DNA of 42,263 nucleotides. Source: Portibacter lacus (GTDB taxonomy: Bacteria > Bacteroidota > Bacteroidia > Chitinophagales > Saprospiraceae). Shown here one piece after another: positions 1 through 42,263 of the stretch (positions are counted from its first letter, which is position 1; each line of letters begins with the position of its first letter). Where the stretch lies: positions 1-42,263 of the forward strand of contig NZ_JAJNKA010000023.1 of the NCBI RefSeq assembly GCF_021533215.1, written 5' to 3'. The notes beneath the pieces were generated by a model. The model saw nothing but the letters and a program-made list of their open reading frames with translations, did not search any database and was not told the DNA's origin. The position numbers were made by a program, and so were the translations under genes.

Positions 1-48
1 TTCTAATCTCTTGTCACCATAGAGACTAGTAGAAGATGTAGTTTTCAT
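1..48 (-). pseudogene. N-terminal fragment of a gene running off the left edge, possibly a Tn5/IS4-like transposase
   Basis: Reading leftward from an ATG at 48, sixteen codons are visible (MKTTSSTSLYGDKRLE) before the window ends. The GDKRLE block resembles the N-terminal DNA-binding segment of Tn5/IS4-type transposases, where a G-D-x-R-L motif is common. That is weak pattern matching on a very short stretch. Whether the gene is intact outside the window cannot be seen. It could equally be an unrelated gene start. Confidence 0.25.
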
Positions 49-864
49 TATTTATACTTTTTAGTCCTCACTAAATATATAAAAAATTTATAATATATAA
101 AAAGATGTGTCCTAATGACAGAGCAAACCTTTCGGATGGGAGGCCGACTGATCCACTAGCTAGCTAGTGGAATTTTAACGGAGTTAAAATAAGGATTGAA
201 CCCGCAGCAAACCTGCGGGATGGGATGGCTTGTGTTGAATTAGATAAGGAACCTTCGGCATACCCGAAGGCTGCGGCTGCCGATGCTACGAATGAGCAAT
301 TTTCACGGAGTAAAAATAGTGAGAGAAGCAGCAGCAAACTTTTCGGGTAGAGAGAAAGAGTTACGCTGTGAGGAAATTGTAAAGCATTACATTAAGAGAT
401 CGAAGGCAATAACTGCTGGCTGGGCAACCATGTAATATAGCATCAGAATCTTCTATTAAGTCTGAAATTGTCTTAAATCTTTATAACGATGTAGATGGAA
501 TTATCAAAATCAATTAATGGTAAACATATTGACGGAATACGACAACGACTGGATTATAGGTGAAATGCCTATACAAATGACATGATAACAAGAAAAACGA
601 GGAATTATTAATCAACATAATTTAGAGAATCCTTATGTTAGCGCATTCCGCGATGACATCTATTTTGTGGTAAAGATCTTTCATCTGGAAAAGAACTGTC
701 AGATCGAAACTAACACCATCAGAACGAAATGCACTTGAAAGCAATGCATGTAACTGACTTTTGATGCGATGACATCACGTCTATTGCTTAGTGAAAGTTG
801 TATTATTTTAGTATATTTCGAATCGTAATAAACGTGCTTGGGGTGTAACTTAAATTATATAAAT
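49..864. other. Long non-coding region with hairpin repeats and no intact gene
   Basis: No convincing gene is seen in this 0.8-kb stretch; frames are broken every few tens of codons. The left third holds a perfect palindrome (CCACTAGCTAGCTAGTGG, 153-170) and two look-alike hairpins with 7-bp stems and 5-nt loops: CCCGCAG/CTGCGGG around CAAAC (201-219) and CCTTCGG/CCGAAGG around CATAC (252-270). The same kind of sequence recurs before the LytTR genes near 4500 and 14000. The right part (about 490-760) reads in pieces that could be a decayed coding sequence, but no family is recognisable. Confidence 0.6.
184..213 (+). repeat. Dispersed 30-nt intergenic repeat, copy 1
   Basis: This is one of three 30-nt copies (the others are at 4519-4548 and 14052-14081). 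They share TTAAAATA, then a purine-rich stretch, then AACC, GC-G and ACC at fixed spacing. The 3' half overlaps a small hairpin. All three lie in the long gaps between giant surface-protein genes. The function is unknown. Confidence 0.55.
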
Positions 865-3800
865 GTGAAAAAATTTACAATTCTACACTTTATACTTCTA
901 TCCATAGGAAGTTTTAATATTCTAAAAGCTCAGTCTTGTTCCCCTGGCATATTTACTACTCAAGCTCAAATAAATGATTTTCACGCTACTTGCACTTCTA
1001 TAAACGGTGATTTAATAGTCGAAGGAAGTGGTATTACAGAACTAAATAAGTTATATAAAGTGGTATCTGTATCTGGGGATGTCATCGTTCGAAATTGTCC
1101 AAACATAAAGACCTTAAATGGGTTAGATTTAATAACTTCCATAGGGGGGGATTTTAAAATTATTAACACTGGGATTTCAGCGATTTCAGAGGCAAAAATC
1201 CCTTTTGCATTATTTAGCATCGGTGGTGATTTATACATAGAGAACAATTCCAATTTACTTGAAATTAATTACATGTATGATTTATCAAGTATAGGTGGCA
1301 AATGGGATGTAAGAAATAATGCAAACTTAAAGGGAGTCTATAATTTCTTCGGCTTAAAAACCATAAGTAAAGATTTCGTAATGTTTTCTAATGGCAATCT
1401 TCAAGATTTAGAATTAGCAGAATTACATACGATCTCTAAAGGAATGACCATTTCAAACAATTCTGGTGATTTTACATTAAATGGATTCCCTAAACTACAT
1501 ACCATTACCAATGGAATTCAATTAGCTCAAAATGATGGATTAAAAGAATTTAACGGATTTAATGCCTTAGTGAATACTGCTTCAATTTCCATTACTCATC
1601 ATAATAACCTTTCACAAATAAGTGGTTTTCCCAATTTGATTAATGCTACAAATGTCACCATTGCTAATAATATAGGACTGACAAATATTTCAGGTTTTGC
1701 TGCTTTTACAACCTTAGCTAATGAAATGGAAATTAGTGAAAATTCAAGTTTAACTACATTAATTGGATTCCAATCCCTAAAAACAGTTAATAATCATGTG
1801 AAAATTCTTGATAATCTCTCTCTGACAACGATTGGAAGTTTTAACGCAGTTGAGATAGGTGATTTCACTTTTAGGAATAATGATGAATTAACTATGATTA
1901 CTGGATTTACAAATCATATTCAGGGAGCTGTTGGAATTATTGATCATGCTAAGCTTACCACCATAAATGCATGGGATAACTTATCATCTGGACTTGGTAT
2001 TGACATCTCTAATAATGCACAACTTTCAACTGTAAATGGGTTTGAAAATTATTCAAATGATGCATCAGTTATTAACATAAATAATAATCCATCGTTGTCT
2101 GTATGCTGCTGGGCACTTCCAGCAATATCAGAAGTACAAACGAATGAAGGGATTATAAGTATATCAGGAAATGCTACTGGATGTGCAAGTCTTTCCCAGA
2201 TTAACCAAGTGCCTGTTTTTAGCAACTGTCCAGCAGATCAGACTGTGAATACTGGAAGTGATAATTGTTATGGTACCATAAATTTAACAGAGCCTTCGAT
2301 AACAGATAATTGTGGTTATGTAACCTACACTTATGAAATAAATGATCCTTTAGGTGATTATGGTAGTGGTGAAGGAAGTGAAAACGCATCTCTTGATTAT
2401 CCTTTAGGTGTGGGCATATCTACATTCACTTGGGAAGTCATAGATGAAAGTGGTAATAATGATGTTTGCGTTACAACGATTACTGTGTTAGATAAAGAAT
2501 TTCCACAAATTATTACAGAATTACCAGAATCAGCTTCAATTTCCACCCTTCCCACTGTATGTGAAGCAGTGTATTCAGTGACTTTTCCAGAGGCAACCGA
2601 TAATTGTAGTATAACCAATAGAGAAATAATCGTATATAACCAAGAAGGTGGCTCTCCAATTTACTCGAACTACAATGCTGTAGAAGGTCAGACCTATGAT
2701 ATTCTGCTAAAGCCTGGTATTTATGAATTAGAAGCTAGTGTTAGAGATGTTGGAAATAATGCTTATATATCATCAACACTTATACTTGTTGAGAGCAATG
2801 ATTCTACAGCTCTAGAAGCAATGGCAACTGGAGGGACTCTAAGTTGTTCTACTAATTTTACAACACTAATGGGTACTTCCAGTATTAATAATGTAGCATA
2901 TGCTTGGACAGGTCCAGATAATTTCGCCTCTTTATTACAGAATCCGGAGGTTAGTCAAGCAGGGACCTACACATTAATAATAACTAGCGAAAATGGATGT
3001 ACATCTGAAGCTACCGCAGAAGTTACAGCCGAAGAAGATCTTCCAAATGTAAGTGCATTAGGGGGTATTATTGATTGCAACAATTCTATGGTTACTTTGA
3101 TGGGAGAAACAACAACCGAAGGAACCACCGTCTCTTGGACAGGTCCAGATGGATTCACAAGCGATGAAAACAATCCTACAGTTGATATTCCAGGTCAATA
3201 TACATTTACTGTGGAATCAAGTTCAGGTTGCTCAGCATTTAAAAAAGTGAACGTAAATCATAATAATGAGTCTCCAGAGGTTCAATTGTCTTTAGGTGAT
3301 GTTCAATGTAGCGAGTCAAGTATTACTATTAATTTATCGGTGACAGAAGGTTTTACTTATGTATGGTCGGGTCCAGATGAATTTACATCTGCAGATTCAG
3401 AACCAAGTATTTCTATTGCCGGAACATATTCTGTAACGGTCACTGGATCTAATGGTTGTTTTATAACCGATTCAATAGAATTAGCACAGCCAATTCCGTT
3501 CGAAACTTCAGTAACTGTCGATGGAAGTACTGCTACCATGAACATCTCTGGAGGTAATGGTCCATTTGATATTTTATGGGATGACGGAAATCAATCAACA
3601 ACTGTATCTAATTTAGATGACGGAGATCACATTGTAACAGTCACAGATGTATTTGGATGTTCTCAAGAAATAACATTTACGATTATGTCTTCAGGGACAG
3701 AAGAATTTCTTAAAACCATGAGCATAAATATCTTTCCTAATCCAGCCTTCAAATTTTTAAATTGCAATTGGGAAAATGAAAACGTTGAAATACTTAATAT

Positions 3801-3966
3801 TTATATTTTAGATCAAAGTGGAAAAATAATTTTCTCTAAAGGATTTAACAATGGAAAGCAATCTGTTCAATTGGAAATTAATATTGCCAACTGGTCTTCA
3901 GGAATCTATTTTGCTAGATTCTCTACCAAAGAGAAAACAGGAGTATTAAAATTTGCAAAAATTTAA
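865..3966 (+). CDS. Giant secreted L-domain/HYR/Ig-like protein with a T9SS C-terminal sorting domain
   Basis: A predicted 1033-residue secreted surface or extracellular protein, probably adhesive. I chose GTG at 865 because it begins a good signal peptide (MKKFTILHF..., cleavage near KAQS); a TTG 27 nt upstream only adds an unlikely tail. Residues about 25-445 are an irregular leucine-rich solenoid of roughly 22-25-residue units (GFxxLxxaxxixIxxNxxL), like the receptor L domain seen in many Bacteroidota proteins. HYR-like modules follow (about 449-650), containing DNCG and GxxxFTWxVxDxxGN. Next come three Ig/PKD-like repeats with WxGPDxFxS and GxYxxxVxxxxGC (about 655-870), then an SprB-like repeat. 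The last 80 residues (SINIFPNPA... to FAKI) are a typical T9SS type A domain, so outer-membrane translocation is expected. The ligand is unknown. It shares its architecture with the gene at 10125. Confidence 0.88.
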   Translation: MKKFTILHFILLSIGSFNILKAQSCSPGIFTTQAQINDFHATCTSINGDLIVEGSGITELNKLYKVVSVSGDVIVRNCPNIKTLNGLDLITSIGGDFKIINTGISAISEAKIPFALFSIGGDLYIENNSNLLEINYMYDLSSIGGKWDVRNNANLKGVYNFFGLKTISKDFVMFSNGNLQDLELAELHTISKGMTISNNSGDFTLNGFPKLHTITNGIQLAQNDGLKEFNGFNALVNTASISITHHNNLSQISGFPNLINATNVTIANNIGLTNISGFAAFTTLANEMEISENSSLTTLIGFQSLKTVNNHVKILDNLSLTTIGSFNAVEIGDFTFRNNDELTMITGFTNHIQGAVGIIDHAKLTTINAWDNLSSGLGIDISNNAQLSTVNGFENYSNDASVININNNPSLSVCCWALPAISEVQTNEGIISISGNATGCASLSQINQVPVFSNCPADQTVNTGSDNCYGTINLTEPSITDNCGYVTYTYEINDPLGDYGSGEGSENASLDYPLGVGISTFTWEVIDESGNNDVCVTTITVLDKEFPQIITELPESASISTLPTVCEAVYSVTFPEATDNCSITNREIIVYNQEGGSPIYSNYNAVEGQTYDILLKPGIYELEASVRDVGNNAYISSTLILVESNDSTALEAMATGGTLSCSTNFTTLMGTSSINNVAYAWTGPDNFASLLQNPEVSQAGTYTLIITSENGCTSEATAEVTAEEDLPNVSALGGIIDCNNSMVTLMGETTTEGTTVSWTGPDGFTSDENNPTVDIPGQYTFTVESSSGCSAFKKVNVNHNNESPEVQLSLGDVQCSESSITINLSVTEGFTYVWSGPDEFTSADSEPSISIAGTYSVTVTGSNGCFITDSIELAQPIPFETSVTVDGSTATMNISGGNGPFDILWDDGNQSTTVSNLDDGDHIVTVTDVFGCSQEITFTIMSSGTEEFLKTMSINIFPNPAFKFLNCNWENENVEILNIYILDQSGKIIFSKGFNNGKQSVQLEINIANWSSGIYFARFSTKEKTGVLKFAKI

Positions 3967-3996
3967 AAAATACTATTTAGGATAAGCTAAATGATA

Positions 3997-4028
3997 GCAC
4001 TGTTATTTAGTTTTAGCAGTGCCTTATT
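3997..4028 (+). terminator. Probable terminator after the first giant gene
   Basis: Stem GCACTG (3997-4002) pairs with CAGTGC (4017-4022) around a T-rich loop, followed by CTTATTTT. It starts 30 nt after the stop codon of the giant protein gene. Confidence 0.55.
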
Positions 4029-4134
4029 TTCATAAAATAGGATATTGCAAATTGCGATTAAAATCTGAGTTAGAAGTATAATTGAGAAGAAAGGTATATA
4101 CCCTTTTGCATTCCAAATAATAATTTAACGCACT

Positions 4135-4357
4135 GCTTATTATAATTTTGAAGATGGAATCCCTTTTAGTGATAATACAGGCCGCAGCTAAGTTGCTGAT
4201 GGGAGTTTGAATGGGCATGAGGCCATCTTATATGGATTTGCTAAAACAGGCGTTACTTCCAATTGGGTGGATGGACCTAACAACAACAGCCTACCAATAA
4301 ATGTAGCAATGGATTTTGATATGATAGATGATTACATCTCTGTTGCTAATGCTCCAG
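4135..4357 (+). pseudogene. Remnant of a LamG-domain giant protein, forward piece
   Basis: Translation from 4135 gives AYYNFEDGIPFSDNTG, a stop codon, then GFAKTGVTSNWVDGP and AMDFDMIDDYISVANAP. These match the end of one LamG jelly-roll domain and the start of the next in the intact genes at 5342 and 15086 (compare AYYNFNSGVPEANN, GFAKTGSTSNW and ALDFDGVNDYIKIP). One in-frame TAA and the lack of any start or flanking domains make it a decayed fragment. It ends abruptly near 4357, where homology continues on the other strand. Confidence 0.8.
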
Positions 4358-4490
4358 TCTGATTATACAAGACCAAATCCTTAGCGAAAACACATTTGTC
4401 ACAAAAATCTGGAAGGCCATCATCATCTAAATCGCCAAAATTAAATGGACTGGTGATCCCGTTGGATAGGCCTCCAATTCTGAATCGAAA
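4350..4490 (-). pseudogene. Inverted remnant of the C-terminal domain of a LamG-type giant protein
   Basis: On the minus strand, from about 4487 down to 4350, the translation reads FNFGDLDDDGLPDFCDKC and then VFAKDLVLYNQTG. This matches the calcium-loop and C-terminal-domain junction of the two intact LamG proteins (FGDFDADGTPDHCDNC with ELILEN; DSDKDGTPDFCDDC with SLVLKN). It abuts the forward LamG remnant head to head. The simplest reading is one former gene broken by an inversion, or two pieces joined by recombination. Confidence 0.75.
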
Positions 4491-4518
4491 GTATACCTTT
4501 CGGATGGGTAAGTCAGCG

Positions 4519-4548
4519 TTAAAATAGGAAATAAACCAGCAGAATACC
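4519..4548 (+). repeat. Dispersed 30-nt intergenic repeat, copy 2
   Basis: Second copy of the unit also found at 184-213 and 14052-14081. It begins TTAAAATAGGAAAT and ends AGAATACC. It is closer to the 14052 copy than to the first. Confidence 0.55.
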
Positions 4549-4587
4549 ACCTGCGGTTAGTACACCAATATTACTGTTAGGTTATAA

Positions 4588-4652
4588 GGTACAGCGTACC
4601 GTTCCAATTTTGTAAAATGACGCTCGAAAGTTAAAACAAGGTACAGCGTACC
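4588..4652. repeat. Two copies of the inverted repeat GGTACAGCGTACC
   Basis: GGTAC-AGC-GTACC occurs at 4588-4600 and again at 4640-4652. A third, slightly altered copy lies at 14122-14134 before LytTR copy C. Each is a 5-bp inverted repeat around AGC, which suits either a small hairpin or a dimeric protein site. No known operator is recognised. Confidence 0.5.
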
Positions 4653-4790
4653 GGCACAGATAGGAAATTTATGACAGTACAAATTTATCTGGTAGGAAGC
4701 CGAAGTTAAATTAGTCAGAGCCTGCCTACTTGCCTGACTAGAGGTCAGACCATGAGTGTGAATAAATCTAGTGTTCCCTTTCGGAACCAC

Positions 4791-4818
4791 TTTTCGACCG
4801 CTCGGAGTACGAAATCCT
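4791..4818 (+). promoter_or_regulatory. Conserved 28-bp leader core of LytTR copy A
   Basis: The block starts TTTTCGACCGCTCGG, continues AGTACGAAATCCT, and is identical in the leaders of LytTR copies B (9718-9745) and C (14500-14527). It contains TTTCG and CGAAA in inverted orientation 13 nt apart. It lies about 90 nt before the start codon, and conservation continues downstream (GGACAATTCCTTAAA and CTTTAAGAA). A role in expression, for example as a promoter or autoregulatory site, is inference. Confidence 0.5.
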
Positions 4819-4907
4819 TACCCCCGGACAATTCCTTAAATTCATGAAAAGATTCTACCTAACTTTAAGAAGTAAAAGCCTAAAAGTTAATCATAACATA
4901 CCCAATT

Positions 4908-5309
4908 ATGGAGACTAAAAAACAAGTGAGGCCATTGAGGAAAATTCTTCCGATTATCCCGCTCAAGAAAGAATTACTTAATAAGAAGATGGCAATCTCA
5001 TTAAGAAAACAGATTGAAATTATAGATTTAGACCACATCCTTTACTTAAAGTCTGATAGCAATTACACCGAAATTCACTTGAAGGGTGGAAAGAAGATTG
5101 TCAGTTCCATTACTTTAAAAAGATACGTCAATAAATTAAGCTCAGACCGCTTCATTCGCGTTCATCAAAGTTACCTTATTAATAAGTCATCCATTTCCAG
5201 CTATTTAACCAATCAGAACAAAGTTGTCCTGCATAATTCCCAAGAAATTCCAGTCTCGAATAGCAAAAAGGATGGACTATTAAAATATTTGAAAACTTTG
5301 ATGGTGTGA
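4908..5309 (+). CDS. Stand-alone LytTR-domain DNA-binding regulator, copy A
   Basis: A 133-residue protein made of a basic N-terminal tail of about 25 residues and one LytTR domain (about 28-130). Diagnostic LytTR features are visible: DLDHILYLKSDSNYTEIHL, then RFIRVHQSYLIN, then the closing IPVSNSKK. There is no receiver domain, membrane segment or sensor domain, so it is a DNA-binding protein without its own phosphorylation input. It is nearly identical to copy C at 14618 and to the first 50 residues of truncated copy B at 9836. It sits 32 nt upstream of a giant LamG protein gene on the same strand and is probably co-transcribed with it. Regulating that gene or its own leader is the natural inference. 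Confidence 0.9.
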   Translation: METKKQVRPLRKILPIIPLKKELLNKKMAISLRKQIEIIDLDHILYLKSDSNYTEIHLKGGKKIVSSITLKRYVNKLSSDRFIRVHQSYLINKSSISSYLTNQNKVVLHNSQEIPVSNSKKDGLLKYLKTLMV

Positions 5310-5341
5310 ATCACGATACTAAATCTCTAAAAATAATCACT

Positions 5342-8300
5342 ATGTATTTTATTATACAAAAAAAAGAGAAAACAATTCAATTCGCTAGTATTTACAAGCT
5401 TCTTTTTGTCTTAATTCTATTTCTTAGTTCTGTGATATCGTTAAGTGGTCAAATAATTTCTTTCGATTATTCAGGTGGCCCTGTTCAACAATATACAATC
5501 CCAAGCGGGGTGACTAGTGTGGCAATTGAGGTAACAGGAGCAGATGGAGGAAGTAGATTGATTAATACACCCATATATGGTGGAGAAGGAGCAACTGCTT
5601 TTGGTATACTTTCAGTAACACCAGGTGATGTTTTAGAGCTGAGAATAGGGGCCGCTGGGGCAAATGCAACTCCACAGGTAATAGGAGAGAATGGGACTTC
5701 ATTAGTAAATATAGCTCCCGGAGGAGGAGATGCTTCTGCAGTATATTTTATGGGTAATCCCTTGATTGTTGCAGGTGGAGGCGGCGGTAGTGGTGGTGCT
5801 TTATCTGGTATTGGTGGTGTTATTACAATGTCAGGTGGTGCTTCAGGAGCTGATCCAGGAGAAGGAGCAATACCTGGTGGAGTCAATGGAAGTGGTGGGA
5901 GTGGAGGTGGTTGGATTAGTGAATTTATGGCTGATGCTTACGGTGGGGGAGGCGGTGGCGGTTATCTAAGTGCGGGTGCACCTGGATATGATAATCTAAA
6001 TATTGTTGATTTACCAAGCGCTGGTCCTGGAGCTGGAGGTGCCATTCTGAAAGGTGGTGCTGGAGGAACTGGAGTAGATAATGGTTATGGTGGCGCCGGT
6101 GGTGGTGGCGGATATAGTGGAGGTGGCGGTGCTTCTGGATCTGGAGGAACATTTTATCCTGGTTTCAATGCTGGTGGTGGCGGTGGTTCCTTTGTTATTA
6201 ATACGGCAACTAATGCAATGATTAGCGCGGGTACACAAGGTGGTGGAAACGGAAGCAATGGCCAAGTAATAATTAGCTTGAATTGTATTCCTGTAACCAT
6301 TGCGAGTGGAGTGACTAGCAATGCCCCAATATGTATTGGAGAAACGCTTGAATTGAGTGTTTCGCCCTCAGGACAAACACCCTTTACCTATGCTTGGTCT
6401 GGACCTGGAGGAACAATTATAAATGGAGATACTGCGAACCCGACTGTAACTAATCCTGTAAGTGGAGTATACTCTGTAACCGTAACCAACTTCTGTGGTT
6501 CAGTGATCAGTTCCACAAATGTTCAAATAAACACACCTCCAGTAATAGATATATCCGGTCCTTACAACCTTAATACGGACCTTGGGACATGTTTTGGGAT
6601 GACAGATGTAAACCAGTTGTTTTCATTGGTTTCAGCAACCGGAATACCAAGCCCACAAATTTCGATTCCTTTCGATTTTCAATACCCTGTGAACCTTTCT
6701 ACTGTCACAGCAACTGCTAGCAATGTCTGTGGGTCAGACAACGCAACAATCTTCATCAATGTAACCGATATAAATCCCCCGATTGCCTTGTGTAAAAATA
6801 TTAATATTGAAGTAACCGATGGCTTTACGGAGGTAACTGGCGACGACATCGATAATGGCAGCTTCGATGAATGCGGTACTATCCATCCGCTCTATACTGA
6901 CTTATCTGCTCATTCTGGTTTTGCATCTATTGATACCAGAAATGAAGGTCTTGAACTTGTTACATTATATGTGAAAGACCTTTACGGAAATGAAGCTACT
7001 TGTGAAGCTCAAGTGAACATTGTAAAAGACCTTTGCCTCGAAGGAGACGACGGACTGGACTCCGATAATGGTGGACTTCCCGACGCCTGTGATTGTAATC
7101 CTTCTGATCCTTTTAATGATCACATTATCTTAAAGAAAGGTGAAAATAATGCAATGGACTTTGATGGAGTCAATGACATCTTAACAATTCCCAATAACCC
7201 AGCCCTTGTCCCGACAAATAATAATTCACTAACTTTCGAAGCATGGATAAAACCAGATATCGTTAGTGGATTGCAGTCTATTGCTAGCAGTGCTAATTCT
7301 CTTTCCGTGTATAACCTAGCTATTTATTTGACAAATAATCAAGTGAGAGTTACAGCAACTGGCGGAAAATTAGTAACATCTAATGCTACTCTCGCAGCTA
7401 ATGTTTGGACTCATATTGCTATTGTATTTACAGCTAACAGTGTAACGCCAGCATTGTCTAAAATAGAAATTTACATCGATGGTGAACTGGACAACTCATT
7501 GACTGACAACTTCGAGCCAAATAATCTTGGGAATCCTATTCTTTTAGGAAATATCAACGGTGCAAATTGGAGTTACAATGGAAAAATGGATGAAGTTCGT
7601 TTCTGGAGCAGTTCTCGAACTATTGATCAAGTGCAGTTATACAAGGATCGAGAATTGACAGGCATAGAGCCAGGCTTAGAAACCTATTTCAACTTTATTG
7701 ATGGTATTCCAGAAGGAGATAATACCGGAATCACAACCGTGAAAGACTTTTCTAACAATTCATTCAATGCCAGCTTATCAGGATTTGCACAAAGTGGTCC
7801 TGAATCTAATTGGATCAATGAAGATTTGCCAATAAAGAAATTTCAAAGAGACACACTAGCTCCATGTTATTTTTGTCCGGAGCTGACTCAAGTTTCCTTA
7901 GACTTTGATGGAATCGATGATCTTATAACCATTGATAATCACCCTTCCCTCATACCCACGAATAATAATTCAATGACCTTTGAAGCTTGGATTAATCCTA
8001 ATAACGTCGATGGCTTTCAATCCATTGTCAGCAGTGCGAATTCTCTTATCCAATATAACTTAGCGGTTTATTTATACTTTGATAAGTTAAGAGTCACCGC
8101 CTCAAGCGGGAAAGTCGTTACTTCTACTTCGACTATTCCGACTAATTCTTGGACACATATTGGAGTCGTTTTTAATGCAAATAGTTCAACACCTGCTCTA
8201 TCTACTATCGAAATTTATATCAATGGACTTTTAGACATCACATTGACAGATAGTTTCGAGTCAAGTAATCTGGGCAATCCACTTATCTTAGGAAACATAA

Positions 8301-9511
8301 ACGGTGATAATTGGACATTTAAAGGACAAATGGAGGAAGTTAGATTTTGGAATGATGCCAGAACAGCACATGAAATAAATGTCAATCAGTCCAAGGAACT
8401 CTATGGAGGAGAGGATAATTTATCAGCGTACTTCAGTTTTAACAATGGAGTGCCAAACGGAAACAATACCAACCTCACCTTGATTCCAGATTTGAGTAAT
8501 AATAACAATGAAGGCCATCTAAGTGGTTTCGTTAAAGTAGGCCCTAATTCTAACTGGGTTTCTAATACGCTATCATTATCGCCTCCGGAAAATTCAGCTT
8601 TACATTTTGATGGTGTGGATGATGATCTAACAATCCCGAATCAATCCAGTCTAATAGCTACAAATAGCAATGCTGTCACATTCGAAGCTTGGATCTATCC
8701 CGAAAAAGTATCTGGCATAAGCATGATCTATTCTGTTGGCGTATTTCCAAACTTAGATCATCAAATATTCCTTGATGGAAGTCAATTACTCGTCACAGGT
8801 TATGGCTTATCATCATTGCAAGCAGCAACCAACATTTTACCCTTCGAATGGACACATGTTGCCGTGGTTTTTGACATGACTGAGACCAGGCTATATATCA
8901 ATGGTAAACTGGATAATACAAGAATTCAAACTTTGAACAGCGCTAATCAGGGTTTTGATATAAGTTTAGGAAATCAAGCCAATGGTTCTCCATCTAACTG
9001 GAATTTTTTAGGTAAGATGGATGATGTCAGAATGTGGAATGTTACCCGTAGCGAACAGCAAATCTATGATAACTTGCTTCAGGAATTGACTGGAGCAGAA
9101 TTTGGATTAGGAGCATACTATAACTTTAATTCAGGAGTTCCAGAAGCCAACAATTCAGTCTTAACTGCCGTGGATGATCTAAGCGGAAATGGAAATACAG
9201 CATCGGTAAATGGTTTCGCTAAAACTGGCTCAACCTCAAACTGGGTAGCGAGCCCATTAAGATTTGGTGACTTCGATGCGGATGGAACACCAGATCATTG
9301 CGACAATTGCATCGCACCAAAAGAATTGATACTTGAAAATATTGCTTTAGATAGAATTTATAAAGCAACAGAAACAATAACATTAGGGGATGGATTAACT
9401 TTTCCTACTAATGTTCTGACTTTAAGGGCACCTAATATAAAAGTCTCCAATAATGTGGTAATACCACTTAGTGCGTTGATTTATCTAGTTGAGGCGGGGT
9501 GTGAAGAATAG
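5342..9511 (+). CDS. Giant secreted glycine-rich/LamG protein with a non-T9SS-A C-terminal domain
   Basis: A predicted 1389-residue exported surface protein. I prefer ATG 5342 (MYFIIQKKEKT, then a hydrophobic stretch ending LSGQ); a GTG at 5306 overlapping the LytTR stop is an alternative. Domains in order: a glycine-rich beta domain (about 50-325, densest at 140-305 with GGGGGGY runs), an Ig-like module with YAWSGPGG (about 346-390), an HYR-like module (about 476-560), an acidic calcium-loop stretch DSDNGGLPDACDC, three LamG/concanavalin-like jelly rolls (about 601-824, 851-1073 and 1083-1301; FEAWI, WTHI/V, MDEVRFW motifs), another DxDGTPDHCDNC loop, and a C-terminal domain (about 1306-1389) ending AGCEE. 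That last domain resembles the Bacteroidota '3-coathanger stack' C-terminal domain; I hold this name loosely. The first two LamG domains are recent duplicates. A role in carbohydrate or surface binding is inferred from LamG only. Confidence 0.88.
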   Translation: MYFIIQKKEKTIQFASIYKLLFVLILFLSSVISLSGQIISFDYSGGPVQQYTIPSGVTSVAIEVTGADGGSRLINTPIYGGEGATAFGILSVTPGDVLELRIGAAGANATPQVIGENGTSLVNIAPGGGDASAVYFMGNPLIVAGGGGGSGGALSGIGGVITMSGGASGADPGEGAIPGGVNGSGGSGGGWISEFMADAYGGGGGGGYLSAGAPGYDNLNIVDLPSAGPGAGGAILKGGAGGTGVDNGYGGAGGGGGYSGGGGASGSGGTFYPGFNAGGGGGSFVINTATNAMISAGTQGGGNGSNGQVIISLNCIPVTIASGVTSNAPICIGETLELSVSPSGQTPFTYAWSGPGGTIINGDTANPTVTNPVSGVYSVTVTNFCGSVISSTNVQINTPPVIDISGPYNLNTDLGTCFGMTDVNQLFSLVSATGIPSPQISIPFDFQYPVNLSTVTATASNVCGSDNATIFINVTDINPPIALCKNINIEVTDGFTEVTGDDIDNGSFDECGTIHPLYTDLSAHSGFASIDTRNEGLELVTLYVKDLYGNEATCEAQVNIVKDLCLEGDDGLDSDNGGLPDACDCNPSDPFNDHIILKKGENNAMDFDGVNDILTIPNNPALVPTNNNSLTFEAWIKPDIVSGLQSIASSANSLSVYNLAIYLTNNQVRVTATGGKLVTSNATLAANVWTHIAIVFTANSVTPALSKIEIYIDGELDNSLTDNFEPNNLGNPILLGNINGANWSYNGKMDEVRFWSSSRTIDQVQLYKDRELTGIEPGLETYFNFIDGIPEGDNTGITTVKDFSNNSFNASLSGFAQSGPESNWINEDLPIKKFQRDTLAPCYFCPELTQVSLDFDGIDDLITIDNHPSLIPTNNNSMTFEAWINPNNVDGFQSIVSSANSLIQYNLAVYLYFDKLRVTASSGKVVTSTSTIPTNSWTHIGVVFNANSSTPALSTIEIYINGLLDITLTDSFESSNLGNPLILGNINGDNWTFKGQMEEVRFWNDARTAHEINVNQSKELYGGEDNLSAYFSFNNGVPNGNNTNLTLIPDLSNNNNEGHLSGFVKVGPNSNWVSNTLSLSPPENSALHFDGVDDDLTIPNQSSLIATNSNAVTFEAWIYPEKVSGISMIYSVGVFPNLDHQIFLDGSQLLVTGYGLSSLQAATNILPFEWTHVAVVFDMTETRLYINGKLDNTRIQTLNSANQGFDISLGNQANGSPSNWNFLGKMDDVRMWNVTRSEQQIYDNLLQELTGAEFGLGAYYNFNSGVPEANNSVLTAVDDLSGNGNTASVNGFAKTGSTSNWVASPLRFGDFDADGTPDHCDNCIAPKELILENIALDRIYKATETITLGDGLTFPTNVLTLRAPNIKVSNNVVIPLSALIYLVEAGCEE

Positions 9512-9519
9512 AAATGTTC

Positions 9520-9553
9520 ATCTCATGTTCTGGTACATACTAGGACATGAGAT
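9520..9553 (+). terminator. Hairpin after the glycine-rich/LamG gene
   Basis: ATCTCATGTTCT (9520-9531) pairs with AGGACATGAGAT (9542-9553) with a single wobble, followed by AAAATATGG rather than a T run. It starts 9 nt after the stop codon. It is a strong hairpin but not a classical intrinsic terminator. Confidence 0.45.
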
Positions 9554-9835
9554 AAAATATGGTCTTCATTGTCAATTTTAGAAAAGTGTCTATAGAGCTA
9601 GAGAACCTTTCGCTTGAAATATTCGCTTATTTCATAGCATGACTGAAGTTCATACAATGAAGTTGAAGTCCCAATTTATTGTAAGTTTTAAAAGCAGATT
9701 TTACCACTCGGAATCACTTTTCGACCGCTCGGAGTACGAAATCCTGACAGCTGGACAATTCCTTAAATCCATGGATAGATTCTGCCTAACTTTAAGAAAT
9801 AAAAACCCTAAAAGTTAATCCTTTAATACCTAATT
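9554..9835. other. Leader region upstream of truncated LytTR copy B
   Basis: No gene is seen. From about 9620 the sequence is homologous to the leader of copy C over some 200 bp, including a diverged copy of the 32-nt direct-repeat block (9629-9660). The 30-nt dispersed repeat and the GGTACAGCGTACC element are absent here. Confidence 0.6.
9718..9745 (+). promoter_or_regulatory. Conserved 28-bp leader core of LytTR copy B
   Basis: Identical to the cores at 4791-4818 and 14500-14527. The flanking GGACAATTCCTTAAA and CTAACTTTAAGAAATAAA segments are also kept. The leader has therefore been preserved although the regulator it precedes is broken. Confidence 0.5.
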
Positions 9836-10027
9836 ATGGAAAGCAAAACAAAAGTGAGACCCTTTAGAAAAATCATTCCAATTGTTGCTCTCAAGAATGA
9901 TTTTCTTACAACTAAATTGGCAATTTCACTAAGAAACCAGATTGAAATTATAGATCTAGACCACATCCTTTACCTAAAGTCAGATAGACTTGGCCTTAAT
10001 TCAGAAATCAATCCAAGACTATCGTGA
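9836..10027 (+). pseudogene. Truncated LytTR regulator, copy B
   Basis: A 63-codon frame whose first 50 residues match copy C almost exactly (METKTQVRSFRK there, MESKTKVRPFRK here; both continue ...LAISLRNQIEII). After YLKSD the sequence switches to RLGLNSEINPRLS and stops. The SNYTEIHL strand and the DNA-contacting RFIRVHQSYLIN region are gone and are not found downstream in any frame, so this looks like a deletion rather than a simple frameshift. The product, if made, would lack a complete LytTR fold. It lies 97 nt before the L-domain giant gene at 10125. Confidence 0.85.
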
Positions 10028-10124
10028 GTTTAAAACTGAATCATGACCGAAATCTAAAATCAAGAAAATAATCTATTAATAAAAAGCACTTTAATAGCAA
10101 TTCTTACATATAAAAACCAATATT

Positions 10125-13100
10125 ATGAAAAAAATTCAACCCCTCATTACACTAAGATCCTCTTTTTCGTATTTAATCCTCTGCATATTATTTACGACAC
10201 CTCACTTCCTTTCTGGACAGAATGTAACTCTTTCCAATCAAACACAAGTTGATACCTTTTCTCAAACTGAGGTAATAGGAAATTTAATTATCACTGGCGC
10301 TGATATAACAAACCTCGATAGCTTATCAGCTCTTAGTTCTGTAACGGGATATTTTACTATTTCCAACAATCCTGAGCTGCTTAATTTAGAGGGCCTATCT
10401 AGTTTGGCTTCAATAGGTAGACTTCATATATCCTATAATGAATCGCTCCTCAGTTTAGAGGGCCTATCTTCTCTAACTTCATTAGAGCAGATGAGTATAA
10501 TAAGTAATGAATCGCTTTTCAATATTGATGCATTTTCTGCTATTTCTTCGTTATATTATCTTAGAGTTACCGGAAATCCTAAGCTACCCAATCTTAATGC
10601 ACTTTCTTCACTTGATTCCGTGACAGCAGAATTGATTATAAATGGTAACAACCTATTGTCCAACCTAGAAGGTTTATCAGCTCTTAGGTATGTTGGTGGA
10701 AGGGTTGAGATTATTAATAACGAAACGATGAGCAATCTCCAAGGCCTAACAACACTAAATACGGTAGGAGGTTTGCTGATCCGTAATAACCCTATATTGC
10801 AAAGCCTTAATGGGCTCAATAATCTAAGTTGCGTAGGTGGAGTTAGCAATTTCTATAAAACTGGAGGTATAGAAATTTCAAGAAATCCTTCTTTGAAGTA
10901 TATCGAAGGGCTATCAGCCCTTTCTTATATAGAAAAAGATCTAGTAATTGATGACAATGACGGTCTAATCAATCTCAATATCCCACTAAGCCTAGATTCA
11001 CTTAATCAATTAATTATTAAAAACAACGATGTATTACTTAATCTCAATATCTCACCAAATCTAGATTCACTTTCAAAATTAGAGATTAATAACAACGATG
11101 CAATGCTTAATCTAAATGGCTTATCGAAAATTTCTTATGTGGGTTCATTAAATGTCCATGACAACGATGCGCTAATCAATTTCAAAGGTCTTTCATCGCT
11201 TCTTTCTGCTAATATAATTTCGATTTCCTCTAATGCTTCCTTATTAAGTCTTGAAGGATTAGAAGGCCTTACTTCAGTGAGTAGATTAATAACTGTAACA
11301 AACAATCCAGTTTTACAAAATCTGGCTGGCCTATCATCGTTAACTTCTGTTACCCAGTCTATCTCAATAAGTGATAATGACAGCTTGACTAGCTACTGCG
11401 GATTATTTCCGCTACTTAATGGTGGTTCTTATACCAGCGCTACCATCTCTGGAAATGCTGTGAATCCAACAATAACAGAGATTATTGAAAACGGTGCTTG
11501 TATTAGCATTACATGCCCTTCAGACAACACCGCTTTTACTGACATCGGTATATGCTGTGCTGCAATTACTTTGCTTCCTCCGACTTTACAAGGTGGAAGT
11601 TCCACGACAACTTTAGTGAATGATTATAATAATACTTCAGATGCCAGCGATACTTATTTTGTGATGACGACAATAGTCAATTGGACTGCAACGGATGCAT
11701 ATGGAAATCAAAGTTCTTGTTCTCAAAATATTACCGTGATCGATAATGAAGGACCTCAATTTGGAGTTCCTGACCCAAGTTGCTCTATGTATCAATCTTG
11801 TTATGATACTCAAACAATTGCACTTAGTAATAATGAAACGACTTATCAACAAGCATTAGCCACCTGCAATGGAGATGCTGCATGCATTCAAGCGGCCACT
11901 AAAGCCAAATCAAAGGAACTGGAACAAATTCGTAAAAATTTTCAAAGTTGTTTAAATGGAAATACCAATTGTTCGTTACTTCCCATTTCTGGTGCACTGC
12001 CCGATTTGATAGTTTTTGGAGAAGGAGCAAACTGTGAAGCACAAGTTGATAATCCTGGGCCAGTCGTTGCTGAAAACTGTGCAGCTTTTATTTTAACCAA
12101 CGACAATGCAACAGCGACGAATGCTTTGGGTTCTGGAATTTATTCCGAAGGAACGACAACGGTGACATGGACTGCTACCGACCAATTTGGAAATGTCAGT
12201 ATCATTTCTATAGATATTATTGTTACGACTGAAAATTGTGGTAATCCATATTGCGAGTCAATGGGTAATTCTACAGAATATGAGTGGATTGACATGATCT
12301 CTATTAACGGCATTTCTAACCAATCTGGAAATGACGCTGGCTATGCTGATTTTACACAGATTATTTTACCAATAGTAACTGGAAATAACTCGATTCAATT
12401 GACTCCTGGTTTCTCAAATGAAAATTATCGTGAGTATTGGACGATATATATTGATTTTAACCAAGACAGTGATTTTGATGATCCAGGAGAAATAGTTTAT
12501 TATAAGAAATCGCGTTTTCAAATCCAGTCTACATTCAATGTACCAATGACTGCTTTAGAAGGAACTACTGGGATGAGAATCTCCATGAGTTATAATGGAT
12601 GGCAAAGCCCTTGTACATTTTTTAATGAAGGGGAAGTGGAAGATTATACAGTTAATATTTCTTTTTGCGATAATCTTAGCGATGGAGGCCTAATCGGAGA
12701 GGATCAAATACTTTGCGATGGTGCGAATGATCCGTCTGAAATATTGAACATCGTTTCACCCTCAGGTGGAACTGGTAATGTAGAATATCTATGGCTCAAA
12801 AATATCACTACTTCAGAACCTCCAACTGCTCAAAATATGAATGGGTGGGTCGAAATCTCAAACAGTAATGTTGCATCATTTGATCCCGAAACGATAAGCA
12901 CTACAACTTGGTACATGCGTTGTGCTAGAAACGAAGGTTGTATTGAATATTCAGCAGAGTCGAATGTTGTAAAAGTAGCTTTTTCTGAAGAATGTAGTAT
13001 CGATTATTGTGAATCCGAAGGGGCTTCGACAGATTATGAGTGGATCAAGAAAGTGAAATTTGCTACCATAAATAACAACTCTGGGAATAATGGGGGGTAT

Positions 13101-13757
13101 GCAGATTTTACTAACCAAACAGCTGAAGTCAACGCGGGTCATTGGTATGCTCTTATGTTGAAGCCTGGGTTTGCAGGAAATTCATTTAAGGAATATTGGA
13201 GGGTATGGATTGATTGGAATCAAGATGGAGATTTTGAAGACCCTGATGAGCTTGTGATTCAAACGAAAAGTTATGGATCTAGTACATTTACAAGATGGAT
13301 CAATGTACCTTCAGATGCGATTAATGGTAATACTGGAATGCGTGTCAGTATGAAATATGGATCCTATGCTAGCTCATGTGAAAGCTTTAATGATGGCGAG
13401 ATCGAAGATTACACTGTTCATGTTTCTGAAGGTCAATCGCTCAGCGGAAATCCACCTATAGACGAAACGAACGCAGACACAAGAAGTGAAAACCTTGATG
13501 ACATTGCAGAGCTAGATGTCAATGTTTATCCGAATCCGACAACAGACATATTCTCTATAGATATTTCATCAAACATAGAAGGTGAGAGAAATGTACAAAT
13601 TATAAATCAAATAGGACAAATAGTTTATAATCTCGATTCAGTAGAAAATAGCATTCGAATTGATCCTAAAGGGAATAATATTACATCAGGACTATACTAT
13701 ATTGTTATCAGAGAAAACGATCGGGTCATAACAAAACAGCTCTATGTAATTCAATAA
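10125..13757 (+). CDS. Giant secreted L-domain/HYR/GEVED protein with a T9SS C-terminal sorting domain
   Basis: A predicted 1210-residue secreted protein. A signal peptide (MKKIQPLITLRSS to FLSGQN) supports the ATG at 10125. Residues about 25-445 form an L-domain-like leucine-rich solenoid with repeated LxxLEGLSSLTSL units. Two HYR modules (about 460-545 and 625-705; ATDAYGNQSSC and ATDQFGNVS) flank a helical cysteine-containing insert (about 550-625, with DAACIQAATKAKSKELEQIR) that is unusual in such proteins. Two GEVED domains follow (about 706-848 and 959-1105), each with YCES, WxxxIDxNQDxDFDDP-type acidic loops and the closing GEVEDYTV/GEIEDYTV. The last 80 residues (DVNVYPNPTTDIF to LYVIQ) are a T9SS type A domain. 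The architecture pairs it with the gene at 865, not with its LamG neighbours. Export by the T9SS is expected; the ligand is unknown. Confidence 0.9.
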   Translation: MKKIQPLITLRSSFSYLILCILFTTPHFLSGQNVTLSNQTQVDTFSQTEVIGNLIITGADITNLDSLSALSSVTGYFTISNNPELLNLEGLSSLASIGRLHISYNESLLSLEGLSSLTSLEQMSIISNESLFNIDAFSAISSLYYLRVTGNPKLPNLNALSSLDSVTAELIINGNNLLSNLEGLSALRYVGGRVEIINNETMSNLQGLTTLNTVGGLLIRNNPILQSLNGLNNLSCVGGVSNFYKTGGIEISRNPSLKYIEGLSALSYIEKDLVIDDNDGLINLNIPLSLDSLNQLIIKNNDVLLNLNISPNLDSLSKLEINNNDAMLNLNGLSKISYVGSLNVHDNDALINFKGLSSLLSANIISISSNASLLSLEGLEGLTSVSRLITVTNNPVLQNLAGLSSLTSVTQSISISDNDSLTSYCGLFPLLNGGSYTSATISGNAVNPTITEIIENGACISITCPSDNTAFTDIGICCAAITLLPPTLQGGSSTTTLVNDYNNTSDASDTYFVMTTIVNWTATDAYGNQSSCSQNITVIDNEGPQFGVPDPSCSMYQSCYDTQTIALSNNETTYQQALATCNGDAACIQAATKAKSKELEQIRKNFQSCLNGNTNCSLLPISGALPDLIVFGEGANCEAQVDNPGPVVAENCAAFILTNDNATATNALGSGIYSEGTTTVTWTATDQFGNVSIISIDIIVTTENCGNPYCESMGNSTEYEWIDMISINGISNQSGNDAGYADFTQIILPIVTGNNSIQLTPGFSNENYREYWTIYIDFNQDSDFDDPGEIVYYKKSRFQIQSTFNVPMTALEGTTGMRISMSYNGWQSPCTFFNEGEVEDYTVNISFCDNLSDGGLIGEDQILCDGANDPSEILNIVSPSGGTGNVEYLWLKNITTSEPPTAQNMNGWVEISNSNVASFDPETISTTTWYMRCARNEGCIEYSAESNVVKVAFSEECSIDYCESEGASTDYEWIKKVKFATINNNSGNNGGYADFTNQTAEVNAGHWYALMLKPGFAGNSFKEYWRVWIDWNQDGDFEDPDELVIQTKSYGSSTFTRWINVPSDAINGNTGMRVSMKYGSYASSCESFNDGEIEDYTVHVSEGQSLSGNPPIDETNADTRSENLDDIAELDVNVYPNPTTDIFSIDISSNIEGERNVQIINQIGQIVYNLDSVENSIRIDPKGNNITSGLYYIVIRENDRVITKQLYVIQ

Positions 13758-13915
13758 TTAAGTTCAAGCTGCCTGAGAATGGTGTGCTAATATAAAAAAT
13801 GGTGGAGGAGCGTAAAGTAAATACATTAATGTAAAGACCTCATCCATTCACAGCGAGGATGCTTCACCATTGGCAAAAACCAGCCTAGCTAACTGGAATT
13901 TCAGGCATGAGCAAA

Positions 13916-13968
13916 GGTCCAATGTAAAGAATTCAGCCACTGAATTATTGCATTGGACCTTACTTTTT
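13916..13968 (+). terminator. Strong nested hairpin terminator
   Basis: GGTCCAATG (13916-13924) pairs with CATTGGACC (13951-13959). An inner GAATTCAG/CTGAATT hairpin lies between them and TTACTTTTT follows. It is about 160 nt after the stop codon of the GEVED protein gene and is the clearest intrinsic terminator on this side of the island. Confidence 0.65.
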
Positions 13969-14051
13969 AAAGTAAGACAGATACACTTTGAGCCATCGGC
14001 ATAGTCGAAGGTTGCGGCTGGCGATGTGGCGAAGGAGTGATTTTGCCGGTA

Positions 14052-14081
14052 TTAAAATAGAAAATGAACCAGCGGCATACC
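14052..14081 (+). repeat. Dispersed 30-nt intergenic repeat, copy 3
   Basis: Third copy of the unit at 184-213 and 4519-4548. It begins TTAAAATAGAAAATGAACC and ends GGCATACC. Confidence 0.55.
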
Positions 14082-14293
14082 ACTTGTGTGGTTAGTATAC
14101 AAATATTGCTGTTTGATAGCAAGTACAGCGTACCGACACAGTTAGTTTATTAATGACAGTGCAAATCTATCGGGTAAGGAGCCATTATTAATATAAGGAG
14201 ATCCTGCCTACCTTTTATTTTGGTAGGAACCCTTCCTACTTTAATGCATTGGTAAATATGCGATAGCAAGCCTTTTACCAACAATATTCACTT

Positions 14294-14441
14294 ATTTCAT
14301 AGCAGGACTGGAGGTCAGACCATGAGGGTGAATAAATGTAAGACAGAACGCTATGAAGAATTTGAAATTCCGTTATAGAGAGTAAACCTTTTGATTTAAA
14401 TATTCACCCATTTCATAGCAGGACTGGAGGTCAGACCATGA
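14294..14441 (+). repeat. Pair of 32-nt perfect direct repeats, 116-bp period
   Basis: The same 32 nt occur at 14294-14325 and 14410-14441. They start ATTTCATAGCAGGACTGG and end with the small palindrome GGTCAGACC plus ATGA. A diverged copy lies at 9629-9660 before LytTR copy B, and the second half recurs at 4736-4755 before copy A. The repeats look like a tandem duplication within the leader. Confidence 0.65.
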
Positions 14442-14499
14442 AGTTGAAATTCCGTTTTACCGTAAGTTTAAAAAATCGGATTTTACCACTCGGGATTAC

Positions 14500-14527
14500 T
14501 TTTCGACCGCTCGGAGTACGAAATCCT
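14500..14527 (+). promoter_or_regulatory. Conserved 28-bp leader core of LytTR copy C
   Basis: Identical core to 4791-4818 and 9718-9745, about 90 nt before the LytTR start codon. Upstream homology with copy B extends beyond it through TTTTACCACTCGG. Confidence 0.5.
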
Positions 14528-14617
14528 TACCGCTGGACAATTCCTTAAAATCTTGACAAGATACTACTTAGCTTTAAGAAATAAAGAACCCTTAAGTTAA
14601 AACTAATATACCTAGTT

Positions 14618-15019
14618 ATGGAAACCAAAACACAAGTGAGGTCTTTTAGAAAAATCATTCCAATTGTTGCTCTCAAGAAAGATTTTCTTACAACTAAATT
14701 GGCAATTTCACTAAGGAATCAGATTGAAATTATAAATCTAGACCACATTCTTTACTTAAAGTCAGATAGCAATTACACCGAAATTCACTTAGTAGGTGGC
14801 AAAAAAATCGTCAGTTCTATTACCCTAAAAAGGTATGCTAATAAATTAAGTACAGACCGATTCATTCGCGTTCATCAAAGTTACCTTATCAATAAGTCAT
14901 CTCTTTCTAGCTATTTAATCAGTCGGAACAAAGTAGTCCTGTATAATTCCCAAGAAATTCCAGTTTCAAATAGTAAGAAGGAGGGTCTCGTAAATTACTT
15001 GAAAACATTGATGGTGTGA
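14618..15019 (+). CDS. Stand-alone LytTR-domain DNA-binding regulator, copy C
   Basis: A 133-residue protein of the same length and layout as copy A: a basic tail, then a single LytTR domain. YLKSDSNYTEIHL, RFIRVHQSYLIN and IPVSNSKK are all present, so it should be a functional DNA-binding protein. In its N-terminal third it is closer to truncated copy B (KDFLTTKLAISLRNQ) than to copy A (KELLNKKMAISLRKQ), which suggests B and C are the younger duplicates. It has no sensory or receiver domain. It lies 66 nt upstream of the 1950-residue LamG protein gene on the same strand, repeating the arrangement at 4908-9511. Confidence 0.9.
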   Translation: METKTQVRSFRKIIPIVALKKDFLTTKLAISLRNQIEIINLDHILYLKSDSNYTEIHLVGGKKIVSSITLKRYANKLSTDRFIRVHQSYLINKSSLSSYLISRNKVVLYNSQEIPVSNSKKEGLVNYLKTLMV

Positions 15020-15085
15020 GCTATAAAAAAACACCTACAATTCATAAATAGAATAAACTCAAGAATACAATATCAAGGCGCTTCC

Positions 15086-18000
15086 ATGATAATAAATAAC
15101 ATATTTAAATTGAACAAAATGCTTTATACAACTCAACCTTTTCCTAAGAAAGTACCACTTTTTTTACTTGCCATCTTATTAAGTATTTGCACATTTCAAC
15201 AAGCTGATGCGCAATTGACCACTTGGGAAGCCGGCCCAGCTAGTGATTGGTATGCAACCTATAACTGGGGTGGACCTACAGATGCGTCCTGTGATTGTAT
15301 GGGTGGTGCTGAAGATAAAATTTCTGTGTATACTTCGAATATCAGTACTCCGGAATACTCACTTTCAAGACCTCACGCTAATGGTTCTTATTCGGGTACT
15401 GCTAGTTTCGAAATAGGTCCAGGTGCAACTATATCTCGGCAAGCTCAACTTCGACTAACAAACAGCTCTAATAACGATCCTATTTTTGGAAGTTGTGTAA
15501 ATCCATGTGGATATACTCATTCTGGCTCTCAAATAAGCTATACAACAGATGCACTTAGACCTCCAGGAAATGTTATGGGTGTATATAACTCTGATGGTTC
15601 TTACACAGTTTCGTGGACTATTGATACAGATATGCCAGAACTTGAATATTCATTGTTGATCGATTTCAATGGGGTTGAAGAACAAATATTTGGTAGGTCC
15701 GTAACGAGTTTTACCTTTGACTGTGTTAGTGAAGATGATGAAATCAGTTTGCGAACATATGGGCAATCCACAACCTTAGGATCTTCACTCGTTTCATTAG
15801 TTGTTCCTGCTAAACCAAGCACGAACACGAGCATATCAGGAACTGTCGTTACGGAAAGCTGTAATGGTGATCCTGGGGTCATTGTCAAAGCTACACTTGT
15901 TAACCCGGAAGATTTAAGTAACTCTTCTTGTTGGCCTTTGGAGTATATAGATACCGTAAGAGGATCCTCTGGAAGTTTCTCTATCACAGACATTTACCGA
16001 GGTGTAGGGAATGAACTAGCTGAATATGAGGTCGAAGCCTTTTTTCCTGCAACACAAACAGCACCAGCCCGTAGTTTTAGGATTAGAACAACAGGCGCTG
16101 GATGTCCTTATAATCCAACTGATAGTGTAAGAACGGTTGTACTGGGCAATTCGAATCCAAACCCAATGGGCGAATCTTTTATAGATATTACCTCTTTTGT
16201 AATCAGTGGAACGGTAACTTCAGAAATTTCTGGGTGTGGACTTGAAGACGTAGATATCATGGAAGCTCCCGGGGGACAATCAGGAATTACACCTGTCAAA
16301 ACCAATGCAGATGGAAGTTTTGAAATAGTTGTTTCTGAACCAAATAAAGATTATGAAATTTGGGCTAGGTACCGTAATGAATCAATTGCAGATTCAATTC
16401 TTACAGTATCCGTTGAACTTGAAGATGTTACTGGAGTATCCTTTATACATACAGGGACAGATACTTTAAAAGGATTTGTAGGTGCAGGATGTTTTGAATA
16501 TCTTGGTGAACCAACAATTACAATTAGCACCCCAGACAGTAGTTGTGTTATTGCAAATATTACAACAAATTCTTCGGGTTACTATGAAGCCATCCTTCCC
16601 GCAAGGCCACATATTATTGAAGTAACCAGTATAGATCTTACTCCTGGCAATGGGATTACTGATGAAGGGGCCGTTCTCTCCAGTTTCGGAGGTAGTTTGG
16701 AATCAGATTTTGATTCAACTACTGTCCAAGACTTTATATATCGAAAACCGCTGACTATGGAAGTAAATGGATTTCCAGCCCTCAGTTGTGCTGCTATTCC
16801 TTATCCGATTGTAAAACAAGGGAGTAACTACTTCATTTCAATTCTAGTAAAGGAGGGAGGAAATTGCCCAGTAGATACAGGGAAGGTTATTATATATGAC
16901 AATATTGGAGTAAAAGGTGTGGCTGGTCAAATCGTTGATTCCGTAGCTATTTCTCAAGGTGTAGCTATTTACCAGTTGAAGCCAGGGGATCCTAATTTCT
17001 TTGGAGATCAAACGAAAAGCATCACATTTCAAGCAAAAGCTGGAGATGAAATGGCTGAAATAACAAGTAAGGCTGTCGTCACTGGTTCTGTGCAAAGTGG
17101 TAACAATTTCACAACTGCCGCCCCTACAGAACTACCATTTTTGATCCTACGTGATCCACCTGGAGATATGAGTTACAGCGAATTTATGGAGGAGAATGTC
17201 ACAACGATAGCGCAGACCTTTTCGACGCAACTTGGTGGTGGTGTTAAAGTTTGGGCAAACGCAAAAGTTGGTGTGGATATATTTGGATTGGAAATATGGG
17301 GACAAATTGGTGGATCATTTGAAGTGAACAGCTCTGAGTCAACAACAGAGGAATTCGTTCTGGAACTTACAAATTCTCAGACCTTTAAAACTTCTGACAA
17401 TGAAAATATTGTTGGCGAAAAAGGTGATGTCTTTGTTGGAGCAGCGGTGAATTTTATCTATGCTCGTGCCAGAGTATTAGAATTTGACTTGAACGAGTGT
17501 TCATTAAAGTTGGATACCTTACTGATGCTTAATGCAGATGGATTTGAAACGACATTTATTTATACAGAAGGGTGGATAAAAAATCAAGTCATTCCTACAC
17601 GTCAAGAGCTAGCAGATAATCCTACATTGGCCGATTCTATTCGTTACCGTGCAAGAAACGATGTGAAGTTATGGGAGCAAGTGCTCCAGCTTAATGAAGA
17701 ATTGAAAAGAGAAGCTTTACTAGACCCAATAAACATTTCACTTGATGCTGGGAGTACTTATTCAGAGACCAAGACAATTTCAAAATCTAATACAAAGACT
17801 ATTGAGTTTACTACTCAAATTGACATTGGAATTGCAGCTGAAGTTGGATTTGAATATAACAATAATGGAGTAACTGCAGGTGTAGATGTTAATTTTCAAA
17901 CCGTTCTTGGAGAGATCCAATCACAAGCAAATACGAACACAACATCTACAACATATCATCTCGAAGATAGTGAAAAACTGGATAATTCTTTTACAATCAA

Positions 18001-20938
18001 TGTGGCAGAAGATCCAGTATTTGGTACACCTGTTTTTCAAACTTTAGGCGGGCAAACCTCTTGCCCTTATGAGGAGAATACGGAAAGACTGGATGATTTA
18101 ACTATAGTCGTTCAACAACCTATTCAGAATGTTTCCTCAGGTAACGAAGCATTCTTTTTCTTTGATATAATAAGTAGTAGTTATGATCCAGATCCTAGAA
18201 ATTATCGACTTGCTTTAAACTCTAGTTCAGCGGGTGGGGTTGATGTTACCTACGGAGGTGATGGTTTTGCAACTCCGATTCTAGTTCCTGGGGTCGCTCC
18301 GGGTCTGAACTCTATATCAACACCAATCAAAGTGACTAAGCCCAATGGGTTAATGCAATATGATTTTGAAGGGATTCAATTCTTCTTGTACCCAGATTGT
18401 GAGGACACTGAGAGTTATACCCAAGCCGATCTTGCGGTTCCTTTCAGTATTACAGCTTACTTTGATAGCCCTTGTAGTAATGTTGATTTATTAGCTCCCA
18501 ATAACAACTGGGAAATTTCGGGTGCAGATAATAATGAGATAGAAGTTACCATGGCTGGATATGATCTAAGCAGTGATTTTGATCAAATTATCATGCAATA
18601 CAGAAAAGATGGTGGAAATTGGCAGCCTTCGAATGTTGTCAGAACGAAGGCGCAATTGTCAGTAGGTTCTACTCCTGTTTTTTGGGATGTTACTGGTCTT
18701 GAGGATGGTGAATATAGTATACGTTTTCGATTAAATTGTGGAAATATTTTTTCCTTTTCCAATAGAGTAAATGGTTTAATAGATCGAAATGCTCCTATTG
18801 TTTATGGTATAGAAAGACCTACCAATGATCGATACGTTTCAGGTGGAGAGATTTCGGTAGATTTTAATGAAATAATTGATTGCGAGGCTCTAGCCAGCGG
18901 GACGGTGTATATGAAGACTTTACCTGAAAATGAGTTTGTTCCAGTTAGCGCTATTTGCGACAGTAACAAGGTCGTTATCCAACTCATGAATGAGATTGGA
19001 CATTTGTATAATCAAGCATATGAAGTGGGAATTGTGGGAATTACAGATTTATTCAATAATGAAAGACCTGCTACTGTAAAATGGGAATTTGTGGTAAGTG
19101 AACCGGATAGTGATGGCGATGGAAACCCAGACACCAAAGATATCTGCCCCGGTGGTGATGATTTTATCGACAGAGACATGGACGGATTGCCAGATGATTG
19201 TGATTGTCTTGCGAATGATCCAGGAAATGGGCGTTCCTTAACGAAAGCAGCTTTAGATTTTGATGGTGTTAATGATTATATTAAAATTCCTCATAACCCT
19301 GCTTTTATTCCTACTGCTACAAATGCGGTCACAATAGAAACTTGGATCTATCCAAAGGCAACTGCCAATGAACATGGAATTATCTCTCAGTCAGGAAACT
19401 GGCCAAACCGTAATCACCAAATACTACTTAACCATGCTTCAAAGATGATACATGTCACAGGAATAGGTGTAAATACTTTGACTTCAAATAGTGAAATTCC
19501 ATATAATAAATGGTCTCATATTGCGGTCGTATTTAACCTCAATGAAACCAAATTATATATCAATGGGAAACTCGACAACACGAGGGTTCAAACTTTGTCA
19601 ACTGAAGATCTTGGCTATGATATTACCATCGGTAATCAAGAATCTGGAGGACCTGGTATCTGGAATTGGCAAGGAAAAATGGATGAGATGAGGTATTGGG
19701 ATCATGCACTGACCCAAGGAGACATCCAGCAAAATATGAATAAAGAACTTGGAGGATTTGAATCAGGTTTGCTTGCTTATTATGATTTTAATGAAGGGAG
19801 TCCATTTGCAGATAACTCTGATCTTTCAGAAATCATTGACAAATCAGAAAATGGATTTAATGGAACAATGACAAATTTTGCAAAATCGAATATTACTTCT
19901 AATTGGGTAAAAACGCCTACCCAAAAATTAAATGTTGCTTATAAGCTTTGTGATTCACCTTGTCCTGACACGACCAGAGTTGCATTAGACTTTACACTTA
20001 ATGGCTCAAATGCTCCAAATATATCAGTGCCAAATGTATTAGGTAATATTCCCACTTCTACACAATCTGTCACTTTTGAGGCGTGGATAAAGCCTAAGCC
20101 TATTACCATGTCTGAAACTACTACAATTATACAGTCAACTTATTATGGTGTATCTGGATTCCCTATTAATAATTATTTTGTTTCTTATTCCTTTGATGGT
20201 CACATAATATTATATATTGCCAGCGAAAGTTTTATGTCCAATGAAGTCATTACATTCGATAAATGGACGCATATTGCTATAGTAATGGACAAGACCCATA
20301 TTTCTTTATACATAAATGGGCAACTTGATCAGACAACTGCTTGCACTTTCCCTGAGGGTAACTTGATTGCACCTACAACTTCTCTATCGAGAGCTAATGC
20401 AAGCTTACGTTTTCGAGGTGCAATGGATGATGTGCGATTTTGGGATGGTGTGAGAACTCCTCAACAAATTGAAGATAACTATGAATCTGAGATAGTTGGA
20501 GATGAGGCTAATCTAGTTGCTTATTACAACTTTAATGATGGAGTACCTGGCGGAAATAATGGTTCGATCACTGAAATTCGAGATATTAGTGGAAACGGCT
20601 TGCACGGAGTTATGGGTAACTTTAAGAAGTCTGGAGATGATTCAAATTGGGTACCCAGTTTAATCGGTTTGAAAGATTCAGACAAAGACGGTACACCTGA
20701 TTTTTGTGATGATTGTAGCGCTAAGAAATCCTTAGTTTTAAAGAACATGAACTTCATAGGAAACCAGACTTTTAGAGCAGAAGATAGAATAATTCTAGGA
20801 GAAAACATTGGGCTTCCAGCTAATGCGAATATCAAATTCAGAGCACCAGAAGTTAGGATATTAAACCCAAATGTGACACAAAGTGGAATGGTGATAACAG
20901 TACAAAAAGATCCTTGTGATATTATAGTGGAAGAATGA
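15086..20938 (+). CDS. 1950-residue secreted multidomain LamG protein with a non-T9SS-A C-terminal domain
   Basis: The largest protein in the window. A signal peptide ends at about residue 43 (QADAQ); an in-frame ATG at 15119 would give a tidier one and may be the true start. In order: a cysteine-bearing N-terminal region (about 44-240), carboxypeptidase-regulatory/SdrD-B-like beta modules (about 245-550; ISGTVVTESC, ISGTVTSEISGC, TNSSGYYEA), an unfamiliar 300-residue segment (about 690-992) with long alternating Ser/Thr stretches around a helical part (RYRARNDVKLWEQVLQLNEE), an Ig-like module (about 1248-1338), DSDGDGNPD and DRDMDGLPDDCDC calcium loops, two LamG jelly rolls (about 1388-1610 and 1630-1855; FEAWI, MDEMRYW, MDDVRFW) and a C-terminal domain (about 1863-1950) like that of the gene at 5342. 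Both contain a DGTPDxCDxC loop, LGxxxxxPxN and RAPxxxxxN. Surface location is inferred. Confidence 0.88.
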   Translation: MIINNIFKLNKMLYTTQPFPKKVPLFLLAILLSICTFQQADAQLTTWEAGPASDWYATYNWGGPTDASCDCMGGAEDKISVYTSNISTPEYSLSRPHANGSYSGTASFEIGPGATISRQAQLRLTNSSNNDPIFGSCVNPCGYTHSGSQISYTTDALRPPGNVMGVYNSDGSYTVSWTIDTDMPELEYSLLIDFNGVEEQIFGRSVTSFTFDCVSEDDEISLRTYGQSTTLGSSLVSLVVPAKPSTNTSISGTVVTESCNGDPGVIVKATLVNPEDLSNSSCWPLEYIDTVRGSSGSFSITDIYRGVGNELAEYEVEAFFPATQTAPARSFRIRTTGAGCPYNPTDSVRTVVLGNSNPNPMGESFIDITSFVISGTVTSEISGCGLEDVDIMEAPGGQSGITPVKTNADGSFEIVVSEPNKDYEIWARYRNESIADSILTVSVELEDVTGVSFIHTGTDTLKGFVGAGCFEYLGEPTITISTPDSSCVIANITTNSSGYYEAILPARPHIIEVTSIDLTPGNGITDEGAVLSSFGGSLESDFDSTTVQDFIYRKPLTMEVNGFPALSCAAIPYPIVKQGSNYFISILVKEGGNCPVDTGKVIIYDNIGVKGVAGQIVDSVAISQGVAIYQLKPGDPNFFGDQTKSITFQAKAGDEMAEITSKAVVTGSVQSGNNFTTAAPTELPFLILRDPPGDMSYSEFMEENVTTIAQTFSTQLGGGVKVWANAKVGVDIFGLEIWGQIGGSFEVNSSESTTEEFVLELTNSQTFKTSDNENIVGEKGDVFVGAAVNFIYARARVLEFDLNECSLKLDTLLMLNADGFETTFIYTEGWIKNQVIPTRQELADNPTLADSIRYRARNDVKLWEQVLQLNEELKREALLDPINISLDAGSTYSETKTISKSNTKTIEFTTQIDIGIAAEVGFEYNNNGVTAGVDVNFQTVLGEIQSQANTNTTSTTYHLEDSEKLDNSFTINVAEDPVFGTPVFQTLGGQTSCPYEENTERLDDLTIVVQQPIQNVSSGNEAFFFFDIISSSYDPDPRNYRLALNSSSAGGVDVTYGGDGFATPILVPGVAPGLNSISTPIKVTKPNGLMQYDFEGIQFFLYPDCEDTESYTQADLAVPFSITAYFDSPCSNVDLLAPNNNWEISGADNNEIEVTMAGYDLSSDFDQIIMQYRKDGGNWQPSNVVRTKAQLSVGSTPVFWDVTGLEDGEYSIRFRLNCGNIFSFSNRVNGLIDRNAPIVYGIERPTNDRYVSGGEISVDFNEIIDCEALASGTVYMKTLPENEFVPVSAICDSNKVVIQLMNEIGHLYNQAYEVGIVGITDLFNNERPATVKWEFVVSEPDSDGDGNPDTKDICPGGDDFIDRDMDGLPDDCDCLANDPGNGRSLTKAALDFDGVNDYIKIPHNPAFIPTATNAVTIETWIYPKATANEHGIISQSGNWPNRNHQILLNHASKMIHVTGIGVNTLTSNSEIPYNKWSHIAVVFNLNETKLYINGKLDNTRVQTLSTEDLGYDITIGNQESGGPGIWNWQGKMDEMRYWDHALTQGDIQQNMNKELGGFESGLLAYYDFNEGSPFADNSDLSEIIDKSENGFNGTMTNFAKSNITSNWVKTPTQKLNVAYKLCDSPCPDTTRVALDFTLNGSNAPNISVPNVLGNIPTSTQSVTFEAWIKPKPITMSETTTIIQSTYYGVSGFPINNYFVSYSFDGHIILYIASESFMSNEVITFDKWTHIAIVMDKTHISLYINGQLDQTTACTFPEGNLIAPTTSLSRANASLRFRGAMDDVRFWDGVRTPQQIEDNYESEIVGDEANLVAYYNFNDGVPGGNNGSITEIRDISGNGLHGVMGNFKKSGDDSNWVPSLIGLKDSDKDGTPDFCDDCSAKKSLVLKNMNFIGNQTFRAEDRIILGENIGLPANANIKFRAPEVRILNPNVTQSGMVITVQKDPCDIIVEE

Positions 20939-20947
20939 TTTTTGAAT

Positions 20948-20991
20948 GTTTGTGTATTGGCTCCTTCTAGCAAGAAAGTCAGTACACAAAC
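20948..20991 (+). terminator. Hairpin after the 1950-residue gene
   Basis: GTTTGTGTA (20948-20956) pairs with TACACAAAC (20983-20991), and the stem extends inward through wobble pairs (TTGGCT with AGTCAG). It is followed by TATTATTA rather than a clean T run. It starts 9 nt after the stop, like the hairpin after the sister LamG gene. Confidence 0.5.
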
Positions 20992-21140
20992 TATTATTAC
21001 ATGCTTTCATCTGCTAAAAATTAAGTATAAGAGGGAAAGAAATCGATAGCCATTTTTTAACTAGAAGTTTCAAGTCAAAATAGAACTGGTTTGAATTAAG
21101 TGTGTAAAGCAAAATATCTAATATTAAAACATTGACCCAC

Positions 21141-21173
21141 AAAAAAAGCAGGACCTATCACTAGATTCCTGCT
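21141..21173 (-). terminator. Intrinsic terminator of ndk
   Basis: Read on the minus strand, AGCAGGA pairs with TCCTGCT around a 13-nt loop, followed by seven consecutive T. It lies about 30 nt after the ndk stop codon. Confidence 0.85.
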
Positions 21174-21204
21174 CTTGTATTTCTTTAGTAGGCTAAATCC
21201 GTTC

Positions 21205-21624
21205 TTAGAACATTTCTGTTCCTGCAAAATGGAAGTTAGCTTCTATTAATGCATTCTCATCGCTATCTGAACCGTGTACTGCATTTTCTCCTATACTAGT
21301 AGCATATGCCTTTCTTACTGTTCCTTCTGCTGCTTCAGCAGGATTAGTAGCTCCGATTAATGTTCTGAAATCTTCCACTGCATTGTCTTTTTCTAAAACT
21401 GCAGCTACGATAGGACCTCTAGACATAAATTCTACAAGCTCTCCGTAGAAAGGTCTTTCACTATGTACAGCGTAAAATTCACCAGCTTTTTCCGGAGAAA
21501 GCTTAGTATATTTCATCGCTTTGATTCGGAAACCACCAGCTTGTATCATCTGAAGAATATTTCCAATATTTCCAGCCTCTACTGCATCTGGTTTGATCAT
21601 GGTAAACGTGATATTTCCTGCCAT
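21205..21624 (-). CDS. ndk: Nucleoside diphosphate kinase
   Basis: Transfers the gamma-phosphate of ATP to nucleoside diphosphates through a phosphohistidine, balancing NTP and dNTP pools in the cytoplasm. The 139-residue product has the family's usual length, the opening [18 protein letters not shown], and the active-site NAVHGSDS with the catalytic His at residue 117. A longer open frame starting at 21753 exists, but the ATG at 21624 matches the family start, follows an A-rich leader, and has a promoter -7 box 27 nt upstream that would lie inside the longer version. A clean terminator follows, so it is probably monocistronic. Confidence 0.97.
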
Positions 21625-21650
21625 TTTTTTCTGTTTTTTTAAATTTGGTG

Positions 21651-21658
21651 CAAAAGTA
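21651..21658 (-). promoter_or_regulatory. Bacteroidota -7 box of ndk
   Basis: TACTTTTG on the minus strand fits the TAnnTTTG -7 consensus of the Bacteroidota primary sigma factor. It lies 27 nt upstream of the ndk start codon. No convincing -33 TTG is seen at the usual distance. Confidence 0.6.
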
Positions 21659-21851
21659 TGAAAATTATTCTTCTGAATGAAGTGATTGATAAAGGTTTGT
21701 AAAAAGACTTCATGTTGATTTTTTTCAAAATAAAATGTACTTATTAAAACCAAGCAATAGCTTATTTCGTTAATCTCTAATCGTTTAACACTTTAACTTT
21801 TAATCCTCTAAACTTTAATGTTTCAGAAAATTTCGCAAACTTCGCCCGCTT

Positions 21852-22856
21852 ATGATGGAAAATATTGATGATTTAAAGAGTTTTCTCGCCATGCCGCGTG
21901 AAATTGTTATCGTATCTCACAGAAATCCTGACGGTGATGCTATAGGCTCGTCTTTAGGACTAGGCTTGTATTTGCAAAGAAAGCGACATAATGTTAAAAT
22001 TATATTCCCGAGCGAATTCCCAGATGTATTTAACTATCTACCTGAATCTGACTATATCTTAATTCATGATAATGAGCCAGATACATGTGATGTTTTCCTT
22101 GATAAAGCGGAAGTGATTTTCTGCCTGGATTTTAATTCTTTGGATAGAATCGATCGATTAGGTGTGAAAATAAACGGTAAGCAAGCCGTGAAAGTTATGA
22201 TCGACCACCACATTGATCCAGAACCATTTCCTGATTATATGCTTTCTGAGGTTAGCGCAAGTTCAACTTCTGAATTGATTTATGATTTTATTACGATGCT
22301 TGGTGACGAAAAGATGATCGATCCGATCATGGGAGAATGCCTGTATACTGGAATTATTACAGATACTGGATCCTTCAGATTTTCTACTAGTGCTAAGTTG
22401 TTCAGAATCGTTGCGAAGCTAAAAGAAATAGGAGTAGACGATAAGAAATTGCAAGATTATATCTTTAATTCGATGCCGATTAAGAATATGCAACTTCTTG
22501 GTCATTGTCTTAATAATCGAATGGAAATTATTGAGGAATATGGTGTAGGTATCATCGTTCTTAATAAGTATGATTATAAGAATTTTGACATTCAGAGAGG
22601 AGATACAGAAGGTATTGTGAACTATCTATTAATGATGAAGAAAATAAGGTTAGGCGTATTTATTTCTCAGCAACCTAATATTATTAAATTGTCTATGCGA
22701 TCTAAAGGTGATCTTTCTGTTCAGCAAATTGCACGGGATCACTTCAAAGGTGGCGGACACAAAAATGCTTCGGGTGGTTCATTCCATGGGTCTTTGAAAT
22801 CAGCAATCGAAAAATTTAAAGAAATTCTACCTGATTATTTGAATAAAATCAATTAA
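21852..22856 (+). CDS. nrnA: DHH-family phosphoesterase, NrnA-like (oligoribonuclease/pAp phosphatase)
   Basis: A 334-residue DHH/DHHA1 protein. Family members degrade 2-5-nt RNAs and/or dephosphorylate 3'-phosphoadenosine 5'-phosphate in the cytoplasm using Mn2+. Visible motifs are SHRNPDGDAIGSS near residue 22, an Asp in CLDFNS, the signature DHH in MIDHHIDPEP, and the C-terminal GGGHKNASGG of the DHHA1 substrate domain. The length is typical. It is divergent from ndk and has no operon partner. Whether RNA or pAp is the main substrate here cannot be told from sequence. Confidence 0.92.
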   Translation: MMENIDDLKSFLAMPREIVIVSHRNPDGDAIGSSLGLGLYLQRKRHNVKIIFPSEFPDVFNYLPESDYILIHDNEPDTCDVFLDKAEVIFCLDFNSLDRIDRLGVKINGKQAVKVMIDHHIDPEPFPDYMLSEVSASSTSELIYDFITMLGDEKMIDPIMGECLYTGIITDTGSFRFSTSAKLFRIVAKLKEIGVDDKKLQDYIFNSMPIKNMQLLGHCLNNRMEIIEEYGVGIIVLNKYDYKNFDIQRGDTEGIVNYLLMMKKIRLGVFISQQPNIIKLSMRSKGDLSVQQIARDHFKGGGHKNASGGSFHGSLKSAIEKFKEILPDYLNKIN

Positions 22857-22882
22857 GTACGAAATAATTGATGATCTAATCT

Positions 22883-22890
22883 TACATTTG
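22883..22890 (+). promoter_or_regulatory. Bacteroidota -7 box before the FKBP lipoprotein and prfB
   Basis: TACATTTG matches TAnnTTTG exactly, 30 nt before the ATG at 22921. It overlaps the TTG at 22888 that could otherwise be taken as an upstream start, which argues for the ATG. Confidence 0.65.
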
Positions 22891-22920
22891 CAGCTCTTTA
22901 TAAAAAAATTAAAAAAGAAT

Positions 22921-23811
22921 ATGAAGTTTCAAGTTATATTATTTTCAGTCCTAGCAATTTTTCTTGCGTCTTGTGCTACTGATAGCAGCGAGAAAATGAC
23001 TGAAGGCGGTTTCAAATACAAAATAATTCCTGACGGCGGAACACAAGCTGCTAATGATGGAGACTACGTTTTCTTCCATGTAAATATGATGGCTGACAAC
23101 AATGAGCAGTTTAATTCAAGAACAAGTGGACAGGAAAGTGTTATTCAGTTAAAACCACAACCGAATGCGAATATCATCACAGATGCAATGCAAGAACTTC
23201 TTGCTTTATCTACAGTAGGTGATTCTATCGTACTAATGGTTCCTACGGATTCATTGAAAAACTTAGGTTTCCCTCCAGGAGATACGACAAAATTACTTTC
23301 TTACAATATCAGAGTAACTGAAATTCTTGACGAAGCTAGTTACAATGAGAAAATATCTACTGAGCAAGCTGAAGCAGAAGCAAAAGCAGCTATCGTAATG
23401 GAAAGACTTCCTGAAGTAGAAGCATTTGTTGCAGAAACATACAAGTATATTGCTTCTGGAAAAGCTGGTGATAATATCCAAGAAACACCTTCTGGACTAA
23501 AATATATCATTCATGAAGAAGGAAGTGGAGAACAATTGAATGCGGGTGATATCGCTACTGTTCATTACTACGGAATCTTGAAATCGAATGGAACAATGTT
23601 TGATAACTCTTGGAGAAGAGGACAGGAGTTCCAATTTCAGATCGGAGCAGGCCAAGTTATTAAAGGATGGGATGAAGGTTTAGCACTTTTGAAAAAAGGC
23701 AGTAAAGCGACATTAATCATACCTTACGAATTAGGATACGGTGCAGCTGGAAATCCTCCAACAATTCCTGCAGAATCAGATTTGATTTTCTACATCGAAG
23801 TTCCTCAATAG
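22921..23811 (+). CDS. FKBP-type peptidyl-prolyl cis-trans isomerase lipoprotein
   Basis: A 296-residue lipoprotein foldase. The ATG at 22921 gives a textbook lipoprotein signal (MKFQVILFSVLAIFLASC, with the lipid-modified Cys at 18). An upstream TTG start at 22888 would lie inside the promoter box. Residues about 30-150 resemble a degenerate first FKBP-like domain, a helical linker follows (EQAEAEAKAAIVMERL), and residues about 190-296 form a canonical FKBP domain with VHYYGIL, FDNSW, GQVIKGWDEGL and YELGYG. It should assist folding of proteins on the periplasmic side of the envelope. It lies 5 nt upstream of prfB and is probably co-transcribed with it. Confidence 0.92.
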   Translation: MKFQVILFSVLAIFLASCATDSSEKMTEGGFKYKIIPDGGTQAANDGDYVFFHVNMMADNNEQFNSRTSGQESVIQLKPQPNANIITDAMQELLALSTVGDSIVLMVPTDSLKNLGFPPGDTTKLLSYNIRVTEILDEASYNEKISTEQAEAEAKAAIVMERLPEVEAFVAETYKYIASGKAGDNIQETPSGLKYIIHEEGSGEQLNAGDIATVHYYGILKSNGTMFDNSWRRGQEFQFQIGAGQVIKGWDEGLALLKKGSKATLIIPYELGYGAAGNPPTIPAESDLIFYIEVPQ

Positions 23812-23816
23812 GACAT

Positions 23817-24897
23817 ATGACAACAGAACAATTAAGCGAACTCAAAGACAGACTGGCCCAACTTAAGGGCTATCTTTGACGTCGATAAAAGAAAACTCCA
23901 GATCGAGGATTTAGAAAATAAAACGCTAAATCCCGATTTCTGGAATGATCCTACCAGAGCTCAAAGCATTCTCAAAGAACTCAACGGCCATAAACGCTGG
24001 ATAGAACAATATGAATCAACGTTTTCTAAAGTAGAAGACTTAGAGGTTTTATATGAGTTTTTTCAGATGGATGATGTAACAGAAGAAGAACTGGATGCTA
24101 GTTATGATAAGAATGTGGAAGCGGTGGATGATCTTGAGTTTAGATCTACTCTTAATAATCCAGAAGATGAGCTTTCATGTATCTTAGAAATCAATGCAGG
24201 TGCCGGTGGAACGGAAAGTTGTGACTGGTCCGCAATGCTTTACAGGATGTATCTAATGTTCTGTGAAAAAGAAGGCTTCAAAGTTTCAGAGTTAAATAAA
24301 GTAGACGGTGATGTCGCTGGTATCAAATCAGTTTCTCTTGAAGTAAAAGGGGATTATGCATTTGGATTGATGAAAGGAGAGAATGGAGTACATCGATTAG
24401 TAAGAGTAAGTCCATTTAATTCTCAAGGCAAGCGGATGACATCTTTTGCATCTGTTTTCGTTCACCCGATGATCGATGACAGTATAGAAATCGAAATTAA
24501 TCCGGCAGATATAGAATGGGATACCTTCAGAGCGAGTGGAGCGGGAGGGCAGCACGTTAATAAGACGGAATCGGCTGTTAGGGTAAGGCACTTACCTACT
24601 GGGATTACAGCAGAGTGTCAAGAAGGGAGATCTCAGCATCAGAATAGAGAAAAGGCATTGCAGATGTTGAAATCTAGGTTGTATGAGAAAGAGTTAGAAA
24701 AGCAACGTTTAGCAAAAGGTGAAATCGAAGCTGGGAAAATGAAGAACGAGTGGGGTTCTCAGATTAGATCATATGTCCTAGATGATAGGAGAGTAAAAGA
24801 TCATCGAACGAATTACTCGACCAGTAATACGGATGCTGTTCTTGATGGTGATCTGAAACCTTTTCTAAAGTCCTTTTTAATGTGGGACGGTAGTTAA
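23817..24897 (+). CDS. prfB: Peptide chain release factor 2, made by programmed +1 frameshift
   Basis: Release factor 2 ends translation at UGA and UAA. Translation starts at ATG 23817, runs 20 codons to an in-frame TGA at 23877, and continues in the +1 frame from GAC 23878 to 24897, giving about 359 residues, the normal RF2 length. The slip site TAT-CTT-TGA-C, with an AAGGG block just upstream, is the classical RF2 autoregulatory site: low RF2 lets ribosomes stall at UGA and shift. Downstream are the UGA/UAA-recognising SPF tripeptide (about 198-200) and the catalytic GGQ in [11 protein letters not shown] (about 243). Taken as a simple frame, the gene would appear to start only at ATG 24067 and would miss its N-terminal helices. 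Confidence 0.97.
23864..23880 (+). promoter_or_regulatory. Programmed +1 frameshift site of prfB
   Basis: TAAGGGC acts as the internal Shine-Dalgarno-like stimulator, followed by TAT and the slippery CTT-TGA-C, in which the ribosome slips from CTT onto TTT and skips one base. This matches the CUU-UGA-C site known from many bacterial prfB genes. Confidence 0.93.
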
Positions 24898-25162
24898 GAA
24901 AAACACGTTCTATTTTTAATCTATTGATTAATGGGTCTATTTTGTTCTTGATGTTGGCCCTATTTTATAATGGTCATTTCAGATCAAGAATGATTCACGT
25001 TGTGTTGCATCTATTCAATCATTAAAGGCATTGTAAATTGTTGAAATGTTTCTTAGGAATCTTAATCATATAAATAACAGAGCTACAATCTTATCTAATA
25101 AGATATTCTCATCTTACACGTTCAAATGTGGAAACCTAATTCATGAACTAAACGAACTATAG

Positions 25163-27070
25163 ATGTGTGGGATTTGTGGAATAGTTGATTTTAATGAAAT
25201 TCAAAAGCAAGATGCTAGACTAGAAATTGTTCAGCGGATGAATGCTGCGATGTATCATCGTGGTCCTGATGATGATGGCTTTTTCTCCAATGAGAAAGTC
25301 AGTATAGCAATGCGGAGATTAGCTATAATCGATCTCGAATCTGGTCAGCAACCGATCTATAATGAAGATAAGTCTGTAATAGTAATCTGTAGTGGTGAAA
25401 TCTATAATTATAGAGCATTAAAGGAAGAACTCCTCGAAAAAGGACATGTTTTTACTACGGAATCTGATACAGAGGTAATTGTCCATCAATATGAAGAAGC
25501 TGGAGCTGATGTTTTTAGAGATTTAAAAGGTATGTTTTCCATTTGTATTTATGACTTGAAGAAGGAGAAAATACTCATTGGCAGAGACCGCTTCGGAGAA
25601 AAGCCGCTTTATTATCATAAGAAACATCACATCTTAAGCTTTTCCAGTGAAATCGAATCCTTGCTAGAACATCAATGGATTCAACGAAAATTAAATCTAG
25701 AAAGTTTACCTTATTACTTTAGAACAGCAACGATTCCCGAGCCTTTTACCTTGATAAAAAATGTGCAGAGTCTGGCGCCAGGGCATTATCTGGAAATCAC
25801 AAAGGAAGGATTGTTGACTAAAGTTTATTACCGACCAGAAATCAATGGTGGAAGACATATTCGATCGGAAAAAGAAGCTGTAGATTTTATTAAACCTAGG
25901 TTAGAAAAAGCGGTACACTCACAGATGGCAAGCGATGTTCCGATCGGTGCATTTCTTACAGGTGGAATAGATTCGAGCTCTATTGTAGCATTAATGCAGA
26001 AAAACCAAGCGACACCAATTCAGACCTTCAATGTGAAATTTGAAGAAGAAAAATTTGATGAAAGTGTCATTGCACGAAAGGTTGCGGAGTATTGTGGTAC
26101 CGATCACCACGAAATGGTAATACCTAATCCAACATTTACAGAGCAGATGTTCTGGGAATTAATAGACCATATAGGTTTTCCTTTCCGAGATAGTACGGCC
26201 ATTTCGACTTACCTTCTCTCGAGAGAAGTTTCTAGTCATGTGAAAGTAGCACTTTCAGGTGATGGTGCAGATGAATTATTCGGTGGATACGATATATTTA
26301 AGTGGTATTTGAAAACACTAAAGTCGAAAAATACCCCAAAAGGATTAAGGAAATTATTTAAAAATAGTATCCAATCCGTCCAGGATTTACCCTTTTTAAA
26401 AGATTACGCTAAACTTTGGGAATTGAAAAGAGAGCTTAACACTTCTCTAGTGGATAAGGATGAGCTTCCAGTTACCTTGAGTGAAATATATAATATTGCT
26501 GAAATAGAAGAATTGATGGGAGGTGAAAGCAGCTATGCACTTTATCGACCCTTTACGTCGAATCCACTTAATCATCAGACCCTTCGACATATCATGTATT
26601 ATAGAATGATGCATGTGCTTCCAGTAAAAATGTTGGTCAAATTAGATCGAATGAGTATGGCACATTCATTAGAAGTGAGAACACCATTTCTAGACCTAGA
26701 CTTATTCGAAGCTTCCCTAGAAATTCCCGCGGACTTGCTGATCAAAGGCGGTGAAAGTAAGTATATCCTTCGTTCGATCATGAAAGATGAGCTTCCTGAA
26801 GAGGTCTTTAATAAAAAGAAATCTGGCTTCTACATCCCCATGCATAGGTATATTAACAAAGAATTTAAGGCACTAGCTACCGACTTGTTATTTGATAATA
26901 ATCCATGGCCTAATTTTTTCAATCGAGCAACATTGATTAGGATTTTTGAAAATGGAATCCACAAAAAGAAGAGCGATGCTGTCCAGAGTGTTTTCCAATC
27001 AAGTCACCAACTCTGGATGATGATGCAACTGCTTGGATGGGCACGAAGATTTAAAATTGAAGTTGAGTAA
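25163..27070 (+). CDS. asnB: Asparagine synthetase (glutamine-hydrolysing)
   Basis: Makes asparagine from aspartate, ATP and glutamine, or performs a related amidotransfer. The 635-residue protein begins MCGICGIVDF, so Cys2 becomes the N-terminal nucleophile of the class II glutaminase domain (about 1-215; MYHRGPDDDG, SGEIYNY and GRDRFGEKPLYY motifs). The synthetase domain (about 240-610) has the PP-loop LTGGIDSSS near residue 266 and SGDGADELFGGY. The start is fixed by the need for Cys2. Length and style also fit AsnB-like amidotransferases of exopolysaccharide clusters. The nucleotide-sugar epimerase 150 nt downstream makes such a role possible, but no glycosyltransferases are nearby. Confidence 0.93.
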   Translation: MCGICGIVDFNEIQKQDARLEIVQRMNAAMYHRGPDDDGFFSNEKVSIAMRRLAIIDLESGQQPIYNEDKSVIVICSGEIYNYRALKEELLEKGHVFTTESDTEVIVHQYEEAGADVFRDLKGMFSICIYDLKKEKILIGRDRFGEKPLYYHKKHHILSFSSEIESLLEHQWIQRKLNLESLPYYFRTATIPEPFTLIKNVQSLAPGHYLEITKEGLLTKVYYRPEINGGRHIRSEKEAVDFIKPRLEKAVHSQMASDVPIGAFLTGGIDSSSIVALMQKNQATPIQTFNVKFEEEKFDESVIARKVAEYCGTDHHEMVIPNPTFTEQMFWELIDHIGFPFRDSTAISTYLLSREVSSHVKVALSGDGADELFGGYDIFKWYLKTLKSKNTPKGLRKLFKNSIQSVQDLPFLKDYAKLWELKRELNTSLVDKDELPVTLSEIYNIAEIEELMGGESSYALYRPFTSNPLNHQTLRHIMYYRMMHVLPVKMLVKLDRMSMAHSLEVRTPFLDLDLFEASLEIPADLLIKGGESKYILRSIMKDELPEEVFNKKKSGFYIPMHRYINKEFKALATDLLFDNNPWPNFFNRATLIRIFENGIHKKKSDAVQSVFQSSHQLWMMMQLLGWARRFKIEVE

Positions 27071-27220
27071 CCCAATTTGGTTTTCAATGTTGGAGATAAA
27101 TAGCCTTTAGAAGATTCGCTTTAATAATTTAATGATATATTTAATAACGATAGGTGCTGCAGGAAGCATATCTAGTAATACTAACTTTATAGGCAAATAG
27201 AGGATACGAATCGATCTCAA

Positions 27221-28180
27221 ATGAAAAAACATGTTTTAGTTACAGGAGGGGCAGGGTTTATTGGAAGCACGCTTGCAGAAGAATTGATAAAGGATGAATA
27301 TAAAGTGACTGTAGTTGATAATTTTGATTCGTTCTATGATAGAGAAATTAAGGAAAGAAACATCACATGGTTACTAAAACAAGAAAATTTTAGGCTCATT
27401 GAAATTGACATTCAAGACTACAACAAGCTGAAAAGTGTTTTGCGTAATAATATTGATATCATCGTTCATATCGCTGCAAAAGCTGGAGTACACGAAAGTA
27501 TTAAGGACCCTATTAATTGCCAGAAGGTAAATGTTGTTGGTACGCAGAATATGTTAGAACTAGCGAAAGAAATAGGGGTTAATCAGTTTGTTTTTGCCTC
27601 TTCCAGCTCAGTTTACGGAGTGAATCCGAATACGCCATGGAGTGAAGATGATAAGTCACTCAAGCCGATTAGTCCTTATGCTAGCAGCAAGTTAAGTTGT
27701 GAAATGCTAGGCCATGTATACAGTTCACTTTACGATATCAGGTTTTTAAGTTTGCGATTTTTTACCGTTTATGGCCCAAGACAAAGGCCAGATCTTGCAA
27801 TTCATAAATTTGCCTGTATGATCGAGAAAGGTGAAGAGATTACGCAGTATGGCGATGGTAGTTCACGACGCGATTATACATACATCGATGATATCATCAA
27901 TGGTGTTAAGTCGGCAATAGAATATGATAAATCAAATTATGAAATCATTAACTTAGGTAACAACCAGACTGTATCTTTATCTGAAATGATCGAAATCATA
28001 TCTGATGTTTTTGGTAAGAAAGCGATGATAAAGCAACTACCTGACCAGCCAGGTGATGTAAGGGTTACCTATGCTAATGTTTCAAAGGCAGAACGCTTAT
28101 TAAATTACAAAGCATCTACCAATTTTCGGGAAGGAATCGTTTTGTTTAGAGAGTGGTTCATGAAGAATGAAATAAGCTAG
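27221..28180 (+). CDS. NAD-dependent nucleotide-sugar epimerase (UDP-glucuronate 4-epimerase-like)
   Basis: A 319-residue extended short-chain dehydrogenase/reductase. The N-terminal GGAGFIGS (about 9-16) binds NAD, SSSSVYG supplies the catalytic Ser, and SPYASSK (about 150-156) holds the YxxxK pair. RFFTVYGPRQRPDLAIHKF and the DYTYIDDI stretch fit the UDP-glucuronate 4-epimerase branch, which interconverts UDP-glucuronate and UDP-galacturonate for surface polysaccharide. Length is typical. It lies on the same strand as asnB but is separated by 150 nt without an obvious terminator. The exact substrate is inferred from the subfamily pattern. Confidence 0.87.
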   Translation: MKKHVLVTGGAGFIGSTLAEELIKDEYKVTVVDNFDSFYDREIKERNITWLLKQENFRLIEIDIQDYNKLKSVLRNNIDIIVHIAAKAGVHESIKDPINCQKVNVVGTQNMLELAKEIGVNQFVFASSSSVYGVNPNTPWSEDDKSLKPISPYASSKLSCEMLGHVYSSLYDIRFLSLRFFTVYGPRQRPDLAIHKFACMIEKGEEITQYGDGSSRRDYTYIDDIINGVKSAIEYDKSNYEIINLGNNQTVSLSEMIEIISDVFGKKAMIKQLPDQPGDVRVTYANVSKAERLLNYKASTNFREGIVLFREWFMKNEIS

Positions 28181-28272
28181 AGAAGCAAATTTCTAATGCT
28201 TTATAGGGGTTGATGTCAATGTTAACTTCCGTTTTTTTTAAGAAATCCATTGAATTCAAAAACGAATTCTGA

Positions 28273-28827
28273 ATGAGTAGCGTTAAGAATGGTATGAAAC
28301 GTATTTCTATAATTATAACATTAATATTTTCAAGTATTGCAACTACTTTATCCGGTCAAGAGTGGAAAGTTTTCCAATCTTACGAGGGGGATTTTTCGGT
28401 CATGACACCTGGAATGATGGAGCAGAAAAGAGCTACTATCACAACGGAGTTAGGCGATTTCGATGTTCATACCTTATTTTATAATTCTCAGGATACGGTA
28501 TCGAACTACTTATATTTGATCAATTTTTATGACCTTCCTGAAGATATGCTTCCACCAGATTCCACGACCTTGGCGATGGAGTTCTTATTGAATACCATGG
28601 ATCAGAGTGTTAGTGATCTAGGTGGTGATCTACAGTACAGCACGGAAGTTGAAATCGGAAATCATCCAGGATTAATGTGGAGGAGCAGATCAGATGAAAA
28701 AGTGGTGAAGAGTCGAGCCTATGTTATTAATAACAGATTCTACATGTTGCAGGTGTTTTCTGTACCTAGCAAATCCCTGAACGCTGATGTAGATAAATTC
28801 TTAGAATCTTTTACATTAAAGACTTAG
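28273..28827 (+). CDS. Small secreted protein of unknown function
   Basis: 184 residues with an N-terminal signal peptide (KRISIIITLIFSSIATTLSGQ). An in-frame ATG at 28294 would remove eight residues before the signal and may be the real start. The mature part has no motif I recognise with certainty; it starts EWKVFQSYEGDFSVMTPGMMEQK, reminiscent of small periplasmic beta proteins that open with a 'xFxVxxPG' strand. Its stop overlaps the convergent decarboxylase gene by 17 nt. Confidence 0.75.
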   Translation: MSSVKNGMKRISIIITLIFSSIATTLSGQEWKVFQSYEGDFSVMTPGMMEQKRATITTELGDFDVHTLFYNSQDTVSNYLYLINFYDLPEDMLPPDSTTLAMEFLLNTMDQSVSDLGGDLQYSTEVEIGNHPGLMWRSRSDEKVVKSRAYVINNRFYMLQVFSVPSKSLNADVDKFLESFTLKT

Positions 28828-30256
28828 TCCTTTCTAAGCAATCTTCTAGCATATCGAAACATTTCTCAACAGTGGAAACGTGGGTTCTAAAGCTCAATAC
28901 TGCTACTCGAATCCATATTTGCTCATTAATAATAGTAGAAGAAAGGAAGACTCGTCCATCTTTGTGAATTTCTTTCATTAAGATTTTATTGAATTCATTC
29001 GCGTCTTTATTGATTGGATTATATCGGAATATCCCAACCGATAAGTCTGGTTCAGGCCCAATTTCAAATCCCATTCTACGCACTCCTTCTAGAAAATACA
29101 GACATAAGCCTCGTTTCTCTCTTAACGCATCTTGAAATACTTCTACGCCATATAATTGTAACGGAAGCCACAAGCGCAGTCCTCTAAAGTGCTTAGTTAG
29201 TTCTGGAGATAGATCAGCGGGAGAATATTCTTGATCATTTTCTACTGCATCCTGGAGGTAGCTTGCTCTATAGTGATGCGATTTGAGCATAGCCGCCTTA
29301 TTTTTAATCAATACAGCACCTAGTCCATAAGCAAGAAACAATCCTTTATGCGGATCGATGACCAGCGAATCAGACCTTTCCATTCCCTTGAATTTATGCT
29401 TTAATTCATCAAGCATGATGAAGAATCCACCATAAGCTGCATCTACATGGAACCATAAATTATGAGCTTCAGTGATATCCGCAATTTTATCAAGTGGATC
29501 TATATTTCCTATGTTTGTTGTCCCAGCTGACGCAACGACTAAGAAAGGTTTTAGGCCATTTTTTAGGTCAATGTTTATCATCTCTTCTAGCGAATCAACC
29601 CTAATGTTATAGTTTGCGTCTAAAGGAATATTACGCATGTGACACTTACCTAAGCCAGCAATTCGAACCGCCTTATGCACACAATGATGTGTTTGTTCAG
29701 AAAGGTAGATGACCGCTTTTTCTACTGCTGCACCTTCCACTTCATGGTGATCTCTTGCGGCAGTTATGGCTATTAAATTAGCAATAGAACCACCAGAGGT
29801 GAGATTCCCTAATGCGCTGCTCGGATAACCACATACGTCTTTCATCCAGTCGATGACGCGGTTTTCCAGACGCACAGCACCTGGACTTCCAAAGTATAGA
29901 CCTGCGTAACGATTGGAAATAGCGGCAATAAAGTCACCCATGGCAGTTGCGAATATGCCACCGCCAGGAATATAACCTAAGTGCCCACCGGAGGCAGGAT
30001 TTAATCCAGGTAAGTCAACTTCTTCTTTGAAAATATGAAGGATTTCGGACAGGTCTTTGGATTGACCATTAACTTTTAGTCGATCAGGGTCTTTAGTTTC
30101 ATCACTCCTAAAGCTCAAGTCTGTGTCTAGATTCTCTATAAACTCACCAGCATATTCTTCTAGATGATTCATAAACTTCTTACGCACCTCAGCGTTAGGT
30201 TCGAGGATAGTAGCATTATGTTCTAGTCTGAGAAGTTGTGTCCGCAATTCTTTCAT
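28811..30256 (-). CDS. Pyridoxal-phosphate-dependent group II amino acid decarboxylase
   Basis: A 481-residue cytoplasmic PLP enzyme of the aromatic-L-amino-acid/glutamate decarboxylase family, which removes the alpha-carboxyl of an amino acid. Visible motifs are GNLTSGGSIANL for phosphate binding, HVDAAYGGF with the Asp that holds the PLP nitrogen, and DPHKGLF with the Schiff-base Lys at residue 304. Length fits the aromatic/tyrosine-type branch, but the substrate cannot be fixed. It is divergent from coaD (77 nt apart) and its 3' end overlaps the convergent secreted-protein gene. Confidence 0.88.
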   Translation of the reverse strand: MKELRTQLLRLEHNATILEPNAEVRKKFMNHLEEYAGEFIENLDTDLSFRSDETKDPDRLKVNGQSKDLSEILHIFKEEVDLPGLNPASGGHLGYIPGGGIFATAMGDFIAAISNRYAGLYFGSPGAVRLENRVIDWMKDVCGYPSSALGNLTSGGSIANLIAITAARDHHEVEGAAVEKAVIYLSEQTHHCVHKAVRIAGLGKCHMRNIPLDANYNIRVDSLEEMINIDLKNGLKPFLVVASAGTTNIGNIDPLDKIADITEAHNLWFHVDAAYGGFFIMLDELKHKFKGMERSDSLVIDPHKGLFLAYGLGAVLIKNKAAMLKSHHYRASYLQDAVENDQEYSPADLSPELTKHFRGLRLWLPLQLYGVEVFQDALREKRGLCLYFLEGVRRMGFEIGPEPDLSVGIFRYNPINKDANEFNKILMKEIHKDGRVFLSSTIINEQIWIRVAVLSFRTHVSTVEKCFDMLEDCLERTKSLM

Positions 30257-30333
30257 TTGTTCATCTTTCGAAGGCTAAAAATAAACTGTTTACTATATAT
30301 GCAGTACATTTAAGAGAAAATTTAAAATAAGAA

Positions 30334-30789
30334 ATGAAGATTGCAGTATTCCCGGGCTCATTCGACCCAATTACATCAGGACATGTTGATTTGGTAAAGC
30401 GAGCATTGCCGCTATTTGATAAGATAATAGTGGCGATCGGAGTTAATTCACAGAAGAAGTATCTGTTTGATTTAGATCAGCGACTTTCGTGGTTAGAAGA
30501 TGTTTTTAAAGATGAACCGAAAATTGAAATCGGACAATTTGAAGGACTTACGGCACATTATTGCAAACGAATAAATTCGAATTACTTATTAAGGGGATTA
30601 CGTAATGCTTCAGATTTCGATTATGAAAAGACGATTTCGCAATTGAATTCTATTGTTGGCGATGATTTAGAAACTTTATTCCTAATCAGTCGGCCTGCAT
30701 TTTCACATATCTCTTCGACGATTGTTAGAGAAATAATTAAAGGAGGAGGAGATGCAAGTCCCTTCCTTCCAGAGTCGGTTAAAGTCTAA
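30334..30789 (+). CDS. coaD: Pantetheine-phosphate adenylyltransferase
   Basis: Transfers AMP from ATP to 4'-phosphopantetheine, the penultimate step of coenzyme A synthesis. The 151-residue protein opens MKIAVFPGSFDPITSGH with the nucleotidyltransferase (T/H)xGH motif near residue 18, and has LLRGLRNASDFDYE for substrate binding and the C-terminal ISSTIVRE motif. Length is slightly shorter than the usual 155-165 but complete. The next gene starts 40 nt later behind its own promoter box. Confidence 0.95.
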   Translation: MKIAVFPGSFDPITSGHVDLVKRALPLFDKIIVAIGVNSQKKYLFDLDQRLSWLEDVFKDEPKIEIGQFEGLTAHYCKRINSNYLLRGLRNASDFDYEKTISQLNSIVGDDLETLFLISRPAFSHISSTIVREIIKGGGDASPFLPESVKV

Positions 30790-30796
30790 TTTTTTA

Positions 30797-30804
30797 TACA
30801 TTTG
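30797..30804 (+). promoter_or_regulatory. Bacteroidota -7 box of pruA
   Basis: TACATTTG matches TAnnTTTG and is followed by GCAGC, 25 nt before the pruA ATG. It is placed right after the coaD stop codon. Confidence 0.6.
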
Positions 30805-30829
30805 CAGCAACTAAAAAAAACAAAGAATT

Positions 30830-32461
30830 ATGTCAAACGCATTTTTTGAGCCACCATTAGCGGTTAATGAACCGATATATGATTATGCACCAGGCACCGA
30901 GTGTAAAGATGAATTAAAACAAGCTATTCGTATTCTTAAGTCAACGGAAGTTGATGTACCGATGTTTATCGATGGAAAAGAAGTTAGAACTGGCAATAAG
31001 ATAAGCATGCATCCTCCGTACGAACATGCATATACATTGGGTCATTTTCACATGGGTGATAAGAGCCATGTAGAAAGTGCGATCGATGCGGCATTAGCAG
31101 CGAGAAAAGAGTGGGGGAGTCTTCCATGGCAGGATCGGGCAGCAATATTTCTAAAAGCTGCTGATTTAATTGCTGGACCTTACAGAGCGAGAATGAATGC
31201 AGCCACAATGTTGTGTCAATCTAAAAATGCATATCAGTCAGAAATAGATGCTGTATGTGAATTAATAGACTTCCTTAGGTTTAATGTTCAGTTTATGACT
31301 GAGTTATATGCAGGTCAACCGGAAAGTGCAGAAGGAGTATGGAATAGACTAGAATATAGACCATTAGAAGGGTTTGTTTTTGCGATTACACCTTTTAATT
31401 TTACAGCAATTGCAGGTAATCTATGTGCGGCTCCAGCTATGATGGGGAACACGGTTGTATGGAAACCAGCTGAATCACAAGTATATTCAGCAGCGTTAAT
31501 CATGGAGATTTTTATGGAAGCTGGGTTACCAGATGGTGTGATTAATATGATTTTAGTTGACGGACCTGTAGCAGGCGATGTTGTATTTAGTCATAAGGAA
31601 TTTGCAGGATTGCATTTTACAGGAAGTACAGGAGTTTTTCAACATTTATGGAAGACGATTGGAAATAACATAAGTAATTATAAATCATATCCTAGGATCG
31701 TAGGAGAAACAGGAGGAAAGGATTTTGTAGTGGCTCATAATAGTGCGCATCCTGACGAAGTTGCAACAGCATTGGCAAGAGGAGCTTTCGAATTTCAAGG
31801 ACAGAAGTGTTCTGCTGCGTCTAGAGCTTATGTTCCAGCGTCAATTTGGGATAAAGTTTGGGAAAAACTAGCGTCTCAGGTTAAGTCATTTAAAATGGGT
31901 TCACCAGAGGACTTTACTAATTTTATTAATGCAGTAATTGATGAGAAGTCATTTGATAAGATTTCTGGATATATTGAAAATGTAAAGAAATCTGATGATG
32001 CTGAAATAATTATCGGAGGCGGATGTGATAAATCTAAAGGGTACTTCATTGAACCGACTATCATCAGAGCGAAGAATCCGCGCACGGTAACAATGTGTGA
32101 GGAAATTTTTGGGCCTGTGCTTACAATTTATGTGTATGAAGATGATCAGTTTGAGGAGATCTTGAAGATATGTGATGAAACATCACCATACGCATTAACA
32201 GGTTCTATCCTAGCTAAAGATAGAAATGTTATCAATTATGCAACGAAAGCACTTGAAAATTCTGCTGGTAATTTTTACATTAATGATAAGCCTACAGGGG
32301 CAGTCGTAGGGCAGCAGCCTTTCGGTGGTGGAAGAGCATCAGGAACGAATGATAAAGCAGGGTCTATCCTTAATTTGTATCGTTGGGTTTCACCTCGTAC
32401 AATTAAGGAGACGTTTGTCACACCTAGAGATTATCAGTACCCATTTCTAGGAGAGGAGTAA
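30830..32461 (+). CDS. pruA: L-glutamate gamma-semialdehyde (1-pyrroline-5-carboxylate) dehydrogenase
   Basis: Oxidises glutamate semialdehyde to glutamate with NAD+, the second step of proline catabolism. The 543-residue aldehyde dehydrogenase has the catalytic Cys at residue 327 in GQKCSAAS, GETGGKDF with the general-base region, FTGSTGVF in the Rossmann fold, and the C-terminal substrate loop GRASGTNDKAG typical of P5C dehydrogenases. Length fits the stand-alone eukaryote-like P5CDH rather than bifunctional PutA. No proline dehydrogenase is in the window. A strong terminator follows. Confidence 0.93.
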   Translation: MSNAFFEPPLAVNEPIYDYAPGTECKDELKQAIRILKSTEVDVPMFIDGKEVRTGNKISMHPPYEHAYTLGHFHMGDKSHVESAIDAALAARKEWGSLPWQDRAAIFLKAADLIAGPYRARMNAATMLCQSKNAYQSEIDAVCELIDFLRFNVQFMTELYAGQPESAEGVWNRLEYRPLEGFVFAITPFNFTAIAGNLCAAPAMMGNTVVWKPAESQVYSAALIMEIFMEAGLPDGVINMILVDGPVAGDVVFSHKEFAGLHFTGSTGVFQHLWKTIGNNISNYKSYPRIVGETGGKDFVVAHNSAHPDEVATALARGAFEFQGQKCSAASRAYVPASIWDKVWEKLASQVKSFKMGSPEDFTNFINAVIDEKSFDKISGYIENVKKSDDAEIIIGGGCDKSKGYFIEPTIIRAKNPRTVTMCEEIFGPVLTIYVYEDDQFEEILKICDETSPYALTGSILAKDRNVINYATKALENSAGNFYINDKPTGAVVGQQPFGGGRASGTNDKAGSILNLYRWVSPRTIKETFVTPRDYQYPFLGEE

Positions 32462-32485
32462 TATTTTATATTCTGAAATATATCG

Positions 32486-32519
32486 GCATTGCAACACATT
32501 GTGTTGCAATGCTTTTTTA
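32486..32519 (+). terminator. Intrinsic terminator of pruA
   Basis: A perfect 12-bp stem, GCATTGCAACAC with GTGTTGCAATGC, around a 3-nt loop, followed by TTTTTT. It lies 25 nt after the stop codon. Confidence 0.92.
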
Positions 32520-33068
32520 TTTAAAAATATAACATACTTATTTTGCGTTTTAAAGAAATAATATCTATATTTATATTATTGTTAACTTGTTCTTTGAAAT
32601 CATGCGGTTAGAAAAAGAAATAATTTATTAAATCTTCTAATATTGCTTGTTTGGAATTAAACAATCTTCTGATAATAGTTACCCTAATAATCCAATTTAA
32701 CTAAACAAGGAATGCTTTTCCAGTTCGATGGGAAATAATAAATTCACTCTTCTTTTAATCCAAATTGAAAAGAAATAAATTTAAATTTTATGGAGCCGCC
32801 ATACCTTATGTTGGCAAATTTAGATTTTTCTTTGCCACTAATTCCGCTTTTTCTGGAAGAAAGTTTCGTTTTATAACGAGGGATTTATAGTATATAATCC
32901 AACAAGAAATTGAAAAAATATAAATATCGAAACATTACCTCTTCATGAATGTTGAAAATGGTCCCATTAACTGTGAACTTGTAATATTAATGTATTATTC
33001 AGATCTTAAGTTAGTTCCTTAAAAAAATGCCTGTAATTCAGGTTGATTCAACATTAATCATATTGAGG

Positions 33069-33172
33069 TTTGTTTTCAGAAGAAAACAAGTAGTGAAATT
33101 TAATTTCACGCTCATACTTGTAAATGAAAAATCATATAGGGTCATGCTTTTGAAAAGTATGACCCTATTTTT
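33069..33172 (+). ncRNA. Candidate small structured RNA ending in a strong terminator
   Basis: Three hairpins follow in 100 nt: TTGTTTTC/GAAAACAA (33070-33089), GTGAAAT/ATTTCAC (33093-33109), and a terminator stem at 33137-33167 with a T run. CAAGTA (33087-33092) can instead pair with TACTTG (33115-33120), which would extend the second hairpin and compete with the first. No open reading frame occupies the stretch, and the terminator is too far from pruA, which has its own. A stand-alone small RNA or a leader attenuator are both possible; no known RNA family is recognised. Confidence 0.35.
33137..33172 (+). terminator. Intrinsic terminator in the gap before the dehydrogenase gene
   Basis: TAGGGTCAT pairs with ATGACCCTA, extended by CTTT/AAAG across a single mismatch (G opposite T), and is followed by TTTTT. 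No annotated gene lies directly upstream on the plus strand, so it must end an unannotated transcript. Confidence 0.8.
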
Positions 33173-33370
33173 ATTTGATCTATTAGAATCATCGATCTGA
33201 TTTGATTAGATTTTTTACGTTGTTTAATATTATTTTCTATTGAGGTTTAGTTCTTTACTTATTTATGTATCTTGAATGTCTTATTATGAAAATGAGGTGA
33301 TTTTGGAATGGTAGTCAAATTGAATAATTATTTGATATACAGAAGTTTGTAATAATTAATTTATACGAAA

Positions 33371-34576
33371 ATGAAGATTGGTGTTATTAGAGAAGGTAAG
33401 GTGCCATCAGATAGCAGAGTTTGCTTAACTCCTAGGCATTGCAGAATATTACTGGATAAAGGAATCGATATTGTGGTGCAGCCTTCAGAGGTGAGGGTGT
33501 TCAAAGATGACGAGTACCTGGCTCAAGGAATTAAGTTGCAGGAAGATGTTTCAGATCGTGATATTTTAATTGGTGTGAAGGAAGTTCCACTTGAAATGTT
33601 GATTCCAGAAAAGACCTATTTTTTCTTTTCTCATACTTTTAAAGAGCAAGTTTATAACAGAGGATTGCTTCAGGAAGTGCTGAAGCAGAAAATTAGGTTG
33701 ATTGACTATGAAGCGATAACTAATAAGGATGGAATGCGATTAATTGCATTCGGTAAATTTGCTGGAATAGTTGGAGCTCATAACGGTATGTATACTTATT
33801 TGAAAGGAAAAGGTATGGATAAGCTGCCAAGGATGCATTCCTTCTTTAATTACGATGAGGCTAAGGAGTATTATAAAACCTTAGATTTACCTAAGATGAA
33901 GATTGTGTTAACAGGTACAGGTAGAGTGGCTGGAGGAGCTGCCCAAGTCCTGAATGATATGGGTATTATCAAAAAATCCCCTTTGGATTTTGTGGCGCAT
34001 GATTTTAAAGAAGCCGTTTATACTCAAGTGAATAGTTTTTACTATGCGAAAAGGAAGGATGGACTTGTTTTCGATGATGTAAAAGACTTTTACACTAATC
34101 CAGGGGCTTATGATTCTGATTTCGGTCATTTTTTACCAATGACAGATTTGTTTATCAATGGAATCTATTGGGATAATAGAGCGCCAGCATTTTTTACAAT
34201 AGAAGATATGAAATCTTCAGATTTTAGGATTAATACGATTGCCGATATCACTTGTGATATAGCTCCGTTAAGTTCGATACCAAGTACGATCAAGGCTTCT
34301 ACGATAGATGATCCAATTTTTGGTTACGATCCCGTAACAGAGCAGGAAACTGAACCATATGAACCAGGTGTGGTGAATATGATGACTATTGATAATTTGC
34401 CAAATGAATTACCCCGAGATGCATCTGATGCTTTTGGAGATATGTTTTTAGAACATGTTATTCCAGAAATGCTGAAAGATGAAAGTGAAATGCTTTTTAA
34501 AGCCAGCATAACAACCAACGATGGTTATCTAAATGAACCATTTGAATATCTTCAGCAATTCGTTGATGGAGAATAA
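33371..34576 (+). CDS. AlaDH/PNT-family dehydrogenase, saccharopine dehydrogenase (lysine-forming)-like
   Basis: A 401-residue two-domain NAD(P)-dependent enzyme of the alanine dehydrogenase/transhydrogenase/saccharopine dehydrogenase superfamily. The N-terminal IGVIREGKVPSDSRVCLTPRHC is the family's opening strand with the substrate-binding Arg/Lys, and LTGTGRVAGGAAQVL (about 179-193) is the nucleotide-binding Gly-rich turn. Length and the YFFFSHTFKEQ motif fit the Lys1-like (NAD+, lysine-forming) group better than alanine dehydrogenase, so a role in lysine metabolism is likely but unproven. A Crp/Fnr-type regulator begins 11 nt downstream and is probably in the same operon. Confidence 0.82.
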   Translation: MKIGVIREGKVPSDSRVCLTPRHCRILLDKGIDIVVQPSEVRVFKDDEYLAQGIKLQEDVSDRDILIGVKEVPLEMLIPEKTYFFFSHTFKEQVYNRGLLQEVLKQKIRLIDYEAITNKDGMRLIAFGKFAGIVGAHNGMYTYLKGKGMDKLPRMHSFFNYDEAKEYYKTLDLPKMKIVLTGTGRVAGGAAQVLNDMGIIKKSPLDFVAHDFKEAVYTQVNSFYYAKRKDGLVFDDVKDFYTNPGAYDSDFGHFLPMTDLFINGIYWDNRAPAFFTIEDMKSSDFRINTIADITCDIAPLSSIPSTIKASTIDDPIFGYDPVTEQETEPYEPGVVNMMTIDNLPNELPRDASDAFGDMFLEHVIPEMLKDESEMLFKASITTNDGYLNEPFEYLQQFVDGE

Positions 34577-34587
34577 ATTTTTAAATT

Positions 34588-35163
34588 ATGACCGAAAAGG
34601 AAATAAATGACTTTTTAGTTGAACAATCAGGTTTGCCACTAGAAACACTACAGCCATTATTAGTCCGTGGGAAATTAAAGACTATTAAAAAAAAGGAATT
34701 ACTTGCTGAGCCAGGAAAGTTAATCGAAACGTCCTATTTCCTGATTAACGGTATCGTTCGACATTTCGTTATCGACAAGAAGAAAGCGGAATTCACCAAA
34801 CACTTTATGCGTGATCCTGACTTCGTGGTTTCTTCTATACCTGGATTTTTTCTAAGAACGAAAGATAATATCCACTGTGAAGCAGTTACGGATCTAACCG
34901 TCATAGAGTGGACATACGAAGATCTCATTGATTTTGCACTAAAGAATCCTAAGTTTTTTCACTTCCTGTTGAAGTGTATAGTGAATGCTTATAGTATAAA
35001 AGAAAAAAAGGAATTAGCCCTGCATCTACTTGATGCTAAAGAACGATATACTCAATTTTTGGAGGATTTTCCTGGAATTGCATATGCTGTACCACTTAGG
35101 TACATTGCTTCTTACTTGAATATAAGACCTGAAACATTAAGTAGAATTAGGGCAATTAAATAG
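34588..35163 (+). CDS. Crp/Fnr-family transcriptional regulator
   Basis: A 191-residue regulator of the short Bacteroidota type. Residues about 20-125 form a cyclic-nucleotide-binding-like beta roll (KTIKKKELLAEPGKLIETSYFL, LINGIVRHF), followed by a dimerisation helix and a C-terminal winged-helix part with VPLRYIASYLNIRPETLSRIR. The canonical cAMP-binding residues are not evident, as usual in this subgroup, and there is no Fe-S cysteine set. It ends one nucleotide before the convergent small gene and sits 11 nt after the dehydrogenase gene, which it may regulate. Confidence 0.9.
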   Translation: MTEKEINDFLVEQSGLPLETLQPLLVRGKLKTIKKKELLAEPGKLIETSYFLINGIVRHFVIDKKKAEFTKHFMRDPDFVVSSIPGFFLRTKDNIHCEAVTDLTVIEWTYEDLIDFALKNPKFFHFLLKCIVNAYSIKEKKELALHLLDAKERYTQFLEDFPGIAYAVPLRYIASYLNIRPETLSRIRAIK

Positions 35164-35164
35164 T

Positions 35165-35395
35165 CTAGCTTGCTTTATTCAATTTTTCTATATCGTTTTC
35201 AACAAATTTGCTTCCATCCCATTTTCCTAACCATTCAACTTTCTCCTGGTAAGATTTTACATAAGATTTGTAAGCATCAATTGCTTTGTTCTTCTCAACT
35301 CTCTTGATTGTAATATTAGAGTTTGTTCCTTTGTTGATATTAAAGTAGTAGATACCTTTACCAAAATCGAATTTCTTTAAACTTCTTCTTGACAT
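35165..35395 (-). CDS. Small conserved-looking protein of unknown function
   Basis: 76 residues (MSRRSLKKFDFGKGIYYFNINKG at the start in two parts, basic overall, about 20 Lys/Arg), with no signal peptide or membrane segment. The ATG follows an A-rich leader, and TAATTTCG upstream on the minus strand (about 35426-35433) is close to a TAnnTTTG box. Codon use and composition look coding. The function is unknown; the basic character would suit nucleic-acid or ribosome association, which is speculation. Confidence 0.7.
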   Translation of the reverse strand: MSRRSLKKFDFGKGIYYFNINKGTNSNITIKRVEKNKAIDAYKSYVKSYQEKVEWLGKWDGSKFVENDIEKLNKAS

Positions 35396-35552
35396 ATTTT
35401 AGTATTTGTGACTAAATAGACCTGCGAAATTACAAATTTTTTTATGAAAATTCAATTATTTTGCTATAAACGTTTAAAATTCAATTAATTAGCGATCAAC
35501 GAGCTTTTTACATATATAGAAATATAATATGTAACTGCTTGAATATTTATTC

Positions 35553-35560
35553 TAACTTTG
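35553..35560 (+). promoter_or_regulatory. Bacteroidota -7 box of the DUF1080 lipoprotein gene
   Basis: TAACTTTG matches TAnnTTTG, 18 nt before the ATG at 35579. Confidence 0.55.
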
Positions 35561-35578
35561 GGAAATAAATAATTTCTC

Positions 35579-36364
35579 ATGAAAAAGGTTCTTTTTGGTG
35601 TTTGTTGTATTTTATTTTTTGCCGCTTGTAAGTCTGGTGATAAAGTTTCTAAAACGGAAACACAGTCAGAATGGGAAGAATTATTTAATGGCAAAGACCT
35701 CACTGGATGGAGCCCTAAGATCGGTGGTTATGAATTTGGCGTGAACGCAATGAATACCTTTCAAGTTCACGATGGTGTGATCGAAGCAAATTATGATGAA
35801 TATGACACTTTCACAACGCAGTATGGCCATTTGTTTTATAAGGAACCGTTTTCATCTTATCACCTTGAAGTTGATTATCGATTCAAAGGAAATCAAACGC
35901 CAGGTGGAGCAGGCTGGGCGGTGAGAAATTCTGGAGTGATGTTTCATTGCCAAGATCCTAAAACGATGACCTTGTCACAGTACTTTCCAATATGTGTTGA
36001 ATTTCAGTTCTTAGGTGGTAATGGGAAAGTTGAAAGATCTACCGGGAATCTGTGTACCCCAAATAGTCACGTCGAAATAGATGGAGAGCTTGTAACTACG
36101 CACTGCATTAATTCAAATTCTAAGACTTACCACGGAGACGGATGGGTAACCTCAGGTCTAATTGTATATGCAGATAGTATTGTTCATCACTTAATTGAAG
36201 GAGATACCGTGATGACATACAGACACCCGATTTTTGATGAAAATGGAGCAGAAGGTAACTATCATTTAAAAGATGGTGAGCCTATGAAGTCTGGTTACAT
36301 TGCATTGCAATCCGAAAGTAATCCTGTAGAATTCAGAAATGTGAGGATCAAGAGGTTGAAATAA
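35579..36364 (+). CDS. DUF1080 (3-keto-disaccharide hydrolase family) lipoprotein
   Basis: A 261-residue lipoprotein with signal MKKVLFGVCCILFFAAC (lipid Cys at 17). The mature part begins EWEELFNGKDLTGW, the hallmark opening of the DUF1080 jelly-roll family, and continues with YHLEVDYRF, GGAGWAVRNSGVMFH and the closing SGYIALQSESNPVEFRNVRI. Family members include hydrolases of 3-keto-glycosides and many uncharacterised surface proteins of polysaccharide-degrading bacteria. Length is typical for a single-domain member. It stands alone with its own promoter box; the substrate is unknown. Confidence 0.92.
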   Translation: MKKVLFGVCCILFFAACKSGDKVSKTETQSEWEELFNGKDLTGWSPKIGGYEFGVNAMNTFQVHDGVIEANYDEYDTFTTQYGHLFYKEPFSSYHLEVDYRFKGNQTPGGAGWAVRNSGVMFHCQDPKTMTLSQYFPICVEFQFLGGNGKVERSTGNLCTPNSHVEIDGELVTTHCINSNSKTYHGDGWVTSGLIVYADSIVHHLIEGDTVMTYRHPIFDENGAEGNYHLKDGEPMKSGYIALQSESNPVEFRNVRIKRLK

Positions 36365-36563
36365 CGGATATTAGCATTGGTTGAAATTAGAATCACATCC
36401 TATTAGCACATTTGACGATCCCAACTATTTACTCAGATGCACTGACTGCTCATTAACCTATATAATGTATTAGAATGTTCTTATTTTAGATCATTATTCT
36501 TGGTTTCAGATCTATTTGGCTTTGTAGGCCATTAATAGAATTTCTGGACCTAAAAGGTTATAT

Positions 36564-38681
36564 ATGCGGATCCATTATTTGCGAAAATATTCAATGGTCT
36601 TAATGTTCATGTTGTTTTGCTGTTCATCGACATTTAGTCAGAAGGACAGGGAAATAGGGTTGATGGTTCAAGAATACTTGCAGGAGGATGTTGCTCAGAA
36701 AAAATACGATCTCATTCAAAGTTTGATGGAAGCTGATGCGCTACTTTCTTTGAATGAAGCAAAACAGCTCTCATTTTCCTTGAAAACAGCTGCGGAGGAG
36801 CAAAACCAACCGTTATTAAATGTTTTTGGAGATTTGATTCTAGCAGATGTGTTTTTCTATAAAAATCAGTTAGACAGTGCTATTTATTATTACGTTAATC
36901 AGGCTTTATCAGCAGAAATAGAGTCAGAAGCGATGTTGGCAGGCTTTGGATATGGGAATGCTGCATATTGTTTAGAAGCTAAGGGGCAGCTAGGAGAAGC
37001 TCTTTTATATCGTAACAAAGCAAAATCTCTGGCCCCGCTTTCAGGAGATGACAGAGTAATTGCAGATGCCTATTTTAATATCGGAAATCTCTACAGCAAA
37101 TTTAATGAAATAGATAGCTCAAGTCTTTACCTCAAAAAAACGATTGAGCTGGATCGAAAAGTTAATAATATGCAAGGAATGGTCCATAATATTACTTTTT
37201 TGATCAATCAGTACATCAAAGGAGATAATTTTGAAGAAGCAAAATTACTTTGTGAGGAATGTGTCAGAGAAAGTGAGAATATTGCTTATAAACGTGGACT
37301 TGCAACTTGTTATCATTTATTCTCAATAGTAAATCAGAAAACCAATAAATTTGAAGAGAGCTTAAGTAACATCAATAAAGCCATCAAAATCGATCAAGAA
37401 AGAAATGACGCGACCAGAATGGGGCAACTTCTCATGACAAAAGCGGAAATTTATGAAAGCCTCAATCCTCAGGAAGCAGTAGAACTTTATAAACAATCTA
37501 TTTACTCGAATAAATCAAACGATAATATTAAAGGCCAATGTGCTGCAATTCTAGACCTCGCAAATTATTATTACAAATTAAATGACTTTGAAAATTGCGA
37601 AATTAAGCTGGAAGAAGTAGCTCAATTGATTAAAGATTTTGATATCCAAAATATTGAAGTAGACTACTTGGATTTGAAATACGAATTATTGAAAAAGCAA
37701 GGACAACTCTCCAGCGCCAACAATATTCTTGAAAGGAAAAACAGGCTGATGCAGTCTAAAATGGAGGATTTAATTACGAATCAGACTTCTCAGTTGTCTT
37801 CTGGTTTTGATTTGTATAAAGTAGAGAAGGAATTAGATAGGTTAGCATTAGAACATGAGATTAGTCAATTAAGAGACCAAAGAAAAAAGAATATATATAT
37901 CCTGCTGGGGTTGAGTTTTCTGTTTACAACGTTAATTGCCTATTTCGCATTTCAAAATCAAAAAAACAAAAATGCAGTCCTTCGAAAAAATACAGAAGAA
38001 GAAAAGCTTAAATTGAATTATCTGGTACTTGAGAAGGAAATGGATGCCTTACGTTCACAAATGAATCCACATTTTTTGTTCAATAGCCTTAATAGTATCA
38101 ATGATTACATCATGCATTCTAATCCAAAGTTAGCCTCTAACTACTTGGCGAAATTTTCCAAATTAATGCGGACCATTTTAAATAATTCGAAAAATAAGTT
38201 CGTATCACTGGACGATGAATTAAAAGCCATCTCATTGTATTTGGAAATGGAGAAATTGAGGTTTAAGGACAAATTTGATTTTGAGATAAGTTTGCCGGAT
38301 GAAGATCATTTAGGTCAATTTTTAATCCCATCCATGTTGATACAGCCATATGTTGAAAATGCAGTCAAGCATGGTATGATGCATTCAGAAACGAAAGGCT
38401 TTATCTTAGTTAAACTTGTACTGTTGGACAACGGGCGTCTGGAAATTACAGTGAAAGACAATGGCATTGGAAGAGCAAATGCTGCACTTTTGAAGCAGGC
38501 AAAAGACCCGAAGAGAAAATCATTAGGCCATGAAATCACTAATAGCAGAATAGAGCTTTTAAATCAGATTTATAATGTGGACGCTAAGTTAAACTACCGA
38601 GATCTTGAAAATCCCACGGGCACTGAAGTAATTATATCATTAACACCAATTTCGAAACACCAGCAAAATGCAAAAAGTTAG
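36564..38681 (+). CDS. TPR-containing LytS-type sensor histidine kinase
   Basis: A 705-residue membrane sensor kinase. After a signal peptide (residues about 1-27, SSTFSQ), tetratricopeptide-like helical repeats fill the periplasmic part (about 60-400). A coiled coil and one transmembrane segment (about 443-463, YILLGLSFLFTTLIAYFAF) lead to the cytoplasmic kinase. The His_kinase motif LRSQMNPHFLFNSLNSIN has the phospho-accepting His near 502, followed by LIQPYVENAVKHG (N box, about 590-605) and DNGIG (about 632-636). This layout is the common Bacteroidota partner of LytTR response regulators. It overlaps the next gene by 14 nt, so the two are translationally coupled. The signal sensed through the TPR part is unknown. 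Confidence 0.93.
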   Translation: MRIHYLRKYSMVLMFMLFCCSSTFSQKDREIGLMVQEYLQEDVAQKKYDLIQSLMEADALLSLNEAKQLSFSLKTAAEEQNQPLLNVFGDLILADVFFYKNQLDSAIYYYVNQALSAEIESEAMLAGFGYGNAAYCLEAKGQLGEALLYRNKAKSLAPLSGDDRVIADAYFNIGNLYSKFNEIDSSSLYLKKTIELDRKVNNMQGMVHNITFLINQYIKGDNFEEAKLLCEECVRESENIAYKRGLATCYHLFSIVNQKTNKFEESLSNINKAIKIDQERNDATRMGQLLMTKAEIYESLNPQEAVELYKQSIYSNKSNDNIKGQCAAILDLANYYYKLNDFENCEIKLEEVAQLIKDFDIQNIEVDYLDLKYELLKKQGQLSSANNILERKNRLMQSKMEDLITNQTSQLSSGFDLYKVEKELDRLALEHEISQLRDQRKKNIYILLGLSFLFTTLIAYFAFQNQKNKNAVLRKNTEEEKLKLNYLVLEKEMDALRSQMNPHFLFNSLNSINDYIMHSNPKLASNYLAKFSKLMRTILNNSKNKFVSLDDELKAISLYLEMEKLRFKDKFDFEISLPDEDHLGQFLIPSMLIQPYVENAVKHGMMHSETKGFILVKLVLLDNGRLEITVKDNGIGRANAALLKQAKDPKRKSLGHEITNSRIELLNQIYNVDAKLNYRDLENPTGTEVIISLTPISKHQQNAKS

Positions 38682-39408
38682 AGCACTTATTATAGATGAT
38701 GAGGATCACTGCAGATCTACTTTGGCCAAACAAATTGAATGGTATTGCCCACAAGTGGATGTTGTCGGCGAAGGGAAATCTGCTTCGGAAGCAAGAATCT
38801 TAATCAAGGACTTGGATCCGGATTTGGTTTTTCTTGATATTGAAATGCCTTCAGAGTCAGGCTTTGACTTATTGAAAAGTCTAGATAGAATCAAGTTCAA
38901 ATTGATATTTACAACAGCCTTCGATGAATATGCTTTAGAAGCTTTTAAGGTCAATGCTATCGCCTACTTGTTGAAACCTATTGAAGGTCAAGAATTAGCT
39001 GATGCCCTAGAAAAAATTACTGTAGAAAAACAGGATGAAGTTGGTCAAAGGCTTGAATCGCTGATGAAATTTTTAGCAGAAAAGGACCATATAAAGAAGG
39101 TGGCTTTGCCAGTTTTGGAAGGATTGCAATTTGTACTTATTGATGACATCGTAAGAGGGGAGGCGAGCGGAAATTATAGCACTGTATATATGAAAAATGG
39201 GTCGAGTTTATTCATTTCTAAAACCTTGAAGTACATTTTAGAAGCTATTAATCACTCTAAGTTTATTCGTGTTCATCAATCTCACTTTATAAATATGGAT
39301 TACATACATAAATATATCCGAGGTAAAAACGGTCAGATTATTTTGGATAATGGAACAGCCATTCCAGTAAGTCGATCTAAGAAGGATGAGTTTTTAGATT
39401 TGTTTTAA
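38668..39408 (+). CDS. LytTR-family response regulator
   Basis: A 246-residue two-domain regulator. The receiver (about 1-120) has the acidic pair in IIDDEDH, the phospho-acceptor Asp57 in VFLDIEMPS, a Thr in FTTAFDEYA and the Lys in LLKPIE. The LytTR DNA-binding domain (about 140-246) contains RGEASGNYSTVYM, KFIRVHQSHFIN and IPVSRSKKDEF. The ATG lies within the end of the kinase gene, confirming a kinase-regulator pair. Its LytTR domain is visibly related to the stand-alone LytTR proteins at 4908 and 14618, including the near-identical FIRVHQS(Y/H) stretch, so overlapping DNA targets are conceivable. Confidence 0.95.
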   Translation: MQKVRALIIDDEDHCRSTLAKQIEWYCPQVDVVGEGKSASEARILIKDLDPDLVFLDIEMPSESGFDLLKSLDRIKFKLIFTTAFDEYALEAFKVNAIAYLLKPIEGQELADALEKITVEKQDEVGQRLESLMKFLAEKDHIKKVALPVLEGLQFVLIDDIVRGEASGNYSTVYMKNGSSLFISKTLKYILEAINHSKFIRVHQSHFINMDYIHKYIRGKNGQIILDNGTAIPVSRSKKDEFLDLF

Positions 39409-39457
39409 TTTGTGAACGCCATATTTAGGTGTCAATTTTCAGAATAAGAAGTCAAAT

Positions 39458-39483
39458 GACCTAACTACACATTAGGTCTTTAA
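39458..39483 (+). terminator. Terminator of the kinase/regulator operon
   Basis: GACCTAA (39458-39464) pairs with TTAGGTC (39472-39478) around CTACACA, followed by TTTAAT. It lies 50 nt after the response-regulator stop codon. Confidence 0.6.
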
Positions 39484-39536
39484 TAACAAATTGTTTGATC
39501 ATATTTTAGAAGAAATTCTTTTAAAATATTTATGTT

Positions 39537-40988
39537 ATGACACTCAGCAAATCATTATTCACACTTCTACTCAGTCTTTTTATGGCCAGCCAATTGTGTT
39601 CGCAAGTTTATATTAATAGGAATAGTCCAGTTACAAGTTCAGAAGTTTTTGGAATGAGTAGAACGATATCTGGAGGTATATTAGCCAATAAGTTTGGAGG
39701 GATGTATATCGAAACAAATGGTGCAAGTAATGGTAAGCCATTTTATGGTTATGCGATAAACAATACGGTGAAAGCCTATAATTATTTTGACGGAGGAGAT
39801 AATGGAGTGCATTTATATAATGGAAAGTTATTATTGTCAATGTGGCCAGACTCTCTGCAATATGATTTAGGGGATGATGTGAGACTTTTTTATGATGGTG
39901 CCAAATTAGAGTTTGGTAAAAATGGAAATACATTTCTTGGCAAGGGAGTAACACCACAGGATGTTTCTACAAATATTGCCAATTCGGTTTTTGGATGGCT
40001 TGCTGGTGCTCAGCTAGAATCCGGCGTTAACAACACATTAATAGGATTCAGAAGTGGTGAAAAAATCTCTGGAGGTGACTGGAATACGATTATTGGTTCT
40101 GAAAGTGCGAATTTATTAACGTCAGGATTTAGGAATACAATGATTGGATATCGGGCAGGCTGGAATGCTAGTGGTACGGGTTCAGGAAATGTATTTATTG
40201 GAAATCGGGCAGGAGAGGGCAGTCGGAGCAGTAATAGATTAATCATTTCAAATTCAGAAACAACAACACCGTTGATAGATGGGGATTTTGATGACCCAGA
40301 ATTGAAAATAAATGGAGACGCGAGGGTAGAAGGGGAGACGGTTCTAAATGGAGAAACAACAGTTAATGGTAATATAGGTGTGATCGGTCAGTCTTTTCAG
40401 CAATCTTCTATTTTAAATGGAACCTCTCCATTTATAGATTTTAAGCCAGGAGGTAATTCAAAGTTTTATATCCAATACAAGCCTAGTGGTGACGAGTTTA
40501 TTATTCATCGAACGGGACATGGAGATGTAATGCGTATAAAAAATGATGGAAGTATTTATATTCCGGACTTAGCGGGCAGTTCAGCAGGTGAAGTTGGAGT
40601 AAATGCTTCAGGTAAGTTGTATAAAAATGATTACCCAACTGAATATGAATATTATTTCCTTGAAGAGCTAAATACACCTTTTGCGTCTGATGCGAATATG
40701 ATCGTTGCTAAAGATTTAAGAGAAGGAGATCTATTGACTCAAATGGTTATTCGTTCACAATGGAGTTATGTTCCTATTAGCGAAAATCCTACTGCTGTTG
40801 CTTTTTACAAAATGAACAAAGTAACCAGAGTGGCTGAACAAATTGGGGTCATCGATGATCTTCCGAATACAACACACAATCAAGAATTCTCAACAAGCAT
40901 TAATCACATTGTAGATACTGATTCTAATATGTATTATTTCTTAGTTCATGAGGATTCTAGATATACTTATCTGAAGTTGATAAAATAG
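39537..40988 (+). CDS. Secreted fibre-like protein with autotransporter/tail-fibre-type repeats
   Basis: A 483-residue secreted protein with a signal peptide (MTLSKSLFTLLLSLFMASQLCSQ). The middle (about 140-240) has repeats of the NTxIGxxxG type (NTLIGFRSGEK, NTIIGSESAN, NTMIGYRAGW, NVFIGNRAGEG), as in trimeric beta-helical fibre proteins of Bacteroidota. A repetitive stretch follows (INGDARVEGETVLNGETTVNGN), then a C-terminal region (about 365-483, EYYFLEELNTPFASD to YLKLIK) without a recognised domain. No T9SS type A sorting signal is visible. It follows the kinase/regulator pair behind a terminator, so it is probably a separate unit. Confidence 0.8.
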   Translation: MTLSKSLFTLLLSLFMASQLCSQVYINRNSPVTSSEVFGMSRTISGGILANKFGGMYIETNGASNGKPFYGYAINNTVKAYNYFDGGDNGVHLYNGKLLLSMWPDSLQYDLGDDVRLFYDGAKLEFGKNGNTFLGKGVTPQDVSTNIANSVFGWLAGAQLESGVNNTLIGFRSGEKISGGDWNTIIGSESANLLTSGFRNTMIGYRAGWNASGTGSGNVFIGNRAGEGSRSSNRLIISNSETTTPLIDGDFDDPELKINGDARVEGETVLNGETTVNGNIGVIGQSFQQSSILNGTSPFIDFKPGGNSKFYIQYKPSGDEFIIHRTGHGDVMRIKNDGSIYIPDLAGSSAGEVGVNASGKLYKNDYPTEYEYYFLEELNTPFASDANMIVAKDLREGDLLTQMVIRSQWSYVPISENPTAVAFYKMNKVTRVAEQIGVIDDLPNTTHNQEFSTSINHIVDTDSNMYYFLVHEDSRYTYLKLIK

Positions 40989-41026
40989 GGATTTAGAAGG
41001 AGGTTTTTGTTGGAGAGAAAAAGAGT

Positions 41027-41062
41027 GCATTCATCATCTATTGAATTGTAGATGATGAATGC
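41027..41062. terminator. Bidirectional terminator between convergent genes
   Basis: A perfect 14-bp stem, GCATTCATCATCTA with TAGATGATGAATGC, around an 8-nt loop. TAGATTTTATT follows on the plus side. It can serve both the fibre-like gene and the convergent 57-residue gene. Confidence 0.75.
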
Positions 41063-41071
41063 TAGATTTTA

Positions 41072-41245
41072 TTAGTTTAAATTTAAATATGGTTCAAGCA
41101 ATTCGCTATTTAGCACATTCAAAATACCTTTTTCGTAATCTTTAGCTAGACGTTCTGTTTTGATTCTTGATTTTGCAGAGGATTTGTTATACGTTATTGA
41201 TGCCCAGTTTTCATTTACATCAATGATTTTTACATTAATTTTCAT
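41072..41245 (-). CDS. 57-residue protein of unknown function
   Basis: A short gene on the minus strand, from ATG 41245 to TAA 41072. The product begins MKINVKIIDVNENWASITYN and ends LLEPYLNLN. It has an amphipathic beta start and a basic helical middle (SAKSRIKTERLAKDYEKG), with no signal peptide. A-rich leader sequence precedes the ATG and the bidirectional terminator follows the stop, which supports a real transcription unit. I do not recognise the family. Lys/Arg-rich composition recalls the 76-residue protein at 35165, but they are not evidently homologous. Confidence 0.6.
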   Translation of the reverse strand: MKINVKIIDVNENWASITYNKSSAKSRIKTERLAKDYEKGILNVLNSELLEPYLNLN

Positions 41246-41522
41246 TTGTAGAATTTAAAAGTTAAAAAAAAGATTGAACAAAATTCACCCTGATGAAAAA
41301 AAATAGCACAGAACGCTAAAAAAGGGAAAAGATGCAAGTTTCCTGAAATATTCAGGTGTACATATTTGTTACAACTATATCAACTGAAATAGAAGCGTTT
41401 AAGTTCCTTGGTTATTGGAAATTTAGAATAATCTTCAATTTAGATAAATTATAGTGAACGTTTTCCTACTTTCGTTGGTTAATGTAAGGGCTTTAAAGAA
41501 AGTTTTTTATTATTTGAAATAT

Positions 41523-41893
41523 GGGGCTGAATGGTATCGACAGGAAGGTTGATCAGTTAGTAAGCATGCAGGGGAAAGATTGTTCACTCCTTAAAAATGA
41601 CAATCAAACCATAATTGGCGAAAATAGATTCGCATTAGCGGCATAATCTAGGATTATAAAGCTTTTTGGGGACTACGTTTGATGTCTGATACACAACGTA
41701 CATTCCCCATCAAACCGAATTCAGGCTAGGAGTTAGTTTCGCTTTGGATTAATTCCGAAATTAAAGAAGATAAGCTGAGGGCAAGGTTGCTTGTACATCT
41801 ACCCGAGGATTAAAATTAAAGTATAAGCTAAGCATGTAGAAGGCTCTCTGAGGCTTTGTCTGGACCTGGGTTCGAATCCCAGCAGCTCCACCA
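41523..41893 (+). ncRNA. ssrA: Transfer-messenger RNA (tmRNA)
   Basis: A 371-nt one-piece tmRNA that rescues stalled ribosomes and tags nascent proteins for proteolysis. The 5' end GGGGCTGAATGGTATCGACAGG and the 3' end GGTTCGAATCCCAGCAGC-TCCACCA form the alanine-tRNA-like domain; GGGGCTG pairs with CAGCTCC, and CCA is encoded. The tag frame starts at GGC 41617 and stops at TAA 41644: GENRFALAA, with the usual ALAA protease degron. TACTTTCG at 41467-41474 is a near-consensus -7 box upstream. SmpB is not in the window. Confidence 0.98.
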
Positions 41894-41896
41894 GGG

Positions 41897-42014
41897 AATC
41901 AAATTATTGATTTCAAATACGAATGGCGAATTAAATCCAAGCTTGCTTGGAAATTTAATTCGCCATTCGTATTTCAACGCTGTTGCGTTGAATAAAGAAA
42001 TCAATAATTTGATT
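41897..42014. repeat. Nested inverted repeat directly after ssrA
   Basis: An outer 18-nt perfect inverted repeat (41897-41914 with 41997-42014) encloses two hairpins. The first has a perfect 22-nt arm pair (41915-41936 with 41953-41974) capped by CCAAGC/GCTTGG (41937-41950). The second is TTCAACGC/GCGTTGAA (41973-41992). Folded as DNA or RNA it makes a three-way junction. It begins 4 nt after the tmRNA CCA end, so it could also affect tmRNA termination or 3' processing. Confidence 0.85.
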
Positions 42015-42263
42015 TTAATCTTCGGGAGTACTTGGGATCAACGGAACGAAGTGGAGTTAATCCTAAGCTTGAAAATTTAATTCGCCATTTGTGTTTCAAC
42101 ACTATGGTGTTGAATAAAGAAATCAAAAATTTGATCTTAATCTTCGGGAGTACTTGGGATCAACGGAACGAAGTGGAGTTAATCCTAAGCTTGAAAATTT
42201 AATTCGCCATTTGTGTTTCAACGCTGTTGCGTTGAATAAAGAAATCAATAATTTGATTTTAAT
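41951..42263 (+). repeat. 122-bp tandem repeat, at least 2.5 copies, running off the right edge
   Basis: Units start at 41951, 42073 and 42195, exactly 122 bp apart; the third is cut by the window end. The block TCTTCGGGAGTACTTGGG to GAGTTAATCCTAAGCTTGA is identical in the first two units, while differences cluster in the hairpin part. There, TTCAACGC/GCGTTGAA in unit 1 becomes TTCAACAC/GTGTTGAA in unit 2, a compensated change that keeps the stem. Open frames here are by-products of the repeat. Confidence 0.92.

Follow-up and report, generated by a model that had tools for sequence, protein, structure and literature searches.

The window analysed here, 42,263 nucleotides of Portibacter lacus that form contig C15 of a 6.3-Mb genome, carries most of an array of genes for giant exported proteins, and sequence comparisons make it likely that this array is run by a two-component system through shared leader promoters. 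On the plus strand, a giant with a Recep_L domain and no leader is followed by leader 1, a LytTR gene and a LamG giant; by leader 2, a truncated LytTR gene and a Recep_L giant; and by leader 3, a LytTR gene and a LamG giant. The original observation of a cassette of leader, LytTR gene and giant, present three times on the same strand, was borne out by the coordinates, with two intact LytTR genes and one truncated.

The first array member (838-3966, plus strand) encodes a giant exported protein that combines a Recep_L domain with a type IX sorting tail; it has no LytTR gene, and a genome-wide pattern scan gave no match to the leader repeats upstream of it. Debris of a LamG giant of the type found on contig C1 was observed at 4132-4481, as a plus-strand LamG piece (4132-4350) and an inverted piece (4365-4481), which by tblastn are 85% and 82% identical to the C1:225922 giant. 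A profile match on the minus strand at 4359-4454 lies within this debris.

The three cassettes, all on the plus strand, share one layout. Leader 1 consists of a direct repeat, CCCTTTCGG-12-ACCGCTCGG (4776-4805, an exact match in the genome-wide scan), a degenerate third half-site, ACCCCCGGA (4820-4828), 23 nt after the second half-site, and a -7-like box, TAACTTTA (4860-4867), 31 nt after the third half-site. It precedes the stand-alone LytTR gene 1 (4908-5309, 133 aa) and giant exported LamG protein 1 (5342-9511), whose first ATG lies 32 nt past the LytTR stop codon, the listed ORF start being a GTG at 5306. Leader 2, with the repeat ACCACTCGG-12-ACCGCTCGG (9703-9732, pattern scan), the degenerate third half-site ACAGCTGGA (9747-9755) and the -7-like box TAACTTTA (9787-9794), is followed by the truncated LytTR gene (9836-9988), in which 51 homologous residues are 88% identical, and by a giant exported Recep_L/GEVED protein with a type IX sorting tail (10125-13757). 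Leader 3 carries the same repeat, ACCACTCGG-12-ACCGCTCGG (14485-14514, pattern scan), a third half-site, ACCGCTGGA (14529-14537), and the -7-like box TAGCTTTA (14569-14576), and lies upstream of the stand-alone LytTR gene 3 (14618-15019, 133 aa) and the 1950-aa giant exported LamG protein 3 (15086-20938). The next notable ORF past the array (21205-21753) is on the opposite strand.

Within the window, the leader and the LytTR gene form a repeat unit of 298-300 nt. A genome-wide search with the leader returned five matches (E 3e-71 to 0.0015), every one directly upstream of a LytTR copy, the next match having an E of 0.43. The leader core pattern was exact at those five places only, in agreement with the expectation that it would not occur at random locations; with two mismatches allowed, there were three matches genome-wide versus three in the control. 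All five array leaders contain ACCNYTCGG direct repeats in a 9-12-9 arrangement plus a third half-site, degenerate in two of them, followed 31-32 nt after the third half-site by a TAnnTTTA box. The usual -7 box of Bacteroidota is TAnnTTTG. The repeats of a single leader are weakly unusual, an 8/9 pair being present in 2 to 7% of shuffles, and the pattern MCCNYTCGG-N12-MCCNYTCGG has seven exact matches in 6.3 Mb, namely the five leaders and two sites on contig C8. The leader is probably a LytTR-type promoter: its half-sites are in helical phase, and its arrangement is what one would expect for a LytTR activator sitting next to RNA polymerase. Its repeats and -7 box support the earlier reading of it as a regulatory element. 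We also considered the leader as an interspersed repeat and rejected this, as the core is not found genome-wide, unlike the palindrome GGAGGTCAGACCATGA upstream of it (25 matches genome-wide at up to two mismatches, 0 in the control).

To the left, the array appears to continue on contig C1. The window begins with the end of an insertion sequence (1-121) and a 9-bp target duplication (122-130), which mark the junction (1-130). The facing ends of C1 and C15 both adjoin this duplication, AGCAAACCT, and are similar when inverted (by eye, 20 out of 24 positions agree; the automated local score is 44, the highest among 200 shuffles being 41). An empty site built from both flanks is identical, across 70 bases, to a spacer between the C1 cassettes. 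C1 and C15 were taken as neighbours separated by the insertion sequence, and because this junction joins them, a histidine kinase and a REC-LytTR regulator (C1:217181-219835) would head the array of the window. The end of C1 reads, in order, kinase (217181-219088, a TPR-type HisKA_2 histidine kinase), REC-LytTR regulator (219095-219835), LytTR gene (220107), LamG giant, LytTR gene (225468) and LamG giant; C1 carries two of the five leader-LytTR copies. The array was seen in one genome only.

The two further exact repeat sites, on C8, are both downstream of a paralogous kinase and REC-LytTR regulator, where no stand-alone LytTR gene is present. The regulator and kinase at the array head have their closest paralogues in this pair (50% and 46% identical, respectively), other regulators of the genome reaching about 28% or less over comparable length. 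The C8 sites lie 57 and 76 nt before the start codons of two genes, one for an eCIS_core-domain protein and one for a Recep_L protein carrying a type IX sorting tail. Neither has a good -7 box at +32 (4 of 6 positions).

The association of repeats with this type of regulator was also observed in other genera. A stricter pattern gave 29 sites in 21 out of 388 family genomes, four of them in the present genome, and 9 in a reversed control (our own tally). Nine of the 25 foreign sites are located 0.2-3.3 kb downstream of a regulator match on the same strand, in seven genomes (G193, G134, G186, G060, G057, G169 and G073), a proximity with a rough chance probability of 4e-29. The other 16 are not beside a listed regulator; among these, one in G150 and two in G197 have a box at +32, and three fall within long ORFs and seem to be chance matches. 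A -7 box (at least 5 of 6 positions) was found at exactly +32 after the last half-site in 14 out of 21 sites, every other offset occurring at most three times. When the top 14 foreign genomes by regulator score were read by a loose site scan on the regulator's strand, seven had an exact site, four a one-mismatch site and one a two-mismatch site; two (G008 and G001) had none near the regulator. G001, which belongs to the same genus and encodes the closest foreign orthologue of the array-head regulator (L224), has no site in 15 kb. Most sites at the 14 loci precede genes with signal-peptide- or lipoprotein-like starts, as judged by eye; one lies before a REC-only gene and one before a second regulator copy.

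The stand-alone LytTR proteins belong to one subfamily. The ORFs at 4908-5309 and 14618-15019 matched the Pfam LytTR profile (PF04397) with E-values of 2.3e-20 and 2.2e-18 and scores of 73.1 and 66.7 bits against a curated cut-off of 22.6, covering positions 2-97 of 98. They had been described as nearly identical; they are indeed homologous, but at 82% identity that wording was too strong. Five intact copies occur in this genome, C32:8502 included. With ten candidates scored per genome, full-length, high-scoring relatives of the 133-aa protein with E below 1e-57 were found in 2 out of 398 family genomes, this one and G131, and none was detected at E up to 1e-20 in the two other genomes of the genus. 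An order-wide search (396 genomes, E up to 1e-30) matched only this genome and, more weakly, G114; G131 was not among the matches. In the low-contig genomes G126, G128 and G247, only one listed LytTR frame is shorter than 175 aa (G128, 116 aa). Within a C-terminal P-V-S-x motif, the four array LytTRs have Asn at a position occupied by Arg in 30 of the 48 REC-LytTRs matched by pattern; the AgrA mutation passages of PMC4227749 do not cover this position.

Linkage of the LytTR copies to giant proteins had been set beforehand as a test, and each of the six intact subfamily members found is followed, 32-66 nt downstream, by a LamG giant of one family. Among stand-alone LytTRs outside the subfamily, the next gene on the same strand has a signal-peptide-like start in 7 out of 11 loci, versus 18 out of 33 REC-LytTR loci; this count used a home-made hydrophobicity rule and left out 4 loci where the gene caller gave no LytTR ORF, together with 4 larger-ORF loci in which no further gene followed. 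The linkage to giants is therefore special to this subfamily rather than a property of LytTR-only genes in general, and its extension to every stand-alone LytTR was rejected.

As first noted, both giants behind the intact LytTR genes of the window contain tandem LamG domains and share a C-terminal region (33% identity, 99-column alignment). Across the six LamG giants that follow intact LytTRs, the C-terminal halves are related and the heads different. Por_Secre_tail was identified in the giants at 838-3966 and 10125-13757; none was reported at E up to 0.001 for the LamG giants, which carry their own shared C-terminal region. Strict coupling of giant and LytTR is not universal: a giant in G114 (L145), with an N-terminus like that of the giant at 5342, has no LytTR gene before it, and the closest stand-alone LytTR of that genome is on another contig (L088) with no same-strand exported gene adjoining. 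In G041, G091:C100 and G189, contig ends interrupt the giants that have the shared C-terminal domain, and these stood outside this assessment.

The leader with the two-component system is one module, and the stand-alone LytTR with its LamG giant another, because the element occurs in the absence of an intact LytTR gene on C8 and at leader 2, and a LytTR gene with a LamG giant occurs in the absence of the element at C32 and G131. Both of these last two loci also contain a REC-GerE regulator (63% identical between them) and a divergent Reg_prop sensor gene, and the 9-12-9 repeats were not found in the leaders of their LytTR-LamG operons (C32 and G131/L055). That pairs lacking the repeats adjoin a REC-GerE regulator was counted in favour of the two-component model. 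In this model, an outside signal would probably switch the array on via the kinase-regulator pair, the REC-LytTR response regulator binding and activating the leaders as its target promoters. Each leader would drive an operon, cotranscription of LytTR gene and giant being suggested by the gaps of 32-66 nt; in the LamG operons, the first gene would be the stand-alone LytTR, a partner of LamG giants even behind another kind of promoter. The weakest step concerns this protein, which may, with somewhat less than even confidence on our part, act at these or related repeats to tune its own operon or its siblings.

Another reading gives the stand-alone LytTR the leading part: it would run the leader itself in a positive autoregulatory loop like those of HdrR and BrsR, with cross-talk between copies, the two-component system being incidental. 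The first gene behind each leader is indeed a LytTR gene, whose product could bind the same repeats; leader and LytTR remain similar while the giants diverge; and the published form of the BrsR repeats, ACCACTTAT-12-ACCGCTTAT, is likewise 9-12-9 (PMC6193735). However, the element is present at REC-LytTR loci without a stand-alone LytTR, on C8 and in seven other genomes, it was not detected upstream of the stand-alone LytTR genes at C32 and G131, and leader 2 has been kept despite its truncated LytTR gene. Nor was a membrane inhibitor gene seen adjoining the LytTR genes when the neighbouring ORFs were read by eye; each of the six intact copies is followed directly by the gene of a giant exported protein. 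We regard this loop as improbable, and the leader no longer serves, as originally proposed, as a pointer to control by the stand-alone LytTR. Equally speculative, on the two-component reading, is that the stand-alone LytTR competes or cooperates with the response regulator at the ACCNYTCGG repeats, so that expression of one giant would alter that of its siblings. Such a trans-acting circuit would choose among alternative giant surface proteins with no DNA inversion involved, and recombination would keep leader and LytTR similar as the heads of the giants diverge.

The similarity of the leaders might also be due simply to descent or gene conversion within a recently duplicated or recombining stretch, the repeats having no regulatory meaning. 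Homology between the cassettes at 4908 and 14618 stops exactly at the LytTR stop codon (blastn), and the giants reject the LytTR grouping of the copies (tree test, p-AU 2.4e-5); the LytTR alignment, being too short, does not reject the grouping of the giants (p-AU 0.16 to 0.28). Between the copies at 4908 and C1:225468, identity is 90% for the LytTRs and 41% for the giants, with an agreement at four-fold sites that is higher in the LytTRs (0.68 of 37) than in the giants (0.30 of 93). The two giants of C1 are 79% identical over their last 560 residues and their LytTRs 59%; the difference at four-fold sites in this pair was not significant (p 0.095). Exchange between cassettes by gene conversion is likely, although not proven, because of the short LytTR alignment and the p-value of the C1 pair. 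As a full account of the leaders, mere duplication seems very unlikely, since other genera, too, have the repeats and the -7 box spacing next to this regulator. Least probable is a cluster for phase or antigen switching, with one active promoter being moved from giant gene to giant gene by DNA inversion or shuffling: several exported proteins do lie behind homologous leaders and the giant debris includes an inverted piece, but all leaders point in the same direction, each with its own -7 box, no recombinase was recognised by eye among the 25 ORFs of at least 120 aa in the window, and the idea of switchable proteins finds no inverted repeats of at least 40 nt in the window; between 3960 and 15200, there are only four pairs of 15-20 nt, all imperfect and with their members separated by 2.8-10 kb.

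Control of the array by the kinase-regulator pair would yield a predicted promoter code (half-site ACCNYTCGG, 12-bp spacer and, 32 nt further, the -7 box) for a two-component system that many Saprospiraceae genomes carry. This code would point the system at exported proteins and turn conserved leaders into a testable regulon, and it isolates a puzzle, namely why LamG giants carry a private stand-alone LytTR gene. We found no paper in the open-licence literature joining LytTR with Saprospiraceae, LamG or Lewinella.

The closest known counterparts are the LytTR-type two-component regulons, those of AgrA, ComE, YpdB and others. Like these, the present system combines a histidine kinase and a REC-LytTR response regulator with 12-bp-spaced direct repeats upstream of target promoters. 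It differs in that its predicted targets form a tandem array of giant exported proteins, in its half-site ACCNYTCGG combined with a Bacteroidota -7 box, and in the stand-alone LytTR genes inside the target operons. With the LytTR regulatory systems HdrRM and BrsRM (PMC6193735), it shares a receiver-less LytTR as first operon gene and LytTR-type repeats upstream of the promoter. Unlike in those systems, the partner seen here is a giant exported protein instead of a membrane inhibitor, and REC-LytTR loci without any stand-alone LytTR gene have the repeats as well.

The REC-LytTR regulator was often followed by a small receiver-like protein, as observed in five loci (L211, 3674-4126; L212, 1583-2032; L213, 1949-2368; L219, 1975-2391; and L126, 9688-10116, on C8, the contig with the paralogous kinase and regulator), and this protein is possibly a third component of the REC-LytTR system. 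Directly behind one of the ACCNYTCGG sites of C8, we also found a gene with an eCIS_core domain (L126, 9106-9600). Within the window, a second kinase and REC-LytTR pair (36564-39408 and 39537-40988) was identified, followed by an exported protein; this second regulator shared only 22% identity with the array-head regulator.

A palindromic element, GGAGGTCAGACCATGA, was present at 4740-4755, 14310-14325 and 14426-14441 in the window as well as genome-wide, with 25 genome matches (at most 2 mismatches) versus 0 in the control. It is thus an interspersed repeat, copies of which also lie immediately upstream of leaders. By eye, rows of short hairpins (stem-CAAAC/CATAC-stem) were distinguished at 130-300 in the window and at 224766-225100 of C1, the contig inferred to adjoin it. 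The rows were located in shared spacers that separate giant genes, and their stems differed from one another; these hairpins may be terminators or a repeat family.

Just past the tmRNA gene (41523-41893), 122-bp tandem repeats, with three copies in part (41945-42263), extended off the contig end. Finally, a release factor 2-like gene (23817-24897), identified by eye, was interrupted by an in-frame TGA at a CTTTGAC site, the form that the usual programmed frameshift takes.
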